Shown piece by piece: positions 1-64,000 of a stretch of DNA of 64,000 bases; positions within the stretch are counted from its first letter, which is position 1; every line of letters starts with the position of its first letter. Where the stretch lies: the NCBI RefSeq assembly GCF_013181195.1, contig NZ_SMZP01000009.1:62001-126000 (forward strand), given 5' to 3'. The notes below the pieces were generated by a model. That model was given only the letters and a program-made list of their open reading frames with translations. It was not told where the DNA came from and did not search any database. Both the position numbers and the translations under genes were made by a program. The DNA is from Caulobacter sp. RHG1 (GTDB lineage: Bacteria > Pseudomonadota > Alphaproteobacteria > Caulobacterales > Caulobacteraceae).

Positions 1-1392
1 CGGCTGGACTGGCGGATGTTCGTCGACGTCGACACCTATGCGCTGATCGACCACCCCAACAACTACTACTGCGTGGCCTTCGCCATGGCCCGCCTGCGCG
101 CCACCATGGGCTGGGATGACGGGGCGCCCGCCGAGAAGCTCTACGCCAAGATCGCCGAGCACTACGACCTCTATTCGGGCCAGTACGGCTTCGCCGACGA
201 GACCGACGGCGACGGGCGCTTCGACCGCTATAGCGTCCTGTTGGCCGGCGAGATCGCCCAGCGCTACATCGAGACCGGCGGCAAGCCGCCGGCCGAGACC
301 CTGGCCTGGCTGCGCAAGTCGGCAGACGTCATGCTGATGCGCCTGGACGCGCAAGGGCGCGGCTTCGAGTACGGCCGCAGCATCGGTCCCTACGGCGAGA
401 CGGCGATCATCGAGACCCTGACCGCCGCGGCGGTGCTGGACCTGCTGACGCCGCAGCAGAAGGATCTGGCCTATGCCTACGCGGCCCGCGCCGCCCAGCG
501 CTATGTCGAGTTCTGGCAGGACCCCAAGACCGGTTCGGTGAACCTGTGGGACGGCGGCCGCCGCACCGACGACTATCGCGGCAAGTTCCGGATCCTGGGC
601 GAGAACCTCTCGCTGGCCCACCAATATGCCTACACCAGCGCCCACTGGGCGCGGATGGGCTATGCGAACAAGGCCCCGGCCGCCGACTGGGCCAAGGGCC
701 TCGCCACCCTGCCGCGCCGCCAGGTCACCTGGTTCGCCAAGGGAAAGTACGACCGCCTGCTGGTCAGCACCCGCGACGGCGAGCGGATGATCAGCCTGCC
801 GGTGATCAATGGCGGCGCCAGCCAGCACATGCACAATCCGTACTTCCCGATCCCGTTCTCGCCGGGAATGCTGGAAGCCTCGCCCGACGGCGTCGCCCCG
901 TTCCTGACCCCGCGCCTGACGCTGGACGACGGCGCGCAGCTGATGCCGCTGGCCTACATCAAGGACGTCAAGGTCGACGCCAAGGGCGCGCGCACCACCG
1001 TCTCCTGGCGCCAGGACGAACTGGACCGGATGGGTGACCGCGCGCCCGTCGCCGACGCCCGGGTCTCGGTCGCCACGACCTACGTCCTCGAGCCCGGCCG
1101 GATCACCCGCACCGACGTCTTCACCCCGGCCAAGGGCGTGACCGTCAAGGACGTCGAGCTGCAGCTGGGCTCGTTCTCCACCGGCGCCACTCAGGCCGGC
1201 GGCGTAACCACCTTCGCCGACGGCGCGGTGCGCCGCTTCGCCGTCGAGGGGATCAAGGCCTGCGCGGCCAGCGCGCCGGGCGAAGACAAGGAATACCGCG
1301 CCGCGACCGGGGCCATGGCGACCAAGGTCGTCTGCCAAGGCGCGCCGGCCGCCGGTCCGTTCAAGATCACCTGGCGGATCGACTACCGCTGA
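1..1392 (+). CDS. 5'-truncated protein of unknown function, probably a carbohydrate-active enzyme
   Basis: The reading frame is already open at base 1, so the true start lies outside the window; the visible part is 463 residues. The first half is rich in Trp, Tyr and Ala helices (for example the stretch around FVDVDTYALIDHPNNYYC and GFEYGRSIGPYGETA), and the second half looks beta-rich with many Thr/Val strands. A helical toroid followed by a beta-sandwich is common in polysaccharide lyases and some glycosidases, but I do not recognise a family with certainty. It ends 48 bp before a TonB-dependent receptor, next to a polysaccharide-lyase-family gene, which suggests a role in glycan breakdown. 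That role is inferred from context. The gene is real: long, in a biased high-GC frame, with no internal stops. Confidence 0.75.
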   Translation, partial: RLDWRMFVDVDTYALIDHPNNYYCVAFAMARLRATMGWDDGAPAEKLYAKIAEHYDLYSGQYGFADETDGDGRFDRYSVLLAGEIAQRYIETGGKPPAETLAWLRKSADVMLMRLDAQGRGFEYGRSIGPYGETAIIETLTAAAVLDLLTPQQKDLAYAYAARAAQRYVEFWQDPKTGSVNLWDGGRRTDDYRGKFRILGENLSLAHQYAYTSAHWARMGYANKAPAADWAKGLATLPRRQVTWFAKGKYDRLLVSTRDGERMISLPVINGGASQHMHNPYFPIPFSPGMLEASPDGVAPFLTPRLTLDDGAQLMPLAYIKDVKVDAKGARTTVSWRQDELDRMGDRAPVADARVSVATTYVLEPGRITRTDVFTPAKGVTVKDVELQLGSFSTGATQAGGVTTFADGAVRRFAVEGIKACAASAPGEDKEYRAATGAMATKVVCQGAPAAGPFKITWRIDYR

Positions 1393-1440
1393 GGCGGAAA
1401 CCATCAACAAAAACAAAGATAAGTAAGAGGGGAAGAGCCT

Positions 1441-4254
1441 ATGAAGTCCCAATTCTATCGCGGCCTGCTGCTGTCGGCGGCCATCATCCTGCCGGCCCAC
1501 GCCTGGGCCCAGACCGCGGCGCCGCAGGCCGAGGAGGCCGCCGTCGACGAGATCGTCGTCACCTCGGCCCGCGCCACCCAGCGCAGCTCGATCGAAACCA
1601 AGCGCACCGCCAGCGTCATCGTCGACGGCATCGTCAACGATGAGATCGGCGCTCTGCCCGACAACTCCGTGGCCGATACGCTGGAGCGCATCACCGGCGT
1701 CACCGCCGACCGCTTCAAGGGCAACGCCAACGAGCTGTCCGTCCGCGGTCTTGGCCCGACGCTCAGCTTCTCGACCTTCAATGGCCGCGAGGTCTCGACC
1801 GCCGGTCCCGACCGCTCGGTGGCCTTCCAGCAGTTCCCGTCGGAGCTGGTCAACGGCGTGCTGGTCTACAAGTCGCAACAAGCCGACTTCCTCGAAGGCG
1901 GCCTCGCTGGCGTCATCGAGCTGAAGTCGATCCGCCCGATCGACTACGGCAAGCGCCGCATCCAGATGGAAGTCCGCGGCGCCTACCTGCCCAAGGACGC
2001 CGACATCCGCGGCCGCAACGGCCTGGGGTATCGCGGCAACATCTCCTACACCGACAGCTGGGACACCAAGCTGGGCGAGATGGGGGTGAGCCTGGGCTAC
2101 CAGCGCCTGGATCAGGCCACGCCCGAAGACTACTACATCACCAACTCGGCCTTCGTGCCGTGCACCACCTATGCCGCAGCCCCGGGTACGGCGACGGCCA
2201 ACTGCTCGAACGCGACGACCGCGCCGGCCGGCTCGACCGTCGGCCCGCGGTACTTCGCCACCAGCGCCCGCACCTTCCAGGCCAAGGTCACCGACGAAGT
2301 TCGCGAAGCGGTGATGGGCACCTTCCAGTGGAAGCCCACGCCGAACCTCGACATCAGCCTGGACGGCCAATACTCGACCCGCAACAGCGGCGAACGCCGC
2401 AACCAGCTGGCCATCACCGAGGGCCTGCGCGGCATCCAGCCGCTGCTGGTCGGCGACGGCGGCGACTACAGCAACGGCGCCCTGATGCGCTACAGCGGCA
2501 ACTCCAACCTCGAGATCCAGCTGGAGAACCGCCAGCGTAACGAGAAGTACATCGGTGGCGGCGGCGCGGTGACCTGGACGCCCACCGAGCGCCTGACGGT
2601 CAGCGGCGACCTGTCATACTCGCAGTCGCACCGCACCGAGCTGCAGAAGGCCACCAACATGCGCTCGGCCAACCGCGTGGCCTATACGCTGGACGCGACG
2701 GGCGACGAGGTCCCGTCGGTGACCTTCAGCAATTTCGACGTCAACGATGCGTCGAACTTCCTGATCGCCACGCCGACCAACAACAGCAACTACGCGCGCT
2801 ATCGTCAGGTCACCGACCGCTTCGACAAGATCGGCGCCGTGCGGGCGGACGTGACCTACGAGCTGGGCGACGGCTTCTTCCAGAGCGTCAAGTTCGGTGG
2901 CCGCCTGTCGGATCACCGCCGCACCCAGGACGCCAACAACAACGCCGACGTGAACCTGCCGGTCGCCTATGACGGCCGCACGCCGGCCCAGCTGGTCGCC
3001 GCCGCCAACGCCAACTGCCGCACGCCGTTCGTCAACAGCAACTTCATGGACGGCAAGGGCAATGTCCGCTCGTGGGCGCTGTTCGACAACGACTGCCTGT
3101 TCCGCACCTATACCGGCCGCGACAGCAACCCGCTGCCGGCCAACGCCCCGGGTCCGGAAGACTCCAACATCCGTGAGCGGATCAGCACCGCCTATGTGAT
3201 GACCAACTTCCGCACCCAGCTGGGCGACACGCCGGTCTCGGGTAACGCGGGGGTTCGCTATGTGCGCACCCGCGTGCTGTCGAAGGGCTTCCGCGGCGAG
3301 GTCACCGTGACGCCGTCGACCGGCGGCTCGGCCGCCATCGTGATCCGCACCCCGGGCACCCCGCTTGAGGAGATCGAGGGCACGGGCGGCTACGAGTACT
3401 TCCTGCCCAGCGCCAACGTCGCCTTCGACCTCAGCGACGTGATCAAGCTGCGCCTGGCCGCGTACAAGGGCCTGTCGCGCTCGGGCATCGAGGACTTCAA
3501 CGTCGGCATCACCCCGGTCGCCGACGCCAACGGCACCACGGTCGAGTCCGTCCTGGTCAACAGCACCACCGGCAACCCGAACCTCAAGCCGATCCGCGGA
3601 TGGAATCTGGACGCCTCGCTGGAGTTCTACGTCAATCGCGACACCTCCTTCGCCGTGGCCACCTATTACAAGCGGCTGAAGGGGGCCGCGTTCGACGCCC
3701 GCGAGCCGCTGCCGACCACGATCATCGCCAACGGCCAGCCGGTGACCTTCAACGCCATCGCCCCGGCCAACGACCCGAACACGCGCGAGCTGTACGGCAT
3801 CGAGTTCAGCGGCAACCACGCTTTCACCTACCTGCCGGGTCTGCTGAGCGGGTTCGGGGTTTCGGGCAGCCTGGCGATCACCGAGGCCGACTTCGAGTTC
3901 GCCGATCCGTCGACGGTCGGTCCCTACGTCGATCCGGCCAACCTGATCGGCCTGTCGAAGTATACGGGCAACGGCTCGGTCTACTGGGAGAACGACAAAC
4001 TCTCGCTGCGGGCCTCGTACCGCTACCGTTCGAACTACTTCAAGCCCAACAGCGGCTCGAACCGCAGCGTCAAGGGCTCGGGCTTCCTGAACCTGTCGGC
4101 GACCTACGACCTGACCAAGCAGGTCCAGCTGAAGCTGCAGGCTCTGAACGTCACCAACACCCGGGACATCATGTTCAAGCCCGGCGAAGACTCCATCACC
4201 GAGGTCAGCGACAACGGCTCGCAGATCTATTTCGGCGTCCGGATGCGCTTCTGA
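1441..4254 (+). CDS. TonB-dependent receptor (Xanthomonas/Caulobacter type), probable glycan transporter
   Basis: A 937-residue outer-membrane receptor that would import a substrate using TonB-ExbBD energy. The N-terminus is a clear signal peptide (MKSQFYRGLLLSAAIILPAHA, cleavage near AWA-Q). It is followed by a TonB box-like stretch (DEIVVTSARATQRS) at about residues 36-50, a plug domain (ADTLERITGVTADRF, LSVRGLGP) to about residue 170, then a long barrel ending in the typical aromatic terminus (FGVRMRF). There is no STN domain, so it is not expected to signal to a FecR. An AAGAGGGGAAG Shine-Dalgarno sits just upstream of the ATG. Neighbours are a possible glycan enzyme upstream and a polysaccharide-lyase-family gene downstream, so a glycan oligosaccharide is the likely cargo. 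The substrate is inference. Confidence 0.93.
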   Translation: MKSQFYRGLLLSAAIILPAHAWAQTAAPQAEEAAVDEIVVTSARATQRSSIETKRTASVIVDGIVNDEIGALPDNSVADTLERITGVTADRFKGNANELSVRGLGPTLSFSTFNGREVSTAGPDRSVAFQQFPSELVNGVLVYKSQQADFLEGGLAGVIELKSIRPIDYGKRRIQMEVRGAYLPKDADIRGRNGLGYRGNISYTDSWDTKLGEMGVSLGYQRLDQATPEDYYITNSAFVPCTTYAAAPGTATANCSNATTAPAGSTVGPRYFATSARTFQAKVTDEVREAVMGTFQWKPTPNLDISLDGQYSTRNSGERRNQLAITEGLRGIQPLLVGDGGDYSNGALMRYSGNSNLEIQLENRQRNEKYIGGGGAVTWTPTERLTVSGDLSYSQSHRTELQKATNMRSANRVAYTLDATGDEVPSVTFSNFDVNDASNFLIATPTNNSNYARYRQVTDRFDKIGAVRADVTYELGDGFFQSVKFGGRLSDHRRTQDANNNADVNLPVAYDGRTPAQLVAAANANCRTPFVNSNFMDGKGNVRSWALFDNDCLFRTYTGRDSNPLPANAPGPEDSNIRERISTAYVMTNFRTQLGDTPVSGNAGVRYVRTRVLSKGFRGEVTVTPSTGGSAAIVIRTPGTPLEEIEGTGGYEYFLPSANVAFDLSDVIKLRLAAYKGLSRSGIEDFNVGITPVADANGTTVESVLVNSTTGNPNLKPIRGWNLDASLEFYVNRDTSFAVATYYKRLKGAAFDAREPLPTTIIANGQPVTFNAIAPANDPNTRELYGIEFSGNHAFTYLPGLLSGFGVSGSLAITEADFEFADPSTVGPYVDPANLIGLSKYTGNGSVYWENDKLSLRASYRYRSNYFKPNSGSNRSVKGSGFLNLSATYDLTKQVQLKLQALNVTNTRDIMFKPGEDSITEVSDNGSQIYFGVRMRF

Positions 4255-4267
4255 TCTGACCCCCTCA

Positions 4268-4302
4268 TCGGCGCGATCTAATCTTCGTTCCCATCGCGCC
4301 GA
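4268..4302 (+). terminator. perfect 10-bp inverted repeat downstream of the receptor
   Basis: TCGGCGCGAT at 4268-4277 is exactly complementary to ATCGCGCCGA at 4293-4302, with a 15-nt loop. It lies 13 bp after the receptor stop and has no T-run, so it is better read as an mRNA 3'-end stabiliser or weak terminator than as a full intrinsic terminator. Confidence 0.5.
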
Positions 4303-4338
4303 CACTGTCCCGCCGCCGAACGCGGTCCGTTAGTTTGA

Positions 4339-4370
4339 CAGATGCGCCGTCCCTCCCGGCGGCGCATCTG
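4339..4370 (+). terminator. second inverted repeat (11-bp perfect stem)
   Basis: CAGATGCGCCG at 4339-4349 pairs exactly with CGGCGCATCTG at 4360-4370 around a 10-nt loop. It sits between the first hairpin and the T-tailed terminator that follows. There is no T-run directly after it. Confidence 0.5.
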
Positions 4371-4381
4371 ATCACGGATGT

Positions 4382-4414
4382 TCCCGCGCAGGCGGGGCGC
4401 GGGATTTCTTTATT
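4382..4414 (+). terminator. intrinsic terminator between receptor and lyase genes
   Basis: TCCCGCGC at 4382-4389 pairs perfectly with GCGCGGGA at 4397-4404 (7-nt loop) and is followed at once by TTTCTTTATT. This has the form of a Rho-independent terminator. It lies only 21 bp before the next start codon and overlaps that gene's likely leader, so it could also act as an attenuator of the downstream lyase gene. Confidence 0.7.
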
Positions 4415-4435
4415 CGCCCGCTCAGGAGCCGTTTC

Positions 4436-5593
4436 ATGAATCGACGCGACTTCTGTCTGGGGACGGCCGGTGTCGTCGGGGCCTTCGGGACCTCGGCGCA
4501 GGCTTTGGATCTGGCCGCCATCGACCGCGGCCGGATCCTGAAGGCCGCCGATCGCTATCTGGCCGAGCGCCCGGTGACGATCACGGCCTTCGCGGCCGAG
4601 CGTAGTCCAGCCGGCCCTCACGACTACTATTCCGAGGCCGACTACTGGTGGCCCAACTCCGCCCATCCGGCCGGGCCCTATGTCCGCAAGGACGGCTTCT
4701 CCAATCCCGACAAGTTCACCGCCCACCGGGACGCGGTGATCCGCCTGGGCGTCCAGCTGCCGGCCTTGGCGGCGGCCTACCAAGTAACCGGACAGGCCCA
4801 CTACGCCGAGCATGCCGAGAAGCATCTGCAGGCGTGGTTCGTCTCGCCTAAGACCAAAATGAACCCGCACCTGGAGCACGCCCAGGCGATCATCGGCGTG
4901 AACACGGGGCGCGGGATCGGGGTCATCGACACTCTCCACCTGGTCGAGGTCGCCCGCGCCGTTTCCGTGCTCAGGGCCGCGCGGCCCAAGGCGGCGGTCT
5001 ATGCCCCGACCGTGGCGTGGTTCGACGCCTACCTGACCTGGATGACCACCTCGGCCAAGGGGATCGACGAACGAAACCAGAAGAACAACCACGGCAGTTG
5101 CTGGGCCCTGCAGGCCGCCGAATTCGCCAAGCTGACGCACCGCCCGGTCGAGCTGGACGTGGCGCGGGGCCGGATTAAGGCGCTGGTCCCCGGCCAGATC
5201 GCCGCCGACGGGTCCCAGCCCCTGGAGCTGGCCCGCACCAAGCCCTACGGCTACTGCCTGTTCAACCTGGACGTCCTGGCGGCCTGCGCTCACGTGCTTT
5301 CCACGCCGGGCGACGATCTCTGGACCTTCAAGGGGCAGACCGGCGGATCGATCGCAGATGCGCTGGCCTGGATGGCGCCGTTCATCGCCGACAAGACGAC
5401 TTGGCCCAGGCCGCCCGACGTCGAGGCTTGGGACGGTTGGCCTGTTCGTCAGCCCAGTCTGCTGTTCGGCGGCCTGGCCTTGGGGCGAACGGATTATCTG
5501 GATCTGTGGAAACGTCTGGACCCGGACCCGACCGACGCCGAGATTGTCCGCAATTATCCGCTTCGCCAGCCGGTGCTCTGGATCGATGCTTAA
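4436..5593 (+). CDS. alginate_lyase-domain polysaccharide lyase, Tat-exported
   Basis: A 385-residue protein that starts MNRRDFCLGTAGVVGAFG, a twin-arginine type signal. The body matches the alginate_lyase (PL5-like, alpha-toroid) family: the motifs DYWWPNSAHPAGPYVRKDG, AQAIIGVNTGRGIGVIDT and NNHGSCWALQ are present. The Asn-Asn-His at residues 217-219 corresponds to the conserved catalytic Asn/His of AlgL-type lyases, and a Tyr lies in KPYGYCLFNLD. Such enzymes cleave uronate-containing glycans by beta-elimination, but this broad family also includes members with other or unknown substrates, so alginate is not certain. AGGAG lies 7 nt before the ATG. The last 8 bp overlap the start of the aldose epimerase gene, which indicates translational coupling. 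Confidence 0.88.
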   Translation: MNRRDFCLGTAGVVGAFGTSAQALDLAAIDRGRILKAADRYLAERPVTITAFAAERSPAGPHDYYSEADYWWPNSAHPAGPYVRKDGFSNPDKFTAHRDAVIRLGVQLPALAAAYQVTGQAHYAEHAEKHLQAWFVSPKTKMNPHLEHAQAIIGVNTGRGIGVIDTLHLVEVARAVSVLRAARPKAAVYAPTVAWFDAYLTWMTTSAKGIDERNQKNNHGSCWALQAAEFAKLTHRPVELDVARGRIKALVPGQIAADGSQPLELARTKPYGYCLFNLDVLAACAHVLSTPGDDLWTFKGQTGGSIADALAWMAPFIADKTTWPRPPDVEAWDGWPVRQPSLLFGGLALGRTDYLDLWKRLDPDPTDAEIVRNYPLRQPVLWIDA

Positions 5594-6701
5594 GCTCGCC
5601 GTGCTGTTGCTGTCCGTTGCAGGGCTGGCCCAGGCCGCCGAGGTTCGACGTGAGCCGTTTGGTGAGACGAAGGCCGGCGTCGCCGTCGTCAGGACGGTTC
5701 TGCGCAACGACCTGGGCATGACCGTCGCGGCCATCGACTTCGGCGCGACCCTGACGGCGATCAGGACGCCGGATCGCCAGGGCCGGTTCGCCAACGTCGT
5801 GCTGAACCGGCCCGATATCGCCGCCTACGAGACCAACCAGCGTCGCTACGGCGCGGTGGTCGGGCGCTATGCCGGCCGGATCACCGACGCGCGCTTCACC
5901 CTGGACGGGACGACCCACCAGCTTGAGGCCGGCCGCAACAACATGACCCTGCACGGGGGGGCGAACGGCTACGACAAGCGCGTCTGGAGCAGCAGTCTCG
6001 TCTCCGATCGCCGCTCGGTCGGCGTCCGCTATCGTCTGCTCAGCCCGGCCGGCGACCAGGGCTTTCCGGGCGCGGTCGAGCTGACTGTGACTTACCGCCT
6101 GATGCGCCAGGCCAATGAACTTCGCATCGAATATGAGGCTCGCACCGACGCGCCCACGGTGATCAACCCGACCAACCACGCCTTCTTCAACCTAGCCGGG
6201 GCGGGGCAGGGGACCGTGGCCGACCATCGTGTCCAAATCGACGCCGCTCGCTACGCCGAGGTCGACGCCCGCAAGGCCCCGACGGGGGCGTTGCCCTCGG
6301 TGGCCGGCACGGTGCTGGACTTCCGTACGCCCCGCCGGGTGGGCGACGTGCTGAAGCTGGACGACCGGCTGCTGGCTTCGTCGAACGGCTTCGATCACAG
6401 CCTGGTGCTGGCCGACGCCGCCACGCCGGCGCCCAGGCTGGCCGGCTGGATCGAGGACCCGTCCAGCGGTCGCCGCATGACCATCCTGACCACCGAACCC
6501 TCGGTGCAGTTCAACACCGGCAACGGCTTCGATGGCGGCGAGACAGGCTCGGAGGGCGTGGCCTATCCCCGCTATGCCGGCCTGGCCTTCGAAACGCAGC
6601 ACCTGCCAGACAGCCCCAACCAGCCAACATTCCCCACGACGGTGCTGCGGCCGGAGAAACCGTTCCGCTCGATCACGGTGCTTCGCTTCACGGGAAGATG
6701 A
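5586..6701 (+). CDS. galM: aldose 1-epimerase (galactose mutarotase family), exported
   Basis: This 371-residue protein interconverts alpha and beta anomers of a sugar. I chose the ATG at 5586, inside the end of the lyase gene, because it gives a clean signal peptide (MLKLAVLLLSVAGLAQA); the open frame extends further upstream but those residues are not protein-like. Family motifs are all present: GRYAGRI, LHGGANGYDKRVW (His123), NPTNHAFFNLAG (His198, the catalytic acid position), GFDHSLVL, TTEPSVQFNTGN and FETQHLPDSPNQP (Glu336, the catalytic base). The export signal suggests a periplasmic job on sugars released by the adjacent lyase and esterase. It is translationally coupled to the lyase gene by an 8-bp overlap. 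Confidence 0.93.
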   Translation: MLKLAVLLLSVAGLAQAAEVRREPFGETKAGVAVVRTVLRNDLGMTVAAIDFGATLTAIRTPDRQGRFANVVLNRPDIAAYETNQRRYGAVVGRYAGRITDARFTLDGTTHQLEAGRNNMTLHGGANGYDKRVWSSSLVSDRRSVGVRYRLLSPAGDQGFPGAVELTVTYRLMRQANELRIEYEARTDAPTVINPTNHAFFNLAGAGQGTVADHRVQIDAARYAEVDARKAPTGALPSVAGTVLDFRTPRRVGDVLKLDDRLLASSNGFDHSLVLADAATPAPRLAGWIEDPSSGRRMTILTTEPSVQFNTGNGFDGGETGSEGVAYPRYAGLAFETQHLPDSPNQPTFPTTVLRPEKPFRSITVLRFTGR

Positions 6702-6777
6702 AGGTAGGCGGGCGACAACCCCGGTCGACGGTATTATGTGGACCGCCGTCCCGGCGCTCGTTTTCCTGAGGTGGTCT

Positions 6778-7770
6778 TTGCAAGCGCGTAAGGTTGGCCT
6801 GGCTTTAGCGCAGGCCCTCTCACTGTTCGTCTTGAGCGCCGGCAGCGCGGCGTCCGCCCAGAGCGGGGCATCGGCGCCGTTTACGGTCGAGCGGGTGCTT
6901 GGCGAGATGCGCAGCGCGGGCATCGCCGTCTCGGTCCCGACCGATCCGCCCGCCGGCGCGATCCAAGCTCGCGAGGACCTGGAATACCTGAGACGCGGCG
7001 ACGACGTCCTCCGCCTGGACGTCTATCGTCCCAGCGCGGCGGGACCGCGGCCCGCAGTGCTGATCCTGCACGGCGGGGGCTGGGAGTCCGGCTCGCGCCA
7101 GATGGAAAGAAATCTGGCCAAGGCCTTGGCCGCCCGGGGCTTTGTCGCCATTCCGGTCAGCTATCGCCTGGGCGCGGCCGGACGTTTCCCCGGCGCGGTT
7201 CATGATGTGAAGGCGGCCGTGCGCTGGGTGCGCGCCAACGCCAAGACGTTCGGCGTCGACCCTGAGTTCATCGCCATCGCCGGCGGCTCGGCCGGCGGGC
7301 ATCTGGCTGCCTTGGTCGGGGCCAGCAATGGTGTGGCGGCGCTTGAGGACAGCCCGAGGTTCGAAGCCAAGGCCAGCGCCGTGCAGGCCATGGTCGATAT
7401 CGATGGCGCGGCCAGCTTTCCCGACGCGGCCCTGATCGCCCAGGAACAGAAGCGGCAGGGCGCGACCTCGCGGTTCCTGGGCGGCAACTATGTCGAGCGC
7501 CGCGAGACCTGGTTCGCCGCTTCGCCCCTGACCTATGTCGGCCCTGCCAGCGCGCCGTCGCTGTTCTTCGCCACCAACGGCAAGTCGCCCATCCTGCCTG
7601 GACGGCCTGAGATGGCCGCGCGCCTGCAGGCTCTGGGCCTGGTCGCCGAGATCCACGATCTGCCGCCGGGTACGCCGCACCCGTTCTGGCTGCTCGAGCC
7701 CTGGTTCACGCCGCTGGTCGACCAGATCGCGACCTTCCTGGACGCCCGCTATCAGGCGACCAAGCCCTAG
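6778..7770 (+). CDS. alpha/beta hydrolase, exported esterase (BD-FAE type)
   Basis: A carboxylesterase-like enzyme of about 330 residues. The start is probably the TTG at 6778, because GAGG lies 6 nt upstream and the product then begins with a good signal peptide (MQARKVGLALAQALSLFVLSA, cleavage near ASAQ). An ATG at 6736 is the alternative. The catalytic machinery is visible: oxyanion-hole motif HGGGW (His98), nucleophile elbow GGSAGGH (Ser171) and a C-terminal His301 in GTPHPFW. The family removes acetyl, feruloyl or similar esters from polysaccharides. In this block it could de-esterify the same glycan cut by the lyase. The exact substrate is inferred from context. Confidence 0.88.
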   Translation: MQARKVGLALAQALSLFVLSAGSAASAQSGASAPFTVERVLGEMRSAGIAVSVPTDPPAGAIQAREDLEYLRRGDDVLRLDVYRPSAAGPRPAVLILHGGGWESGSRQMERNLAKALAARGFVAIPVSYRLGAAGRFPGAVHDVKAAVRWVRANAKTFGVDPEFIAIAGGSAGGHLAALVGASNGVAALEDSPRFEAKASAVQAMVDIDGAASFPDAALIAQEQKRQGATSRFLGGNYVERRETWFAASPLTYVGPASAPSLFFATNGKSPILPGRPEMAARLQALGLVAEIHDLPPGTPHPFWLLEPWFTPLVDQIATFLDARYQATKP

Positions 7771-7824
7771 GGCGCGGGCTTCGCCGGGCGTGAAGTTTTG
7801 ATGAAATCAGACATTCCCCGCTGA

Positions 7825-7838
7825 GGCCCCTTGGGGCC
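7825..7838 (+). terminator. GC-rich palindrome between esterase and receptor genes
   Basis: GGCCCCTTGGGGCC is a perfect palindrome in the 149-bp gap between the esterase stop and the next receptor. It has a 2-nt centre and no T-run. It could be a weak terminator or a protein site. The rest of the gap shows nothing I can name. Confidence 0.3.
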
Positions 7839-7919
7839 GCGTCGTTGAGGGCGTCGGGGGCGTGGGTTGGACAGCATGTCCAATGACCCCGCCGTCGCCA
7901 CAAAGACCAGGGGATAGCG

Positions 7920-10700
7920 ATGATCGAACTGAACACGAAGGGCCGCCGCGCGCGCCATACGGCCTGGCTGATGACCAGCTGCGCCGCCGTCGGCCTGTTC
8001 GCCGCCACGGGCGCCCACGCCCAGGCCGCCGCGCCGCAAGACGCGTCGATCGAAGAGATCGTCGTCACCGGCAGCTATCGCCGCAGCCTGCAGAAGGCCG
8101 TGGACATGAAGCGCGAAACGACCGGCTTCTCGGACTCGATCGTCGCCACCGACGTCGCCAACTTCCCGGAACAGAACCTGGCCGAAGCGCTGCAGCGCAT
8201 GCCGGGCGTCACCATCGAGCGTAACAAGGGCCTGGGCGGCCGCGTCAGCGTCCGGGGCCTGCCCAGCGAGTACACCTTCGTCAGCATCAACAACCTGGGC
8301 ACGGCCACGGCCTCGAGCGGCGGCGGCCGTGACGTCGAGTTCGACATCTTCGCCTCGGAAGTGATCCAGCAGGTCACCGTCCAAAAGTCGCCGCGCGCGT
8401 CGGACGAAGAAGGCGGCATCGCCGGCTCGGTGTTCATCTCGACGGCCCGTCCGTTCGACTACAGCGGCCGCAAGCTGGTCGCCTCGGCCGAGGGCGCGTA
8501 CAACTCGATCTCGAAGAAGAGCGACCCGAAGGTCTCGTTCCTGGCCAGCGACACCTGGGGTGACTGGGGCGGCCTGGTGTCGTTCTCGGCCGCGCGCCGC
8601 ACCAACCGCACCGACAGTAACTCGGGCATCAACTTCCGTCCGGCGTTCCGCTTCCTGGAAGCCGGCGGGACGCGCGCTTCCCAGGCCGTCTCCGTACTGG
8701 CGCGCGACGCCGGCGTCGTCGTCACCGACGTCCGCAACCGCGACCAGACCGGCCGCATCATCTTCCAGGACAAGGTCGGCGACCGCGCCTATCTGAACAC
8801 CCAGGACCAGTGGGGCGGCACGGCCTCGCTGCAGTACAAGCCGTCGGCGAACTTCGACATCGCTTTCGACGCCATGGTCGGCGGTTTCGACAACACCGAG
8901 GACGAGTATGACGCGGCGGCCTATTCGGCTTCCAGCCGCAGCACGTTCGAGACCATCCACAGCTACGACAAGGAAACCCTGTCGGAGTACGGCATCGTCG
9001 TTCTGCGCGACGTCTCCTACACCGCCACCCAGCACGAAATGCTGAGCAAGGAGCGGATCAGCAAGACCGACTACGCCCAGTTCGGCACCGAGTTCAACTG
9101 GCGTGGCGACAGCTGGACCCTGCATGGTCTGGCCGGCTATTCGGGCGCCGAGAAGACCATCGACTTCTCCAACCTCAAGCACGTGGCCTACGCCCCGTCG
9201 CGCACCCGCTGGACGGAAAAGGGCGGCGAGACCGTCAAGAGCGCCAACCCGGCCTCGATCGACATGTACAACAGCCCCGCCTCGTACCTGTTCGAGGCCT
9301 ATGAGACCAACGTCGAGAAGATCAAGGACGACAAGTACGCGGCCCAGCTGGACTTCACCAAGGAGTTCTCGCTGAGCTTCTTCCCGGCCCTGAAGGCCGT
9401 GCAGGTCGGCGCCCGCTACACCGATCGGTCGAAGGAGCGTCAGTACGGCGCCCTGAACATCCAGGGCCCCAGCGCCGGCAGCTCCGCCTGGCTCAACACC
9501 CGCAAGATGTCCGACAGCCCGCTGACGCCGATCGACCAACTGGTGCCGGGCGGCAAGTACAGCATCCGCGACATCACCTGGAGCCAGATCTCCAACGAGT
9601 ACGCGCGCGAGACCTTCCGCTACGCCGGTTTCTCGACGCCGTTCACGCCGGGCGACTACTATGAGGTATCGGAAGAGGTGAAGAGCCTCTACGCCATGGC
9701 CGATCTGGGCTTCGACGTCGGCCCCGTGCCGGTGGCGATCAACGGCGGCGTCCGTTACGTGGACACCTCGGTGACCTCGTCGGGCTACCACCAGATCCAG
9801 ACCCCGACCGGCGGCACGACCTACACCCCCGAACCGGTGTCCAGCGACGGCAGCTACAACAAGCTGCTGCCCAGCGTGAACTTCACCGCCGAACTGACCG
9901 ACAGCATCGTGCTGCGCGGCGCCGCGTCGAAGACCCTGATGCGTCCGGGCCTGACGGACCTGGCCTACAAGCGCACGGCCAGCTGGAACTCGTTCCGCTT
10001 CACGGACGGCAACCCGAACCTGAAGCCGATCTTCGCCGAGCAGTGGGAAATCGGTCTCGAGAAGTACCTGCCGGAAGGCGGTCTGCTGGCGGTCTCGTAC
10101 TTCAACAAGAAGCTGGAGGGCGTGATCCGCCAGGCCCTGACGGGTACGGTGCCGAACGTCACCAAGTACAACGCCAATGGCACGATCGACGGCGTCTACG
10201 ACTTCGACGTCTATCAGCCGATCAACGTTGCCGGGACCAGCAAGGCCACGGGCTTCGAAATGGTGGCGATCGTGCCGTTCGGCCTGTTCTGGGAGCCGGC
10301 CAAGGGCTTCGGGATTAACGCCAACTACACGATCCTGGACAGCTCGCTGAACGGTGCGTCGCTGCTCAACGTGCCGATGTCGCTCCCGGGCCTGGCCGAC
10401 AAGGCCTACAACGTCACCCTGTTCTACGAGAACGCCAAGTTCCAGGCTCGCGTCTCGTACAATCACAAGGGCAAGTACGTCGAAAGCATCGGCTACGAAA
10501 TGTATCCGGTCTGGCGTAGCGGCTACGGCCAGGCCGATATCTCGGTCAGCTACAACATCAACGACAACGTCCAGGTCAGCCTCGAGGGCATCAATGTCAC
10601 CGACGCGCGGACCAAGGGCTACACGATGGATCCGTCGTTCCCGGTGATGGACGAGAAGTCGGGCCGTCGTTTCAGCCTGGGCCTGCGCCTGAACTTCTAA
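7920..10700 (+). CDS. TonB-dependent receptor (Xanthomonas/Caulobacter type)
   Basis: A 926-residue outer-membrane receptor. The long basic signal sequence (TKGRRARHTAWLMTSCAAVGLF to AHA-Q) is followed by a TonB-box region (IEEIVVTGSYRRSLQKAVD) at about residues 42-60, a plug with NLAEALQRMPGVTIER and RVSVRGLPSEYTFV, and a barrel ending in SLGLRLNF. It lacks an STN domain. It is the second non-signalling receptor of the left-hand glycan block. The receptor at 1441 has a comparable plug but differs clearly in barrel sequence, so the two may take different oligosaccharides. A strong terminator follows directly, so this gene closes the block. The substrate is unknown. Confidence 0.92.
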   Translation: MIELNTKGRRARHTAWLMTSCAAVGLFAATGAHAQAAAPQDASIEEIVVTGSYRRSLQKAVDMKRETTGFSDSIVATDVANFPEQNLAEALQRMPGVTIERNKGLGGRVSVRGLPSEYTFVSINNLGTATASSGGGRDVEFDIFASEVIQQVTVQKSPRASDEEGGIAGSVFISTARPFDYSGRKLVASAEGAYNSISKKSDPKVSFLASDTWGDWGGLVSFSAARRTNRTDSNSGINFRPAFRFLEAGGTRASQAVSVLARDAGVVVTDVRNRDQTGRIIFQDKVGDRAYLNTQDQWGGTASLQYKPSANFDIAFDAMVGGFDNTEDEYDAAAYSASSRSTFETIHSYDKETLSEYGIVVLRDVSYTATQHEMLSKERISKTDYAQFGTEFNWRGDSWTLHGLAGYSGAEKTIDFSNLKHVAYAPSRTRWTEKGGETVKSANPASIDMYNSPASYLFEAYETNVEKIKDDKYAAQLDFTKEFSLSFFPALKAVQVGARYTDRSKERQYGALNIQGPSAGSSAWLNTRKMSDSPLTPIDQLVPGGKYSIRDITWSQISNEYARETFRYAGFSTPFTPGDYYEVSEEVKSLYAMADLGFDVGPVPVAINGGVRYVDTSVTSSGYHQIQTPTGGTTYTPEPVSSDGSYNKLLPSVNFTAELTDSIVLRGAASKTLMRPGLTDLAYKRTASWNSFRFTDGNPNLKPIFAEQWEIGLEKYLPEGGLLAVSYFNKKLEGVIRQALTGTVPNVTKYNANGTIDGVYDFDVYQPINVAGTSKATGFEMVAIVPFGLFWEPAKGFGINANYTILDSSLNGASLLNVPMSLPGLADKAYNVTLFYENAKFQARVSYNHKGKYVESIGYEMYPVWRSGYGQADISVSYNINDNVQVSLEGINVTDARTKGYTMDPSFPVMDEKSGRRFSLGLRLNF

Positions 10701-10715
10701 TCCGTAAACTGACGT

Positions 10716-10753
10716 CAGGACGGTCGGCGAACGCCGGCCGTCCTGTTCTTTTC
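10716..10753 (+). terminator. intrinsic terminator after the receptor at 7920
   Basis: CAGGACGGTCGGC at 10716-10728 pairs with GCCGGCCGTCCTG at 10733-10745 (one T-G wobble, 4-nt loop) and is followed by TTCTTTTC. It is a well-formed Rho-independent terminator 15 bp after the receptor stop. Confidence 0.85.
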
Positions 10754-10810
10754 GGTCGTCCAGCAGTCGCCCAGAAAAAGTGTCATGCTTTTGGGCGATG
10801 GCTGCGACCC

Positions 10811-11425
10811 ATGAAGGCGAAGAGGAATCTGGTGCCAGGTCCAAGCTTGGGCGCGCGGCTTCAATCTCCGGCCGCGGGCGCGTTCGGCGTTCCCGAGCGC
10901 GCGGAGAAGGGCGGGGTCGCCACGCGCCCCGACGCCTTGGCGGCTGTTCTGCGTCGCGACCTGATCGCCTATCTCCAGCGCCGCGACCGGGCAGGAGAGG
11001 TCGAGGACGTCGTCCAGGAAGCCTTCGTGCGGTTTCATCGTGCGGGCCACGATCTGGCGGCGCCGGACGCGCGGCCGTTGTTGTTCGTCATCGCGCGAAA
11101 CCTGCAACTCGATGGCTGGAAATCCGGCCGACGGGAGAAGACGCGTCGCAGCGTCGACGACATTCACGATCTGGACGCCGGCCCACGCGCGATCGCCAGT
11201 GAAACGCCTTCCGCCGATCAGCGCCTGATCGGCCGTCAGGATCTGGCCGCCGCCGCCGCCGTCATCCGCGCTCTGCCGCCGAAGACGCGCGACGCCTTCC
11301 TGCTGCACCGGTTCGAAGCCAATACCTATCGCCAGATCGCCGACCGCCTGGGCGTGTCGGTTAGCATGGTCGAGAAACACATCGCTGAAGCGCTGCGCCA
11401 GCTGAAGAAAACGCGACATGACTGA
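10811..11425 (+). CDS. ECF sigma factor, FecI-like (first triad)
   Basis: A 204-residue extracytoplasmic-function sigma factor. Region 2 is seen at about residues 44-110 (DVVQEAFVRFHRA, then ARPLLFVIARNLQLDGW, the -10 recognition part), and region 4 at about 140-200 (LPPKTRDAFLLHRFE, YRQIADRLGVSVSMVEKHI). The pairing SVSMVEKHI is typical of FecI-type factors. About 40 residues before region 2 have no match to the family, so the true start could be further downstream than this ATG. A FecR gene and an STN-containing receptor follow in the same direction, so the expected role is transcription of that receptor when the ligand is sensed. Confidence 0.9.
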   Translation: MKAKRNLVPGPSLGARLQSPAAGAFGVPERAEKGGVATRPDALAAVLRRDLIAYLQRRDRAGEVEDVVQEAFVRFHRAGHDLAAPDARPLLFVIARNLQLDGWKSGRREKTRRSVDDIHDLDAGPRAIASETPSADQRLIGRQDLAAAAAVIRALPPKTRDAFLLHRFEANTYRQIADRLGVSVSMVEKHIAEALRQLKKTRHD

Positions 11426-11512
11426 GGTGTCGCGTCCCTGGATCGTTGTGGCTTTTGAGACGGCCGGCGACGATGCGCCAAGCCGTCGGACGCAAGAGGA
11501 TTTCCGCCGCCT

Positions 11513-12508
11513 ATGCTTGGCCGCCTGACCGCCATGATCGCTGCCCGGCCGAAGACGGCTGAGGCCTGGCTGGCGCGTATGGGCCGACCGGGCGTGAGCG
11601 CGCGCGACCAGGCCGCGTTCCTGGAATGGCTGGAAGCCGACGTGGATCATCTGCGTCAGTACGAGGCGGCCAAGGCTGATCAGGCGGCCCTCGAAAGCCT
11701 GCGCGGCGACTTCATCACGGACATTGCACGCCTGCGCCGACGCGAGCGTTCGGGGAGCTCCACGCGTCGCCTGGTGATGGCGGGCGGATTGGCCGCCACG
11801 GCCGCCGCCGTCGCCATCGTCGCCCTGACCCCGACCTTAGGGCCCGCGCCGGTCGAGCAGTTTTACGAGAGCGCGCCGGGGCAGGTCATCGATGTGGCGC
11901 TGGACGACGGTTCTCGCGTGACCCTGGATGCGAACTCTGCCGTCCGTGTCGCCTTTGCCGACGACGTGCGGCGGGTGACGCTGGAGCGCGGCGCGGCCTA
12001 TTTCGATGTGGCCCACGACGCCAGCCATCCCTTCCAGGTCAGCATCGGCGACCGGCAGGTGATCGTCACAGGCACACGGTTCGTGACCGCCCTGACCGGC
12101 GACGGCGCCCAGGTCTCGCTGCTCCAGGGGCGGGTCCTGGTCGGTCGCCGTGATGTCGCCGAGAAGGCCGCGCTGGACGGCGCCCTGGTCCTGTCGCCGG
12201 GCGAGCGCGCAGTCTTCCGCCCTGGGCAGCCAGGCATCGAGAAAGCGGTCGCGGACGTGGAGACGACGACGGCGTGGCGTCGTCGCAAGCTGGTGTTCCG
12301 CAATGCGCCGCTGACCGATGTCGTCGTCGCCGCTGCGCGTTACTCCGATGCGCCGCTGGTAGTGGCCGACCCCAGTCTCTCGCGCATCAAGGTCACCGCG
12401 GTCCTGCCGCTGGAAGGCGAGGGGGCCTTGGCAGATCGCATGGCGGCCCTGCTGCCGGTGCGCACCGAGCGCACCGCGGACGGCCGCGTCCTGATCCGCG
12501 CCGAGTAG
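11513..12508 (+). CDS. FecR-type anti-sigma regulator (first triad)
   Basis: A 331-residue single-pass inner-membrane regulator that holds or activates the partner sigma factor. The cytoplasmic N-terminal FecR_N part (LARMGRPGVSARDQAAFLEW) spans about residues 15-60. A membrane segment preceded by two arginines (TRRLVMAGGLAATAAAVAIV) lies around residues 85-105, then the periplasmic FecR domain (DVALDDGSRVTLDANSAV, GAAYFDVAHD), and a C-terminal DUF4974-like part (FRNAPLTDVVVAAARYSDAP). The double-Arg before the segment may make it a Tat substrate, as reported for some FecR proteins. A second ATG 21 bp in is an alternative start. It sits 87 bp after the sigma gene and 71 bp before the receptor. 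Confidence 0.9.
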   Translation: MLGRLTAMIAARPKTAEAWLARMGRPGVSARDQAAFLEWLEADVDHLRQYEAAKADQAALESLRGDFITDIARLRRRERSGSSTRRLVMAGGLAATAAAVAIVALTPTLGPAPVEQFYESAPGQVIDVALDDGSRVTLDANSAVRVAFADDVRRVTLERGAAYFDVAHDASHPFQVSIGDRQVIVTGTRFVTALTGDGAQVSLLQGRVLVGRRDVAEKAALDGALVLSPGERAVFRPGQPGIEKAVADVETTTAWRRRKLVFRNAPLTDVVVAAARYSDAPLVVADPSLSRIKVTAVLPLEGEGALADRMAALLPVRTERTADGRVLIRAE

Positions 12509-12523
12509 GCCTGCATCGCAGAG

Positions 12524-12533
12524 CTGTCACGCC
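12524..12533 (+). promoter_or_regulatory. candidate ECF promoter element (CTGTCACGCC)
   Basis: A TGTCA core lies about 55 bp before the receptor start. Similar TGTCA or CGTCA cores occur upstream of the sigma genes at 10781, 15585 and 33252. A shared -35-like element for FecI-type sigma factors is possible, but I cannot align a convincing -10 element in all four. Confidence 0.25.
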
Positions 12534-12579
12534 TCCGCGCTAAGGGGGACACGGATCGTCTCGTCGGGGCCTGTCGTCC

Positions 12580-15561
12580 TTGAAACCGCCTGCTGCATCG
12601 CCGCCCGCCGGCGTGCGACGTAGCCTATGGGGCGTCGCCGCCCTGGCGCTTGCCTTGGCGGTTGCGCCAGAGACCTGGTCGCAGTCGTTCAGCGCACGGG
12701 TGCAACGCTTCGACATCCCCGCGCAGGACGCGTCCTCGGCGCTGCTGGAACTTTGCCTGCAGGCCGACTGCGAGCTGGCCTTCGTTCCGCAGGCCAGCCA
12801 TCCCGCGCGGACGCAGGCGGTTCGCGGCCAGATGACCTGGCGCGAGGCGCTGGCGCGGATGCTGGAGGGAAGCGGGCTTCATCACCGGTTCGTCGGCGTG
12901 CGCGGCGTGCGGGTCTGGACCGCGCCACACACAGCGAAGTCGCCGCGACCGCCGCCGCCACCCGAGCCGGTCGAGGTCGAGGCGGTCGAAGTCGTCGGTC
13001 GCCCGTCACGTCAGATCGCGGAATCTCTGCGCCGAAAGCGCGCCGCGGACGTCATTTCCGATGGCGTCTCCACCGAGCAGATCGGCGGGCTCCCCGCCGC
13101 CAATCTGGCCGAGGCCCTGCAGCGCGTCCCTGGCGTCGCCATCGAACATGAGGTCGGCGAAGGCCAGTTCGTCAGCGTGCGCGGCCTGGGACCGCTGTTC
13201 CAGTCCGTGACCTTGAACGGCGCGCCGGTGGCCTTCAACGAGAACATCCGCAATTCGACCCAGAGCGGCCGGCAGTTTCGCTTTCGGGCGCTGTCGGTGG
13301 ATCTGTTGGCGGGCGCGCGCCTGGCCAAGTCCGCCACAGCCGACATGATCGACGGCGGCATCGGAGCCAATATCGACATCGAGACCGCGGGGGGGCTGGA
13401 TGGGGATCCGTTCGGTTCGATCCGCGTCGGCGGCGACGTCGAGGTGCGAACCGGTGGCTTTGGGCCCGATGTCTCCTTCGCCGGCCGGGTCGTCTCGGCC
13501 GATGGCGACAAGGGCGTAGTGGCCGGCTTCTCGCAGGAGGAGCGGTTTGTCCGCTATGACCGTTTCCAGACGATGCGGTTCGGCAAGATCGACGTTGGAG
13601 GCGTCTCTCTGGTCGCGCCCAACGATATCCGGACCACGGTCGAAAGCGAGGATCGCCGTCGTCGCAGCGCCTTCATCGGCACCGACTGGCGGGTGTCGCC
13701 GGACCTGCGACTGGACTTCGACGGCCTGGTCTCGACCTTTGACAACACCATCCGCGAAGACCGGCTGGTCTACAGCCTGGGTCCGCGCCTGATCGCATCG
13801 GACGCGGATCTGCGCATCGAAGATGGGGTGGTCGTCGCCGCACGGGTCACGAACGGCCGCATCGACAACAACACCGAGTTCTCGGACCAGTCACACCTGA
13901 ACTTCGCCGCCTCGCTGGGCGCGGAGTTGCGCACAGGCGACTGGACGCTGACGCCGCGCCTCAGCGTCTCTAGCGCCTATTCGGTGCTGGACACGCCGTT
14001 GCTGCGCCTGTCGGCCCAGTCCCCGGAAGGCGTGGCGTATGCGTTCGACCTGGCCGATGCGGTCGACAGTCGCAAGGCGTCGCGGCTGACCACGGCCTTT
14101 GACCTGCAGGATCCGTCTCGTCTGACCCTGGCGCAGCTGAACCTACGGGCCGTGGACTCGCGCGATGACGACGTCACCGCGTTCTTCAATGCTCGCCGTG
14201 CGGTCGATCGCCATTGGGGTTGGCTGCACGTCTCGGCGCTGCGCTTGGGCGGTCAATTCAGCGATCGCAGCCGCGACTACCAGCGGCGCGACCGTCGCGC
14301 AGCGCCGCGTTCTGCAAATCTCAGTGTCTCCGACATCTATCGCGAGAAGACCGCCGGCAATGTCTTCGCCGACGTCGTGCGCGCCCGTTCGGCGCCTTGG
14401 GTCACGGCCGACTACGATCGCCTGCGTTCGGCCTTCGTCGTGCCGGGCGAACGGGATGGCGTCGTTCTCACGCCCGACGATCTGTCACCGACTGGCTCTG
14501 ATCTGCAGAACTCCTATCGGGTCGGCGAGCAGGTCAGGGCGATCTATGCCCGTCTGGACTTCGACGGTCGCGCGCCGGCCTGGCCGTTCTCCGGCAATGT
14601 GGGCCTGCGGCAGGTCCAGACCCGGACCCATGTGGAAGGCGCACGGCTGGAGTTCGTTGGCGGCGCCGGCGTGATCAAGCCGGTGGCGTTCGCCGGCGTG
14701 CACGACGTTTTGCTGCCCAGCTTCAACATCGCCTTCGAGACGGCCGACGACGCGATCCTGCGCATGGCCGCCTCGCGCACGATCACGCGGCCCTCGCTCG
14801 CCGATCTGCGGGCGTCGACCGTGCCGGCCAGCATCCTGGTGTCGGCGATCTACAACTACGGTCAGGCGGCTGTGGATCGTCCCGAGCCCGGCGTCATCTT
14901 CAGCGGCGTGGGCGGCAACCCGGCCTTGACGCCGTATGTCTCCGACAATCTGGATCTGTCCTACGAAGTCACCCGCCGCCGCTTCAGCTACAGCCTGGCG
15001 GTGTTCCACAAGACCATCCACGACTTCATCCAGATGGTCGACGCGCCCGAGACCCTGACCTTCGAGACCCTGAGCGGCCCGCCGGTCTCGACGCAGGTGC
15101 TGATGGCGCGACCGCAGAACCTTGGCCGGGCGAACGTCGATGGGGCCGAGCTCGGCGTGCACCGCCGCCTGACCGATGACGTCGGCGTCTGGGCCAACCT
15201 GACCTGGACGCACAGCCGGGTGGATGGCAAGCGGCTGACGGGGGTGTCGGATCTGGCCTGGTCGATCAGCCCGTACCTGGAGCGGGGACCCTTCACGCTC
15301 AACGTCTCGTGGTCCTGGCGATCGGCGTTCCGATCGGAGGCGGACATGCAGGGCGGGGGCGTCTCGGATTTCACGATCGGGTCGGCGGGCTATCTGGACG
15401 CCCAGGCCAGCTACGATTTGAGCGAGCATGCCCAGCTGGTGGTTTCAGGTTCGAACCTGACCAACACCCACGATCTGGCCTATGAGGGCTCGAAGGCGCG
15501 CCTGCTGCAGATCGGCTCCTCGGGTCGCTGGTTCTCGGTCCGGTTGAACTGGCGCTGGTAG
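12580..15561 (+). CDS. TonB-dependent receptor with STN signalling domain (first triad)
   Basis: A 993-residue transducer-type receptor. It begins at a TTG with a signal peptide (RRSLWGVAALALALAVAP to WSQ), then an STN domain at about residues 36-120 (FDIPAQDASSALLELCLQ, GQMTWREALARMLEGSGL). A very proline-rich linker (KSPRPPPPPEPVEV) follows, then a TonB-box/plug region (VEVVGRPSRQIAESLRRKR, NLAEALQRVPGVAIEHE, FVSVRGLGP) and the barrel, ending FSVRLNWRW. STN domains contact FecR in the periplasm, which fits the FecR gene just upstream. The C-terminal residue is Trp rather than the usual Phe, still aromatic. GTG at 12613 is an alternative start. Ligand unknown. Confidence 0.9.
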   Translation: MKPPAASPPAGVRRSLWGVAALALALAVAPETWSQSFSARVQRFDIPAQDASSALLELCLQADCELAFVPQASHPARTQAVRGQMTWREALARMLEGSGLHHRFVGVRGVRVWTAPHTAKSPRPPPPPEPVEVEAVEVVGRPSRQIAESLRRKRAADVISDGVSTEQIGGLPAANLAEALQRVPGVAIEHEVGEGQFVSVRGLGPLFQSVTLNGAPVAFNENIRNSTQSGRQFRFRALSVDLLAGARLAKSATADMIDGGIGANIDIETAGGLDGDPFGSIRVGGDVEVRTGGFGPDVSFAGRVVSADGDKGVVAGFSQEERFVRYDRFQTMRFGKIDVGGVSLVAPNDIRTTVESEDRRRRSAFIGTDWRVSPDLRLDFDGLVSTFDNTIREDRLVYSLGPRLIASDADLRIEDGVVVAARVTNGRIDNNTEFSDQSHLNFAASLGAELRTGDWTLTPRLSVSSAYSVLDTPLLRLSAQSPEGVAYAFDLADAVDSRKASRLTTAFDLQDPSRLTLAQLNLRAVDSRDDDVTAFFNARRAVDRHWGWLHVSALRLGGQFSDRSRDYQRRDRRAAPRSANLSVSDIYREKTAGNVFADVVRARSAPWVTADYDRLRSAFVVPGERDGVVLTPDDLSPTGSDLQNSYRVGEQVRAIYARLDFDGRAPAWPFSGNVGLRQVQTRTHVEGARLEFVGGAGVIKPVAFAGVHDVLLPSFNIAFETADDAILRMAASRTITRPSLADLRASTVPASILVSAIYNYGQAAVDRPEPGVIFSGVGGNPALTPYVSDNLDLSYEVTRRRFSYSLAVFHKTIHDFIQMVDAPETLTFETLSGPPVSTQVLMARPQNLGRANVDGAELGVHRRLTDDVGVWANLTWTHSRVDGKRLTGVSDLAWSISPYLERGPFTLNVSWSWRSAFRSEADMQGGGVSDFTIGSAGYLDAQASYDLSEHAQLVVSGSNLTNTHDLAYEGSKARLLQIGSSGRWFSVRLNWRW

Positions 15562-15625
15562 CGGCTTCGTCGCCGTAGCTGGGCCGTCACACGCTTGTCG
15601 TCGCACGGTGGCATTCGGCCGCGCC

Positions 15626-16180
15626 ATGTCCTTGCCTGCCTATGATCATGGCGCGACGCGCGAGTCGGCAAACGCGACGGGCGCGGAGCGTTTCGAGGCC
15701 CTGACCCGGCGCCTGCGCATTCCGCTGCTGCGCTACTTCACGCGGCGAACGGGCTCTCAGCCCGACAGCGAGGAGCTGGTGCAGGACTTGTTCCTGCGCC
15801 TGCTGCGCCGTCCCGGCCTGATGGCCCTGGAGAGTGTCGATGGCTACGTCTTCGAGGCTGCGGCGAACCTGCTGCGCGACAAGGTGCGCCGCGAGCGGAC
15901 GCGGCCGATGCTGAGCGCCGTGGGACTGGACAGGATCGATCTGGCCGACGACCTGCCGGGCGCTGAAGACGTAATCGGCGGGCGGCAGAGCCTAGAACGC
16001 ATCGAGGTGGCGTTGAAGTCGCTGTCGCCGCGGGCGCGGACCATCGTCATCCTTCGCCGCTTCGAGGATATGAGCCACGCCCAGATCGCGGCCCGACTGA
16101 ACATCTCGGTCAGCGCCGTCGAGAAACACCTGGTGCGGTCGATGGCCGTGCTGCGCAACGCGCTGCGGGAGCAGGGCTGA
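15626..16180 (+). CDS. ECF sigma factor, FecI-like (second triad)
   Basis: An ECF sigma factor of about 184 residues. Region 2 contains SEELVQDLFLRLLRRP and VDGYVFEAAANLLRDKVRRE; region 4 contains LSPRARTIVILRRFE and HAQIAARLNISVSAVEKHL, the FecI-type helix-turn-helix. I prefer the ATG at 15626; an in-frame GTG at 15608 would add six residues, and neither has a strong Shine-Dalgarno. The stop and the next gene's ATG share one base (TGATG), so sigma and FecR are translationally coupled. The gene lies only 64 bp after the first triad's receptor, so the two triads form a tandem array. Confidence 0.9.
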   Translation: MSLPAYDHGATRESANATGAERFEALTRRLRIPLLRYFTRRTGSQPDSEELVQDLFLRLLRRPGLMALESVDGYVFEAAANLLRDKVRRERTRPMLSAVGLDRIDLADDLPGAEDVIGGRQSLERIEVALKSLSPRARTIVILRRFEDMSHAQIAARLNISVSAVEKHLVRSMAVLRNALREQG

Positions 16181-17121
16181 TGGCGCGCTTTCATGACGAC
16201 GAGGCCGCCCGGTGGTTCGCCAAGGCCGACCGCGGGCCCATGTCAGCCGACGATCGGCGGGAGTTTCTGGAATGGCTCGACGAACCTGAGAACGCCGACG
16301 CCTATCAGGAGACCGCCGACGCCTGGTCGACCCTCGGCGCCGCCAAACGCGCTGACGGGCTGATGGCGATGCGCGCAGCGGCTTTGCGCGAGGCTTCTGG
16401 CGTCAGTCGCCGGCGAGCGATCTTCGGCTTGGCCGGCGCCGCCGCGGCGGCCGGGGCAGGGGGCGCAGCGCTGATGATGGCCAGCGCGGCCGGCGCCACG
16501 ATCCGCACTGGCGCGGGCGAGCGCCTGACCGCGCCCTTGCCTGACGGATCCAGCGTGACGCTGGCGCCGCTGTCGACCGTGCGCGTTCAGTACGACGATG
16601 CGCGCCGCCGCGTGCGGCTGATCGAGGGGCAGGCCTATTTCGATGCGCGCTCGGCCCCCGAGCGGCCGTTCCAGGTCATGGTGGGTGATCAGCGCGCTCA
16701 AGGCAGCGGCGGTCGTTTCCAGGTCACCAAGCAGGGCGAGACCGCGCAGATCCTGATCGAGGACGGCGCATTGGATGTCGTCGCCGCCAAGGCCGCCGCG
16801 AGCCATCGATTGACGACAGGGCAGATGATCTCCGGTCCGGCCGGCGCCCAGCAGGTGGCGGCCGCCGACCTCGACGAGCTGACTGCCTGGCGTGACGGGC
16901 GACTAGTGTTCAGCGACGCGCCATTGCCGCAGGTCGCCGCGGCGTTCAATCGCTACTCCAGCGACCGGTTATCTTTGGCCTCGAGCTCGCAGCTGGATGG
17001 CATCCGCATCTCCGGATCGTTTCGCTACGACGGCACGCGCGAGTTTGCTCAGGCCCTGCGCGCGGGCTTCGGCCTGCGGGTTCGCCAAGTGGACGAGACG
17101 ACGTGGGAGATCGCCGCCTGA
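16180..17121 (+). CDS. FecR-type anti-sigma regulator (second triad)
   Basis: A 313-residue FecR protein. The N-terminal FecR_N part (ARWFAKADRGPMSADDRREF) is at residues 7-50, then VSRRRAIFGLAGAAAAAGAG, an Arg-rich stretch followed by a membrane segment (about residues 75-105) that resembles a Tat-type anchor. The periplasmic FecR domain follows (APLPDGSSVTLAPLSTV, GQAYFDARSA, RPFQVMVGDQRAQGSGG) and the C-terminal part has FSDAPLPQVAAAFNRYS. It overlaps the sigma gene by one base and is followed after 118 bp by an STN receptor, completing a canonical surface-signalling unit. The protein shares the fold but little sequence with the FecR at 11513. Confidence 0.9.
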   Translation: MARFHDDEAARWFAKADRGPMSADDRREFLEWLDEPENADAYQETADAWSTLGAAKRADGLMAMRAAALREASGVSRRRAIFGLAGAAAAAGAGGAALMMASAAGATIRTGAGERLTAPLPDGSSVTLAPLSTVRVQYDDARRRVRLIEGQAYFDARSAPERPFQVMVGDQRAQGSGGRFQVTKQGETAQILIEDGALDVVAAKAAASHRLTTGQMISGPAGAQQVAAADLDELTAWRDGRLVFSDAPLPQVAAAFNRYSSDRLSLASSSQLDGIRISGSFRYDGTREFAQALRAGFGLRVRQVDETTWEIAA

Positions 17122-17239
17122 CATCGCCAGGGCGCTCGGCGTTCGATGAAATTTTCACGACAGGATGAGGCTTTCGGCGACGGCGAAGTTCCTGGGGATG
17201 ATCGGTCGACGGGGGCCGGCGAATGTCTAGGACATCACG

Positions 17240-19738
17240 ATGACGAACCGAGTTTCCCACGCCGCTGGTCTTCGACGCGGTTTGATGGCCTGCTGCGCCA
17301 TCGCTGTTCTCAGCGCTGCCGCGCCGGCCCTGGCTCAGGAAGGCGCCGCGCCGCCGGTGGCCTTCACCGTCTCGGCCCAGCCGCTGGAACTGGCCCTGCC
17401 GGCCTTCGCCAAGCAGGCCGACGTGCAGCTGCTGTATGCGTCGGGCCTGGTGAAAGGCAAACGCGCCAACGCCGTGGTCGGCACGCGCGCGCCGGCCGAA
17501 GCCCTGCGTGACCTGTTGGCCGGTTCGGGCCTGAAGGCGACGGCCACCGGGCCGCGCACCTTCCTGATCTCGGTGCAGGAAAATCCGGTCGTCAGCGAAC
17601 TCGACGAAGTCGTCGTCACCGCTCAGAAGCGCGTCGCCCGCATCGAGGACGTCCCGCTGGCCGTGACGGTCGTCGACGGCGCCGACGCCCAGCGTCGCGG
17701 CATTACCAGTGTCACCGACCTGGTCGACCAGGTTGCCGGCGTCTCGGTCAACTACGCGTTTGGCGGCACCAACTACGGCCTGATCAGCATCCGCGGCATC
17801 GGCGGCGCCGACGACTACAAGCCCAACGGCAACCCCTCGGTCGCCATGCATGTCGACGGCGTCTACCAGACCTCGAACGCCTATCTGGGCATGCCGCTGT
17901 TCGATCTGGACCGCATCGAGGTGCTGAAAGGTCCGCAGGGCACGCTGTACGGCCGCAACACGACCGCCGGCGTCATCAACGCCATCACCCGCGGCCCCAC
18001 CAAGACCGTCGAAGGCTCGGGCCGCATCGAGTACGGCAGCTACGACTATACCGAGATGGAAGCCTCGGTCGGCGGCCCGATCAGCGACACCGCCGGCGTG
18101 CGCCTGGCCGTGCTGGCCCAGAGCGGCGGCGGTTTCATGGACGGGGCAGGGGCGGGTCTGCTGGCCGGCTTCCGTCCGTCGGTGCGCGGCGTCGTCCAGA
18201 CCCAGGTCCCGGCCCTGGCCGATCCTGGCCGCCGCAAGGGCTTTGGCGATAAGGACCTGTTCGCCGGCCGCGCCACCTTCGACGTCCAGATGGCCGAGCA
18301 GTCGGACCTGACCATCAAGCTGTTCGGCAGCCGTGACCGTGGCGACACCCGCCAGTACGACCGTATCGCTCGCTCGCTGGACGCCACCGTCGCCAACGCT
18401 GGTGAGAACGCCGACCCGTTCGAATTCTACTCGACCGGCTATCCGACCCACAGCATCGACATCTATGGCGGCTCGGCGACCTTCAGCCACAAGGTGCGTG
18501 AGAACCTGAACTTCACCGCCGTCGGCGGCTGGCAGGGCAGCAAGCGCTCGGTGAAGGGCAATGGCGACGGCTCGCCTTATCCGGCATCGTATTTCGACGC
18601 CGACGAGAAGCTAAGCCAATCGTCGCTGGAACTGCGCCTGGCCGACGACACCGGCGGCAAGGTCGACTGGATCGTCGGCGCCTTCTACGTCACCGACGAC
18701 GTCAAGTTCGACACCAACTGGATCAGCTATTCGGCGCTGACCATGTACGACAACCTGCACCGCCAGGAGCGCAAGAGCTTCGCCCTGTTCGGCCAGGCCG
18801 ACTATCACCTGACCGAGCGCCTGCAGGTCTCGGGTGGCCTGCGCTACACCCGCGACGACGCTCACTATGTCGGCCGTAACGTCGACCACAATCCCTGGGG
18901 CATCAGCACCTTCACGACCACCTTCGCCACCACCAACCCGTTCGCGTGGGACGAAAAGTTCGAGGACGACAACGTCTCGGGCCGCCTGACCGTGAAGTAC
19001 GACGTCACGCCCAGCCTGAACGTCTTCGTCTCGGCCGGCACCGGCTATCGCGGCGGCGGCTTTGACGGCACCTCGATCTTCACCGTCGCCGAGACCAAGC
19101 CGTTCGCCTCGGAAACCGTGCGCGCCTACGAGGCCGGCCTGCGCTGGACGACGCCGCGCCTGCGCCTGTCGCTGGACGCCTTCGACTATCGCTTTAGCGA
19201 GCTGCAGGCCACGACGCGCCTGGCCAACGACACCAACGGCCGCGCCAATGTCGGCAAGGCCAGCAGCAAGGGCATCGAGGTCGCGCTTAGCGCCCAACTG
19301 CTGCGCACCGAGCGCCAGCAGCTGACCTTCGACGTCAACGCCGCTTGGCTGGACACCGAGGTGCTGTCGTTCACCTCGAACCGCGTGGCCGAGGTGCTGC
19401 AGACGGTCGGCGACCCGCTGCCGGGCGCGCCGGACGTCTCGGCGACGGCTTCGCTGAACCACAGCGTCGTGCTGCAACCGGGTTGGGAGCTGCGCTCGCG
19501 CTTGGGCGTCACCCACCATGGCGAGGAATCGAACCGTCTGAACGCCACGCCGGGCAACACGGCCAAGGCCTACACCCTGGTCAACGCCCGTCTGGACCTG
19601 GCGACCCCGTCGAACTGGACGCTGTACGCCTATGGCCGCAACATCACCGACGAGGTCTATTTCCCCGAGCTGAACGGAGCTGCCCGTCTGGTCGGCGCGC
19701 CAGCCACCTATGGCGTCGGCGCCCGTTTCGACTTCTGA
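17240..19738 (+). CDS. TonB-dependent receptor with STN signalling domain (second triad)
   Basis: An 832-residue transducer receptor. The signal peptide (GLRRGLMACCAIAVLSAAAP, cleavage near ALAQ) is followed by an STN domain at about residues 38-110 (FTVSAQPLELALPAFAKQ, PAEALRDLLAGSGLKA). The TonB box (LDEVVVTAQKRVARIEDVP) is the form common in FecA/FyuA-like siderophore and small-molecule receptors. The plug has DLVDQVAGVSV and the classical LKGPQGTLYGRNTTAG motif, and the barrel ends YGVGARFDF. This plug type differs from the glycan-type receptors at 1441 and 7920. The neighbouring sigma and FecR genes imply ligand-induced expression. Ligand not identifiable from sequence. Confidence 0.92.
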   Translation: MTNRVSHAAGLRRGLMACCAIAVLSAAAPALAQEGAAPPVAFTVSAQPLELALPAFAKQADVQLLYASGLVKGKRANAVVGTRAPAEALRDLLAGSGLKATATGPRTFLISVQENPVVSELDEVVVTAQKRVARIEDVPLAVTVVDGADAQRRGITSVTDLVDQVAGVSVNYAFGGTNYGLISIRGIGGADDYKPNGNPSVAMHVDGVYQTSNAYLGMPLFDLDRIEVLKGPQGTLYGRNTTAGVINAITRGPTKTVEGSGRIEYGSYDYTEMEASVGGPISDTAGVRLAVLAQSGGGFMDGAGAGLLAGFRPSVRGVVQTQVPALADPGRRKGFGDKDLFAGRATFDVQMAEQSDLTIKLFGSRDRGDTRQYDRIARSLDATVANAGENADPFEFYSTGYPTHSIDIYGGSATFSHKVRENLNFTAVGGWQGSKRSVKGNGDGSPYPASYFDADEKLSQSSLELRLADDTGGKVDWIVGAFYVTDDVKFDTNWISYSALTMYDNLHRQERKSFALFGQADYHLTERLQVSGGLRYTRDDAHYVGRNVDHNPWGISTFTTTFATTNPFAWDEKFEDDNVSGRLTVKYDVTPSLNVFVSAGTGYRGGGFDGTSIFTVAETKPFASETVRAYEAGLRWTTPRLRLSLDAFDYRFSELQATTRLANDTNGRANVGKASSKGIEVALSAQLLRTERQQLTFDVNAAWLDTEVLSFTSNRVAEVLQTVGDPLPGAPDVSATASLNHSVVLQPGWELRSRLGVTHHGEESNRLNATPGNTAKAYTLVNARLDLATPSNWTLYAYGRNITDEVYFPELNGAARLVGAPATYGVGARFDF

Positions 19739-19748
19739 CCATGAGAAA

Positions 19749-19778
19749 AGCGATCCGGTCCTTGCGGGCCGGATCGCT
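19749..19778. terminator. bidirectional terminator hairpin between convergent receptors
   Basis: AGCGATCCGG at 19749-19758 pairs perfectly with CCGGATCGCT at 19769-19778. On the minus strand the stem is followed by TTTTCTCAT, so it terminates the minus-strand receptor well; on the plus strand CGATTTC follows. Confidence 0.75.
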
Positions 19779-19794
19779 CGATTTCGACAGGTTT

Positions 19795-19830
19795 TCGGCC
19801 GCGCCCGCATCGGGCGCGGCCGATTTCGTT
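19795..19830. terminator. second strong hairpin between convergent receptors
   Basis: TCGGCCGCGCCCG at 19795-19807 pairs perfectly over 13 bp with CGGGCGCGGCCGA at 19811-19823, with a 3-nt loop, followed by TTTCGTT. It acts best for the plus-strand receptor ending at 19738 and reaches into the last codons of the minus-strand receptor. Confidence 0.75.
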
Positions 19831-22618
19831 AGAACGTCGCCTTGACCCCGAACTTGCCGGTCCAGGAGTATTCTTCGTACTGCAGCAGGCGGTCGCCCTT
19901 CGGGCCACGCTGGTAGGCCACATAGGGCTCGTCGCCCATGTTGACGAGGTCGGCGAAGACCTGGACCGACTTACTGACGCGGTACTTGGCCGACAGGTCG
20001 TACTGCAGGTGGTCCTTCACGTAGCGATCCTTCTCGGCGCTGGAGCCCAGTTCGTCGAGATAGAGATCGCGGTAAGTGGCCGACAGGCGGATGCTGATCG
20101 GACCCTTCTCGTAGCCGACCATGGCGTTGAAGGTGTTCTTCGACGAGGCCGGCAGCGGGATGGTCCGGCCCAGGATGTCACCCTCGGCGTCGGTGTAGGT
20201 GTAGTTGAAGCCGAGCAGGGCGCCGCTGAGCAGACCCGGCAGCGAGGTCAGGGCCTGCTGGTAGTTGAACTCGAAGCCCTTGATGGTGGCCTCGTCGCCG
20301 TTGATGGGGCGGACGACCTGATTGTAGACAACGCCGTTGAAGGCGTAGTCCTCGTACTCGGCGTCGACGATGAAGTTCTTGACCTTCTTGTAGAACAGGC
20401 CGCCCGAGAGCACCGCTTCCTTGGCGAAGTACCATTCCGTCGACAGGTCCAGGTTCCACGCGTCGTAGGGCTTGAGGTCCGGATTGCCGAACTCGCCTTC
20501 GTTGTCTTCGACGATGAAGCGCGGGGCCATCTTGCCGATGCCCGGACGCACCACGCTGCGGAACACGCCGGCGCGCACCAACAGGTTCGGCTGGGCTTCG
20601 TAGCGCAGGGTCGCGCTGGGCAGCCAGTCGGTGTAGTCGCGCTTGAAGCTGTTGGGCGTGACGATGACGTCGTCGCCATCGACCTCGACGAAGTTGCCGC
20701 TCAGACGGTTGCGGGTGTGCTCGACGCGCAGACCAGCCACGGCGCGCAGCGGACCGGCGTGGTAGCGGCCCAGCATGTAGCCGGCCAGGATGTCTTCGTG
20801 GACCCGGTAGTCGGTCACGGCGGACTCGTACACCGTGTCGAAGTCGCTTTGCTCCAGCTTGCCGGCGTTGGTTTTCAGGAAATCGGCGACCGCGGTCTTG
20901 CCGACCACCGGCGAGATGTCGGCCAAGCCGTAGTCCTGTTGGCCTTGGACGTTGGCCAGGGTGAACGTGCCGTCATAGCCGTCGTAGTAGTCGATCTCGA
21001 GGTTGTTGGTCTTCTCGCGCAGGCGGGCCTTGCCGCCGAACTGGATCTCGCCGCTGGCGCCGTCCCAGGCGAAGGCGCGACGGGCGTCGAACTTGAACGT
21101 CGCCTCCTCGTCGCGCGACTCCGACAGGCTGGTCTGCTCCAGGCGGTAGAACGCGTAGCGCGAGGCGTCCAGGAAGTTGGCCTGGCCGGTGGTCACGGCG
21201 TAGCGCGGCTTTTCCATGTCGCTGTAGTCGAAATTGACGTTCAGCGAATTGCCCGTGAAGCGCTGGCGGAAGCGGGCCGGGTCGATCGAGCCGGCTTCCT
21301 TCTCGCGCGCCGCCGAGAAGGCGGCCGAGTAGTCGAAGCGCCAGGCGCCGGCGTCGGTGCGGCCGCCCAGGGCGACCGAGCGGATGGTCTGGCTCTCGAA
21401 GCGGTCCTTCACGTCGCGGATGACGGTGATGCGGCCGTCGGCCGAACGGAAGTTGGCCGAGGTCGCCGTGCCGCTGACCGGGTCGCCTTCCATTTCGAAG
21501 ATGGTGCGACGGCGGTATTCATGGTCGTCGAACTGGCTGGCCAGCAGGCGCAGATACAGGGTGGTGTCGTCGGTCGCGCGATAGTCGAACGACAGCGAGC
21601 CGCCCAGGCGTTTACGGGTGACGTCGTAGTCGCGATACTCGAGTGTCTTGGCCGAGACGATGCCGGCGTCCGACTCTTCCCAGTCGTCCATCTCGACATT
21701 GTCGGTCGCGAAGGTGCGCTTGTAGTACGACAGGCCGCCGGCCACGCCCAGGCGATCCCCGATCGTGCGCGAGAAGTCGACCGAGCCCTTCGGCGTCGTC
21801 TTGCCGGTCATGTCGTTGTAGGAGCCCTCGGCCGAGACGGCGAAGAACGGCTTGCGGCGATCGAAGGCGCTGGTGGTGTTGATCTCGATCGAGGCGCCGA
21901 TGGTGTCGGCGTCCATGTCGGCGGTCAGCGTCTTCTTGATCTCGATCGACTCGATCAGTTCCGACGGAATGACGTCGAGAGCCACCGAGCGGACGTCGGC
22001 CTCGGGCGAGGGAACGCGCACGCCGTTGATCGAGGCGGCGTTCAGGTTCGGGTCCAGGCCGCGGACGGCCACGAAGCGGCCTTCGCCCTGGTCGTTCAGG
22101 ACGTTGACGCCGGGCGCGCGGCGCACGGCTTCAGCCACGTTCTGGTCGGGGAACTGACCCATGGCGTCACGGGTCAGAACGCTTTGGATGCCTTCGCCGG
22201 CGCGTTGACGCGAGATGGCGCTGGCCAGGTTGGCGCGCTGGCCCACGACCAGCAGAGTGTCGACCGCGTCGCCCGCGGGGCTCAGCGAGACGGTGATGCG
22301 GGTGTCGGCCTGGCCGACCGTCACGGACGTCTCGGTGGTGGCCGCGCCGGTATAGCGGGTGCGCAGGGTGTAGTTGCCGGCGGGCAGGTCGGCGAAGCGG
22401 AAGCCGCCATCCGACTCCGTCTGGGCGACGCGGCCCAGCTCGACGATCGACACTTCGGCGGCCTGCAGGGCGCGCGTGCCGGTGGAATCGATGACACGGC
22501 CCGACAGGGTGGCGGCCATGGCCAGGGCGGCCAGGGACCAGGTCCCGATGACGGTGGAGCCCAGAAGCAGAGCGCGCTTCGAAGCGGTGAGTTTGGTCGG
22601 CATGAGCAGTGCCCCCAT
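19829..22618 (-). CDS. TonB-dependent receptor with carboxypeptidase-regulatory-like N-domain
   Basis: A 929-residue receptor. After a signal peptide (SKRALLLGSTVIGTWSLAAL to AMA) comes a CarboxypepD_reg-like beta domain at about residues 36-110 (TLSGRVIDSTGTRALQAAEV, GGFRFADLPAGNYTLRT). A weak TonB-box region (DTLLVVGQRANLASAISRQR), a plug (NVAEAVRRAPGVNVL, FVAVRGLDPNLNAASINGV) and a barrel ending FGVKATF follow. No STN domain is present. It lies downstream of and in the same direction as a secreted phosphatase gene, with a Pho-box-like repeat between them. Uptake of a phosphorylated or phosphate-related compound is therefore a reasonable guess, not shown by the protein sequence itself. Confidence 0.92.
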   Translation of the reverse strand: MGALLMPTKLTASKRALLLGSTVIGTWSLAALAMAATLSGRVIDSTGTRALQAAEVSIVELGRVAQTESDGGFRFADLPAGNYTLRTRYTGAATTETSVTVGQADTRITVSLSPAGDAVDTLLVVGQRANLASAISRQRAGEGIQSVLTRDAMGQFPDQNVAEAVRRAPGVNVLNDQGEGRFVAVRGLDPNLNAASINGVRVPSPEADVRSVALDVIPSELIESIEIKKTLTADMDADTIGASIEINTTSAFDRRKPFFAVSAEGSYNDMTGKTTPKGSVDFSRTIGDRLGVAGGLSYYKRTFATDNVEMDDWEESDAGIVSAKTLEYRDYDVTRKRLGGSLSFDYRATDDTTLYLRLLASQFDDHEYRRRTIFEMEGDPVSGTATSANFRSADGRITVIRDVKDRFESQTIRSVALGGRTDAGAWRFDYSAAFSAAREKEAGSIDPARFRQRFTGNSLNVNFDYSDMEKPRYAVTTGQANFLDASRYAFYRLEQTSLSESRDEEATFKFDARRAFAWDGASGEIQFGGKARLREKTNNLEIDYYDGYDGTFTLANVQGQQDYGLADISPVVGKTAVADFLKTNAGKLEQSDFDTVYESAVTDYRVHEDILAGYMLGRYHAGPLRAVAGLRVEHTRNRLSGNFVEVDGDDVIVTPNSFKRDYTDWLPSATLRYEAQPNLLVRAGVFRSVVRPGIGKMAPRFIVEDNEGEFGNPDLKPYDAWNLDLSTEWYFAKEAVLSGGLFYKKVKNFIVDAEYEDYAFNGVVYNQVVRPINGDEATIKGFEFNYQQALTSLPGLLSGALLGFNYTYTDAEGDILGRTIPLPASSKNTFNAMVGYEKGPISIRLSATYRDLYLDELGSSAEKDRYVKDHLQYDLSAKYRVSKSVQVFADLVNMGDEPYVAYQRGPKGDRLLQYEEYSWTGKFGVKATF

Positions 22619-22656
22619 TTGACTGAAACGATGGGGGCGGGTCGTGCAGAGATTTT

Positions 22657-22674
22657 GCGACAGCGCTGCTACAG
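22657..22674 (-). promoter_or_regulatory. Pho-box-like direct repeat upstream of the receptor at 19829-22618
   Basis: On the minus strand, CTGTAGC and CTGTCGC are separated by AGCG, so the two CTGT cores are 11 bp apart, the spacing of PhoB sites (consensus CTGTCAT-N4-CTGTCAT). The repeat lies about 40 bp before the receptor start. The second bases of each half deviate from consensus, and only one box is visible. Confidence 0.4.
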
Positions 22675-22708
22675 CATTATAACGAAATTATATCGAGCGC
22701 TGAGGCGT

Positions 22709-22738
22709 GGCGCCGACACCTCACCGGGTGGCGGCGCC
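22709..22738 (-). terminator. hairpin after the phosphatase gene
   Basis: On the minus strand GGCGCCGCCACC pairs with GGTGTCGGCGCC, 11 of 12 positions, with a 6-nt loop. It lies 7 bp after the phosphatase stop. No T-run follows, so termination may be partial and allow read-through into the receptor gene. Confidence 0.5.
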
Positions 22739-22745
22739 CTCCGAC

Positions 22746-24137
22746 CTACTTCTCGCGACCCAGGCAGCGACCGCCGTCCGGCCCCTTGTCGCCATCGCAC
22801 ATGCGGATCGGCGGCAGCGCGTCGGTCTCGGTCAGGCGATTGCGACCGTCCGCGCCGCGCTTCAGCTCGAAGGCGTCGTAGAGGCGGCCCGTAGCCGTGT
22901 GGGCCTCGAAGCGCAGCTTGTCCTTTTCGACCGAGATCACCTGATAGAGCTGGGTGTCGGCGGCCACCCGATCGGGCTGGAACGGGGCGCGGTCGTTCAG
23001 GGCGTACATCTTGGTCCCGGTCACCGAGACGACATAAACCGGTCCTTGGGCCTCGCCGGCCTTGTGGCGGCGGGCGGCGTCGGTCTTGCCCAGCACGCTG
23101 GTCAGGCGCGAATAGCAGTGGTCGTGACCCTGCAGGACCAGATCGACCTTGTGGCGTTCGAAGACCGGAACCCAGGCGGCTTTCAAGGCCTCGGTGTCCT
23201 GCGGGCGGGCGCAGGTGTAGATCGGCTGGTGGAAGACCACCACGCGCCACAGCGAGCCCGGCGCGGCCAGGGCGGCGTCGGCCCAGCGGGTCTGGGCCTC
23301 CAGCGTGCCCAGGTTCAGGGCCGAGGTGCCGTCCAGCACCACGAAGCGGACGCCCTGGTAGTCGACGGCGTAGGTGGTCGCGCCAGCGCCGGGCGCGCCA
23401 TTGCCCGGCAGGTTGAACTGCAGCGGGAAGTGCGGACCCAGCTGGTAGACTTCCTTGCCGTCGGGGCCGACGGCGTCGACATACTCGTGGTTCCCGGTCG
23501 CGGGCAGCTGCGGAATGCTGGCGAAGTTGAAGCCGCCGGCCTGGGTCCACTCGCCCCACTCATCGTCGTGGATCATGTCGTCGCGCTGGGCCACCAGATC
23601 GCCGGCGTGCAGCATCAGGGCGGGGGCGGCGGTCGACAGATAGGCCTGACGGATCACCCGCGCGCCATGGCTGAGGATGCCGTTCTGGGTGTCGCCCAGA
23701 TAAAGGAAGCTGAACGGGCGGAACTGCGCCGCGGCGGTCTTGAACTGCAGCCACTCGCCCCAGCCGGCCGCGCCCTTGACGCGGTAGGCATAGACGGTGT
23801 CGGGCTCCAGGCCCGTGAAGCGGATCTGGTGGTACAGCGCCGCGCCGTTGTCGGTGTCGATGCGCTTGGAGACGCCCGAGACCGTTTTCGCCTGATCGAC
23901 CAGGCTGGGACCGTCCAGGCCCTTGAGGATCTGCGCTTCGGTAGTGGTTTGCGCCAGGTCCGTCCGGAAGGCCACGGCCATCTCGCGGGCTGCATCCGCG
24001 CCGGGCGTCAGCACGACGCGGTCGGCCAGATTGCGCGCGGCATAGGGCGCGCCGGGCGAGTGGGGAGGCGGCGTCGTCGCGGCGGTGGTGCAGAGGGCGA
24101 CGGCGAGCAGGGCGCCCAGCTTGAGCGGAAGTTTCAT
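22746..24137 (-). CDS. purple-acid-phosphatase-like metallophosphoesterase, exported
   Basis: A 463-residue secreted phosphatase. I start it at the ATG at 24137 because it gives a signal peptide (MKLPLKLGALLAVALCTTAA); the open frame runs 52 codons further upstream without protein-like content. An N-terminal fibronectin-like domain typical of purple acid phosphatases (YHQIRFTGLEPDTVYAYRVK) leads into the metallophosphatase core with all metal-binding blocks in order: FLYLGDTQNG, MLHAGDLV, GNHEY, VVFHQPIY and QGHDHCYSR. The enzyme would release phosphate from organic esters in the periplasm or outside the cell. A TonB receptor follows 127 bp downstream on the same strand, and divergent mrp genes lie upstream. 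Confidence 0.93.
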   Translation of the reverse strand: MKLPLKLGALLAVALCTTAATTPPPHSPGAPYAARNLADRVVLTPGADAAREMAVAFRTDLAQTTTEAQILKGLDGPSLVDQAKTVSGVSKRIDTDNGAALYHQIRFTGLEPDTVYAYRVKGAAGWGEWLQFKTAAAQFRPFSFLYLGDTQNGILSHGARVIRQAYLSTAAPALMLHAGDLVAQRDDMIHDDEWGEWTQAGGFNFASIPQLPATGNHEYVDAVGPDGKEVYQLGPHFPLQFNLPGNGAPGAGATTYAVDYQGVRFVVLDGTSALNLGTLEAQTRWADAALAAPGSLWRVVVFHQPIYTCARPQDTEALKAAWVPVFERHKVDLVLQGHDHCYSRLTSVLGKTDAARRHKAGEAQGPVYVVSVTGTKMYALNDRAPFQPDRVAADTQLYQVISVEKDKLRFEAHTATGRLYDAFELKRGADGRNRLTETDALPPIRMCDGDKGPDGGRCLGREK

Positions 24138-24335
24138 CGTATAGACCTGTGGGCGGCTGCGGGACGGATGGACTGGACCCGGCCGATGGCAGAGTTGTGC
24201 GAAGGTTTGACGACGGCCTTCCGGAGCGCCGTGCGCGTCGCGTAGACCGCGGTTTTGGCGGCTCGGATCGCCATCATGTGAAGCCGCTGGCATGTTTTGT
24301 CACTTTGATGTGCGGGACCGGCATCTATTCTGGCC

Positions 24336-27308
24336 ATGGAACCTAATGGGCGTGGCTTCGCTCAACTGTATCTCGTGGCGGGGGCTGCCGATCGTTTGTC
24401 TTCAAATCTGCTCATACTCCTGATCTTGGCCGCGCCGTTCCTGGGCGCGGCGATCGCGGCCGGCCTTCCGCGCCACGCCCGCACCTCGGCGGCCATTCTC
24501 TCGTGGATCGTGGCCCTGGTCTGTCTGGTCAGCCTGGGCGCGCTGTGGCCGATGTTCGCCGACGGCGAGATCCTGCGGCTGGAGATTCCCTGGCTGCCAT
24601 CGCTGGGCGTGGATCTGGTGCTGCGGCTGGATGGGCTGTCGTGGATCTTCTGCGCCCTGATCCTGGGGATCGGCGCCTTGGTCGTGCTGTACGCACGCTA
24701 CTACATGTCGCCCAAGGACCCGGTGCCGCGGTTCTTCTCGTTCCTGCTGGCCTTCATGGGCGCGATGCAGGGCGTGGTGCTGTCGGGCAACCTGATCCAG
24801 CTGGCCGTCTTCTGGGAGCTGACCAGCCTCTTTTCCTTCCTGCTGATCGGCTACTGGCACCAGAACCCCGCCGCGCGTGAAGGCGCGCGGATGGCGCTGA
24901 CGGTCACGGCCCTGGGCGGCCTGGCCCTACTGGTCGGCATGATCCTGCTGGGCGCGATCGTCGGCAGCTACGACCTGGACGTCGTCCTGGCCGCCAAGGA
25001 CCAGATCCTGGCCGATCCGCGCTACGTCCCTGCGCTGGGCCTGATCCTGCTGGGGGCCCTGACCAAGAGCGCGCAGTTCCCGTTCCACTTCTGGCTGCCG
25101 CGCGCCATGGCCGCCCCGACGCCGGTCAGCGCCTATCTGCACTCTGCCACCATGGTGAAGGCGGGGATCTTCCTCCTGTTGCGCATGTGGCCGATCTTCG
25201 GCCAGACCGACACATGGTACTTCGTCGTCGGCGGGGCCGGCGTGGCGACACTGCTGCTGGGCGCCTGGTGCGCCATCTTCCAGCATGATCTCAAGGGCTT
25301 GCTGGCCTATTCGACCATCAGCCATCTGGGCCTGATCACCCTGCTACTGGGCCTGGGTTCGCCGCTGGGGGCGGTGGCGGCGATCTTCCACACGATCAAC
25401 CACGCGACCTTCAAGGCGTCGCTGTTCATGGCCGCCGGCATCATCGACCACGAGGCCGGCACTCGCGACATGCGCAAGCTGAGCGGTCTTTATCGCTACA
25501 TGCCCATCACCGGGACCCTGGCCATCGTCGCGGCTGCGGCCATGGCCGGCGTGCCGCTGCTGAACGGCTTCCTGTCCAAGGAGATGTTCCTGGCCGAGGT
25601 GGTCTCGGGCGGCAACGGCCATGCGCTGAACAGCGCCCTGCCGGTGTTGGCCACCTTGGCCAGCGCGTTCGGCGTGCTCTATTCGCTGCGCTTCATCCTG
25701 GCGACCTTCTTTGGCCCGCCGCCCACCTTGCTGGACCGCACGCCGCACGAGCCGCCGGGCTGGATGCGGCGGCCGGTCGAGATCCTAGTGGCGCTGTGCC
25801 TGCTGGTCGGCGTCGCGCCGGCCCTGACCGTTGGTCCGTTCCTGCGCAGCGCCGTGATCTCGGTAGCGGGGCCAAACCCGCCTTACTACAGCCTCGCGCT
25901 CTGGCACGGCTTCAACATCCCCTTGTTGCTTAGCGTTCTGGCTCTGTGCGGTGGGGGCGTGCTGTACCTCGTCTTCGGCAAAGCGCTGGCAGCCAACACG
26001 CGCGGCGGGCTGCTGCATCTGCGTCGCCTGAATGGCGGCTATCTGTTCGAAAAGGCGATGACCGGCATCGTCAAGGGCGCCCGCTGGGTCGAGCGGGTCC
26101 TGGGTGCGGATCGCATGCAGCCCCAGCTGCGGGCGGTGGTGCTGGTCGCGCTGCTGGCCGGCGCCGCGGCGGCCGTGGCCGGCGGCCTGCCGATCACGCC
26201 GGACTGGTCCGCGCCCGCACCTTCGGACTACGCCTTCGCTGGCCTGTGGCTGGTCGGCGGCGGTTGCGCCGTCGCCGCGGCCTGGCAGGCCAAGTATCAC
26301 CGCCTGGCCGCCGTCGTGCTGATGGGCGGGGCCGGGCTGGTCAGCTGTCTGTCCTTCGTCTGGCTGTCGGCCCCCGACCTGGCCATCACCCAGCTGCTGG
26401 TCGAGGTGGTCACGACCGTCCTCCTGCTGCTGGGTCTGCGCTGGCTGCCCAAGCGCCTGGAAGAGATGAAGGTCTCCGACGCCGAGCAACGCCGCTCGCG
26501 TCGCCGCCGTCAGGTCGACCTGGTCATAGCCGTCGTCTGCGGCCTGGCCCTGGCGATCGTGGCCTATGCCGTGATGACCCGGCCGATGGTCGAGGGCATT
26601 TCGCGCTTCTTCGTCGAGCGCGCCTACAGCGAGGGCGGCGGGCGAAATGTCGTCAATGTCATCCTGGTGGACTTCCGCGCCTTCGACACCTTCGGCGAGA
26701 TCACGGTGCTGGGCATCGTCGGCCTGACTGTTCTGGCTCTGCTGCGCCGCTTCAGGCCCGCCGACGACAGCCTGGCTGCTCCGAACCAGAGGCAGGCCCA
26801 GGAACACGCTTTGGCCGACGGACCCACGCCCGGCGACGCCCTGCGCGACACCCTGCTGATTCCGCGCGTTGTCATGCGGTGGATGTTCCCGTTCGTCATC
26901 GTCCTGGCGGTGCACCTCTTCCTGCGCGGGCACGACCTGCCGGGCGGGGGTTTCGCGGCCGGCGTGGCGCTGTCGATCGCGGTGCTGCTGCAGTACATGG
27001 CCTCGGGCGCGCGCTGGGTGGAAGAGCGGCTGCTGCTGCGGCCCATCCTGTGGATCGGCCTGGGCCTGATCATCGCCGCCGGCTGTGGTCTGGCGGCCGT
27101 GGGCTTCAACCGGCCGTTCCTGACCTCGGCCTTCCAGTATGTGCATCTGCCGGTGCTGGGTAAGACGCCGCTGGCCAGTGCGGTCATCTTCGACCTGGGC
27201 GTAGTGCTGCTGGTCGTCGGCGCGACCGTTCTGATGCTGGTCGCCCTGGCGCATCAGTCGCTGCGCCGCGCCAAGCGCGATGAAGACGCGGCGGAGGAGG
27301 GCGCATGA
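24336..27308 (+). CDS. mrpA: Na+/H+ antiporter subunit A fused to subunit B
   Basis: A 990-residue polytopic membrane protein, the largest Mrp subunit, related to NuoL of complex I. The core proton-channel motifs are visible (FWELTSLFSFLLIGYWH, TKSAQFPFHFWLPRAMAAPT, YLHSATMVKAGIFLL). The C-terminal part contains the MnhB-type segment (FVIVLAVHLFLRGHDLPGGG, FDLGVVLLVVGATVLM), so mrpB is fused rather than separate, as in group 2 Mrp operons. The ATG at 24336 is used, but the TTG at 24396 gives a more usual N-terminus (SSNLLILLILAAPFLGA). The last 4 bp overlap mrpC. With the next five genes it forms a multi-subunit Na+(K+)/H+ antiporter for sodium and alkali tolerance. Confidence 0.95.
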   Translation: MEPNGRGFAQLYLVAGAADRLSSNLLILLILAAPFLGAAIAAGLPRHARTSAAILSWIVALVCLVSLGALWPMFADGEILRLEIPWLPSLGVDLVLRLDGLSWIFCALILGIGALVVLYARYYMSPKDPVPRFFSFLLAFMGAMQGVVLSGNLIQLAVFWELTSLFSFLLIGYWHQNPAAREGARMALTVTALGGLALLVGMILLGAIVGSYDLDVVLAAKDQILADPRYVPALGLILLGALTKSAQFPFHFWLPRAMAAPTPVSAYLHSATMVKAGIFLLLRMWPIFGQTDTWYFVVGGAGVATLLLGAWCAIFQHDLKGLLAYSTISHLGLITLLLGLGSPLGAVAAIFHTINHATFKASLFMAAGIIDHEAGTRDMRKLSGLYRYMPITGTLAIVAAAAMAGVPLLNGFLSKEMFLAEVVSGGNGHALNSALPVLATLASAFGVLYSLRFILATFFGPPPTLLDRTPHEPPGWMRRPVEILVALCLLVGVAPALTVGPFLRSAVISVAGPNPPYYSLALWHGFNIPLLLSVLALCGGGVLYLVFGKALAANTRGGLLHLRRLNGGYLFEKAMTGIVKGARWVERVLGADRMQPQLRAVVLVALLAGAAAAVAGGLPITPDWSAPAPSDYAFAGLWLVGGGCAVAAAWQAKYHRLAAVVLMGGAGLVSCLSFVWLSAPDLAITQLLVEVVTTVLLLLGLRWLPKRLEEMKVSDAEQRRSRRRRQVDLVIAVVCGLALAIVAYAVMTRPMVEGISRFFVERAYSEGGGRNVVNVILVDFRAFDTFGEITVLGIVGLTVLALLRRFRPADDSLAAPNQRQAQEHALADGPTPGDALRDTLLIPRVVMRWMFPFVIVLAVHLFLRGHDLPGGGFAAGVALSIAVLLQYMASGARWVEERLLLRPILWIGLGLIIAAGCGLAAVGFNRPFLTSAFQYVHLPVLGKTPLASAVIFDLGVVLLVVGATVLMLVALAHQSLRRAKRDEDAAEEGA

Positions 27309-27649
27309 CCGAAATCGTCTTGGCCATCGCCATCGGCGTGCTCTCGACGGCCGGGATCTGGCTGCTGCTGCGCCCGCGGACCTTCCAGGTGATCATGGGG
27401 CTGTCGCTGCTGTCCTACGCGGTGAACCTGTTCATCTTCGCAATGGGCCGGCTGCGCTCGGGCGCGCCGCCGGTGACGTCCTCGGGTCTTGCGCGGCCGG
27501 AGCTGTATGATGACCCTACGCCCCAGGCTTTGGTGCTGACGGCGATCGTCATCAGCTTCGCCCTGACGGCGCTGTTCCTGGTCGTGCTGCTGGCCGCGCG
27601 GGGCGCGACGGGCAGCGACCATGTCGACGGACGGGAGCCGGCCGAATGA
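27305..27649 (+). CDS. mrpC: Na+/H+ antiporter subunit C
   Basis: A 114-residue membrane protein with three predicted helices, homologous to NuoK (ND4L). Visible features are the first helix (IVLAIAIGVLSTAGIWLLL), the conserved VIMGLSLLSYAVNLFIFAMG with the membrane-buried charge region, and LVLTAIVISFALTALFLVVL. It starts with the ATGA overlap shared with mrpA and ends in an ATGA overlap with mrpD, so translation of the operon is coupled. Confidence 0.95.
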   Translation: MTEIVLAIAIGVLSTAGIWLLLRPRTFQVIMGLSLLSYAVNLFIFAMGRLRSGAPPVTSSGLARPELYDDPTPQALVLTAIVISFALTALFLVVLLAARGATGSDHVDGREPAE

Positions 27650-29238
27650 TCGCCTGGGACGTCCATCTGATCATCCTGCCGATCCTGCTGCCGATGGTCA
27701 TGGCCGCGGTCATGCTGCTGTTCGACGAGCGTCGCCGACGGCTGAAGAGCGTGATCAGCCTGACCGCCATGGCCGCGATCCTGATCGTCGCCCTGATCCT
27801 GCTGTACGAGTGCCTGACCGGCGCGGCCGACGGCGGCGACACCGCGCGAGTCTATCATCTGGGCGACTGGGCCGCGCCCTATGGCATCGTGCTGGTCGCC
27901 GACCGGCTGTCGACCATGATGGTGGCCCTCACGAGCGTGCTGGGCGCAGGCGTCCTGGCCTTCGCCCTGGCCCGATGGGACCGGGCGGGACCCCGTTTCC
28001 ATGCGCTGTTCCTGTTCCTGATCATGGGCATCAACGGCGCCTTCCTGACCGGCGACCTCTTCAACCTGTTCGTCTTCTTCGAGATCATGCTGGCCGCCTC
28101 CTATGGCCTGGCGCTGCATGGGTCGGGCGAAGAGCGGATCCGGGCGGGCCTGACCTATATCGCCATCAATCTGACGGCCTCGCTGCTGTTCCTGATCGGG
28201 GTGTCGGTGATCTATGGCGTGACCGGCACGCTGAACATGGCCGACTTGGCGCTGAAGGTTCGCGTCATCGCCGAGACCGATCGCGGCCTGCTGCACGTCG
28301 GCGCCGCCGTGCTGGGCACGGCTTTCCTGATCAAGTGCGCGGCCTGGCCGCTAGGCTTCTGGCTGGCGCCCACCTATACGGCGGCCAGTGCGCCGGCGGC
28401 GGCGATCTTCGCCATGCTGTCCAAGGTCGGGGTCTATGTGCTGCTGCGCCTGTCGCTGCTGGCGTTCGGCGACCAGGCGGCTGGCTCGGCGCATTTTGGC
28501 CAGGGCTGGCTGCTGGCGGCAGGTCTGGCGACGCTGGCCTTCGGCACGCTGGGCATCATCGCCGCGCGGGACCTGGCGCGTGCAGCGGCCTATGCCGTCA
28601 TGGTTTCGTCGGGCACCGTGCTGGCGGCGGCGGGCGTGGGTCATCCGGCCGTACTGGGCGGGGCGCTGTTCTACCTGATTGGCTCGACCCTGGCCTGCGG
28701 GGCGCTCTTCCTGCTGGCCGAGGTGCTGCAGCGTGGCGTCGACTCCGGCGCGCAGCGCGAGCGGGCCGTATTCGACGACGAGTATCGTGATCCGTTCGAC
28801 GATGACGAGCGCAACGAGCCTGGCCTCGTCATCCCCGCAGCCGTCGCGGCCCTGGGCGGGGCGTTGCTGATCTGCACCCTGATGGTCGCGGGCCTGCCGC
28901 CGCTGTCGGGCTTCATCGGAAAACTGGCCATGCTCGATGGCCTGGCCAATGCTCTTGATCCGGCCAGCATCGCGGTGATGGTCGCCCTGTCGATCTCCAG
29001 CCTGGGCGGGCTGATCGGTCTGACGCGCCTGGGTGTGAAGGCCCTGTGGGCGCGGGACGAGGACGCCCCTGAACTGGTGGTCGGCGCGGCTGAACTGGCC
29101 GGCATGGGCGGTCTGCTGGCGGCCTGCGTGCTGCTGGCCATCTTCGGCGGCATGGGTCTGATCTATGCCGAGCACACCGCCGAATGGCTGGGCCGGCCGG
29201 ACGCCTACATCGAGGCCGTATTGGGAGCGTCGCGATGA
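27646..29238 (+). CDS. mrpD: Na+/H+ antiporter subunit D
   Basis: A 530-residue polytopic protein of the NuoN/NuoM-type proton-translocating family. Conserved stretches include NLFVFFEIMLAASYGL with the key Glu, AFLIKCAAWPLGFWLAPTYT with the key Lys, and YAVMVSSGTVLAAAGVGHP. The region around residues 365-390 (a very acidic, hydrophilic stretch with EYRDPFDDDERNE) is a loop typical of MrpD. It overlaps mrpC and mrpE by 4 bp each. Confidence 0.95.
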   Translation: MIAWDVHLIILPILLPMVMAAVMLLFDERRRRLKSVISLTAMAAILIVALILLYECLTGAADGGDTARVYHLGDWAAPYGIVLVADRLSTMMVALTSVLGAGVLAFALARWDRAGPRFHALFLFLIMGINGAFLTGDLFNLFVFFEIMLAASYGLALHGSGEERIRAGLTYIAINLTASLLFLIGVSVIYGVTGTLNMADLALKVRVIAETDRGLLHVGAAVLGTAFLIKCAAWPLGFWLAPTYTAASAPAAAIFAMLSKVGVYVLLRLSLLAFGDQAAGSAHFGQGWLLAAGLATLAFGTLGIIAARDLARAAAYAVMVSSGTVLAAAGVGHPAVLGGALFYLIGSTLACGALFLLAEVLQRGVDSGAQRERAVFDDEYRDPFDDDERNEPGLVIPAAVAALGGALLICTLMVAGLPPLSGFIGKLAMLDGLANALDPASIAVMVALSISSLGGLIGLTRLGVKALWARDEDAPELVVGAAELAGMGGLLAACVLLAIFGGMGLIYAEHTAEWLGRPDAYIEAVLGASR

Positions 29239-29726
29239 TCCGGGCGCTGTTTCCCCATCCCATCCTGGCGGCGGGCGTCTTCGCGACCTCCGTGCTGCTG
29301 AGTGGGGCGTTCAACCCGCCGTCGATCGCCCTGGCCGCTCTGCTGGCCGTGCTGGCGCCGCAGGTGATGCGCGCCCTGGACCTGCAGCGGGTCCGCGTCC
29401 GCGCGCCGTTGGCGATCCTGCAATTGGCCGGACTCGTGGCGGTCGACGTGCTGCGCTCGAACTGGGCGGTGGCGACGATCATCCTGGCGGGCCGCAAGCG
29501 CGAACGGACGTCGGGCTTCATCCATGTGCCGCTGGACCTGAAGGACCGCTACGCCCTGGCGGTGCTGGCCGTCATCCTGACCGCCACGCCCGGCACCCTG
29601 TGGGTCGAGTACGACAGCGCCTCGGGTCGCCTGCTGCTGCACGTCCTCGACCTCGTGGACGAGGAGGCGTGGGTCCACCTGATCAAGGATCGTTACGAGC
29701 GCCGGCTGCGGGAGATCTTCGAATGA
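29235..29726 (+). CDS. mrpE: Na+/H+ antiporter subunit E
   Basis: A 163-residue membrane protein with N-terminal helices and a short C-terminal cytoplasmic part. The family signature is seen in VAVDVLRSNWAVATIIL and in VILTATPGTLWVEYD, followed by the hydrophilic tail ending in the ERRLREIFE region. I chose the ATG at 29235, which overlaps the mrpD stop by 4 bp; the frame is open 17 codons further but without a reason to start there. It overlaps mrpF by 4 bp. MrpE is needed for complex assembly in studied species. Confidence 0.93.
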   Translation: MIRALFPHPILAAGVFATSVLLSGAFNPPSIALAALLAVLAPQVMRALDLQRVRVRAPLAILQLAGLVAVDVLRSNWAVATIILAGRKRERTSGFIHVPLDLKDRYALAVLAVILTATPGTLWVEYDSASGRLLLHVLDLVDEEAWVHLIKDRYERRLREIFE

Positions 29727-30004
29727 GCCAGACGATTTTGGCCTGGAGCCTGCTGGTCGCCCAAGCGCTGCTGGTGGTGGCGATGGCCCTGGCCGCCTGG
29801 CGCGTCGTGCGAGGCCCGCGCGCCCAGGACCGCGTGCTGGGCATGGACACTCTCTATCTGAACGGCATGCTGCTGCTGCTGGTCTTCGGCGTGCGCACCG
29901 CGGACACGGTCTATTTCTACGCCGCCCTGATCATCGGCATGCTGGGCTTCACCGCCACGGTGGCCCTGGCCAAGTTCCTGATGCGCGGCGAGGTGATCGA
30001 ATGA
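29723..30004 (+). CDS. mrpF: Na+/H+ antiporter subunit F
   Basis: A small membrane protein of 93 residues with three predicted helices (ILAWSLLVAQALLVVAMALA; LYLNGMLLLLVFGV; VYFYAALIIGMLGFTATVAL). The conserved GPRAQDRVLGMDTL motif between the first and second helices is the MrpF hallmark. The ATG at 29723 overlaps the mrpE stop by 4 bp and the gene end overlaps mrpG by 4 bp. Confidence 0.94.
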   Translation: MSQTILAWSLLVAQALLVVAMALAAWRVVRGPRAQDRVLGMDTLYLNGMLLLLVFGVRTADTVYFYAALIIGMLGFTATVALAKFLMRGEVIE

Positions 30005-30345
30005 CCGCCAATCTGCCGACCTGGGCCGCCGTCGTCGTAGGTCTGCTGATCCTGGCTGGCGCGGCGCTGTCGCTGCTGGGCGCGGTCGGTCTCTGCACCT
30101 TCAAGACCTTCTACGAGCGCGTCCACGCCCCGACCCTGGGCGCGACCCTGGGCATGGGGCTGATCGTCATCGGCTCGATCCTGTTCTTCACGATCGTAGA
30201 GGGGCGGTTCATGCCGCGCGAACTGCTGATCGGGGTCTTCCTGACGGTGACGACGCCGGTGACCCTGATCCTGCTGGCGCGCGCGGCCCTGTTCCGCGAC
30301 CGGACCGAACCGCAAGAGAAGCAGGGCGCCGCGCCGCCGCCCTAG
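30001..30345 (+). CDS. mrpG: Na+/H+ antiporter subunit G
   Basis: The last gene of the operon, 114 residues with three predicted helices. The signature GAVGLCTFKTFYERVHAPTL is a clear MrpG motif (FxxxYxRxHAxT), followed by GMGLIVIGSILFFTIV and ELLIGVFLTVTTPVTLILLA. It begins within the mrpF stop (ATGA). Only 13 bp separate its stop from the convergent minus-strand gene, and no terminator hairpin is obvious there. Confidence 0.95.
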   Translation: MTANLPTWAAVVVGLLILAGAALSLLGAVGLCTFKTFYERVHAPTLGATLGMGLIVIGSILFFTIVEGRFMPRELLIGVFLTVTTPVTLILLARAALFRDRTEPQEKQGAAPPP

Positions 30346-30358
30346 AGCCACGATGCCC

Positions 30359-31057
30359 TTAGAACTCCTTGATCAGGCGCAGGCCGACGCGCGGGCGCCA
30401 GGCCTCGCCCGTGGCCTTCACCGCGCCCAGGCCGGCCTGGACATTGACGCCTGGGCCCAGGCGCTGGTGGATCTGCGGCATCAGCAAGGTCGTACGGTCC
30501 GGGCCGGTGCGCAGATTGTATTCCAGCCCCAGGATCGTGGCCTCCGACGCCTCGAAGAAGGTCGTGTGGTTGAAGATGAAGGCCCGGTCGCCGGGATGCT
30601 TCACCGTCACGTCGCCGACCCCGATCATGGTCATGGTGCTGAACCGCTCGCCGAAGCGATGGCCGACCAGGTAGAGGGCGGTGTTTTCCCAACGACCGGT
30701 ATGGCGGTTGTAGAGGCCCAGATACTGGACGCCGTGCACGCCGCGGCCGTTGTTGAACGATCCAAAGGTCCCCTGCAGGCCCATCTTGTAGTCGGTGACC
30801 TTCATATCCTCCATTGGCAGCTCGAACTCGATGGCGAAGCCGTCGGCGAAGGCGACCTCGATCTCCGGGGCCCACTCGACGCCGCGATGACCCGACAGGT
30901 TCTGCTGGGCCAGGGCGTTGACCTCCAGTTCGCCGCGGCGCGCGCCCAGCGGCCGGACCATGTCGAACACCATCGGCTCGGGGATGTGCGGTGCGGCGTC
31001 GGCGTGGGCGGCCAGCGGCGTCAGGGTCACGAGGAGAGCGAGGAGGGCTATGCGCAT
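30359..31057 (-). CDS. probable outer-membrane beta-barrel protein of unknown function
   Basis: A 232-residue exported protein. It has a signal peptide (MRIALLALLVTLTPLAAHA) and alternating hydrophobic strands through the whole length (for example VAFADGFAIEFELPMEDMKV, TALYLVGHRFGERFSTMTMI, AFIFNHTTFFEASEATIL), and ends in the aromatic residue expected for outer-membrane barrels (RVGLRLIKEF). The size would suit a barrel of about 10-12 strands. I do not recognise a named family. It converges on the mrp operon and is divergent from the two-component system, which may control it. A role as a channel or heavy-metal/organic solvent barrel cannot be decided from sequence. Confidence 0.75.
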   Translation of the reverse strand: MRIALLALLVTLTPLAAHADAAPHIPEPMVFDMVRPLGARRGELEVNALAQQNLSGHRGVEWAPEIEVAFADGFAIEFELPMEDMKVTDYKMGLQGTFGSFNNGRGVHGVQYLGLYNRHTGRWENTALYLVGHRFGERFSTMTMIGVGDVTVKHPGDRAFIFNHTTFFEASEATILGLEYNLRTGPDRTTLLMPQIHQRLGPGVNVQAGLGAVKATGEAWRPRVGLRLIKEF

Positions 31058-31164
31058 GGGAAGCGGGATCCGGTCTGCGCCCGGCGCGTCATGTCGGCCC
31101 GGGCTTGTCTGCGCCCGGCAAGGCCCCGCCTGAGATTACGGCGTCCTTACAAGGAGGGACGGGC

Positions 31165-31845
31165 GTGCGGCTGCTGATCGTCGAGGACCATGACGAGCTG
31201 GCCGAACTGATCGTCGGCCGCCTGGCCGACGCCGGCTTTCCCAGCGACCGCGTGGCCAGCGCTGAGGATGCGCGCCTGCTGATCGAGGCTGGCGACCATG
31301 GCGGCATGTTGCTGGACTTGGGGTTGCCCGATGGCGACGGCCTGGACCTGCTGGAGTGGACGCGCCAGCGGGACGCCAACCTGCCGGTGCTGATCCTGAC
31401 CGCCCGCTCGTCGATCGGCGACCGGGTGGCGGGGTTGAACGCCGGGGCCGACGATTATCTGGCCAAGCCGTTCGCCACTGATGAGCTGATCGCCCGCGTC
31501 CGGGCCTTGATGCGCAGGGCAGGGGCCAATGCCGGCGCGGCCCTGGCTTGCGGACGGCTGACCTACGACCCGGCCGGTCGGGTGGCGCAGATCGCCCAGA
31601 CCCCGCTGATCCTGTCGCGGCGCGAGACTCAGCTGCTGGAACTGTTGCTGCGTCATCGCGACAAGGCCGTGCGCAAACGCCAGATCGAGACGTTGTTCTT
31701 CGGCTTGGGCGAGGAGTTCTCGTCCAACGCCGTGGAGGTGGGCGTCCACCGGTTGCGCCGGCGCCTGGAGCAACTGGCGGCGGGCGTCGAGATCGTCACC
31801 CTTCGCGGCGTGGGCTATCTGCTGCGGGAGGAAGTCGCCGCATGA
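31165..31845 (+). CDS. OmpR/PhoB-type response regulator
   Basis: A 226-residue two-component regulator. The GTG at 31165 is chosen because a near-perfect AAGGAGGG lies about 7 nt upstream and the product begins with the receiver domain (RLLIVEDHDE). The phosphoacceptor is Asp51 in LLDLGLPDGDG, with the conserved Thr region (VLILTARSS) and Lys101 in LAKPF. The C-terminal winged-helix domain (residues about 125-222) has LILSRRETQLLELLLRH and NAVEVGVHRLRRRLEQ. Sequence style is QseB/PmrA-like. It overlaps the kinase gene by 4 bp. The divergent outer-membrane gene at 30359-31057 shares the 107-bp promoter region and is a likely target. Confidence 0.94.
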   Translation: MRLLIVEDHDELAELIVGRLADAGFPSDRVASAEDARLLIEAGDHGGMLLDLGLPDGDGLDLLEWTRQRDANLPVLILTARSSIGDRVAGLNAGADDYLAKPFATDELIARVRALMRRAGANAGAALACGRLTYDPAGRVAQIAQTPLILSRRETQLLELLLRHRDKAVRKRQIETLFFGLGEEFSSNAVEVGVHRLRRRLEQLAAGVEIVTLRGVGYLLREEVAA

Positions 31846-33182
31846 TGATCCGGGCGCGCTCGATCCTGTCGCGGGTGCTGCTGCTGCATGCCCTGGCGAC
31901 CCTGGTGACGGCCTTGGTCGTAGCCGCCGGGGTGTGGCTGCTGCTGGAGACCACTAGCGAGCGCCTGCAGCGCCAGATCCTGTCGGCCTATGCGGAGACG
32001 TTGCAGGGCGGGCTGCGCGCCGCACCGGACGGCTGGATGGTGACCGACGCGGCCCATCCGGCGCTGCACGGCGGCGGCGACAGCTTCACGTTCGGCCTGC
32101 TGCAAGGCGAGCGGCTGGCGCCCATTGGCGATCTGGCTGCTCCCCCGCCGTTGCGGCGCGTGCCGGCCGACGGCGGCCCGGCCTTCTTCGAGCGCGTGCA
32201 AGGCTCGAAGCTCTACTCGGGGCTCAGCGTGCCGGTGATGGGGCGCGAGGATCTTCGGATCGTCGTGATCCAGAACCTGGACCACCCGGACGTCATCTTC
32301 GACGATGTGGTCACCCAGGTGCTGATCATCGGCGCGGGGCTGATCCTGCTGCTGCTGACCCTGCAACTGGCCATCGACATCTGGATCGTGCGCCGCACCC
32401 TGGCGCCCGTGCGCAAGGTCTCCGACGCCGTGGCCGCCATCCATCCGACGGCGCTGGAGGAACGGGCCGACGTCAGCGCGCTGCCGGCCGAGGTGCTGCC
32501 GCTGGGCCAGGCGTTCAACAGCGCCCTGGACCGGGTGACCGAAGCCTATCGCATCGAGCGCGACTTCGCCGCCGACGCCGCCCACGAACTGCGTACGCCT
32601 TTGTCGTTGCTGCAACTGCGCGCCGAGGAGGCGGCTGATCCGGTGCTGCGAGGCCGGCTGCTGACCCAGATCAGTCATGTCCGCGGCATCGTCGAGCGCC
32701 TGCTGCTGATCGCCGAGTTGGACGCTCACGCGCCCGATCCCGCCGCCCAGGTCGACCTGCGCCAGGTCGCCGAGGAGCAAGTCGTGGCCATCGTGTCGCT
32801 GGCCCTGTCGAAGGGCCAGTCGATCTCCGTCACGGGCCTGGAGCGCGCCGTCGTCGCTGGCGACGGCGAGCGGGTGGGACGGGCGCTGGCGGCCCTGTTG
32901 GAGAATGCGGTGCGGCACACGCCTGCTGGCGCGGCGATCGAGGTTCAGGTCGAGGCCTTTGCGGTCCATGTCCGCGACGACGGTCCGGGGATTGGTCCGA
33001 CCGACGAGCGCGAGCTCTTCCGCCGGTTCTGGCGCAGCGACCGACGCAGCGGCGACGGATCGGGTCTGGGCCTGTCGATCGCCGAGCAGATCATGCGTCA
33101 GATGGGCGGATCGGTCAGGGTGAAGCGGGGAGATCCGGGCGTCACCTTCACCCTGGCGTTCCCGGAAGCCGGCGCCGGCTAG
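31842..33182 (+). CDS. sensor histidine kinase
   Basis: A 446-residue membrane sensor kinase, partner of the preceding regulator (ATGA overlap). The first membrane helix (LSRVLLLHALATLVTALVVA) and the second (VLIIGAGLILLLLTLQLAID, about residues 160-185) enclose a periplasmic sensor of about 130 residues. A HAMP-like linker follows (RRTLAPVRKVSDAVAAIHP). The dimerisation/phosphoacceptor domain has AADAAHELRTPLSLL with His248, and the ATP-binding domain has ALLENAVRHTPAG (N box), VRDDGPGIG (G1) and GSGLGLSIAEQI (G2). Signal unknown; sequence style resembles QseC/PmrB-type kinases. Confidence 0.94.
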   Translation: MMIRARSILSRVLLLHALATLVTALVVAAGVWLLLETTSERLQRQILSAYAETLQGGLRAAPDGWMVTDAAHPALHGGGDSFTFGLLQGERLAPIGDLAAPPPLRRVPADGGPAFFERVQGSKLYSGLSVPVMGREDLRIVVIQNLDHPDVIFDDVVTQVLIIGAGLILLLLTLQLAIDIWIVRRTLAPVRKVSDAVAAIHPTALEERADVSALPAEVLPLGQAFNSALDRVTEAYRIERDFAADAAHELRTPLSLLQLRAEEAADPVLRGRLLTQISHVRGIVERLLLIAELDAHAPDPAAQVDLRQVAEEQVVAIVSLALSKGQSISVTGLERAVVAGDGERVGRALAALLENAVRHTPAGAAIEVQVEAFAVHVRDDGPGIGPTDERELFRRFWRSDRRSGDGSGLGLSIAEQIMRQMGGSVRVKRGDPGVTFTLAFPEAGAG

Positions 33183-33251
33183 AAAATCTGACACGAACCG
33201 ACCCTAGAAGCGCCGCCACGCGAGCTCGACCGCGCGGTGTTTCCGGACCGA

Positions 33252-33256
33252 TGTCA
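33252..33256 (+). promoter_or_regulatory. TGTCA core upstream of the third ECF sigma gene
   Basis: TGTCA lies 40 bp before the sigma start, in a 109-bp gap that begins with AAAATCTGACACG. It resembles the cores upstream of the other two sigma genes, but alone it is weak evidence. Confidence 0.2.
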
Positions 33257-33291
33257 GATCTGATTCCAACTTCGACCCGCGTCGGTCTCGG

Positions 33292-33861
33292 ATGACGTTG
33301 CGCGCGGATCCCGCCGTGGTGGCTTGGGTCGGGCGGCACGTGCTGCCTTACGAGGCCAAGGTGCGTTCGGCCCTGTCGCGGGCCCGTGTGCCCGAATCGG
33401 ACATCGACGACCTGCTGCAGGAAGCCTACTGCCGCCTGTGCTCCCTGCGCTCGATCGAGCATGTCGAGAACCCGGAAGGCTATCTTTTCCGCACCGTTCG
33501 CAATGTGCTGAACGCCCAGATCCGCCGCCGGCGCATCGTGCGGATCGACTTCGTCAACGCCATGGACCTGCTGGCCCACGCCGATCAGCGGCCGAGCCCG
33601 GAAGAGGAAACCAGCTACCGTCGCTATCTCGCGCTGGTGCGCGAGGCCATGACCGCCTTGCCCGAGCGCTGCCGCAGAATCCTGGAGATGCGCAAGATCG
33701 AGGGCCTCTCGCAGCGTGAGATCGCCCGCCGGATCGATGTCAGCGAGAGCATCGTCGAAAACGAGGGCGCGAAGGGTTTGCGGTTGATCGCCAAGGCCCT
33801 TCGCGACAAACACGGCGAGGACGCGCCCGAGATCCAGTGGCGCAGGCAGGCTAGAGACTAG
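33292..33861 (+). CDS. ECF sigma factor, FecI-like (third triad)
   Basis: A 189-residue ECF sigma factor. Region 2: DIDDLLQEAYCRLCSL and NPEGYLFRTVRNVLNAQIRR (promoter -10 recognition). Region 4: LPERCRRILEMRKIEGLSQR and EIARRIDVSESIVENEGAKG, where the helix-turn-helix has the IDVSESIVE variant instead of the more common VSxSxVEKH. The next gene starts 1 bp after the stop codon, so sigma and FecR are co-translated. The start at 33292 is the first ATG of the open frame and lacks a strong Shine-Dalgarno. Confidence 0.9.
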   Translation: MTLRADPAVVAWVGRHVLPYEAKVRSALSRARVPESDIDDLLQEAYCRLCSLRSIEHVENPEGYLFRTVRNVLNAQIRRRRIVRIDFVNAMDLLAHADQRPSPEEETSYRRYLALVREAMTALPERCRRILEMRKIEGLSQREIARRIDVSESIVENEGAKGLRLIAKALRDKHGEDAPEIQWRRQARD

Positions 33862-33862
33862 G

Positions 33863-34828
33863 GTGAAGCGGCAGACCGCGCAGGAGATCGAGGCTGACGC
33901 CCTGGACTGGGTGATGGCCCTGGATCGCAGCAACGACGCTCGTTCGCAGCGGCGGCTGGACGCCTGGCTGGCCGGTGACACGCGCCGTCAGGGCGCCTTC
34001 CTGAAGGCGCAGGCGATGTGGGCGACCCTGGGCGAGGAGGCTTCCGGAGCCGAGGTCACGCCGCTGTTTCCTGCCGCCACGCCTCGTAGAGCGCGACGCG
34101 GCATCGACCGGCGGACCGCCATGGTCGGCGGCGGTCTGGCGGCCAGCCTTGCCGCCGCGATCGGTTTCGTCCTGAGCCCCCAGGTCTATCGCACCGAGAA
34201 GGGCGAGCAGCGGGCCATGCCGCTGGAGGATGGCTCGACCATCCGCATCAACACCGACAGCGCGCTGAGCGTGGCCCTGACCCGCGAACGGCGCAGGATC
34301 CGGCTGAAGGACGGCGAGGCCTGGTTCAAGGTCGCCCACGACAAGGCCCGGCCGTTTATGGTCGAGGCCGGCGGCGTGGCCGTCCGGGCCACCGGCACGG
34401 CCTTCGCGGTGCGGCGGGCCGAGAACGGCGTCGACGTGCTGGTCACCGAGGGCTCCGTCGACGTCTGGAGCCTCGACGCGCCGGATCGCAAGGTGGCGCT
34501 GAAGGCGGGGCAGAGCCTGTTCGTCGCCAATGCCGCGCCGGCCCCTGACAAGGCCCGCATCCTGGACGACGCCGGCGAGGTGCGCCGCAAGCTGGCCTGG
34601 CGCGACGGTCGCATCGAGCTGGATGGCGAGACCCTGGGCTTCGCCGCCGCCGAGTTCAACCGCTACAACCGCCTGCAGCTGCGGGTGACCGGCGACGCCC
34701 TGGCCGGCGAGCGCCTGTACGGCGTGTTCAGCGTCGACGACCCCGAAGCCTTTGCGCGGGCGGCGCAGGTCAGCCTGCAGGCCTCGGTCCAGCGGCCTTC
34801 GTCCGACGAAATCGCCATCTCCCGCTGA
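33863..34828 (+). CDS. FecR-type anti-sigma regulator (third triad)
   Basis: A 321-residue FecR protein starting at GTG, one base after the sigma stop. The N-terminal FecR_N domain (ALDWVMALDRSNDARSQRRL, residues 12-60) is followed by an Arg-Arg and a membrane segment (DRRTAMVGGGLAASLAAAIG, about residues 88-108). The periplasmic FecR domain has AMPLEDGSTIRINTDSALSV and GEAWFKVAHDKARPF, and the C-terminal part has LGFAAAEFNRYNRLQLRV. The gene is followed after 103 bp by an STN-containing receptor, completing a signalling unit like those at 10811-15561 and 15626-19738. Confidence 0.92.
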   Translation: MKRQTAQEIEADALDWVMALDRSNDARSQRRLDAWLAGDTRRQGAFLKAQAMWATLGEEASGAEVTPLFPAATPRRARRGIDRRTAMVGGGLAASLAAAIGFVLSPQVYRTEKGEQRAMPLEDGSTIRINTDSALSVALTRERRRIRLKDGEAWFKVAHDKARPFMVEAGGVAVRATGTAFAVRRAENGVDVLVTEGSVDVWSLDAPDRKVALKAGQSLFVANAAPAPDKARILDDAGEVRRKLAWRDGRIELDGETLGFAAAEFNRYNRLQLRVTGDALAGERLYGVFSVDDPEAFARAAQVSLQASVQRPSSDEIAISR

Positions 34829-34857
34829 CCTTCTGAAAAAAAGTTTGCGGCCCGCGT

Positions 34858-34884
34858 AAGGAAAATCGAGGGCCGGACATCCTT
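34858..34884 (+). promoter_or_regulatory. candidate FecI-type promoter upstream of receptor gene
   Basis: AAGGAAAAT at 34858-34866 and TCCTT at 34880-34884 resemble the GGAAAT and TCCTT boxes known from the E. coli fecA promoter. The gap of 13 nt is shorter than usual for that promoter, so the match may be chance. It lies 48 bp before the GTG start. Confidence 0.3.
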
Positions 34885-34931
34885 GGGTCAGGCGCCTGGA
34901 CGGACGGCGCCGACCAACAGGGGATCTCTTC

Positions 34932-37900
34932 GTGAAATCGTTCTTCATGGCTGGCGTTGCGCCGGTCGCCATCGTCGCCTTCATGGCGGCGACGCCCGCC
35001 CTCGCGCAGGACGTTCGCTTCGACGTGCCGGCCCAGCCCGCCGCGTCGGGCGTCGCCGCCTTCGCCAAGCAGGCCGACATCCAGCTGATCATCTCGGCCC
35101 GCGACGCCGAAGGCCGCCGGACGAACGCCGTCACCGGGACCTTCACTGTACAGTCCGGCCTTCAGCGCCTGCTGGCTGGCGCTGGCCTGACCACGCGGAT
35201 GATCGACGCCCGCACCTTCGCCGTCGTGGCCGAAGAGGGCGTGATCCGCACCGCCTCCGCCGAGCCCGAGATGGTCGAGACCGTGGTCGTCACCGGCTCG
35301 CGCATCGCCCGCACCGGCTTTGACGCCTCAACCCCGGTCAGCGTGCTTAGCGCCGAGGACTTTCGCATCTCCGGCACGACCAATGTCGAGGAGCTGCTGA
35401 ACGACTCGCCGCAGTTCGTGCCGTCTACCAATGGCGGCGCCTATGGCAATGTGGTGCCCGGCGGTTCGGCCGACTTGAACCTGCGCGGCTTTGGCGCGTC
35501 GCGGAACCTGGTGCTGGTCAACGGCCGCCGCTTCACGGTCAACGGGCCCGAACTGGTCACCGACATCAACACGATCCCGTCGTCGCTGATCAAGCGGACC
35601 GAGATCGTCACCGGCGGGTCGTCGGCCGTCTATGGTTCTGATGCGATCACCGGCGTGGTCAACTTCATCACCCGCGACGACATCGACGGGATCGAGCTGA
35701 ACGCCCAGGCCAGCTTTGACAGCCCGACCCGCACCCCGACCTACAATGTCGACCTCTCGGGCGGCCGCAAGTTCGCCGACGGCCGCGGGCAGGTCATCGC
35801 CTCGCTGAACTATCTGGATCGCGGCGCCATGACCCGGGCCGAGCGCGGCGACTTCGCTCCGCAGTGGATGGTTAATGGCTGCGTCACCGCCGCCAGCTGG
35901 CGCAAGAACGGGGTGGGCACGCCCATGACCGTTCCGGCCGGCTCCAATTGTCGCGCGGCCGGCGGCCTGCCGGGCCTGATCGCCAGCGGCAGCGGCGACA
36001 TCCCCAACGGCCGCTTCACCGGCGTGCCGCTGCCCGGCTCGACGGCCTCGAACGCGGCGCTGAACGCGGCCCTGACGGCGGCGGGCCTGGGCGGGCTGGG
36101 CTCGCGCGGCTTCACCTTCAACGACGCGGGCAGCACCGTCCGCCCGGCGCTGACGCCGCAGGACGACTACAACCTGCAGCCCGACAACTACCTGATCGTC
36201 CCGCAGCAGCGGGTGATGTTCAATTCCTTCGCCCACTACGACCTGAACGATCGCGCGACGGTCTATGGCGAGGTCCATTTCAGCCGCAACAAGGTCGACC
36301 AGCAGCTGGCCCCGTCCAGCATCAGCGGTCCGTTCCTGTTCAACATCAACAACCCCAACCTGTCGTCGGAGATGCGCGAGGTCCTTCGTCAGCTTGATCT
36401 GAAGGAGACGAGCGCAACCACTGTGGTCACCGGCCCGACCTCGATGGTCAACCGTCCGGGCGACGGCCTGGCGGCCCTGAGCATCGCCCGTCGCCTGCTG
36501 GAAGTCGGCGTGCGTCGCAACATGACCAAGCGCGACGTCTTTCGCGGCGTGGTCGGCGTGAAGGGCGACCTGCCCGACGCCTCGACCTCGTTCCTGACCA
36601 ACCTGTCCTACGACCTCTATTACAGCTACGCCGACACCCAGCAGACCGACACCCAAGCCGGCAACGTCTCGCGCAGCCGCTTCCAGGCGGGCCTGCTGTC
36701 GGCCAATGGCGCCGCGCCGCTGCTGAACATCTTCGGCCAGAACCTGTCCCAGGCGGGCGTCGACTCGATCATCATCGCCTCGACCACCAACGAGGTCGAA
36801 ACCCGCCAGCAGGTGGCCGCCGCCAACCTGTCGGGCGAGGCCTTCCGCCTGCCGGCCGGCCCGGTCGGCTTCTCGCTGGGCGCGGAGTGGCGCAAGTCGT
36901 TCGCCGGCGTCTCGCCCGACGCCAACCTGGTGAACGGCGACGTCGTGGGCTTCAATCCCGGCCTGCCGTCCAGCGGCTCGATCACCGCCAAGGAGATCTA
37001 CGGCGAGGTGCGCGCCCCGCTGTTGGCCGATCTGCCGCTGGTCCAGAACCTGACCGCCAACGCCGCTTTTCGCTATTCGGACTATAGCCTGAAGGGCATC
37101 GGCGGGGTCTGGACCTATCTGGGCGGCCTGGAGTGGCGCGTGAACCCGGACGTCGCCCTGCGCGGCCAGTTCCAGCGCGCCGTCCGCGCCCCCAATGTCG
37201 GTGAGCTCTATGCCGGTCTGTCGACCAGCAGCAGCGCCGCCGTCGACCCGTGCTCGAACCGTCAGCCGGTCGCGGCCCGCACCGCCGCCGTCCGCGCGCT
37301 CTGCATTGCCATGGGCGTGCCGGAAGGTCAGGTGTTTGGCGCCGGCGTTCAGCCCAACGAGACCATCACCGCCGTCTATGGCGGCAGCGATCAGGTCGGC
37401 GTCGAGGAGTCCGACACCAAGACCTTCGGCGTGGTGCTGACGCCGCGCATCGTTCCAAACCTGGCGGTCAGCGTCGACTATTTCGATATCGAGCTGAAGG
37501 GCGCCATCGCGCCCCTGGGCGGCGGCCTGAACAACACCCTGAACCTCTGCTACAACATCGTGCAGAACCAGAGCAGCGAGTTCTGCCAGGCCATCGCCCG
37601 CAACCCGCTGACGGGCGAGATCAGCAATCCCTATTACGTGCAGATCCGCTCGGCCAACACGGGCGCACTGAAGACCTCTGGCGTCGATTTCGCGGCTCGC
37701 TATCGTTTCGGCATGGACTGGGGCTTCGACGGCGCGAGCCGCTTCGAGGTGGCCAGTAACTGGACCTGGACCAAGGAGCTGGTCTCGACCCCGGTGCAGG
37801 CCTTCCCGAACGTGCAGAACAACTGCGCCGGCGCCTATGGCACCACCTGCGGCGAGCCGGTCCCGCGCCTGAAGGGCGTCACCCGCCTGACCTGGAGCAG

Positions 37901-38213
37901 CGGCCCGCTGACCCTCAGCCTGCGCGGTCGCTACATCGGCAAGGTCACGGTCGACACCTACGTGCTGCCCAGCCGCTCGGGCCTGCCGACGCCGGACCTG
38001 GCCGACCTGACCAACCCGGTGCTCAAGGCGCGCGGCTATCTCGACCTGTCGGGCGCCTGGGACGTCAGCAAGGCCCTGCGCCTGTCGGGCGGGATCGACA
38101 ACCTGCTGAACAGCGATCCGCCGATCGTCGCCAACCCGCGGGCCAACACCTATCCGACCACCTATGACGCGCTGGGCATGCGCTTCTATCTGGGCGCCTC
38201 GATGAGGTTCTGA
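34932..38213 (+). CDS. TonB-dependent receptor with STN signalling domain (third triad)
   Basis: A 1093-residue receptor starting at GTG. Signal peptide (MKSFFMAGVAPVAIVAFMAA, cleavage near ALAQ), then an STN domain at about residues 30-100 (FDVPAQPAASGVAAFAKQ, SGLQRLLAGAGLTTRM). The TonB box (VETVVVTGSRIARTGFDAS) and plug with NVEELLNDSPQFVP, LNLRGFGASRNLVLVNGRR and TGGSSAVYGSDAITGVVNFI are of the type common in the large 1000-residue Caulobacter and Sphingomonas receptors. The barrel ends FYLGASMRF. The STN domain fits the FecR gene just upstream. The neighbouring downstream genes concern purine nucleosides, but with a terminator hairpin and a 321-bp gap between, the link is uncertain. Confidence 0.93.
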   Translation: MKSFFMAGVAPVAIVAFMAATPALAQDVRFDVPAQPAASGVAAFAKQADIQLIISARDAEGRRTNAVTGTFTVQSGLQRLLAGAGLTTRMIDARTFAVVAEEGVIRTASAEPEMVETVVVTGSRIARTGFDASTPVSVLSAEDFRISGTTNVEELLNDSPQFVPSTNGGAYGNVVPGGSADLNLRGFGASRNLVLVNGRRFTVNGPELVTDINTIPSSLIKRTEIVTGGSSAVYGSDAITGVVNFITRDDIDGIELNAQASFDSPTRTPTYNVDLSGGRKFADGRGQVIASLNYLDRGAMTRAERGDFAPQWMVNGCVTAASWRKNGVGTPMTVPAGSNCRAAGGLPGLIASGSGDIPNGRFTGVPLPGSTASNAALNAALTAAGLGGLGSRGFTFNDAGSTVRPALTPQDDYNLQPDNYLIVPQQRVMFNSFAHYDLNDRATVYGEVHFSRNKVDQQLAPSSISGPFLFNINNPNLSSEMREVLRQLDLKETSATTVVTGPTSMVNRPGDGLAALSIARRLLEVGVRRNMTKRDVFRGVVGVKGDLPDASTSFLTNLSYDLYYSYADTQQTDTQAGNVSRSRFQAGLLSANGAAPLLNIFGQNLSQAGVDSIIIASTTNEVETRQQVAAANLSGEAFRLPAGPVGFSLGAEWRKSFAGVSPDANLVNGDVVGFNPGLPSSGSITAKEIYGEVRAPLLADLPLVQNLTANAAFRYSDYSLKGIGGVWTYLGGLEWRVNPDVALRGQFQRAVRAPNVGELYAGLSTSSSAAVDPCSNRQPVAARTAAVRALCIAMGVPEGQVFGAGVQPNETITAVYGGSDQVGVEESDTKTFGVVLTPRIVPNLAVSVDYFDIELKGAIAPLGGGLNNTLNLCYNIVQNQSSEFCQAIARNPLTGEISNPYYVQIRSANTGALKTSGVDFAARYRFGMDWGFDGASRFEVASNWTWTKELVSTPVQAFPNVQNNCAGAYGTTCGEPVPRLKGVTRLTWSSGPLTLSLRGRYIGKVTVDTYVLPSRSGLPTPDLADLTNPVLKARGYLDLSGAWDVSKALRLSGGIDNLLNSDPPIVANPRANTYPTTYDALGMRFYLGASMRF

Positions 38214-38534
38214 CGGCGAGGGCGGCCGCGGCGTATCTCCCCCTCGCACCGCGGCCGTCCGATCCATCCAGGGGTTGTAGAACGTTTCCAGGCTTGGTGT
38301 TGAGGCGAGTCTGATTCTTCTGCGGGCGTCGCTCCGGGACGCCGCTGTATGCAGCAGGCGCAGGCGCCGCCTGCCCAGTCCAAGGTCACCACGAAGTAAG
38401 AGTTTATTTCACTTCCCTGCTTGCTTGACCCTGCTTCGGTCGAAGCCTTTGCATCCCATCAGGACACGCCATTGCGACGTCCGGGGGGCCGCGCTCGTGA
38501 GTGTTCACGCGGCCGAGTAGGGGAGTGAGTGAGC
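38214..38534. other. 321-bp intergenic region between third triad and NUP gene
   Basis: It holds a hairpin at its left end (listed separately), a second weak inverted repeat (GGCGTC with GACGCC around 38325-38345), a locally AT-richer stretch near 38395-38415 (AAGAGTTTATTTCACTT) and a TTGACC around 38427 that could be a -35 box without a good -10 partner. I see no open reading frame with coding character. Confidence 0.5.
38223..38257 (+). terminator. hairpin after the third STN receptor
   Basis: CGGCCGCGG at 38223-38231 pairs exactly with CCGCGGCCG at 38249-38257 around a 17-nt loop. No T-run follows. It is probably a transcript end or stabiliser. Confidence 0.5.
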
Positions 38535-39590
38535 ATGTTGAACCTGTCCGCCTGGACGCGCCGGTCGTTGCTGGCTGCGGCGTTCGCGGGAGTCGCGGCG
38601 ACGTCCGCGCTCGCACAGGCCCCGGCCGCTCCTGCGCCTGCGCCCGCCACGGCGGCAGCGCCCATTCCGATCCGCGTCGTGGTCGTCACGGCCTACGCCC
38701 TGGAAGACAAGGCCTGGATGGCGCAGGCGCCGCAGAAGCTGGATTTCCCCAATGGCGTCGCGCCGTTGGGCTATGATCCGGCCAAGGGCGTCCTGATCCT
38801 GCGCACGGGCGTGGGCACCAACCACGCCGCCATCACCACCTTCGCTTTGGGCGCGGACCCGCGTTTCGACCTCTCCAAGGCCTACTGGGTCATCGCCGCT
38901 ATCGCCGGGGTAAACCCGGACGAGGCTTCGCCCGGCTCGGCCGCGTGGATCGGCAACGTGATCGACGTCGACTTCGGCAAGTGGGTCGATCCGCGCGAAG
39001 CGCCGCCGGAATGGGTGGGCGGCTATCCGCCGTTCGAGCCGCCGCGCGCCGACCGGCCCAGCAGCGTCTACTATCCGCTCAACATCGGCCTCCGCGACTG
39101 GGCGTTCAACCTGACCAAGGACACGCCGCTGCCGGACACCGAGGCGCTGAAGACCGCCCGCGCGCCGTTTTCAAGCTTCCCGAACGGCTCCAAGCCGCCG
39201 TTCGTGCTGACCGGCGATGAAATCTCGGCCCAGGCCTACTGGCACGGCGCGATGCTGACCAAGCGCTACGCCAAGCTCACCACCGACTACAGCGGCGGCA
39301 AGAGCCGGTTCATCATGACCGCCATGGAAGACACCGGCGTAGCCAACGCCCTGCGTCGTCTGACGGCCGTCGGCAAGGCCGACTACGACCGCCTGGTCGT
39401 GTTGCGCACGGCCAGCAACTATTCGCAGCAGGCCCCAGGCGAGAGCCCGGTCGACAGCATGAACCGTCCCTATGCCGGGGTCGGCGACGCCGCCGCCTAC
39501 GCCGCCCATGTGGTGGCCGGCAAGGTGGTCAACGAGCTCTCGGGCAACTGGGCCGTCTATCGCGACAAGATTCCCGGCGCCGGGAAGTGA
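38535..39590 (+). CDS. purine nucleoside permease (NUP) family protein, exported
   Basis: A 351-residue protein of the NUP family. The ATG at 38535 has GGGGAG 9 nt upstream; a GTG two codons earlier is less well spaced. A signal sequence with two arginines (WTRRSLLAAAFAGVAATSAL) is followed by a Pro/Ala linker, then the conserved blocks DPRFDLSKAYWVIAAIAGVN, PGSAAWIGNVIDVDFGKWVD and MTAMEDTGVANALRRL. Apart from the signal there is no membrane-spanning segment, so the name permease is doubtful. The block LILRTGVGTNHAAITTFALG resembles the phosphate-binding part of nucleoside phosphorylase folds. A periplasmic nucleoside-binding or cleaving protein is more likely. Neighbours are a receptor, an adenosine deaminase and a phosphorylase. 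Confidence 0.88.
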   Translation: MLNLSAWTRRSLLAAAFAGVAATSALAQAPAAPAPAPATAAAPIPIRVVVVTAYALEDKAWMAQAPQKLDFPNGVAPLGYDPAKGVLILRTGVGTNHAAITTFALGADPRFDLSKAYWVIAAIAGVNPDEASPGSAAWIGNVIDVDFGKWVDPREAPPEWVGGYPPFEPPRADRPSSVYYPLNIGLRDWAFNLTKDTPLPDTEALKTARAPFSSFPNGSKPPFVLTGDEISAQAYWHGAMLTKRYAKLTTDYSGGKSRFIMTAMEDTGVANALRRLTAVGKADYDRLVVLRTASNYSQQAPGESPVDSMNRPYAGVGDAAAYAAHVVAGKVVNELSGNWAVYRDKIPGAGK

Positions 39591-39805
39591 AGACCTGAAA
39601 CGGCGGACCGGCCTTCACGCCGGTTCAGCCGCGAGGACGCGCAACGGCGTCCCGACCGTTGGGGGAAGCAACCGGAGACTCTGACCTCGTGGCTTGCCGC
39701 GCGCCTCGTCGCGCGTGGACGCAGCCTGGGGCGCAGTAGGCGTAACGGCTTCAGTTCGGTGTGGCTCGGGGGGACCGCAGGCGCACCACCATCCAGGGGA
39801 CCCAG
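39591..39805 (+). promoter_or_regulatory. 215-bp structured leader before the Oar-like receptor
   Basis: Two hairpins are visible: ACCGGC/GCCGGT at 39607-39624 and CGCGCG/CGCGCG at 39698-39715. The remaining 90 bp are G-rich with GGGG tracts (near 39730 and 39768) before an AGGGGA Shine-Dalgarno at 39795-39800. I see no match to a known riboswitch core. A terminator for the NUP gene plus a promoter is the simple reading. Confidence 0.35.
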
Positions 39806-42800
39806 ATGCGACACCTATATGCTGCAAGCGCCATTGCGCTTGCCCTGTCAGCCACCGCGACGGCGGTGGTCGCTCAAGAAACGACTTCCTCGATCCGCGG
39901 CTCGGTCAGCGCGGCCGGCGCGTCCGCCGTCGGCGCCAGCATCAGCGCGGTGCACGAGCCGTCCGGCACGACCGCCAGCGCCACCACCAACAGCGCCGGC
40001 GCCTTCAACCTGACCGGTCTGCGTCCCGGTGGTCCGTACACGGTTACGGTGACCGCGCCCGGCTTTGCGCCGGTGACCTCGCAAAACCTCTTCCTGACGG
40101 TCGGCCAACCCTACAACCTGCCGATCGCCATCGGCGAAAGCCAGGTCGACGAGCTGGTGGTCACAGCCAGCCGCGCCGAGCGCTCAGGTCCGATGGTTTC
40201 GGTGTTCGACCGCGACAGCATCGCCAGCGTCGCCTCGGTTTCGCGCGACATCCGCGACATTGCCCGCCGCGACCCGTTCGCTTCGTTCAACCCCAGCACG
40301 CGTGGCGTCTCGATCGCCGGTCAGAACGGCCGCACCAACCGCTTCTCGGTCGATGGCGTGCGCTTCTCGGACAACTTCGGCCTGAACCAGGGCGGCCTGC
40401 CCAGCGCCCGGGGCCCGATCCCGCTGGACGCCGTCGAGCAGTTGTCGGTCAAGATCGCGCCCTACGACATCTCGGAAGGCGACTTCCAGGGCGGTTCGAT
40501 CAACGTCGTCCTGCGCTCGGGCGGCAACAAGTTCACCGGCGCCGCCGGCTACACCTATTCCGACGACAGCCTGATGGGGACCAAGTCGAAGGGCAGTTCC
40601 TTCTCGCAGGAGATGACGTCGAAGACCTATAACGGCTTCATCTCGGGCCCGATCATCAAGGACAAGCTGTTCTTCGCGTTCGCCTACGAGAAGCTGAACG
40701 AGACGGTCCCTGCGGTGTTCGGCGCGCCCGGCACCGGCAACGCCGTGCCCAACCTGACCCAGTCCCAGATCGACCAGGTCAGCTCGATCGCCAAGAGCGT
40801 CTACGGCTACGACACGCTGGGCGTGGCCACCAGCCGTCCTGAAATGGACAAGAAGTGGACGCTGAAGCTCGACTGGAACATCAACGACAATCACCGCCTG
40901 TCGTACTCGACCATCCAGAACAAGGGCGAGACGGTCGCGCTCAGCGGCGGCAGCTCGTCGATCACGTCGCCGGGCCTGGGCCTGGCGTCCTACGCCACCC
41001 ACGAACCCGAGCGGGTCGAGACCCACGCGCTGCAGCTGAACTCGACCTGGTCGAACGCCTTCAGCACCGAACTGCGGGTCAATTATCGCGACTCGATGAA
41101 AGCCCCGATCTCGTTCGGCTCGCCGGGCTACAGCGACATCACCGTCTGTCTGGATCCGACCTCGGTCGGCTCGCTGAACCAGTGCACTCAGACCGGAACG
41201 CCGCGCCTGGTGTTCGGCACGGAGGCCTTCAGCCACGCCGACATCGTCGGCCAGAAGCAGTACGGCGCCGAGTTCGTCGCCCGCTACAATCTCGGCGACC
41301 ACGCCTTCAAGCTGCACGCGGCGTACAGCAAGCTGAAGATCACCAACACCTTCGTGGCCAATTCGCTGGGCACCTACTACTTCGACTCCGTCGCCGACTT
41401 CCAGGCGCGCCAGGCGGGCCAGCTGCTCTATCAGTACTCGATCACCGGCTCGCTCGCGGATGTCAGCGCCAGCTTCAACTACGACCAGATCACCTTCGGT
41501 CTGCAGGATAGCTACGACATCTCGCCGGAGCTGAACGTCACAGCCGGCGTCCGCTTCGACGGCTACAAGATGGACGACCAGGCGCCGCTGAAGCAGTCGT
41601 TCGTCAACCGCTACGGCTTTGCCAACAACGCCAATATCGACGGCAACCTGGTGGTCCAGCCGCGCGTGGGCCTGACCTGGCGCCCGACCGACCGTCTGAC
41701 GGTTCGCAGTGGCCTGGGCCTGTTCAACGGCGGCTCGCCGGACGTCTTCGTCGGCAACAGCTTCTCGGCGGCCGGGGTGTTCACCAACACCATCACCGTC
41801 GGTCGCGCGGTCGGCGGCACCGGCTGCACCATTCCGGCCACCGTGGCCAATGCCGCGGCGATCTGCAACGCGGCGCTGAACAACGTCCAGGGCAACAAGA
41901 TCGACCCGCTCGTTCTGAGCTATCTGCAAACCAACACCGCGGCCCTGGCTGCGTCGCCGACCTCGTTCATGTCGCCGACCTTCAAGCTGCCGGCGCAGTG
42001 GAAGGCCAATCTGTCGCTCGACTACATGGCCGACTTTGGTGAGCGCCTCGGCGACGGCTGGCGCTTCGGGGCTGACCTGTTCTACGGCCAGACCGACAGC
42101 GCGGCCTACTACATCGATCAGCGCCTGACCCAGGTCGGCACGGCCCCGGACGGTCGTCCGATCTATGCCGACACCTACACCAACACGGCCAACAGCGACC
42201 TGGCCATGAAGTACACCGACAGGGGCAAGTCGCTGATCGCTGTCGCCCGCGCCAGCAAGTCGTTCGACTTCGGCCTGGATACCGGCATCAGCTACACCTA
42301 CTCGGACGTGAAGTCCCTGTCGGACATGGGCAGCTACGCCTCGGGCGGTTCGACCGCCAGCGGCACCTATGGCGGCCAGCCGATGTTCGACCCGAACAAT
42401 CCCGCCTACGGCCGGTCGAGCTATGAAGTGCGCGACAACTGGAAGTTCAATATCGACTACAGCCACGCGTTCTTCGGCGACTACAAGACCAGCTTCAACC
42501 TGTTCGGCGAGCTGCGCTCGGGTTCGCCCTACAGCCTGACGATGAACACCACGGCGTCCAACAGCCGCTCGACCCTGTTCGGCACGACCGGCGGCACCAA
42601 CCGCTACCTGCTGTATGTGCCGGACGTCTCCAGCATGACCGCCGACTCCAAGGTCACCTATGCGTCGACCGCGGTGTACGAGGCCTTCCGCGCCTTCGTG
42701 CAGGGCAACGATCTGGCCCAGGGCGTGATCGGCAAGAACACCGAAAAGTCGCCGGACTACTTCAAGGTCGATCTGCACATCGAACAGGAACTGCCGGTGC

Positions 42801-43048
42801 CGCTGCTGCCCTCGGCTCGCTTCAAGCTGTTCGGCGATGTCGAAAACGTCCTCAACCTGATCAACAGCGACTGGGGTTCGTACCGGACCTACAACCCGCT
42901 GACCTCGGTGGTGAACGTCGCCTGCGCTCAGCAGGTCGGCAGCAACTGCAACCAGTACTCCTACACCGCCTTCACGGCCCCGACCCTGCAGGCCAACGCT
43001 CAACTGGGCGTCTGGCGGATGCGTCTGGGCGCTCGCTTCGAGTTCTGA
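39806..43048 (+). CDS. Oar-like TonB-dependent receptor with carboxypeptidase-regulatory domain
   Basis: A 1080-residue receptor. I start it at the ATG at 39806 with AGGGGA 5 nt upstream; the frame is open 15 codons further. Signal peptide (RHLYAASAIALALSATATAV to AQ), then a CarboxypepD_reg-like domain at about residues 28-105 (RGSVSAAGASAVGASISAV, GAFNLTGLRPGGPYTVTV). The plug is Oar-like (TRGVSIAGQNGRTNRFSVDG, PLDAVEQLSVKIAPYDISEG, GGSINVVLRSGGNKFTG), and the barrel ends WRMRLGARFEF. No STN domain. It sits between NUP and adenosine deaminase genes in one direction, so nucleosides or nucleic-acid fragments are the likely cargo. That is inference. Confidence 0.92.
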   Translation: MRHLYAASAIALALSATATAVVAQETTSSIRGSVSAAGASAVGASISAVHEPSGTTASATTNSAGAFNLTGLRPGGPYTVTVTAPGFAPVTSQNLFLTVGQPYNLPIAIGESQVDELVVTASRAERSGPMVSVFDRDSIASVASVSRDIRDIARRDPFASFNPSTRGVSIAGQNGRTNRFSVDGVRFSDNFGLNQGGLPSARGPIPLDAVEQLSVKIAPYDISEGDFQGGSINVVLRSGGNKFTGAAGYTYSDDSLMGTKSKGSSFSQEMTSKTYNGFISGPIIKDKLFFAFAYEKLNETVPAVFGAPGTGNAVPNLTQSQIDQVSSIAKSVYGYDTLGVATSRPEMDKKWTLKLDWNINDNHRLSYSTIQNKGETVALSGGSSSITSPGLGLASYATHEPERVETHALQLNSTWSNAFSTELRVNYRDSMKAPISFGSPGYSDITVCLDPTSVGSLNQCTQTGTPRLVFGTEAFSHADIVGQKQYGAEFVARYNLGDHAFKLHAAYSKLKITNTFVANSLGTYYFDSVADFQARQAGQLLYQYSITGSLADVSASFNYDQITFGLQDSYDISPELNVTAGVRFDGYKMDDQAPLKQSFVNRYGFANNANIDGNLVVQPRVGLTWRPTDRLTVRSGLGLFNGGSPDVFVGNSFSAAGVFTNTITVGRAVGGTGCTIPATVANAAAICNAALNNVQGNKIDPLVLSYLQTNTAALAASPTSFMSPTFKLPAQWKANLSLDYMADFGERLGDGWRFGADLFYGQTDSAAYYIDQRLTQVGTAPDGRPIYADTYTNTANSDLAMKYTDRGKSLIAVARASKSFDFGLDTGISYTYSDVKSLSDMGSYASGGSTASGTYGGQPMFDPNNPAYGRSSYEVRDNWKFNIDYSHAFFGDYKTSFNLFGELRSGSPYSLTMNTTASNSRSTLFGTTGGTNRYLLYVPDVSSMTADSKVTYASTAVYEAFRAFVQGNDLAQGVIGKNTEKSPDYFKVDLHIEQELPVPLLPSARFKLFGDVENVLNLINSDWGSYRTYNPLTSVVNVACAQQVGSNCNQYSYTAFTAPTLQANAQLGVWRMRLGARFEF

Positions 43049-43064
43049 TTGGTATAGCTTAAGC

Positions 43065-43096
43065 AACGGCCTCGGCGTTCGCGCCGAGGCCGTTTT
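43065..43096 (+). terminator. intrinsic terminator after the Oar-like receptor
   Basis: AACGGCCTCGGCG at 43065-43077 pairs perfectly with CGCCGAGGCCGTT at 43082-43094 around a TTCG tetraloop; the stem's closing TT runs into two more T residues. One of the best-formed terminators in the window. It ends 17 bp before the deaminase start, so the deaminase may rely on read-through or its own promoter. Confidence 0.85.
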
Positions 43097-43112
43097 CATA
43101 TGGGGGAAGCGC

Positions 43113-44726
43113 ATGACGTCTGCATCGAAGATGGACGCACACAAGATCACTCTGGCGGCGCTGTTCGCCGCGACCTGCCTGGCGTCGGGCGCGCCGGCCT
43201 TGGCCCAGACGGCGCCGGATCCCGCGCTGGACGCGGTCTTCGCCAAGGCCGCGGCTTCGCCGCCGCTGCTGCGCCTCCTGCTGACCAAGCTGCCCAAGGG
43301 CGCGGACCTGCATAACCACGCGGGCGGCGGCACCTATGCCGAGGACTTCATCGCCTGGTCCGCGGCGGCGGGCGGCTGCTTCTCCAAGACGACCCAATCC
43401 CTGGTCGCCGCGCCTTGCGGCGCCGACGGCAACGCCGATCTGGTGGTGCTGAAGGGCCTGCCTGAACGCGACCCCGACCTCTACAGCGACATTGTCGACG
43501 CGCTCTCCACGCGTCGGTTCGAGCAAGGCGTGGGCGAGCCGGAAATCTCCGGCCACCGCCGGTTCTTCCGCACCTTTGGCCGTTCGGGCCGGGGCGGGGG
43601 CGAAGACAAGGGCGTGCGCATCCAGGCCGAGGCCCTGCGCCAGGCCGCGCTCGACAACACTCTTTATCTGGAGCTGATGGCCGGCTCGAGCGCCTCGCGC
43701 GCGGTGATCGAAGCGTCGGCCGCGATCCCGTGGACCGACCCATGGGTCCAGACGAGCGACGGCTCGCCGCCTCAGCGCCTGGATGCGAAGATCCTGCAGG
43801 CGCGCCTGGACCAGCTGAAGCCGGTGATCGCCAAGGCTACGCCGGCCGCGACCGTCGGCGCCGACGCCAACGACAAGGCCATCGCCGCTCTCAATCGCTG
43901 CGGCACGGCCAAACCGGAGGCCGCTTGTGACGTCACCCTGCGCTATCTGCTGTCGATTTCGCGCCAGCGCCCGCCCGAGGTGGTGTTCGGCCAGATGGCC
44001 GCCGCGTTCGCCCTGGTGAAGGCCGATCCGCGCTATGTCGGCATCAACATCCTGGAGCCCGAGGACGGTCCGGTGTCGGTGCGCGACTACCGTCTGCATA
44101 TGCGCCTGTTCGCCTTCTTCAAGACGCTCTATCCGGACGTGCCCCTGACCTTGCACGCAGGCGAGCTGGCCATGGGCCTGACCCCGCCGCGCGATCTGCG
44201 CTTCCACATCACCGAAGCGGTCGAGATCGCCGGCGCCAAGCGCATCGGTCACGGCGTGGCGGTCGCCTACGAGGACGACGCCGACAAACTGCTGGCGCGC
44301 ATGGCCAAGGACAAGATCGCCGTCGAGATCAACCTGACCAGCAACGACGTCATCCTGGGCGTGAAGGGCAAGGACCATCCGCTGCCGCTGTACATGGCGG
44401 CCGGCGTGCCGGTGACCCTGTCGACCGATGATCTGGGCGTCTCGCGCAGCGACCTGACGCACGAGTACATGCGCGCCGTCCTGGAGCAGGGCGTCAGCTA
44501 CGGCCAGCTCAAGCAGATGTCGCGCAACAGCCTGACCTACTCGTTCCTGCAGGGCGCCAGCCTGTGGGATGGCCCGTGCGCCAGGCTGAACGCTTCGACG
44601 CCGACCGCGCCCTGCGATGCGGTGCTGAAGGCCAGCCCCAAGGCGCGCGATCAATGGCGCCTGGAGCGGGCCTTCGACAGCTTCGAGGCCGAAATGAAGG
44701 CCATCGTCCCGAAGCTTGCCCCGTAG
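43113..44726 (+). CDS. adenosine deaminase, long exported form
   Basis: A 537-residue enzyme that converts adenosine to inosine. It carries a signal sequence (KITLAALFAATCLASGAPA, cleavage near LAQ) and is longer than cytoplasmic Add (about 330-350 residues), closer in length to secreted ADGF-type deaminases. The zinc and catalytic residues are all present: His67 and His69 in ADLHNHAGGG, His348 and Glu351 in LTLHAGEL, His380 in RIGHGVAV and Asp439-Asp440 in LSTDDLGV. GGGGAA lies 6 nt before the ATG at 43113; an ATG six codons later is possible. The export signal is the unusual feature. It is flanked by an Oar-like receptor and, convergently, a purine permease. Confidence 0.92.
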   Translation: MTSASKMDAHKITLAALFAATCLASGAPALAQTAPDPALDAVFAKAAASPPLLRLLLTKLPKGADLHNHAGGGTYAEDFIAWSAAAGGCFSKTTQSLVAAPCGADGNADLVVLKGLPERDPDLYSDIVDALSTRRFEQGVGEPEISGHRRFFRTFGRSGRGGGEDKGVRIQAEALRQAALDNTLYLELMAGSSASRAVIEASAAIPWTDPWVQTSDGSPPQRLDAKILQARLDQLKPVIAKATPAATVGADANDKAIAALNRCGTAKPEAACDVTLRYLLSISRQRPPEVVFGQMAAAFALVKADPRYVGINILEPEDGPVSVRDYRLHMRLFAFFKTLYPDVPLTLHAGELAMGLTPPRDLRFHITEAVEIAGAKRIGHGVAVAYEDDADKLLARMAKDKIAVEINLTSNDVILGVKGKDHPLPLYMAAGVPVTLSTDDLGVSRSDLTHEYMRAVLEQGVSYGQLKQMSRNSLTYSFLQGASLWDGPCARLNASTPTAPCDAVLKASPKARDQWRLERAFDSFEAEMKAIVPKLAP

Positions 44727-44735
44727 GGCTTTGAG

Positions 44736-44761
44736 TGGCGGCGGGCCTCAGCCCGCCGCCA
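44736..44761. terminator. bidirectional hairpin between deaminase and permease genes
   Basis: GGCGGCGGGC at 44737-44746 pairs exactly with GCCCGCCGCC at 44751-44760 (4-nt loop), extended by a T-A pair. It spans the stop codon and last codons of the minus-strand permease. No T-run follows in either direction. Confidence 0.6.
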
Positions 44762-46106
44762 TCCAGACGAAGCGGGCCACGAACAGGCCGGCCAGCACGA
44801 ACAGCAGCCAGTCGCCGCGCTTGGCCTGGCCGCGCACGATCTTCAGCGCCGCGAAGGCGGTGATGCCGAACGCCAGCCCGTTGGCGATCGAGAAGGTGAG
44901 GGGGATGATGATCAGCGTCAGGAACGCCGGCACGGCCATATAGGCGTCGTCCCAGTCGACCTCGGCCAGCGGGGCCATCATCAGGCCGCCGACGATGATC
45001 AGGGCCGGGGCGGTGGCCGCCGCCGGGGCCAGCTGAGCGTAGGGCGCGACGAACACCGCCAGCAGGAACAGGATGCCGGTCACCACCGAGGCCAAACCCG
45101 TGCGACCGCCGGCCTGTACGCCCGCGGCGCTTTCGACATAGCTTGTCACGGTGCTGGTGCCGGCCATGGCGCCGACCATGGTGGCCACCGAGTCGGTGGT
45201 CAGGATCTTGTTCAGGCCAGGGATCTTGCCGGCCGCGTCGACCAGGCCGGCGCGCTTGGTCACCGCCACCAAGGTGCCGATGTTGTCGAAGATGTCGACG
45301 AACAGGAAGACGAAGATGATCTCGATCAGGCCCAGGCCGTGCCCGCCGCCGAAGCCCAGGGCCCCGGCGATGTCCAGCTTGAACGCCGTCTCGGTCAGGG
45401 CCGTCAGGCTGTAGGGCTGGGGCGTGAAGTGCACCTGGCCGCACAGCCAGGCCACGATGCTGGTGACGACGATGCCGATCAGCAGCGCGCCCTTCACCCG
45501 CCAGGCGCTGAGGCCGGCGATGACGAGAAGGCCGAGCAGGGCCAGGGCGGGGCCGGGCTGCTTGAGATCGCCGATGGCTACGAAGGTCGCCGGGTTGGCG
45601 ACCACGATGCCGGCGTTCTTCAGGCCGATAAAGGCGATGAACAGGCCGATGCCGCCGGCGACGGCGGCGAACAGGTGCACGGGAATGGCGGCGATGATCA
45701 TCTGCCGAATGCCGGCCACGGTCAGCAGCAGGAAGATCACGCCCGACAGGAAGACGCAGCCCAGGCCGACCTGCCAGGGCACGCCCATCTGCAGCACGAC
45801 GGTGTAGGTGAAGTAGGCGTTCAGACCCATGCCGGGCGCCAGGGCTAGGGGCACGTTGGCCACCAGGCCCATGGCCAGGGTGGCGAAGCCGGCGGCGATG
45901 CAGGTGGCCACAGCCACGGCGGCGACCGGCAGGCCCGCGTCCGACAGGATCGCCGGGTTGACCATGATGATATAGGCCATGGCGATGAAGGTCGTCGCCC
46001 CGGCCAGGATCTCGGTGCGCACCGTCGAGCCGCGCGCGCTGATCCCGAAATGACGGTCCAGCGCTGCCGTCTTTGCTGGCGCGCCCGGCGCCGTCTCACC
46101 ACTCAT
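44748..46106 (-). CDS. AzgA-type purine permease (guanine/hypoxanthine/adenine)
   Basis: A 452-residue inner-membrane transporter of the NCS2/AzgA family with about 12 predicted helices. Start at the ATG at 46106, giving MSGETAPGAPAKTAALDRHF; the frame is open 17 codons more. Family motifs: GATTFIAMAYIIMVNPAILS, ALAPGMGLNAYFTYTVV, VFLFVDIFDNIGTLVAVTKR and TSTVTSYVESAAGVQAGGRT, the last being the signature of AzgA/PbuG purine base:H+ symporters. In the block it would bring hypoxanthine, adenine or guanine released in the periplasm into the cytoplasm. It is convergent with the deaminase and divergent from the phosphorylase, sharing a 172-bp promoter region with the latter. Confidence 0.94.
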   Translation of the reverse strand: MSGETAPGAPAKTAALDRHFGISARGSTVRTEILAGATTFIAMAYIIMVNPAILSDAGLPVAAVAVATCIAAGFATLAMGLVANVPLALAPGMGLNAYFTYTVVLQMGVPWQVGLGCVFLSGVIFLLLTVAGIRQMIIAAIPVHLFAAVAGGIGLFIAFIGLKNAGIVVANPATFVAIGDLKQPGPALALLGLLVIAGLSAWRVKGALLIGIVVTSIVAWLCGQVHFTPQPYSLTALTETAFKLDIAGALGFGGGHGLGLIEIIFVFLFVDIFDNIGTLVAVTKRAGLVDAAGKIPGLNKILTTDSVATMVGAMAGTSTVTSYVESAAGVQAGGRTGLASVVTGILFLLAVFVAPYAQLAPAAATAPALIIVGGLMMAPLAEVDWDDAYMAVPAFLTLIIIPLTFSIANGLAFGITAFAALKIVRGQAKRGDWLLFVLAGLFVARFVWMAAG

Positions 46107-46239
46107 GGCTATTCCCGATCCTTCACCGTGCCCCCGAGGAGGGCGCCGGTACGCCAATAACAGGGCAATTCACGGCAGATGCGCCGCTGGCCCGCGAAGA
46201 GGCGCGCGTCTCGGCGACGGGCGGCGGCCTTCGTGGCTA

Positions 46240-46255
46240 GACACATAGCCGTGTC
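46240..46255. promoter_or_regulatory. palindrome in the permease/phosphorylase divergent promoter region
   Basis: GACAC at 46240-46244 and GTGTC at 46251-46255 form a 16-bp interrupted palindrome, 24 bp before the phosphorylase start and 134 bp before the divergent permease start. It may be an operator. I see no second copy in the purine block. Confidence 0.25.
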
Positions 46256-46278
46256 GCGATGGCGTGGGGTTTTGCATA

Positions 46279-47259
46279 ATGAAGCTGTTACTTACTGGCC
46301 TGCGATCGGCGGCCGATGCTGAAAGCGTTGGCGCGGTTCGCTCATCCCGCGGGCGCCTTGCCGGTCTGGCCCTGAAGCTCGCCGCCGGCATCGGCTTGGC
46401 CAGCGTGTTGGCGGCGGCCTCGGCGGCCTCGGCCCAGGTCGTGGCGACACCGCCGTGCAAGGCGACGATCGCTGTCATCGGCGGCACCTATCTGAACGAC
46501 GCGCTGCTGAACTCCAGCTATCTCGGCGCGAAGTTCCGCATCCAGACGCCGGTCGGCGAGTCGCCCGAGATCGTCTGCGGCAAAGCCAATGGCGTCGACT
46601 TCTACTATGTTCACGGCCACGGTCAGGGCCGCTGGGTCGAGACCTGGACGGCGCTCTACAAGATGGGCGTCAAGGAAGCGATCGGCGGCGCGACGGCCGG
46701 CGGCATCAATCCCGAGATGAAGACCGGCGACTTCGTCGTGCCCAGCGACTTCATCGACTTCAATATCTCGCGCCCGCGCGGCCTGCCCAAGAGCATCTTC
46801 CCTGCTGGCGAGACCATCCTGCCGCGCTACGTGCCGGCGACCGATCCGCTGCTGGACGACATCCTGCTGGACGAGACCCGCAAGCGCCTGACCGGCGACG
46901 CGACCCGCAAGGTTCACAAGGGCGGGGTGGTGATCCAGGCGGCTGGCGGCCGCTTCGAGACCCCGGCCGAGATCCGCTTCTTCAAGCAGATCGGCGGCGA
47001 CATGGTGACCATGAACGTAGGCTCGGAGATGTCCTACGCCCGTATGGTCGGCATCAACTACGCCAGCCTGGTGGTGATCTCGAACCCGGCCGAGGGCTTG
47101 GGAGAGTGGAAGTTCGAGGACCTGACCACGATCTACCGCGCGCTGAACAAGGTCTCGCTGGACGTGGTGATCGCCGCCTTGCCGCGCATCGCCGGCCTGG
47201 CCGGAAAGCCCCGGGTCGGCGACGCGCTTCGGGTGCATCCGGAGATGACCAGCAAGTAG
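46279..47259 (+). CDS. exported purine nucleoside / methylthioadenosine phosphorylase homologue
   Basis: A 326-residue phosphorylase-family protein. The ATG at 46279 has GGGG about 8 nt upstream; an in-frame GTG lies five codons earlier. The N-terminus has a long leader (LAGLALKLAAGIGLASVLAA to ASAQ), so it is predicted exported, which is unusual for this normally cytoplasmic family. The core matches MTAP/PNP enzymes: AVIGGTYLNDAL near the start, VKEAIGGATAGGINPEMKTG, GRFETPAEIRFFKQIGGDMV, and NVGSEMSYARMVGINYASLV, which includes the ribose-binding Met/Glu region. It would split nucleosides such as inosine into base and ribose-1-phosphate. It ends 2 bp before a convergent gene with no terminator. 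Confidence 0.88.
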   Translation: MKLLLTGLRSAADAESVGAVRSSRGRLAGLALKLAAGIGLASVLAAASAASAQVVATPPCKATIAVIGGTYLNDALLNSSYLGAKFRIQTPVGESPEIVCGKANGVDFYYVHGHGQGRWVETWTALYKMGVKEAIGGATAGGINPEMKTGDFVVPSDFIDFNISRPRGLPKSIFPAGETILPRYVPATDPLLDDILLDETRKRLTGDATRKVHKGGVVIQAAGGRFETPAEIRFFKQIGGDMVTMNVGSEMSYARMVGINYASLVVISNPAEGLGEWKFEDLTTIYRALNKVSLDVVIAALPRIAGLAGKPRVGDALRVHPEMTSK

Positions 47260-47261
47260 CC

Positions 47262-48389
47262 TCAGGCCGTCTTGCCGGCGGCGGGCAGGGGTGTTGATTT
47301 GCCCTTGGTCGCCGCCTTCTTCTTGCGCTTGGGCAGGCCGCTGGGATTGCCCCAGAAGGTCACCACGGCCAGCGTGCCCAGCAGGGTCAGGGCCAGGCCC
47401 GACACCGTCATCACCAGGCGATAGGGCAGGCCGCCGACCTTGGCCGCATGCAGCGGGAAGTCGGCGTTGGTGATCCGCGAGCCCAGGGGCAGGGTCTGGG
47501 CGTCGCGGGTGGCGACCATGCGGCCGTCGGCGGGATCGAACCAGGCCATGGTCCGACCATTGGGCAGCCACTCTGCCTGTTGGCGCAGGCGCATCGAGAT
47601 CAGCCCGCCCGCCTTGGCCGGTGGGGTGATGATCCGCACCTCGGCGCCGGGATAGCGGGCCTGGGCCGCGCCGATGATCTTGGCCCAGTCCAGGTTCTTG
47701 GCCGGCTTGCCGCCCTTGATCTTGGGCGCCGCCGAGGCCTTGGCCATCTCCGACGGCGCGGTGAACGGCGCGCGCAAGGCTTGCGAGAACCATTTCAGGT
47801 CCATGGTCGCGCCGGTGGTCAGGGAAATGATCAGCAGCGGCGCGACCAGCACGCCCAGGTCGCGGTGATGATGAACGATCGCCGCCCGCTTCATCATCCG
47901 CGGCCAGGCGCGCAGGTGGAACATCCGCCGGGTCGGCCACCACAGGATCAGGCCGGTGACGACGAAGGCGAGACCCGCCAGGCCCGCGATGCCGCCGATG
48001 GTCTTGCCCGTGTCGCCGGCGAACAGGTGGTGGTGAAAGTCGAGCAGCCAGACCTCGGGCCGCGCCCACTTGGACGTCCAGGCCATAACGATCGCGCCGT
48101 CCTGGTCGGTATAGGCGGCGCGTTCGCTGTCCTTGTAGCTGAGCCTGTGCAGCCCCTGGTCGGCGGACGCCAGCACGATCGAGCGCGGACGGTCTTGCGC
48201 GGCGAAGACCCGCGTCGCCGCCGCCGCCAGGCTGGCGGTGTCCTGCCGCTGGGCGTCGGCGGCATGGGGCACGGTGGCGCGCAGGAAGGCGTCCTCGTGC
48301 ACCAGCAGCGCGCCGGTGAAGCCCAGGATCGCCAGCAGGAGGCCGATCAGGCCCCCCGTCCAGCGGTGCAGCAGGCGCAGGGTCTTCAT
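47262..48389 (-). CDS. PepSY-associated membrane protein (PiuB-like)
   Basis: A 375-residue inner-membrane protein with four predicted helices: HRWTGGLIGLLLAILGFTGA, GGIAGLAGLAFVVTGLILWW, LGVLVAPLLIISLTTGATMD and YRLVMTVSGLALTLLGTLAV. Conserved His clusters lie in LLDFHHHLFAG and AIVHHHRDLG. The family is often encoded beside siderophore receptors and is thought to take part in reduction or release of iron from siderophores; FoxB-type members reduce ferrisiderophores. The ATG at 48389 shares one base with the stop of the upstream receptor gene, so the two are co-translated. The frame is open 87 codons further upstream, but that part is receptor sequence in another frame. Confidence 0.9.
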   Translation of the reverse strand: MKTLRLLHRWTGGLIGLLLAILGFTGALLVHEDAFLRATVPHAADAQRQDTASLAAAATRVFAAQDRPRSIVLASADQGLHRLSYKDSERAAYTDQDGAIVMAWTSKWARPEVWLLDFHHHLFAGDTGKTIGGIAGLAGLAFVVTGLILWWPTRRMFHLRAWPRMMKRAAIVHHHRDLGVLVAPLLIISLTTGATMDLKWFSQALRAPFTAPSEMAKASAAPKIKGGKPAKNLDWAKIIGAAQARYPGAEVRIITPPAKAGGLISMRLRQQAEWLPNGRTMAWFDPADGRMVATRDAQTLPLGSRITNADFPLHAAKVGGLPYRLVMTVSGLALTLLGTLAVVTFWGNPSGLPKRKKKAATKGKSTPLPAAGKTA

Positions 48390-50569
48390 CAGAAGCGCGT
48401 TTCCCAGCCCAGGGTCGCGGTGCGGCCGCGGCCGGCGTAGAACTTGTCGCGCGCGGGCAAGGTCGTGTCCGAGTGGTAGGTGATGTACTGCTTGTCCAGC
48501 AGGTTCTGGACGCCCAGCGACAGCGCCCCGACCGGCAGTTCGTACCGCACGAAGGCGTCGGCGACCGTGTAGCCGTTGAAATCGTCCTTCACCGTCGCGG
48601 TCTGCATGTTGCGCGACATGTACTTCTGCACCTGCAGGCGCAGGGCCCACTTGCCGGTCTGGTAGTCGGCGGCCAGGTTCAGGCGGTCGGGCGAGATGTT
48701 GGCGCCGTCCAGATCGGTGTCCATCTTGCCGTCGCGGTTGGTGTCGGTCTGGCCGCGCAGACGGGCATAGCCGGTCGAGACATCCAGGCCGGGCACGGGC
48801 GTGCGGGCCCGCACATTGACCTCAAGGCCCTCGATGGCCACGCCCTGGCGCTGGACGTCGAAGATGCCGCTGGCGTTGCGGACCAGGAACTGGCCGTACT
48901 TCGACTTCGACCAGAAGTAGGCCACGCTGGCGTCGAACGGGCCGCGCTTGAACTCGGCGCCGATCTCGCGGTTGTTGGACACGATCGGCTCGATCGCCAC
49001 GTAGGTGTCGACGTCCTGGTTGGGGATGTTGATGCCGCGCAGGATCCGGCCCACGTCTGGCACCGTGTAGCCCTCGGCATAGCTGGCATAGGCGCGCAGG
49101 CCCTTGGCCGGCTCGAACACTACGCCGCCATTGACCAGGGTGGCCTTGAATTCGGGCGAGCCGCCGCCGACCTGGCGCGAGCCGTAGGAGGCCAGGGTGG
49201 TGAAGTCGTCGACCTTCAGCTTGACGTTCTCGAAGCGCACGCCGCCGGCCAGGCGCAGCTTGCCGTCCAGCAGGGCGTAGTTGCCCTGGATGAACGGGGC
49301 CAGGCTCTGGAACTTGGTCGGGGGCACCCAGGCGCGGCCCGTGGCGGTCAGCAACTGGGCGGTGGTGTCGGTCAGGGCGTCCAGGCCGGCGGTGGCGACC
49401 AAGCCCTCGATCCCCGGCACGGCGCGCTCATAGCTCATCCGCGCGCCCAGCTTGCGCGAGCGGTTGGCGGACTGGTCGAACAGCGTGCCGATCGGCGCGA
49501 TGCTGGCGTCCTGGAAGGTGGCGCTGATGTCGCCGCCGAAGGTGTCTCGCGTGCGGTTGAAGAACAGCTGGGCGTTCAGCACGCCGCCGTAGAGGTCGTC
49601 ATTGACCAGCGACGCCGACAGCGTCTCGACGCGGTTGGCGGCCGGGTCGCCGGGGACCTCGCCGCGGAAGGACGTGGTGGGCAGGCGCGCGGCGATGTTG
49701 GCGTCCGTGGGCAGGATCGCGCTGGCCGGCGTGCGCCCGGCGACCGGGGCGGTGATGTAGTCGCCGTCGCCCTTCAGCTCGAAGCGGCTGCCGACCACGT
49801 CCAGGCGGGTGCTGGGGCTGAGCTGCCAGCCCACGCGGGCGAACAGCGACAGGGTCTTGGAGTCCTGGACGTCGCCTTGGGCGGTGTCCATGCCGATGCG
49901 GCGGCCGTTGCCGTCATAGAAGGCGCCGCGGGTCTCATAGGCGACGCCGGCGGTGGCGTCGAACGCACCGCCGCGCCAGCCGACCAGGCCGGCGACCTTG
50001 CCGCCCACCGAGTCGCCCAGGTCGTCGCCGCCGCTGGCCTGGATGAGGGTGCGGCCCGAGACGCCGTCCTGCTTGGGCGGGCCGACCGTCACCTGGTTGA
50101 CGACGCCGCCGGTGGCGCCGATGCCCTGCAGGGCGTTGGAGCCGTAGATCAGCTCCACGCGGTCGATGAAGAAGGCGTCGATCGTGTAGCCGTCGCGCGA
50201 GCCGTCGCGGATCGGCGTCGACTGCGGGATGCCGTTGATGGCGTACAGCGGCGAGCGGCCGCGCAGGCTCTCGCCCGCGCCCGACAGCTTCTGGCGCGTG
50301 GGCGAGAACGACGGCGACAGGGTCGAGACGGCGTCGATGATCGAGCCGCTGATCGCTACCTGTTGGTTGAGGGTGGCGTTGTCGACGACGTCCACGGTCA
50401 GGGGCAGGGCGCTGGCCGGCAGGATGGTGCGAGCGGCGGTGACCACGACCTGATCGACATCGCTTTCCTGGCCGCGGGTCTGGGCGGCGGCGGCCTGGGC
50501 GAGCGCCGCGAGGCTGAGGCCGGCGAGGCAAGCCAGCCGAAGGCGGGTGTGGGAAACTTGCTTGGTCAT
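48389..50569 (-). CDS. TonB-dependent siderophore-type receptor
   Basis: A 726-residue receptor, close to the usual length of ferric-siderophore receptors and shorter than the glycan-type ones here. Signal peptide (RLRLACLAGLSLAALAQAAA to AQ), TonB-box region (VDQVVVTAARTILPASALPL), plug with ESLRGRSPLYAINGIPQSTP, FIDRVELIYGSNALQGIGAT and a barrel ending TATLGWETRF. No STN domain. The start at 50569 is the ATG followed by the signal; the frame runs upstream across the promoter. A Fur-like palindrome lies 50 bp before the start, and a PepSY-TM gene follows with a 1-base overlap. Uptake of an iron-siderophore is the best prediction. Confidence 0.92.
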   Translation of the reverse strand: MTKQVSHTRLRLACLAGLSLAALAQAAAAQTRGQESDVDQVVVTAARTILPASALPLTVDVVDNATLNQQVAISGSIIDAVSTLSPSFSPTRQKLSGAGESLRGRSPLYAINGIPQSTPIRDGSRDGYTIDAFFIDRVELIYGSNALQGIGATGGVVNQVTVGPPKQDGVSGRTLIQASGGDDLGDSVGGKVAGLVGWRGGAFDATAGVAYETRGAFYDGNGRRIGMDTAQGDVQDSKTLSLFARVGWQLSPSTRLDVVGSRFELKGDGDYITAPVAGRTPASAILPTDANIAARLPTTSFRGEVPGDPAANRVETLSASLVNDDLYGGVLNAQLFFNRTRDTFGGDISATFQDASIAPIGTLFDQSANRSRKLGARMSYERAVPGIEGLVATAGLDALTDTTAQLLTATGRAWVPPTKFQSLAPFIQGNYALLDGKLRLAGGVRFENVKLKVDDFTTLASYGSRQVGGGSPEFKATLVNGGVVFEPAKGLRAYASYAEGYTVPDVGRILRGINIPNQDVDTYVAIEPIVSNNREIGAEFKRGPFDASVAYFWSKSKYGQFLVRNASGIFDVQRQGVAIEGLEVNVRARTPVPGLDVSTGYARLRGQTDTNRDGKMDTDLDGANISPDRLNLAADYQTGKWALRLQVQKYMSRNMQTATVKDDFNGYTVADAFVRYELPVGALSLGVQNLLDKQYITYHSDTTLPARDKFYAGRGRTATLGWETRF

Positions 50570-50618
50570 GACGCCCTCGGAACGGCCTGGATTCAAATGT
50601 CGCCGCCGTATGCTGTGA

Positions 50619-50635
50619 TTGCGACTGATTTGCAA
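50619..50635. promoter_or_regulatory. Fur-box-like palindrome upstream of the siderophore receptor
   Basis: TTGCGACTGATTTGCAA is a 17-bp imperfect palindrome; the right half (ATTTGCAA) fits the alphaproteobacterial Fur-type pattern TTGCAAAT-N-ATTTGCAA exactly, and the left half differs at two positions. The flanking A and T extend the symmetry to 19 bp. It lies 50 bp upstream of the receptor ATG on the minus strand and about 120 bp before cstA. Confidence 0.5.
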
Positions 50636-50757
50636 TATTGAGAAACGCTCATTTGCTGGCCGTGACTTTGAAGCCACGCCTTCCCGGAAGCGGGCAAAAC
50701 TCTTTAAGAACCTTCGGAGCGCGTCGCGGCCGGCGCGCATCGGGAGGATCCGCGATC

Positions 50758-52809
50758 GTGGGCAAGGCTAGGACGTATCTGGTGTTCGGGGCGCTGGCTC
50801 TGATCGGGGCGGTCTCGTTCGGCGTCGTCGCGCTCAATCGCGGCGAAAGCGTCAACGCCATCTGGTTGGTGACCGCCGCGCTCTGCACCTATGTGGTCGC
50901 CTATCGGTTCTATGCCCGCTTCATCGCGACCAAGGTTCTGCGCCTGGACGCCTTACGGCCGACGCCGGCGGTGCGCCGCGACGATGGCCTGGACTATGTG
51001 CCGACGCCCCGCAACGTGCTGTTTGGTCACCACTTCGCCGCCATCGCCGGGGCGGGGCCGCTGGTCGGTCCGGTGCTGGCCGCCCAGATGGGCTATCTGC
51101 CCGGCGTGATCTGGATCCTGGTCGGGGCGGTGGTCGCCGGCGCCGTGCAGGACATGATGGTCCTCTTCATGTCCACCCGTCGCGATGGCAAGTCGCTGGG
51201 CGACATGATCCGCAACGAGATGGGCCCGATCCCCGGCGTCATCGCCCAGATCGGCGTGCTGATGATCATGGTCATCATTCTGGCCGTGCTGGCCCTGGTG
51301 GTGGTCAAGGCGCTGGCCGAGAGCCCCTGGGGCGCGTTCACCGTCGCCGCCACCATCCCGATCGCCATCTTCATGGGCCTCTACACCCGCTACCTGCGGC
51401 CGGGCCGGGTAGGGGAGGTTTCGCTGATCGGCGTCGTCCTGCTGGTGCTGGCGATCATCGGCGGCGGCCATGTGGCGACGCACCCGACCTTGGGTCCGGC
51501 CTTCACCCTCACGGGCCCGACTCTGGCGGTGGCGATGATGGCCTATGGCTTCGTCGCCTCGGTGATCCCGGTGTGGCTGCTGCTGGCCCCGCGAGATTAC
51601 CTGTCGACCTTCCTGAAGATCGGCGCGATCGCCGGCCTGGCGGTCGGCATCCTGATCGTTCGCCCGCACATCCAGATGCCGGCCGTGACGCCGTTCATCG
51701 ATGGGACGGGCCCGGTGTTCGCCGGCGCGCTGTTCCCGTTCCTGTTCATCACCATCGCCTGTGGCGCGGTTTCGGGCTTCCACGCCCTGATCTCCTCGGG
51801 CACCACGCCCAAGCTGCTGGAGAACGAGAGCCAGATCCCGCTGATCGGCTACGGCGCCATGCTGTGCGAGAGCTTCGTGGCCGTCATGGCCCTGATCGCC
51901 GCCACGGTGCTGGATCCGGCGGTCTATTTCTCGATGAACAGCCCGGTCGCGGTGATCGGCAAGGACGCCGCCAGCGCTGCGGCCGCCGTCGCCCAGTGGG
52001 GCTTCCACATCATGCCGGGAGAGTTGGAGCAGATCGCCCGCGACGTCGGCGAGCACTCCATCCTGTCGCGGGCCGGCGGCGCGCCGACCCTGGCGGTGGG
52101 CATGGCTCACATCCTGTCATCGGTGATCGGCGGCAAGGCGATGATGGCCTTCTGGTACCACTTCGCCATCCTGTTCGAGGCGCTGTTCATCCTGACAACG
52201 GTCGACGCCGGCACTCGCGTTTGCCGCTTTATGGTTCAGGACCTGCTGGGTCTGGCCGTGCCGAAGATGCGCGAGACCCAGTCCTGGACCGCCAATGTCG
52301 CGGCCACGGCCCTGACGGTCGGTCTTTGGGGCTATTTCCTCTACACCGGCGTGGTCGATCCGCTGGGCGGCATCAACAGCCTGTGGCCGCTGTTCGGCAT
52401 CGCCAACCAGATGCTGGCGGCGGTGGCGCTGATCCTGGGGACGGTCGTGCTCTTCAAGATGAAGCAACAGCGCTACGCCTGGGTCACCGCTGTGCCGACG
52501 GTGTGGCTGCTGATCTGCACCCTGACCGCGGGTCTGCAGAAGCTGTTTCATCCGGACGTTCGCGTCGGCTTCCTGGCCCATGCGCGCCAGTACCAGGCGG
52601 CCCTGAGCGACGATCGCGTCCTGGGTCCGGCCAAGACGGCGGCTGACATGCACCGGGTCATCGTCAACGATTATGTCAATTCGGCGCTGACGGCGGGCTT
52701 CCTGTTCGTGGTGGTGGTCGTGACGCTGTACGGCGTCGGCGCCTGCCTAAAGGCCCTGCGCGCCGACGGTCCGACGGTGCGCGAGATCCCTGAGGCGGCC
52801 CATGCGTGA
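50758..52809 (+). CDS. cstA: carbon starvation protein A family transporter
   Basis: A 683-residue inner-membrane transporter with many predicted helices. I start at the GTG at 50758, preceded by GGGAGG about 10 nt upstream; the open frame extends 40 codons further across the promoter. Conserved CstA blocks: YRFYARFIATKVLRLDALRP, TPRNVLFGHHFAAIAGAGPL, VGAVVAGAVQDMMVLFMSTR, SSGTTPKLLENESQIPLIGY and WYHFAILFEALFILTTVDAG. E. coli CstA and BtsT import pyruvate (and peptides have been proposed), so a similar role is likely. The last 8 bp overlap the small downstream gene, the usual CstA-YbdD arrangement. Confidence 0.95.
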   Translation: MGKARTYLVFGALALIGAVSFGVVALNRGESVNAIWLVTAALCTYVVAYRFYARFIATKVLRLDALRPTPAVRRDDGLDYVPTPRNVLFGHHFAAIAGAGPLVGPVLAAQMGYLPGVIWILVGAVVAGAVQDMMVLFMSTRRDGKSLGDMIRNEMGPIPGVIAQIGVLMIMVIILAVLALVVVKALAESPWGAFTVAATIPIAIFMGLYTRYLRPGRVGEVSLIGVVLLVLAIIGGGHVATHPTLGPAFTLTGPTLAVAMMAYGFVASVIPVWLLLAPRDYLSTFLKIGAIAGLAVGILIVRPHIQMPAVTPFIDGTGPVFAGALFPFLFITIACGAVSGFHALISSGTTPKLLENESQIPLIGYGAMLCESFVAVMALIAATVLDPAVYFSMNSPVAVIGKDAASAAAAVAQWGFHIMPGELEQIARDVGEHSILSRAGGAPTLAVGMAHILSSVIGGKAMMAFWYHFAILFEALFILTTVDAGTRVCRFMVQDLLGLAVPKMRETQSWTANVAATALTVGLWGYFLYTGVVDPLGGINSLWPLFGIANQMLAAVALILGTVVLFKMKQQRYAWVTAVPTVWLLICTLTAGLQKLFHPDVRVGFLAHARQYQAALSDDRVLGPAKTAADMHRVIVNDYVNSALTAGFLFVVVVVTLYGVGACLKALRADGPTVREIPEAAHA

Positions 52810-53026
52810 CGACCTCTTCTGCCGTTGCCGGGATGTGGCGATCTCGTGGGGCAAGACGGCGCAGCGGACGGCCAATCTGATGATCGGCCAGCCCGACTAC
52901 GACGCCTATGTCCGCCATGCCGCCAGCCGCCATCCCGATGATCCGCCGATGGACCGCACCGCCTTCTTCCGCTTGCACGAGGCCCGGCGGTTCGGCGCAG
53001 GGGGCGGCGGCTTCCGCTGCTGTTGA
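52802..53026 (+). CDS. YbdD/YjiX family small protein
   Basis: A 74-residue protein. The motif IGQPDYDAYVRHAASRHPD followed by the FFRLHEARRFGAGGGG tail and a C-terminal Cys-Cys is the signature of the YbdD/YjiX (DUF466) family, which is nearly always encoded directly after cstA or btsT and is needed for their transport function in studied enterobacteria. The gene overlaps the end of cstA by 8 bp. Its stop lies 4 bp before a convergent gene. Confidence 0.92.
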   Translation: MRDDLFCRCRDVAISWGKTAQRTANLMIGQPDYDAYVRHAASRHPDDPPMDRTAFFRLHEARRFGAGGGGFRCC

Positions 53027-53030
53027 GATC

Positions 53031-53663
53031 TCAGCGCGAGCGGCCCAGATAACGGCCGGGACGATGGTTCAGGGCGATGACCAAGTTCAGCACCAGCGCG
53101 CCCAGCGCCGACAGGGCGACCTTGGTTGGCGACAACAGCAGCAGGCCTGAGGCCAGGATCAGGGCGTCGATCGACAGCTGCACATAGCCGGCCCGTAGAC
53201 CGAAGCGTTCCTGGAGCATCTGCGCCAGGATGCCGACCCCGCCCAGGGTGGTGTGGTGGCGGAACAGCGCCAGCATTCCCAGGCCAGACAGCAGGCCGCC
53301 AGCCACGGCGGCGAAGGCCGGATCGACGTTGCTGAAGGTGATGTAGTCGCCCAGGTGATTGGTCATCCACGACAGCAGGGCGACGGCGACGAGGGTGTTC
53401 ACGCAGATCCGCCAGTCGCGTCTGACCAGGGCCAGCAGATAGAATGGCGCATTGAGGGCGAAGAAGGCGGCGCCGAACGAAACGGGCGTCGCGTAGCTGA
53501 GCAGCAAGGCCAGCCCGGCCATGCCGCCGGTCATGATCCCCGCACTGGCCAGCATCTTGACCCCGATCGCGACGGCCAGGGCGCCGGTGAACAGCGCCTG
53601 GAGGTCCTCGACCCAGGTGTGGCGGTGAGTTGGGGCGGGCGAGTCGAGGGCGGCTGCGGTCAT
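53031..53663 (-). CDS. YitT family membrane protein
   Basis: A 210-residue inner-membrane protein with five to six predicted helices. The motif SAGIMTGGMAGLALLLSY, then FGAAFFALNAPFYLLALVRR, and ALFRHHTTLGGVGILAQMLQ match the YitT (DUF161) family, whose role is not established. It stands alone on the minus strand, convergent with cstA-ybdD. A 106-bp gap with a strong terminator separates it from the next minus-strand gene upstream, so it has its own promoter. Confidence 0.88.
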   Translation of the reverse strand: MTAAALDSPAPTHRHTWVEDLQALFTGALAVAIGVKMLASAGIMTGGMAGLALLLSYATPVSFGAAFFALNAPFYLLALVRRDWRICVNTLVAVALLSWMTNHLGDYITFSNVDPAFAAVAGGLLSGLGMLALFRHHTTLGGVGILAQMLQERFGLRAGYVQLSIDALILASGLLLLSPTKVALSALGALVLNLVIALNHRPGRYLGRSR

Positions 53664-53710
53664 GGCTCTGGCCCAACACCACGATGGCGCGGCGGGCCAT
53701 GATCTCGCGC

Positions 53711-53747
53711 AAAAAAAGCGACGCCGGAGAGAGGTGTCCGGCGCCGC
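53711..53747 (-). terminator. strong intrinsic terminator of the receptor at 53770-57204
   Basis: On the minus strand GCGGCGCCGGA pairs with TCCGGCGTCGC (one mismatch, 8-nt loop) and is followed by seven T residues (A tract at 53711-53717 on the plus strand). Confidence 0.9.
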
Positions 53748-53769
53748 GAAGGAAGGGAAAAGAAGTCGA

Positions 53770-56700
53770 CTAGAAGCGGTAGCGAACCCCGACCCGATAG
53801 TTCGGGCCGCTGCCGCCGTACGACTGGATGACCGGGTCGGTGTAGGCGGTGCGTTCAGACATCTGGTCGGTCAGGTTGAGCGCCTCGAACGTGATGCTCA
53901 TCTGCTTGATCGGCGAGTACCGCATCGAGAAGTCGACATTGGTCGTCGCCTTGGAGCCGCCGAACTCGTTGATCAGCGGGCCGTCGCACGCCGTGCCGTT
54001 GGCCTGCAGGCCTGGATCGCAGTTGCCGGCGCTGAGCGGGTACGTCGTGTAGTAGGCGTCGCGCTGAGCGACCGAAGCGCGGGCGCTGAACTTTTCGGTC
54101 TCGTAGTAGATCGTGAAGTTCATGCCCTTGGGCGAGGCGCCCAGCCACGGGCCGGAACCATAGGTCGGGGCCTTGGTGACCACGCCGCTGCCGGCCGTGA
54201 CCGAGCCCGGGTCCAGGATGTAGGTCAGCTTGGTGTCCAATTTCGTCATGTTGAACTGGACGCCCAGGTTCTTGAAGTACCAGGGCAGGAACTTCAGATC
54301 CTGCTGGAAATTGAATTCCCAGCCTTGCAGGTAGCCGCCCGGCGCGTCACGGACCTGGCGGGCCAGCATCGGGCTGTCGGCGTCGATATAGGCGCGGCGG
54401 AAGACGTCGGCCCCGGTCTCGCCCGGGAACTGCAGCTTCAGCTGGGCGATGGCGTCCGCGTCCAGGAAGTTCGACAGCGGCGCTTCGAAGAAGACCGTCT
54501 GCGGGAAGCTGTCGATGTCCTTGCGGAAGAAGCCCAGGCTGAGCAGGCCGCCTTCGGTGAAGTACCATTCAGCGGCGACGTCATAGGCCTTGCCGCGGAA
54601 CGGCGAGAGCTTGGTGTTGCCGACGGTGAGCGTGCCGCCTGTGACGGCGCCGTCGCCGGGGACGCTGACGCCGGTGATGGCCGGCGACAGGTTGCCCAGC
54701 AGAGGCCGGGCCATGACCTTGGCCGCTGCGAAACGGATATAGAGGTTGTCGTAGGCTTCCCAGGTCAGGTTCGCCGACGGCAGGGTGTCGGTATAGCTGT
54801 TCTCGCCGGTGATGCGGCGACCCGCGGTGGTCTCGCCGACGGCGAAGACGTCGGTCTGGGCCTGACGGACGCCCAGGTTGCCGAACAGGCGACGGCCGCC
54901 CCAGACATTATAGTCGAAGCCGAACTGGACGTAGTAGGACAGGTTTTTCTCATCGACCTCGAACGAGGCTGAGCGGTTGCGCTTTCGCGTGATGCGGAAG
55001 TCGCCGTACTTGTTGATGCAGTTGCAGTCGAAGCCGAACGCGCGGCTGAAGGCGTCCAGGTTCGGCGTGAAGAAGCTCGAGGTGGTCCCGGCCGGCACGT
55101 CCAGCCCCTGGCCGAACTCGATGACTTGGCCCAGCGAGGCGATCGAGACCTTGGCTTCCTTCTCGGTCGGGTTCAGCAGGTCGTTGTTGCGCTCGTACTG
55201 GTCGGTCGAGAAGCCGAACTCGCGCTTGGTGATGCCGCCCTTGATGGTCCAGTGATCGTCAAGCTCGTAGGTCAGGTCGATCTTGCCGCCCTTGTAGTCG
55301 TTGGTCGTGGTGCGCTGATAGTGACGCATCCCCGAGAAGCCCTTGACGATGCTCCATTTGTTGGGATCTGCGGCATTGAAGCCAGCGTCGAACTTGGGCA
55401 TGCCGGTCGCGCCGCGCTCGTCGAAGACGAACGGTTCGGCCGCGTCCATGTAGTTGAACTCGACCAGGGTGCCGACATTGCGGTTCTCGGACCGCGAGGC
55501 GCCGACCGAAAACACGCCGCGCAGCTTGTTGCTGAACTCGTGGGTGACCTCGGTCGAGACCTGGCGGAAGTCGGTGGTGTAGGCGCCGCGGTCGGCGGCG
55601 GAGCGCCAGTCGACATTGCCCAGCTTCAGATATTCGGCGTTCTGGCCGACGACGTCGGCGTCCAGAACCTTCACGGCCGGGCGGCCGATCAGCTGGCCAC
55701 GGAAGGGCAGGCCGGATGCCGGACCCAGGTAACCGGGCGAGGCCGGGTTGGTGTAATACTCGTAGGCGTCCAGGTTGTTGGCGTTGAAGCTGTAGGTATA
55801 GCCGGGCAGCGGCGTCGCGCCGTTCATCGCCTGGCCGCAGTCGGTGCCGGGGTTCAGATCGGTCTCGTCGGCAAACGTGCAGGTCCCAGGATAAAGGCCG
55901 CGGCGCTGGGCGTCGGTCAGGGCCGAGCCGCCCGGGGCGGCCGCGGTTGGGACGTTGGCGCCATACTGATAGGCGGCGTTGGTGTTGTTGCGGTTCAGGC
56001 CGACCGGCGAGAGCTGGTAGTTGATGCTGTCGCTTTCGAACCGCGAATAGAGGCCGTCGATGGTGACGCGCGTGCGCGGGCTGATCTCGAACTGCACCGC
56101 GGCGGTCAGTCCCAGGCGCTCGGTCTCGACATTGCGCTGGCTCAGCGAGGGCAGGGCGGGGAAGCGGACCAGCGAGTTGTTGCAGCCGGGGCTGGTCGGG
56201 GTCAGGCCAGCGACCGGCGCGGTCGCGCACCCAGGATAGAGCTTGGCATAGGCGGCCGGGTCCGAACCGGTCATCGCCGCATAGGCGGCCGGGTTGGCCA
56301 GCGGATTGTAGTAGTTGGCCGGATTGGCTTTGTAGGCGTCCAGGGCCGAGCCCGTCAGCGTCGTCGGGATCAGGGCGCTGAATACCGTGCCGGTCGGGGC
56401 CGCGAAGCCGGCGCGGCCGGGCAGTTCGTCACCGGCCCAGGTGCTGCCGCGATAGACATAGTCCGACGAGCCGGTGCCGCGAGCGTAGCTGTCGTCCTCG
56501 GAGCTGCGCTTGGCGTAGGCGGCCGAAGCCAGCACGCCCAGCTTGCCGTCGAACCAGCGCTTGGAGGCCAGGCCCGTGATGCGCGGGCTGTGCTTCTTGC
56601 CGTTGCGGTAATAGGAATCCTCGGCCGAGAAGGCCAGGGCGCTATCCTTGTAGTCGAACGGCCGGCCGGTGATCAGGTCGACGGTGGCGCCCAGCGAGCC

Positions 56701-57204
56701 TTCGTCGGCGTCGGCCGAGGAAGACTTGCGCACGCGGACGGAGCTGAAGAGCTCGGAGGCGAAGGCGTTGAAGTCGAAGGCGCGCGAACGGTTCGGGCTG
56801 CCGCCGGCGTCGTTGGCTGCGCCCGTCGACAGGGCTTCCATGTTGTTGATGCGAACGCGGCTGAAGTCGCCGGACAGGCCCCGGACGCTGATCGTGCGGC
56901 CCTCGCCGTTGTCGCGGTCGATCGAGATGCCGGGCAGGCGCTGCAGCGACTCCGCCAGGTTCGAGTCGGGGAAGTCGGCCATGTCCTCCGCGTTGATCGC
57001 ATCCATGATCACGTCGGCGTTCTTCTTGATGTTCAGGGCGCTGCGCAGCGAGGCGCGATAGCCCGTCACGACCACTTCGCTGACGGTCTGGTCGGAAGAA
57101 GAACTGGTTTGGGCGGCGGCCAGGCCTGGCGCCGCGGCGGTCATCGCCGCCAGTGAAATGCCGGCCATCAGGCCGCGCGCAGTTAGAGTCCTGGCGTTCC
57201 TCAA
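53770..57204 (-). CDS. large TonB-dependent receptor (Xanthomonas/Caulobacter type), probable sugar/glycan transporter
   Basis: A receptor of 1144 residues. I start it at the TTG at 57204 because GGGGGAGA lies about 7 nt upstream and the product has a suitable signal peptide (RGLMAGISLAAMTAAAPGLA to AAQ). TonB-box region (VSEVVVTGYRASLRSALNIK), plug with SNLAESLQRLPGISIDRDNG, RTISVRGLSGDFSRVRINN and KSSSADADEGSLGATVDLIT, then a very long barrel ending YRVGVRYRF. No STN domain. The TonB-box/plug style matches the carbohydrate-type receptors of Caulobacter and Xanthomonas. It is divergent from a fucP-like operon across a shared 336-bp promoter region with repeated operator-like sites, so a fucose-containing saccharide is the likely cargo. 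Confidence 0.92.
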   Translation of the reverse strand: MRNARTLTARGLMAGISLAAMTAAAPGLAAAQTSSSSDQTVSEVVVTGYRASLRSALNIKKNADVIMDAINAEDMADFPDSNLAESLQRLPGISIDRDNGEGRTISVRGLSGDFSRVRINNMEALSTGAANDAGGSPNRSRAFDFNAFASELFSSVRVRKSSSADADEGSLGATVDLITGRPFDYKDSALAFSAEDSYYRNGKKHSPRITGLASKRWFDGKLGVLASAAYAKRSSEDDSYARGTGSSDYVYRGSTWAGDELPGRAGFAAPTGTVFSALIPTTLTGSALDAYKANPANYYNPLANPAAYAAMTGSDPAAYAKLYPGCATAPVAGLTPTSPGCNNSLVRFPALPSLSQRNVETERLGLTAAVQFEISPRTRVTIDGLYSRFESDSINYQLSPVGLNRNNTNAAYQYGANVPTAAAPGGSALTDAQRRGLYPGTCTFADETDLNPGTDCGQAMNGATPLPGYTYSFNANNLDAYEYYTNPASPGYLGPASGLPFRGQLIGRPAVKVLDADVVGQNAEYLKLGNVDWRSAADRGAYTTDFRQVSTEVTHEFSNKLRGVFSVGASRSENRNVGTLVEFNYMDAAEPFVFDERGATGMPKFDAGFNAADPNKWSIVKGFSGMRHYQRTTTNDYKGGKIDLTYELDDHWTIKGGITKREFGFSTDQYERNNDLLNPTEKEAKVSIASLGQVIEFGQGLDVPAGTTSSFFTPNLDAFSRAFGFDCNCINKYGDFRITRKRNRSASFEVDEKNLSYYVQFGFDYNVWGGRRLFGNLGVRQAQTDVFAVGETTAGRRITGENSYTDTLPSANLTWEAYDNLYIRFAAAKVMARPLLGNLSPAITGVSVPGDGAVTGGTLTVGNTKLSPFRGKAYDVAAEWYFTEGGLLSLGFFRKDIDSFPQTVFFEAPLSNFLDADAIAQLKLQFPGETGADVFRRAYIDADSPMLARQVRDAPGGYLQGWEFNFQQDLKFLPWYFKNLGVQFNMTKLDTKLTYILDPGSVTAGSGVVTKAPTYGSGPWLGASPKGMNFTIYYETEKFSARASVAQRDAYYTTYPLSAGNCDPGLQANGTACDGPLINEFGGSKATTNVDFSMRYSPIKQMSITFEALNLTDQMSERTAYTDPVIQSYGGSGPNYRVGVRYRF

Positions 57205-57540
57205 CGTTTCTCTCCCCCAAGTGTGGCAGCCACTCTTTGTTGGCTGCCTTCTATTTTTACATGTGAAGCATGGTGCGCTAGTGATGCGCAAGGGAAAATG
57301 GTTGCGGTACCAAAATTCGCCCTGGTTTCGCCGTTTTCAAGCGATTGCCGGAGGAGCTTTCTCAGGTCTCCAGGCTCGTCTCATTCGAATGTGGAAGGGA
57401 GTTCACATGCGAACTGAAATGCGTGTGGCTGAACGGGATTTCGCTCGGCAGATTTTGATTTTCATATTTGACGCAAAAATTCATATGTGATGTTTCTCGT
57501 CGCAACGCTCCGGGTGAGAGCGATGTCGGAGGAGGCGCTC
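57205..57540. promoter_or_regulatory. 336-bp divergent promoter region with repeated operator-like sites
   Basis: This region is clearly AT-richer than its surroundings and separates the large receptor from the fucP operon. It contains four related 12-bp sequences resembling TTCACATGTGAA: TTTACATGTGAA at 57256-57267, TTCACATGCGAA at 57402-57413 (within AGTTCACATGCGAACT, 57400-57415), TTCATATTTGAC at 57461-57472 and TTCATATGTGAT at 57480-57491. It also has a perfect CATTCGAATG at 57382-57391. No coding frame stands out. The sites probably bind the operon's regulator, perhaps the IclR-type protein encoded at 60682. Confidence 0.55.
57225..57248 (-). promoter_or_regulatory. hairpin in the 5' leader of the large receptor
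   Basis: GGCAGCCA at 57225-57232 pairs exactly with TGGCTGCC at 57241-57248 around an 8-nt loop. In the receptor mRNA it lies immediately upstream of the GGGGGAGA Shine-Dalgarno, a position suited to translation control or mRNA protection. It could equally be a protein-binding site. Confidence 0.4.
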
Positions 57541-58842
57541 ATGGCCAAAGGTGAGAGTTCGCGAACGGGGGCAGCGCCGTTGGTTTTGGTTGTGGCGCTG
57601 TTCTTCCTGTGGGGCGTCGCCAACAACCTGAACGACGTGCTGATCCCGCACCTGAAGAAGGCGTTCTTCCTGACCGACCTGCAGTCGGGCCTGGTGCAGT
57701 CGGCCTTCTATTTGGGCTACTTTTTCCTGGCCCTGCCGGCCGGCTTGCTGATGCGCCGCCATGGCTACAAGGCCGCCGTCATCGTCGGCCTGATCCTGTT
57801 CGGGGCGGGCGCGCTGCTGTTCTGGCCGGCGGCCGAGCTGCGCCGCTACGAACTGTTCCTCAGCGCGCTCTTCGTCATCGCCTCGGGTCTGGCGTTCCTG
57901 GAGACCTCGGCCAATCCGCTGATCACCGTGCTGGGCGACCCGGCCAAGGCCGAGCAGCGTCTGAACCTGGCCCAGGCCTTTAATCCGTTGGGCGCGATCA
58001 CCGCCGTCATCGTCGGCGGTCAGTTCATCCTGTCAGGCGTGGAGCCGACCAAGGCGCAGTTCGCGGCCATGAGCCCAGCCCAGCTGTCGGCCTTCCAGGC
58101 GGCGGAGGCCAAGTCGACCCAGCTGCCGTACCTGATCATCGCCGGCGTCGTGCTGCTGTGGGTGGTGCTGGTCGCGATCACCAAATTCCCGCCCCAGGCC
58201 AATCGCCCGACCGAAGAGGATCGCCGCGACGAGCAGGTCGACCGCCCGATCCTGGGCCTGTTCCAGCGTCCGCGCTTTCTGTTCGGCGTGCTGGCCCAGT
58301 TCTTCTATGTCGGCGCCCAGGTCGGCGTGTGGAGCTACATGATCCGCTACGGCCAGGACCAGGTCCCGGGCATGGGCGAGAAAACCGCTGCGGCCTATCT
58401 GTCGTGGTCGCTGGTCGGCTTCATGGCCGGGCGCTTCGCCGGCGCGGCGTTGATGAGCCGGGTCGATCCGTCGCGCCTGATGGCCGGCTTCGCAGCGGCC
58501 AATGTGGTCCTGACCCTGGTCGCCGCCGTGGTCGGCGGACACACGGGTCTGCTGGCCCTGGCCGCGACCAGCTTCTTCATGTCGATCATGTTCCCGACCA
58601 TTTTCGCCAGCTCGCTGAAGGGCCTGGGCCCGCTGACCAAGACCGGCTCGTCGTTCCTGGTCATGGCCATCATCGGCGGCGCGGTGCTGACCGCCGTCAT
58701 GGGCGCCATCTCGGACGCCAGCGCCATCCGCTTTGCGGTGCTGGTTCCTTGTTTCTGCTTCGCCGTCGTCGGCCTCTTCGGGATCACCGCCCGCAAGAAC
58801 GAGACGACCGCCCACGACGCCGTCCTGGCGGGAGGTCACTAA
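57541..58842 (+). CDS. fucP: MFS sugar permease, L-fucose permease family
   Basis: A 433-residue 12-helix sugar:H+ symporter. The ATG at 57541 is preceded at 6 nt by GGAGGAGG; in-frame upstream starts at 57487, 57490 and 57523 are less well placed. FucP-family features: LFFLWGVANNLNDVLIPHLK at the first helix with the conserved Asn-Asn and Asp, YFFLALPAGLLMRRHGYKAA with the MFS loop motif, SGLAFLETSANPLITVLGD and RLNLAQAFNPLGAI with the key Asn/Gln. E. coli FucP carries L-fucose (also L-galactose and D-arabinose); relatives carry glucose/galactose. The rest of the operon supports a fucose-type sugar. RBS for the next gene lies inside its 3' end. Confidence 0.9.
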   Translation: MAKGESSRTGAAPLVLVVALFFLWGVANNLNDVLIPHLKKAFFLTDLQSGLVQSAFYLGYFFLALPAGLLMRRHGYKAAVIVGLILFGAGALLFWPAAELRRYELFLSALFVIASGLAFLETSANPLITVLGDPAKAEQRLNLAQAFNPLGAITAVIVGGQFILSGVEPTKAQFAAMSPAQLSAFQAAEAKSTQLPYLIIAGVVLLWVVLVAITKFPPQANRPTEEDRRDEQVDRPILGLFQRPRFLFGVLAQFFYVGAQVGVWSYMIRYGQDQVPGMGEKTAAAYLSWSLVGFMAGRFAGAALMSRVDPSRLMAGFAAANVVLTLVAAVVGGHTGLLALAATSFFMSIMFPTIFASSLKGLGPLTKTGSSFLVMAIIGGAVLTAVMGAISDASAIRFAVLVPCFCFAVVGLFGITARKNETTAHDAVLAGGH

Positions 58843-58847
58843 AGCTC

Positions 58848-59861
58848 ATGATGGATGTCCTGGTCTGCGCCGCGCCCGGTGAACTGAAGATCGAGCGCCG
58901 CGATGCGCCCCAGCCCGGACCGGGCGAGGTGCTGCTGCGCGTCCGTCGGGTCGGGATCTGCGGCACCGACATGCACATCTATCGCGGCACCCAACCGTTC
59001 CTGAGCTATCCGCGTGTCATGGGCCACGAGCTGTCGGGCGAAGTGGTCTCCGCGCCGGCCGGCAGCGGCCTGGCGGCGGGCGACCACGCCTATGTCATGC
59101 CCTATCTGTCGTGCGGGACCTGCGCGGCCTGCGCCAAGGGCAAGCCCAACTGCTGCATGAACATCCGCGTGCTGGGCGTGCACATGGATGGCGGTCTCTG
59201 CGAGTTTCTCACCGTGCCCAAGGGTTTCGTGCGCAAGGTCGAGGGCGTGGACCTGGACGAGGCGGCCATGGTCGAGTTCCTGGCCATCGGCGCCCACGCC
59301 GTGCGCCGCGCGAACATCGAGCCGGGCCAGTCTGCGCTGGTGGTGGGGGCGGGGCCGATCGGTATCGCCGCGACCTTGTTCGCCAAGCTGGCCGGCGCTG
59401 CTGTGACCGTGCTGGACGCCCGCGCCGACCGCCTGGACTTCTGCCGCGACCACCTGGGCGCCGACCACGTGGTGACGCTGTCGGACGAGACGCCGGCCGC
59501 GCTGTCGGTCCTGACCGGCGGAGACTTCTATGACCTGGTGTTCGACGCCACCGGCAGTCCCGCGGCCATGCAGAAGGGCTTTTCCTATGTCGGCCACGGC
59601 GGGACCTATGTGCTGATATCAGTGGTGTCAGCCGATATCGCCTTCTCGGATCCGGAGTTCCACAGGCGCGAGATGTCGCTGTTGGCCAGCCGCAACGCCA
59701 CACTGGAGGACTTCGACGTCGTGCTGGCCGCGATCCGCGCCGGCCAGGTGCCGACCGCGGCGCTGAATACGCATCAGGCTTCCCTGCACGATCTGCCGGC
59801 CGCTCTGCCAGGCTGGATGGAGCCGTCGGCGGGGGTCATCAAGGCGATCGTCTCTTGCTGA
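58848..59861 (+). CDS. zinc-type alcohol dehydrogenase, LgoD/L-gulonate-dehydrogenase-like
   Basis: A 337-residue medium-chain dehydrogenase. Catalytic zinc ligand Cys38 in GICGTDMHIYRG, then GHELSGEVV with the His-Glu pair, and a structural zinc lobe with CGTCAACAKGKPNC. The NAD(P)-binding fold has LVVGAGPIGIAATLFAKLAG. The opening region resembles E. coli LgoD, which oxidises L-galactonate at C5. L-fuconate is 6-deoxy-L-galactonate, so the enzyme may act on a fuconate-related acid or on its keto-deoxy product. The exact step is not determined by sequence. It starts 5 bp after fucP and its end overlaps the amidohydrolase start by 7 bp. Confidence 0.9.
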   Translation: MMDVLVCAAPGELKIERRDAPQPGPGEVLLRVRRVGICGTDMHIYRGTQPFLSYPRVMGHELSGEVVSAPAGSGLAAGDHAYVMPYLSCGTCAACAKGKPNCCMNIRVLGVHMDGGLCEFLTVPKGFVRKVEGVDLDEAAMVEFLAIGAHAVRRANIEPGQSALVVGAGPIGIAATLFAKLAGAAVTVLDARADRLDFCRDHLGADHVVTLSDETPAALSVLTGGDFYDLVFDATGSPAAMQKGFSYVGHGGTYVLISVVSADIAFSDPEFHRREMSLLASRNATLEDFDVVLAAIRAGQVPTAALNTHQASLHDLPAALPGWMEPSAGVIKAIVSC

Positions 59862-60676
59862 TCGACGCCCACTGTCATGTCTGGCGGATCGGCCAGAACG
59901 ACCACGAGTGGCCGACGCCGGACCTGCCGGCCATCCATCGCGATTTCGACCTGGACGACCTGGTTCGGGTCGGCGCCGAAGTCGGCCTGACCGGTGCGGT
60001 GCTTGTGCAATCCCAGCCCAGCCAGCGTGACACCGAGTGGCTGTTGGAGATCGCCGCCGACCATCCGCTGGCGCTGGGCGTCGTCGGATGGACCGACATC
60101 GCCTCGGCCGATGCGGTCGAGCGGATCGCCGCGCTGGCCGCCAATCCATGTCTGAAAGGTCTGCGGCCGATGCTGCAGGATCTGGCCGACGACTGGGTCC
60201 TGGAGTCGCGCCTGGAGCCAGCCCTGGCGGCCATGGTCGCCGCCGACCTCTCGTTCGACGCCCTGGTCCGACCTCGCCATCTGCCCAGCCTGCTGGAACT
60301 GGTCCGCCGCTGGCCGGACCTGCGTGTCGTCATCGACCACGGCGCCAAGCCGGACATCGGGGCAGGGCGCCTTGACCCTTGGCGCGAGCAGATCGCCGCG
60401 CTGGCTGCCGCGCCTGGCGTGCACTGCAAGCTCTCGGGCCTGCTGACCGAAGCCGGCGAGACGCCGACCGCTGAAGCTTTGGCACCGTTCGTCGCTCATC
60501 TGCTGGAGGCCTTCGGAGCGGATCGGCTGATGTGGGGCAGCGATTGGCCGGTGCTGAGCCTGGCCAGTGACTATCGCGGCTGGCAGGCCATGGCTGACGC
60601 CTTTGCAGCGCCTCTGGATCCGACGGGCCGGCGCGCGCTGTTTGGCGAGACGGCCAAGCGATTCTATCGTTTATAG
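59855..60676 (+). CDS. amidohydrolase family protein, probable sugar lactonase (fuconolactonase type)
   Basis: A 273-residue TIM-barrel metal hydrolase of the COG3618 group. The start is TTG at 59855 within the end of the dehydrogenase gene, giving LIDAHCHVWRI. The HxH metal site is His5/His7-equivalent in DAHCHVW, VVIDHGAKPDI carries a further metal His, and Asp230 lies in MWGSDWPV. This group includes L-fucono-1,5-lactonase, L-rhamnono-lactonase and 4-sulfomuconolactonase. In this operon it would hydrolyse the sugar lactone made by the aldo/keto reductase to the aldonate. Start by TTG is unusual but there is no better one. Confidence 0.88.
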   Translation: MLIDAHCHVWRIGQNDHEWPTPDLPAIHRDFDLDDLVRVGAEVGLTGAVLVQSQPSQRDTEWLLEIAADHPLALGVVGWTDIASADAVERIAALAANPCLKGLRPMLQDLADDWVLESRLEPALAAMVAADLSFDALVRPRHLPSLLELVRRWPDLRVVIDHGAKPDIGAGRLDPWREQIAALAAAPGVHCKLSGLLTEAGETPTAEALAPFVAHLLEAFGADRLMWGSDWPVLSLASDYRGWQAMADAFAAPLDPTGRRALFGETAKRFYRL

Positions 60677-60681
60677 GGGCC

Positions 60682-61449
60682 ATGTCCGAGACCCGCGCCA
60701 AGAAGCGAGAATACCGTGCTCCCGCCCTGGAAAAGGGGCTGGATGTCCTGGAGCTTCTGGCCGCCAACCGTAGCGGCCTGACCCTGGCGCAGATTTCCAA
60801 CGCCCTGGACCGCTCGTCCAGCGAGCTGTTTCGCATGGTGCAGGTGCTGGAGGCGCGCGGCTATGTCGGGCGCGCGGCCGACGAGGATGGCCTGGTCCTG
60901 ACCAACAAGCTGTTCGCTCTGGGCATGACCCGTGCGCCGGCCAAGGATCTGCTGGAAGCGGCGTTGCCGATCATGCGCGGCGCCTGCCAGCAGATCGGTC
61001 AGTCGTGCCATCTGGCCGTGGCCAGTGGCGACCAGATGGTGGTCGTGGCCCGCATCGAGGCCCCGGGCGACCTGGGCTTCTCGGTTCGGGTCGGCTACCG
61101 CCGCAAGATCGTCGAGGCCACCTCGGGCTTGGTGCTGTACGCCTTCCAGCCCGAGGCCGTGCGTCAACGCTGGGCCAAGGAGCTGAAGCCCTCCGTCAGT
61201 GCCGCAGTCTGGAAAACCTTCGAGGCCGCCGCGGGCAAGGCGCGGTTCGACGGCTTCGTCCGGGGCGACAGCTTCGTGACCAAGGCCGTGGTCGACTTCT
61301 CGGTGCCCGTGCATGGCCCGGACGGCGTGGCCGCAGCCCTGACCTGTCCCTATCTCGACAACGTCTCGGCCATCGCGACCTCTGACACCGTGTCGATCCT
61401 GCAGCGCGCCGCCGCCGAGATCACCGCCGAGATCCGCCCGACCGCCTGA
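60682..61449 (+). CDS. IclR family transcriptional regulator
   Basis: A 255-residue regulator. The N-terminal winged helix (residues about 12-75) has ALEKGLDVLELLAANRSGLT and ISNALDRSSSELFRMVQVLE; the C-terminal effector domain has AVASGDQMVVVARIEAPGDL, GFSVRVGYRRKIVEATSGLV and FSVPVHGPDGVAAALTCPYL. IclR proteins often repress or activate sugar-acid and aromatic degradation genes in response to a pathway metabolite. Encoded inside the operon 5 bp after the amidohydrolase, it is the natural candidate to control the operon and the divergent receptor. Confidence 0.93.
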   Translation: MSETRAKKREYRAPALEKGLDVLELLAANRSGLTLAQISNALDRSSSELFRMVQVLEARGYVGRAADEDGLVLTNKLFALGMTRAPAKDLLEAALPIMRGACQQIGQSCHLAVASGDQMVVVARIEAPGDLGFSVRVGYRRKIVEATSGLVLYAFQPEAVRQRWAKELKPSVSAAVWKTFEAAAGKARFDGFVRGDSFVTKAVVDFSVPVHGPDGVAAALTCPYLDNVSAIATSDTVSILQRAAAEITAEIRPTA

Positions 61450-61496
61450 TCGCATAACATTGAAACGCGCTGAAGCGATTGACTTGTCGCGCCCGA

Positions 61497-61510
61497 GGTG
61501 TGATTTCACC
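61497..61510. promoter_or_regulatory. inverted repeat in the 106-bp gap before the aldo/keto reductase
   Basis: GGTG-TGATTT-CACC is a 14-bp interrupted palindrome in an AT-rich gap that also has TTGACT at 61479-61484 and TTTATAAATAAA near 61523-61534. An internal promoter with an operator is plausible; no hexamer pair has ideal spacing. Confidence 0.3.
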
Positions 61511-61555
61511 AGCAAGATAGATTTTATAAATAAACGGGGTGGAGCGTCTCGCAGC

Positions 61556-62551
61556 ATGAAGGTCAGTCCCCAGCGCAAGGAAGGCCTCTCTCGTCTGCCG
61601 CCGCTCGGATTCGGCGGCGCGGCGATCGGCAATCTGTACGCGGCGACGACCGATGCGGCCGCCCGCGCGGTGGTCGAGGCCGCCCTGGCCGCCGGCGTCT
61701 GCTATTTCGACACAGCCCCGCACTACGGCTTCGGCCTCAGCGAGACGCGGCTGGGGGATGCCCTGGCCGGCCGCGAGGTGGCCATTTCCACCAAGGTCGG
61801 CCGTCGCCTGGAGCCGACCAATTCCGGCGATCGCGAGCGTCATGGTTTCGTCGACGCGGCGCCTTTCGAGCCAGTGTTCGACTACACGCGCGACGGCGTG
61901 CTGCGATCGTTCGAGGCCAGCCTGCGCCGCCTCAAGCGCGACCGTGTTGACGTGCTGCTTGCCCACGACCTTGGCCGCGAGACCCACGGCGATGACCACG
62001 CGCGCCACATGCGCGACTTCCTCGAAGGCGGCTATCGAGCCATGCGCGAGCTGCGTGGCGCCGGCGTCGTGGGCGCCATCGGCCTGGGGGTCAACGAGCA
62101 GGCGGTCTGCGAGGAAGTCCTGGATCACGCAGACGTCGATGTGTTCCTGCTGGCCGGTCGCTACACGCTGCTGGAACAGGCGCCGCTGGATGGTCTGCTG
62201 CCGCGCTGCGTCGAGCGTGGCGTGAAGTTGATCGTCGGTGGGCCGTTCAATTCCGGCGCTCTGGTCGAGACTGGCCGGGCGCTGCACTACAACTATGGTC
62301 CGGCATCGGACGAAATCATCGCGCGGGTAGAGCGCTTGCGTCAGGTCTGCGCCGCTCACAGCGTGCCGCTAGCCGCTGCGGCTCTGCAGTTTCCGCTGGC
62401 CCATCCGGCCGTGATCAGCGTCATTCCCGGACTGGGCTCGGCTCAGCAGGTCGTCGACGCGGCGGCCTGGATGGCGGCTCCGATCCCCGCCGCCCTGTGG
62501 GATGATCTCCGCAGCGAAGGCCTGCTGCGCGAGGACGCGCCGACCCCATGA
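61556..62551 (+). CDS. aldo/keto reductase, probable L-fucose (D-threo-aldose) 1-dehydrogenase
   Basis: A 331-residue TIM-barrel oxidoreductase. I use the ATG at 61556 with GGGGTGGAG about 12 nt upstream; the frame is open 32 codons further into the leader. The catalytic tetrad is visible: Asp52 and Tyr57 in YFDTAPHYGFGLSETRLG, Lys80 in STKVGRR and His137 in LLAHDLG. The segment is followed by GYRAMRELRGAGVVGAIGLG. The sequence style is that of the D-threo-aldose 1-dehydrogenase / L-fucose dehydrogenase / pyridoxal 4-dehydrogenase branch, so it would oxidise the sugar to its lactone. The end overlaps the next gene by 4 bp. Confidence 0.9.
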   Translation: MKVSPQRKEGLSRLPPLGFGGAAIGNLYAATTDAAARAVVEAALAAGVCYFDTAPHYGFGLSETRLGDALAGREVAISTKVGRRLEPTNSGDRERHGFVDAAPFEPVFDYTRDGVLRSFEASLRRLKRDRVDVLLAHDLGRETHGDDHARHMRDFLEGGYRAMRELRGAGVVGAIGLGVNEQAVCEEVLDHADVDVFLLAGRYTLLEQAPLDGLLPRCVERGVKLIVGGPFNSGALVETGRALHYNYGPASDEIIARVERLRQVCAAHSVPLAAAALQFPLAHPAVISVIPGLGSAQQVVDAAAWMAAPIPAALWDDLRSEGLLREDAPTP

Positions 62552-62841
62552 ACCTTGTCCTGCTCCATCCTGACGACAACATCCTGGTCGTGGCCATGCC
62601 CGTGAGGGCCGGTCAGGCCCTGGCCATCGACGGTGCGACCGTCATGGCTTCTGGCGAGGTCGCGGTCGGCCACAAGGTCGCCCGCCGCGCCCTGGCCGCC
62701 GGCGACAAGGTCCTGAAGTACGGTGCGCCGATCGGCTCGATGACCGCTGCGGCCGCGCCCGGCGAGCACGTCCACATGCACAACATGAAGAGCGACTACA
62801 TCGCCAGCCACACGCGCCAAGCGACGGGTGAGGGCCAATGA
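62548..62841 (+). CDS. UxaA-type dehydratase, small subunit (SAF domain)
   Basis: A 97-residue protein equivalent to the N-terminal SAF domain of altronate dehydratase UxaA. Visible features are LHPDDNILVVAMPVRAGQAL, EVAVGHKVARRALAAGDKVL, KYGAPIGSMTAAAAPGEHVH and the final VHMHNMKSDY. In E. coli UxaA this domain is fused to the catalytic part; here it is a separate gene, as in (2R)-sulfolactate sulfo-lyase SuyAB and in the Campylobacter fuc locus. It overlaps the aldo/keto reductase gene and the large-subunit gene by 4 bp each, so the two halves are co-translated. Confidence 0.9.
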   Translation: MNLVLLHPDDNILVVAMPVRAGQALAIDGATVMASGEVAVGHKVARRALAAGDKVLKYGAPIGSMTAAAAPGEHVHMHNMKSDYIASHTRQATGEGQ

Positions 62842-64000
62842 GCATCCAAGGCTTCCTGCGCGCAGACGGCCGCAAGGGCATCCGCAACGTCGTGGCCGTG
62901 GCCTATCTGGTCGAGTGCGCCCACCACGTGGCCCGCACCATCGTGACCAGGAGCGACGATCCAGACGTCCACCTGATCGGCTTTCCGGGGTGCTACCCCA
63001 ATGCCTACGCCCTGAAGGTCATGCAGGCGATCGGCACGCATCCCAACATCGGCGCGGTGCTGCTGGTGTCGCTAGGCTGCGAGAGCTTCAACCGCGAGGC
63101 CCTGCGCGCCACGATCGCCGCCAGCGGCCGGCCCGTGGAGACCCTGGTCATCCAGGAGAGCGGCGGCACGGCAGAGACCATCCGCAAGGGCGTCGAGGCT
63201 GTGGCCCGCCTGAAGGCCGTGGCTGACCAGACGGCGCGCGTGCCGATGGACGTCTCGGAGCTGGTCATCGGCACGATCTGCGGCGGCTCGGACGGCACCT
63301 CGGGCATCACCGCCAACCCCGCCGTGGGCCGGGCCTTCGATCGTCTGGGTGCGGCTGGCGCGGCCTGCGTCTTCGAAGAGACGGGCGAACTGGTCGGCTG
63401 CGAAAAGATCATGGCCGATCGCGCCATCACGCCGGAGCTGGGCGAGGCGCTGGAAGCCAGCGTCCGCAAGGCCGAGGCTTACTACACCGTCATGGGCTAC
63501 GGCAGCTTCGCGCCGGGCAACGCCGAGGGCGGCCTGACGACCCAGGAAGAAAAGTCGATGGGAGCCTATTCCAAGTCGGGCTCGGCGCCGATCGTCGGCA
63601 TCCTCAAGCCGGGCGACCAGCCGCCGACCGGCGGGCTCTACCTGCTGGACGTCGTGCCCGACGGCGAGGTGCGCTTCGGCTTCCCCAACATCTCCGACAA
63701 CGCCGAGATCGTCGAGTTGATCGCCTGCGGGGCGCACATGACCCTGTTCACCACCGGGCGCGGCTCGGTGGTTGGCTCCGCCGTCTCGCCGGTGATCAAG
63801 GTCTGCGCCAACCCCGAGACCTATCGCAAGCTGTCGGGGGACATGGACATCGACGCCGGTCGGATCATGGAAGGCCGCGGTACGCTGAACGAGATCGGCG
63901 ACGAGATCTTCGACCTGGTGCTGGACGTGGCCGCTGGCCAGCGAACGGTGTCCGAGGCGCTGGGCCACCAGGAATTCATCCTCACCTACAAGGCCTTCGA
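62838..64000 (+). CDS. UxaA-type dehydratase, large catalytic subunit (3' end outside window)
   Basis: 387 codons are visible before the window ends, close to the full length of split large subunits (about 385-400 residues). Conserved blocks: FLRADGRKGIRNVVAVAYLV, IGFPGCYPNAYALKVMQAIG, VLLVSLGCESFN, GTICGGSDGTSGITANPAVG, EETGELVGCEKIM and GNAEGGLTTQEEKSMGAYSK. Several conserved cysteines (in CYPNA, LGCES, ICGGS) fit the Fe-S/metal site of the family, which removes water from sugar acids to give 2-keto-3-deoxy acids. In this operon the likely substrate is L-fuconate or a close relative rather than altronate. It begins with an ATGA overlap with the small subunit. Confidence 0.92.
   Translation, partial: MSIQGFLRADGRKGIRNVVAVAYLVECAHHVARTIVTRSDDPDVHLIGFPGCYPNAYALKVMQAIGTHPNIGAVLLVSLGCESFNREALRATIAASGRPVETLVIQESGGTAETIRKGVEAVARLKAVADQTARVPMDVSELVIGTICGGSDGTSGITANPAVGRAFDRLGAAGAACVFEETGELVGCEKIMADRAITPELGEALEASVRKAEAYYTVMGYGSFAPGNAEGGLTTQEEKSMGAYSKSGSAPIVGILKPGDQPPTGGLYLLDVVPDGEVRFGFPNISDNAEIVELIACGAHMTLFTTGRGSVVGSAVSPVIKVCANPETYRKLSGDMDIDAGRIMEGRGTLNEIGDEIFDLVLDVAAGQRTVSEALGHQEFILTYKAF

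Follow-up and report, generated by a model that had tools for sequence, protein, structure and literature searches.

Purine nucleoside breakdown is usually described as cytoplasmic. In the plant apoplast, the enzyme at work is presumably the IUNH-type nucleoside hydrolase NSH3, and the base freed there is then taken up. The extracellular hydrolase of Arabidopsis degrades nucleosides outside the plasma membrane (PMC4688390, excerpt), as proposed here for a gene cassette of Caulobacter, unlike which the plant system relies on another enzyme family and has no outer membrane or TonB step. During the use of extracellular DNA by Vibrio cholerae, nucleic-acid breakdown products are likewise processed in the periplasm, by nucleotidases, and intact nucleosides then cross the inner membrane through NupC (PMC4723616, excerpt); the Caulobacter cassette, in contrast, would cut the nucleoside first, and it encodes a base permease.

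Individual proteins of the cassette have described relatives as well. The NUP of Candida albicans (CaNUP) is, we assume, the founder of PF06516. This "purine nucleoside permease" shares its family name with the NUP of the block and is reported to enable adenosine use by yeast (PMC9431476, excerpt), whereas the bacterial NUPs look exported, soluble and phosphorylase-superfamily-like. The ADGF/ADA2 and CECR1 enzymes of animals and Dictyostelium, which are secreted (PMC10358891, excerpt), have in common with the block deaminase the ADA fold, the metal and catalytic residues and, going by the predicted signal of the latter, export; unlike them, the block deaminase stays under the TIGR01431 cut-off and sits in a bacterial TonB-linked cluster. 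The known PNP/MTA phosphorylases (PF01048) share their family score and their base-recognition pair with the last protein of the block, which differs from them in its export signal, a lost phosphate arginine and sub-cut-off scores against the MTAP and PNP models. The block itself is likely to be a cassette that dismantles purine nucleosides outside the cytoplasm.

Architecture and conservation of the block

The window (the whole 64-kb stretch of DNA that was analysed) carries five genes that are all intact within 38535-47259 according to sequence reading and Pfam search (Table 1), and the five families that the sequence-only reading had named (NUP, TonB receptor, deaminase, permease and phosphorylase-like protein) all match Pfam above cut-off: 265.3 bits for the NUP (cut-off 27), 90.6 for the deaminase (27), 143.5 for the permease (27) and 87 for the PNP/MTAP-like protein (25.1). 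The receptor reaches 65.6 bits for CarboxypepD_reg (PF13620, cut-off 32.3) and 115 bits for the barrel (PF25183, OMP_b-brl_4, cut-off 30), with a Plug domain at 17.9 bits, under its cut-off of 23.9; the pair of domains above cut-off is the architecture that we take as "Oar-like", and it bears out that designation. The name AzgA for the PF00860 permease, which we presume to be of that type, comes from the earlier reading, since no NCBIfam model matches the protein.

Table 1. Positions of the block features in the window, with strand and basis of assignment
Feature	Position	Strand	Basis
NUP-family protein, predicted to be exported and soluble, candidate periplasmic purine nucleosidase	38535..39590	+	PF06516 E 8.8e-79
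Oar-like TonB-dependent outer-membrane receptor, candidate nucleoside receptor	39806..43048	+	CarboxypepD_reg + OMP_b-brl_4
Hairpin resembling a terminator (stem of 11-13 pairs, UUCG loop, short run of T)	43065..43096	+	read from sequence
Exported (predicted) adenosine-deaminase family enzyme, six cysteines in three local pairs	43113..44726	+	PF00962 E 1.3e-25
AzgA-like purine base permease, inner membrane	44748..46106	-	PF00860 E 9.8e-42
PNP/MTAP-like protein, long N-terminal extension and export signal	46279..47259	+	PF01048 E 1.6e-24
Whole block	38341..47260	.	blastn: collinear in Caulobacter sp. 602-1 (L041), 85% nucleotide identity

Past both ends of the block, the 602-1 genome has no blastn similarity to the window, so that collinearity, together with similarity stopping at both ends, identifies the block as a single evolutionary unit. 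All five genes are under purifying selection relative to 602-1 (dN/dS 0.10-0.17), which, along with the collinear block in another species, makes the arrangement more than chance. Its conservation is nonetheless uneven: the block is kept in Caulobacter, but all five genes occur together only rarely (in 2 of 75 genomes of the genus), and it is the NUP-receptor-deaminase trio that recurs (7/75, one of them split across two contigs). The core consists of these three genes, to which two of the seven cassette genomes add the permease and the PNP-like gene as a pair. In two further samples, the PNP-like protein was found in 1/150 and 1/385 genomes, its own genome each time. As a separate observation, the hairpin lies between the receptor and deaminase genes and was counted against the reading of the block as a cassette; a terminator scan that requires at least five T did not report it.

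Regarding wider conservation, on which the sequence-only reading had made its case depend, the same families do cluster again, along with genes for guanine deaminase and/or xanthine dehydrogenase, elsewhere in the Caulobacterales and in certain genomes from outside the class. In the sample of the order, the NUP gene directly adjoins that of AzgA in 11 of 16 NUP-bearing genomes and lies within about 6 kb of it in 13, and two of these neighbouring permeases (L038, L040) are 62-63% identical to that of the block. Of 12 stretches from outside the order, in other classes of the phylum, three show the cluster assembled anew, here too with guanine deaminase and/or xanthine dehydrogenase. The L140 cluster comprises xdhA, xdhB, AzgA, NUP, a TonB-dependent receptor and an exported deaminase; that of L148, guanine deaminase, two NUPs, an exported deaminase and a receptor; and that of L138, an exported deaminase, guanine deaminase, xdhA, xdhB and, close to the deaminase gene, an Oar-like receptor of the same architecture as that of the block. 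One more (L139) has the deaminase and guanine deaminase only, and eight hold only the deaminase or NUP by which they were selected. In L090 and L091, NUP adjoins an MTA/SAH nucleosidase-family enzyme with predicted export, and relatives of this enzyme lie near NUP in L030, L031 and L092. Neither NUP nor AzgA was seen in the stretches of 12 of the 19 deaminase-bearing genomes of the order sample, some of which are cut by contig ends; deaminase and NUP are unlinked in three genomes (G480, G629, G902); and among 20 phylum-wide NUP places, none has AzgA and three have an L030-type receptor within 1.5 kb. In all of this, the Sphingomonadales could be represented solely through the class and phylum samples.

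Predicted export and enzyme families

The sequence-only reading had assigned an export signal to each of the three enzymes or enzyme-like proteins, and two of these assignments hold without adjustment: a home-made signal rule detects the signals of the NUP (...TSALAQ) and of the deaminase (...APALAQ) from their annotated starts. In the PNP-like protein (...AASAQ), however, the rule is passed only when scanned from residue 20, because some 26 residues precede the hydrophobic core; its relative in L041, which has the N-terminal extension too, passes from residue 37. Allowing several candidate starts for the deaminases and NUPs, the rule is passed by 23 of 24 deaminases, the only failure (L031) having an N-terminus that looks export-like by eye, and by 15 of 16 NUPs, L080 weakly, with an apparently broken or misread N-terminal frame in the one that fails (L079). 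When background genes are granted an equal choice of starts, 93 of 249 (37%) also pass within 95 codons, 60 of them strictly, and 76/249 do within 60 codons (53/249 strictly); this background excludes the deaminase and NUP rows and includes truly exported proteins and false frames. Even deaminase orthologues with as little as 36% identity have signals of the Sec or lipobox kind, and the full frame of the other ADA of the genome shows none by the rule. Predicted export is thereby conserved in diverged orthologues of both the deaminase and the NUP.

The zinc and catalytic residues that the deaminase was said to keep are indeed complete: HxH, HAGE, GH and DD (H67, H69, H348, E351, H380, D439, D440) are invariant in 16/16 aligned deaminases, a set that includes the second ADA of the genome. 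Six cysteines with paired spacing are found in 22 of 25 deaminases, that of the window included. The subfamily assignment is less specific, as the protein scores below the cut-offs of both TIGR01430, the adenosine deaminase equivalog (81.3 versus 216.55), and TIGR01431, the ADGF model (48.6 versus 315); solved CECR1 and the Helix pomatia ADGF are among its structure matches.

The claim of a phosphorylase fares only in part. The family (PF01048) stands, and so do E227 and N269, whose counterparts in PNPs of known structure are likewise E and N; we take these positions to be the base-recognition pair of 6-oxopurine PNPs, whose retention fits inosine as substrate. The MTAP model is the nearest by score, although 103.9 bits fall below its cut-off of 274.85, and the PNP model cut-off is likewise unmet. 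We assume the phosphate-binding set of MTAP to be T18, R60, H61, T93 and T197. In alignments read by eye, T70 and H114 of this site are retained, R60 is replaced by G113, T93 by A138 (as in PNPs) and T197 by N246, so that the protein is without the phosphate arginine and one further phosphate ligand, and the phosphate set of a phosphorylase is incomplete. Because of these losses, hydrolysis is as likely as phosphorolysis, and the protein may be a hydrolase.

The NUP family name suggests a membrane permease, a candidate that is disfavoured here: a 19-residue hydrophobicity scan, a crude measure that misses even the signal peptide of the NUP, finds no stretch at threshold in it and 13 in the AzgA-like permease. 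Given this lack of membrane segments, and that a second NUP of the same genome matches PF01048 at 39.8 bits (cut-off 25.1), the NUP is probably not a permease. It is probably best read as a soluble protein of the phosphorylase superfamily and a second nucleoside-cleaving candidate, a reading under which its invariant E265 would lie at the ribose. Its match to a futalosine hydrolase model is below cut-off (E 2.4e-4), a profile of 12 NUPs gave no significant match in the PDB (best E 0.8), and AlphaFold models from two-row alignments (window and L041) were unusable, with a mean pLDDT of 32.9 for the NUP and 32.3 for the PNP-like protein.

A putative periplasmic route and its alternatives

In the proposed route, the Oar-like receptor, which the gene neighbourhood makes a candidate nucleoside importer, would admit purine nucleosides, or a closely related compound, to the periplasm, where the exported deaminase, given its family and residues, would convert adenosine to inosine. 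The PNP-like protein and/or the NUP would then cleave the N-glycosidic bond, either hydrolytically or phosphorolytically, to release hypoxanthine or guanine, and the permease, judging by its family, would carry the base into the cytoplasm. The families, the block and the predicted export are those of the complete route claimed previously, but this would not be the sole one. The possibility that the genome is unable to take up whole nucleosides is rejected, since it has two matches to CNT transporters, three to the NupG family (of which one is strong, at 490.6 bits) and five to IUNH nucleoside hydrolases, one of which (C17:27550) looks exported by the signal rule while the other four do not. 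With inner-membrane CNT transporters, a NupG-type symporter and these hydrolases present, the cassette route therefore looks dispensable. At C13:350149, the genome also encodes an MTAN-like enzyme whose N-terminus resembles a signal.

The true substrate might instead be cyclic AMP from outside the cell, or a different adenine nucleotide, which we consider unlikely. An exported class-II cAMP phosphodiesterase would then yield AMP, the deaminase-like enzyme would act on AMP or on dephosphorylated adenosine, and the NUP would remove the base. Such a phosphodiesterase gene does adjoin NUP, divergently, in 5 of 7 cassette genomes (L041, L073, L074, L075 and L076), supported by PF02112 in L041 (140.4 bits) and L074 (131 bits, cut-off 23.7) and by 73-89% identity in the rest, and judged by eye the N-terminus looks signal-like in L074, in L076 and, if an internal start is used, in L041; in addition, the Helix pomatia AMP deaminase, which ranks third among the solved relatives of the deaminase (E 2.2e-10), is an ADGF reported to favour AMP (PMC10358891, excerpt). 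Nevertheless, the gene was not found in the 64-kb window, in L072 or in the other cluster stretches searched, Pfam detects no 5'-nucleotidase among the five block genes, and the neighbours in other clusters are guanine deaminase and xanthine dehydrogenase.

These same neighbours, as well as the linkage to a base permease, point to catabolism and speak against the improbable case that the exported enzymes serve not nutrition but the removal of a poison or signal (adenosine, cytokinin-like or methylthio-nucleosides, nucleoside antibiotics); moreover, a TonB receptor encoded alongside them would import such a compound and not exclude it. Removal would fit the nearness of the PNP-like protein to MTAP, the MTA/SAH nucleosidase-family enzyme adjoining NUP in relatives and the deaminases with neither NUP nor AzgA nearby. 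That the N-termini were misread and these are salvage enzymes of the usual cytoplasmic kind, next to an unrelated receptor, is very improbable: the atypical length of the PNP-like signal and the high background of the rule would agree with it, whereas the recurrence of deaminase signals to 36% identity, their absence from the other ADA of the genome, the paired cysteines of the deaminases and the conservation of the block would not.

More generally, the periplasmic dismantling of purine nucleosides might extend to purine utilisation loci of several proteobacterial classes, resembling polysaccharide utilisation loci, in which only the base enters the cytoplasm and the bacterial NUP is an exported nucleoside-cleaving enzyme, a generalisation that we hold to be about equally likely to be right or wrong. 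In such loci, a TonB receptor would supply the periplasm with nucleosides that are still intact (or perhaps, for certain cassettes, with cyclic AMP), and there an exported ADA-type deaminase, NUP and an MTAN-like or PNP-like nucleosidase would act. Among the matches listed in the open-licence PMC literature, no adenosine deaminase, nucleosidase or nucleoside hydrolase is named as periplasmic, and the route may still be published. If the reading of the block as a nucleoside-dismantling cassette is true, purine nucleoside breakdown would run in the periplasm of Caulobacter and its relatives, nucleosides would have a candidate class of TonB receptors, and the NUP family would turn from the permeases of its annotation into exported nucleoside-cleaving enzymes.

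The five-gene block and its conservation

The five genes that the sequence-only reading had recognised (a NUP-family gene, an Oar-like TonB receptor, an adenosine deaminase, an AzgA-like base permease and a PNP/MTAP-like gene) were all confirmed by family matches, on contig 18 of a genome of 5.63 Mb. The receptor and permease genes actually start at 39806 and 46106, one codon ahead of the translations analysed (P0002 and P0004). The block is one evolutionary unit: in Caulobacter sp. 602-1 (locus L041) the five genes are collinear with those of the window at protein identities of 81-92%, and the blastn alignment (85% over 38341-47260) ends at both sides. All five are maintained, since dN/dS against L041 is 0.098 for the NUP, 0.144 for the receptor, 0.161 for the deaminase, 0.120 for AzgA and 0.169 for the PNP-like gene. 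The predicted conservation of the neighbourhood in related genomes is thus borne out, with the full block in 2/75 genomes of the genus and the NUP-receptor-deaminase core in seven, including the own genome and G585, where the core is split over two contig ends. As a query over the genomes' contigs, the PNP-like protein retrieved a single relative, that of Caulobacter sp. 602-1; in the order (E 1e-30) and class (E 1e-25) samples it occurs in 1/150 and 1/385 genomes, in both cases the own one.

Features of the block, its surroundings and related loci
Feature	Position	Strand	Basis
ECF sigma factor, FecR anti-sigma protein, TonB receptor	33292-38213		
NUP	first gene of 38535-47259	+	family match
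TonB receptor	start 39806	+	family match
Hairpin	43065-43096		by eye
Deaminase	third gene of 38535-47259	+	family match
AzgA-like permease	start 46106	-	family match
PNP/MTAP-like gene	last gene of 38535-47259	+	family match
PepSY membrane protein, TonB receptor	47262-50740	-	
Second ADA of genome	C1:827427		
Second NUP of genome	C17:237729		
MTA/SAH nucleosidase-type protein (L123)	G000:C13:350149-350958		
Distant IUNH-family protein (L134)	G000:C17:27550-28401		
Class-II cAMP phosphodiesterase gene	L041:1003-2193		
Pycsar-effector-like membrane protein (PycTM, PF18967)	L040:11034-11573 (G022)		

Directly upstream of the block lies a sigma factor, anti-sigma and receptor trio, likely a cell-surface signalling set, whose receptor has an N-terminal STN domain scoring slightly under the cut-off (27 against 28.4 bits); a PepSY protein and another TonB receptor follow directly downstream. 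Between the receptor and deaminase genes, a perfect hairpin (11-13 pairs, UUCG loop, short T tail) may cause partial termination or attenuation of transcription. The terminator scan gave no excess (4 found, 4.1 by chance), and no promoter-like site was found.

Export and nature of the enzymes

The claim that the NUP and the deaminase carry export signals stood up well: both begin with a Sec-type signal ending in ALAQ, as read from the sequence. A home-made rule, which asks for a positive charge, a hydrophobic stretch of nine residues and, after it, either a lipobox or a site of small residues, passes 23/24 deaminases (all 23 strictly) and 15/16 NUPs (14 strictly), several with lipoprotein-type signals. 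With equal start-codon freedom, 93 of the 249 other genes around deaminases also pass (60 strictly); loose as the rule is, the enzymes stand out clearly from this background. Four AzgA and three PNP-family rows (L037, L039, L041) fail, as does the genome's second ADA anywhere in its full open frame. Across the phylum, most deaminases and NUPs have export-type N-termini by eye, those of L102, L121 and L122 being unclear. Moreover, 22/25 deaminases, the window's included, have six cysteines in three local pairs (eight in L036, four in L037 and L039), an arrangement that would fit an oxidising compartment; the eight NUPs counted have none, and the PNP-like proteins of the window and L041 two each. 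For these PNP-like proteins the proposed signal holds only in part, as they pass when the scan begins inside their N-terminal extension and fail otherwise. They differ in kind from the signal-less MTAP-like genes near deaminases in L037 and L039. We infer a periplasmic location for the block's enzymes.

Is the NUP an enzyme or, as its family name states, a permease? In fungi the name is functionally backed, since CaNUP is reported to enable yeast to use adenosine (PMC9431476), and confirmation of a phosphorylase-superfamily fold came neither from a PDB search nor from a structure model. On the other side, a crude hydropathy count found no membrane-like stretch in the NUP, and PMC9815663 counts NUP matches inside the purine/uridine phosphorylase superfamily. 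The genome's second NUP matches both PF06516 (249 bits) and PF01048 (39.8 bits, cut-off 25.1), the two matches overlapping along the protein, and the window NUP matches a futalosine hydrolase model at E 2.4e-4, under the model's cut-off. E57, H237, E265, R291 and N295 are kept among 12 aligned NUPs, and the motif of E265 resembles by eye the ME with which MTA nucleosidases bind ribose. Judged from such sequence features, the window NUP is probably not a permease.

Among solved proteins, MTAPs and RsfP match the PNP-like protein best (E about 1e-14), with PNPs topping the ranking for its C-terminal two thirds alone. It has E227, and N269 followed by AEGL, like solved PNPs and xanthosine phosphorylase, where MTAP has S and D; as these positions recognise the base, inosine or guanosine is favoured as substrate. 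Among the phosphate ligands T70 and H114 are kept, but the arginine is replaced by G113 and T197 of MTAP (S220 of PNP) by N246, so that the protein may be a hydrolase.

Related clusters in the order and phylum

NUPs occur in 16/150 order genomes, directly adjoining an AzgA relative in 11 (from coordinates G116, G042, G146, G066, G141, G091, G101 and G136; also G022, G086 and G050) and lying about 6 kb or less from one in the own genome and G026; in G057, G060 and G046 the 20 kb covered contain none. In the four same-genus cases inspected closely (L088-L091) AzgA follows the NUP on the same strand, their frames either overlapping or separated by three bases, and in L090 and L091 an exported MTA/SAH nucleosidase-family enzyme flanks the NUP on the other side. 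The L091 enzyme (TIGR01704 92.4, cut-off 73.8; NF004079 141.7, below its cut-off of 169) retains the ME and D motifs that solved nucleosidases have.

Seven of the 19 deaminase-bearing order genomes have NUP and/or AzgA in the stretch fetched, and 12 lack them there, some stretches being ended by contig ends. In L030, L031, L036 and L092 a NUP gene is accompanied by a TonB receptor of a second type and a gene resembling guanine deaminase, and variously also by a deaminase, an MTAN-like enzyme, AzgA and xanthine dehydrogenase. In G022, a Pycsar-effector-like protein adjoins the exported deaminase.

Clusters also appear in three of 12 stretches from outside the order, these three being from another class of the same phylum, presumably gammaproteobacteria: L140 (xdhB, xdhA, AzgA, NUP, a receptor sharing 51% identity with the L030 one, exported deaminase), L148 (guanine deaminase, a pair of NUPs, exported deaminase, L030-type receptor) and L138 (Oar-like receptor matching the window's in domain architecture, exported deaminase, guanine deaminase, xdhAB). 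L139 has deaminase and guanine deaminase, and in the other eight nothing was found beyond the query gene (deaminase or NUP). The phylum sample holds deaminases in 13/398 genomes (E 1e-30) and NUPs in 26 (25 above cut-off); both occur in five (one-sided Fisher p 7e-4, uncorrected for relatedness and omitting the diverged deaminases found in L140 and L148), unlinked in three (G480, G629, G902). At the 20 NUP places examined of 29 found, no AzgA lay within 1.5 kb, and an L030-type receptor did in three.

Possible substrates and parallel routes

Upstream of the NUP, in opposite direction, 5/7 cassette genomes (L041, L073-L076) have a class-II cAMP phosphodiesterase gene, whose product, judged by eye, looks exported in the case of L041, L074 and L076; the gene is absent from the 64-kb window and from L072. 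This brings in cAMP or AMP as a candidate substrate, either in place of nucleosides or besides them. Elsewhere in the own genome are an MTA/SAH nucleosidase-type protein with a signal-like N-terminus (L123) and a distant IUNH-family protein passing the signal rule (L134), an additional exported candidate.

The route proposed from the five genes, in which the exported enzymes free a base that AzgA imports, is retained in part and widened. Its 'phosphorylase' may be a hydrolase. The own genome also has two CNT transporters, a strong NupG-type symporter with two weaker matches to that family, and five genes of the IUNH family, so that the cassette would run in parallel to other routes. What the receptor carries, what the enzymes do and by which type of reaction are what we infer for it, and a cassette for periplasmic purine nucleoside breakdown is partly supported.
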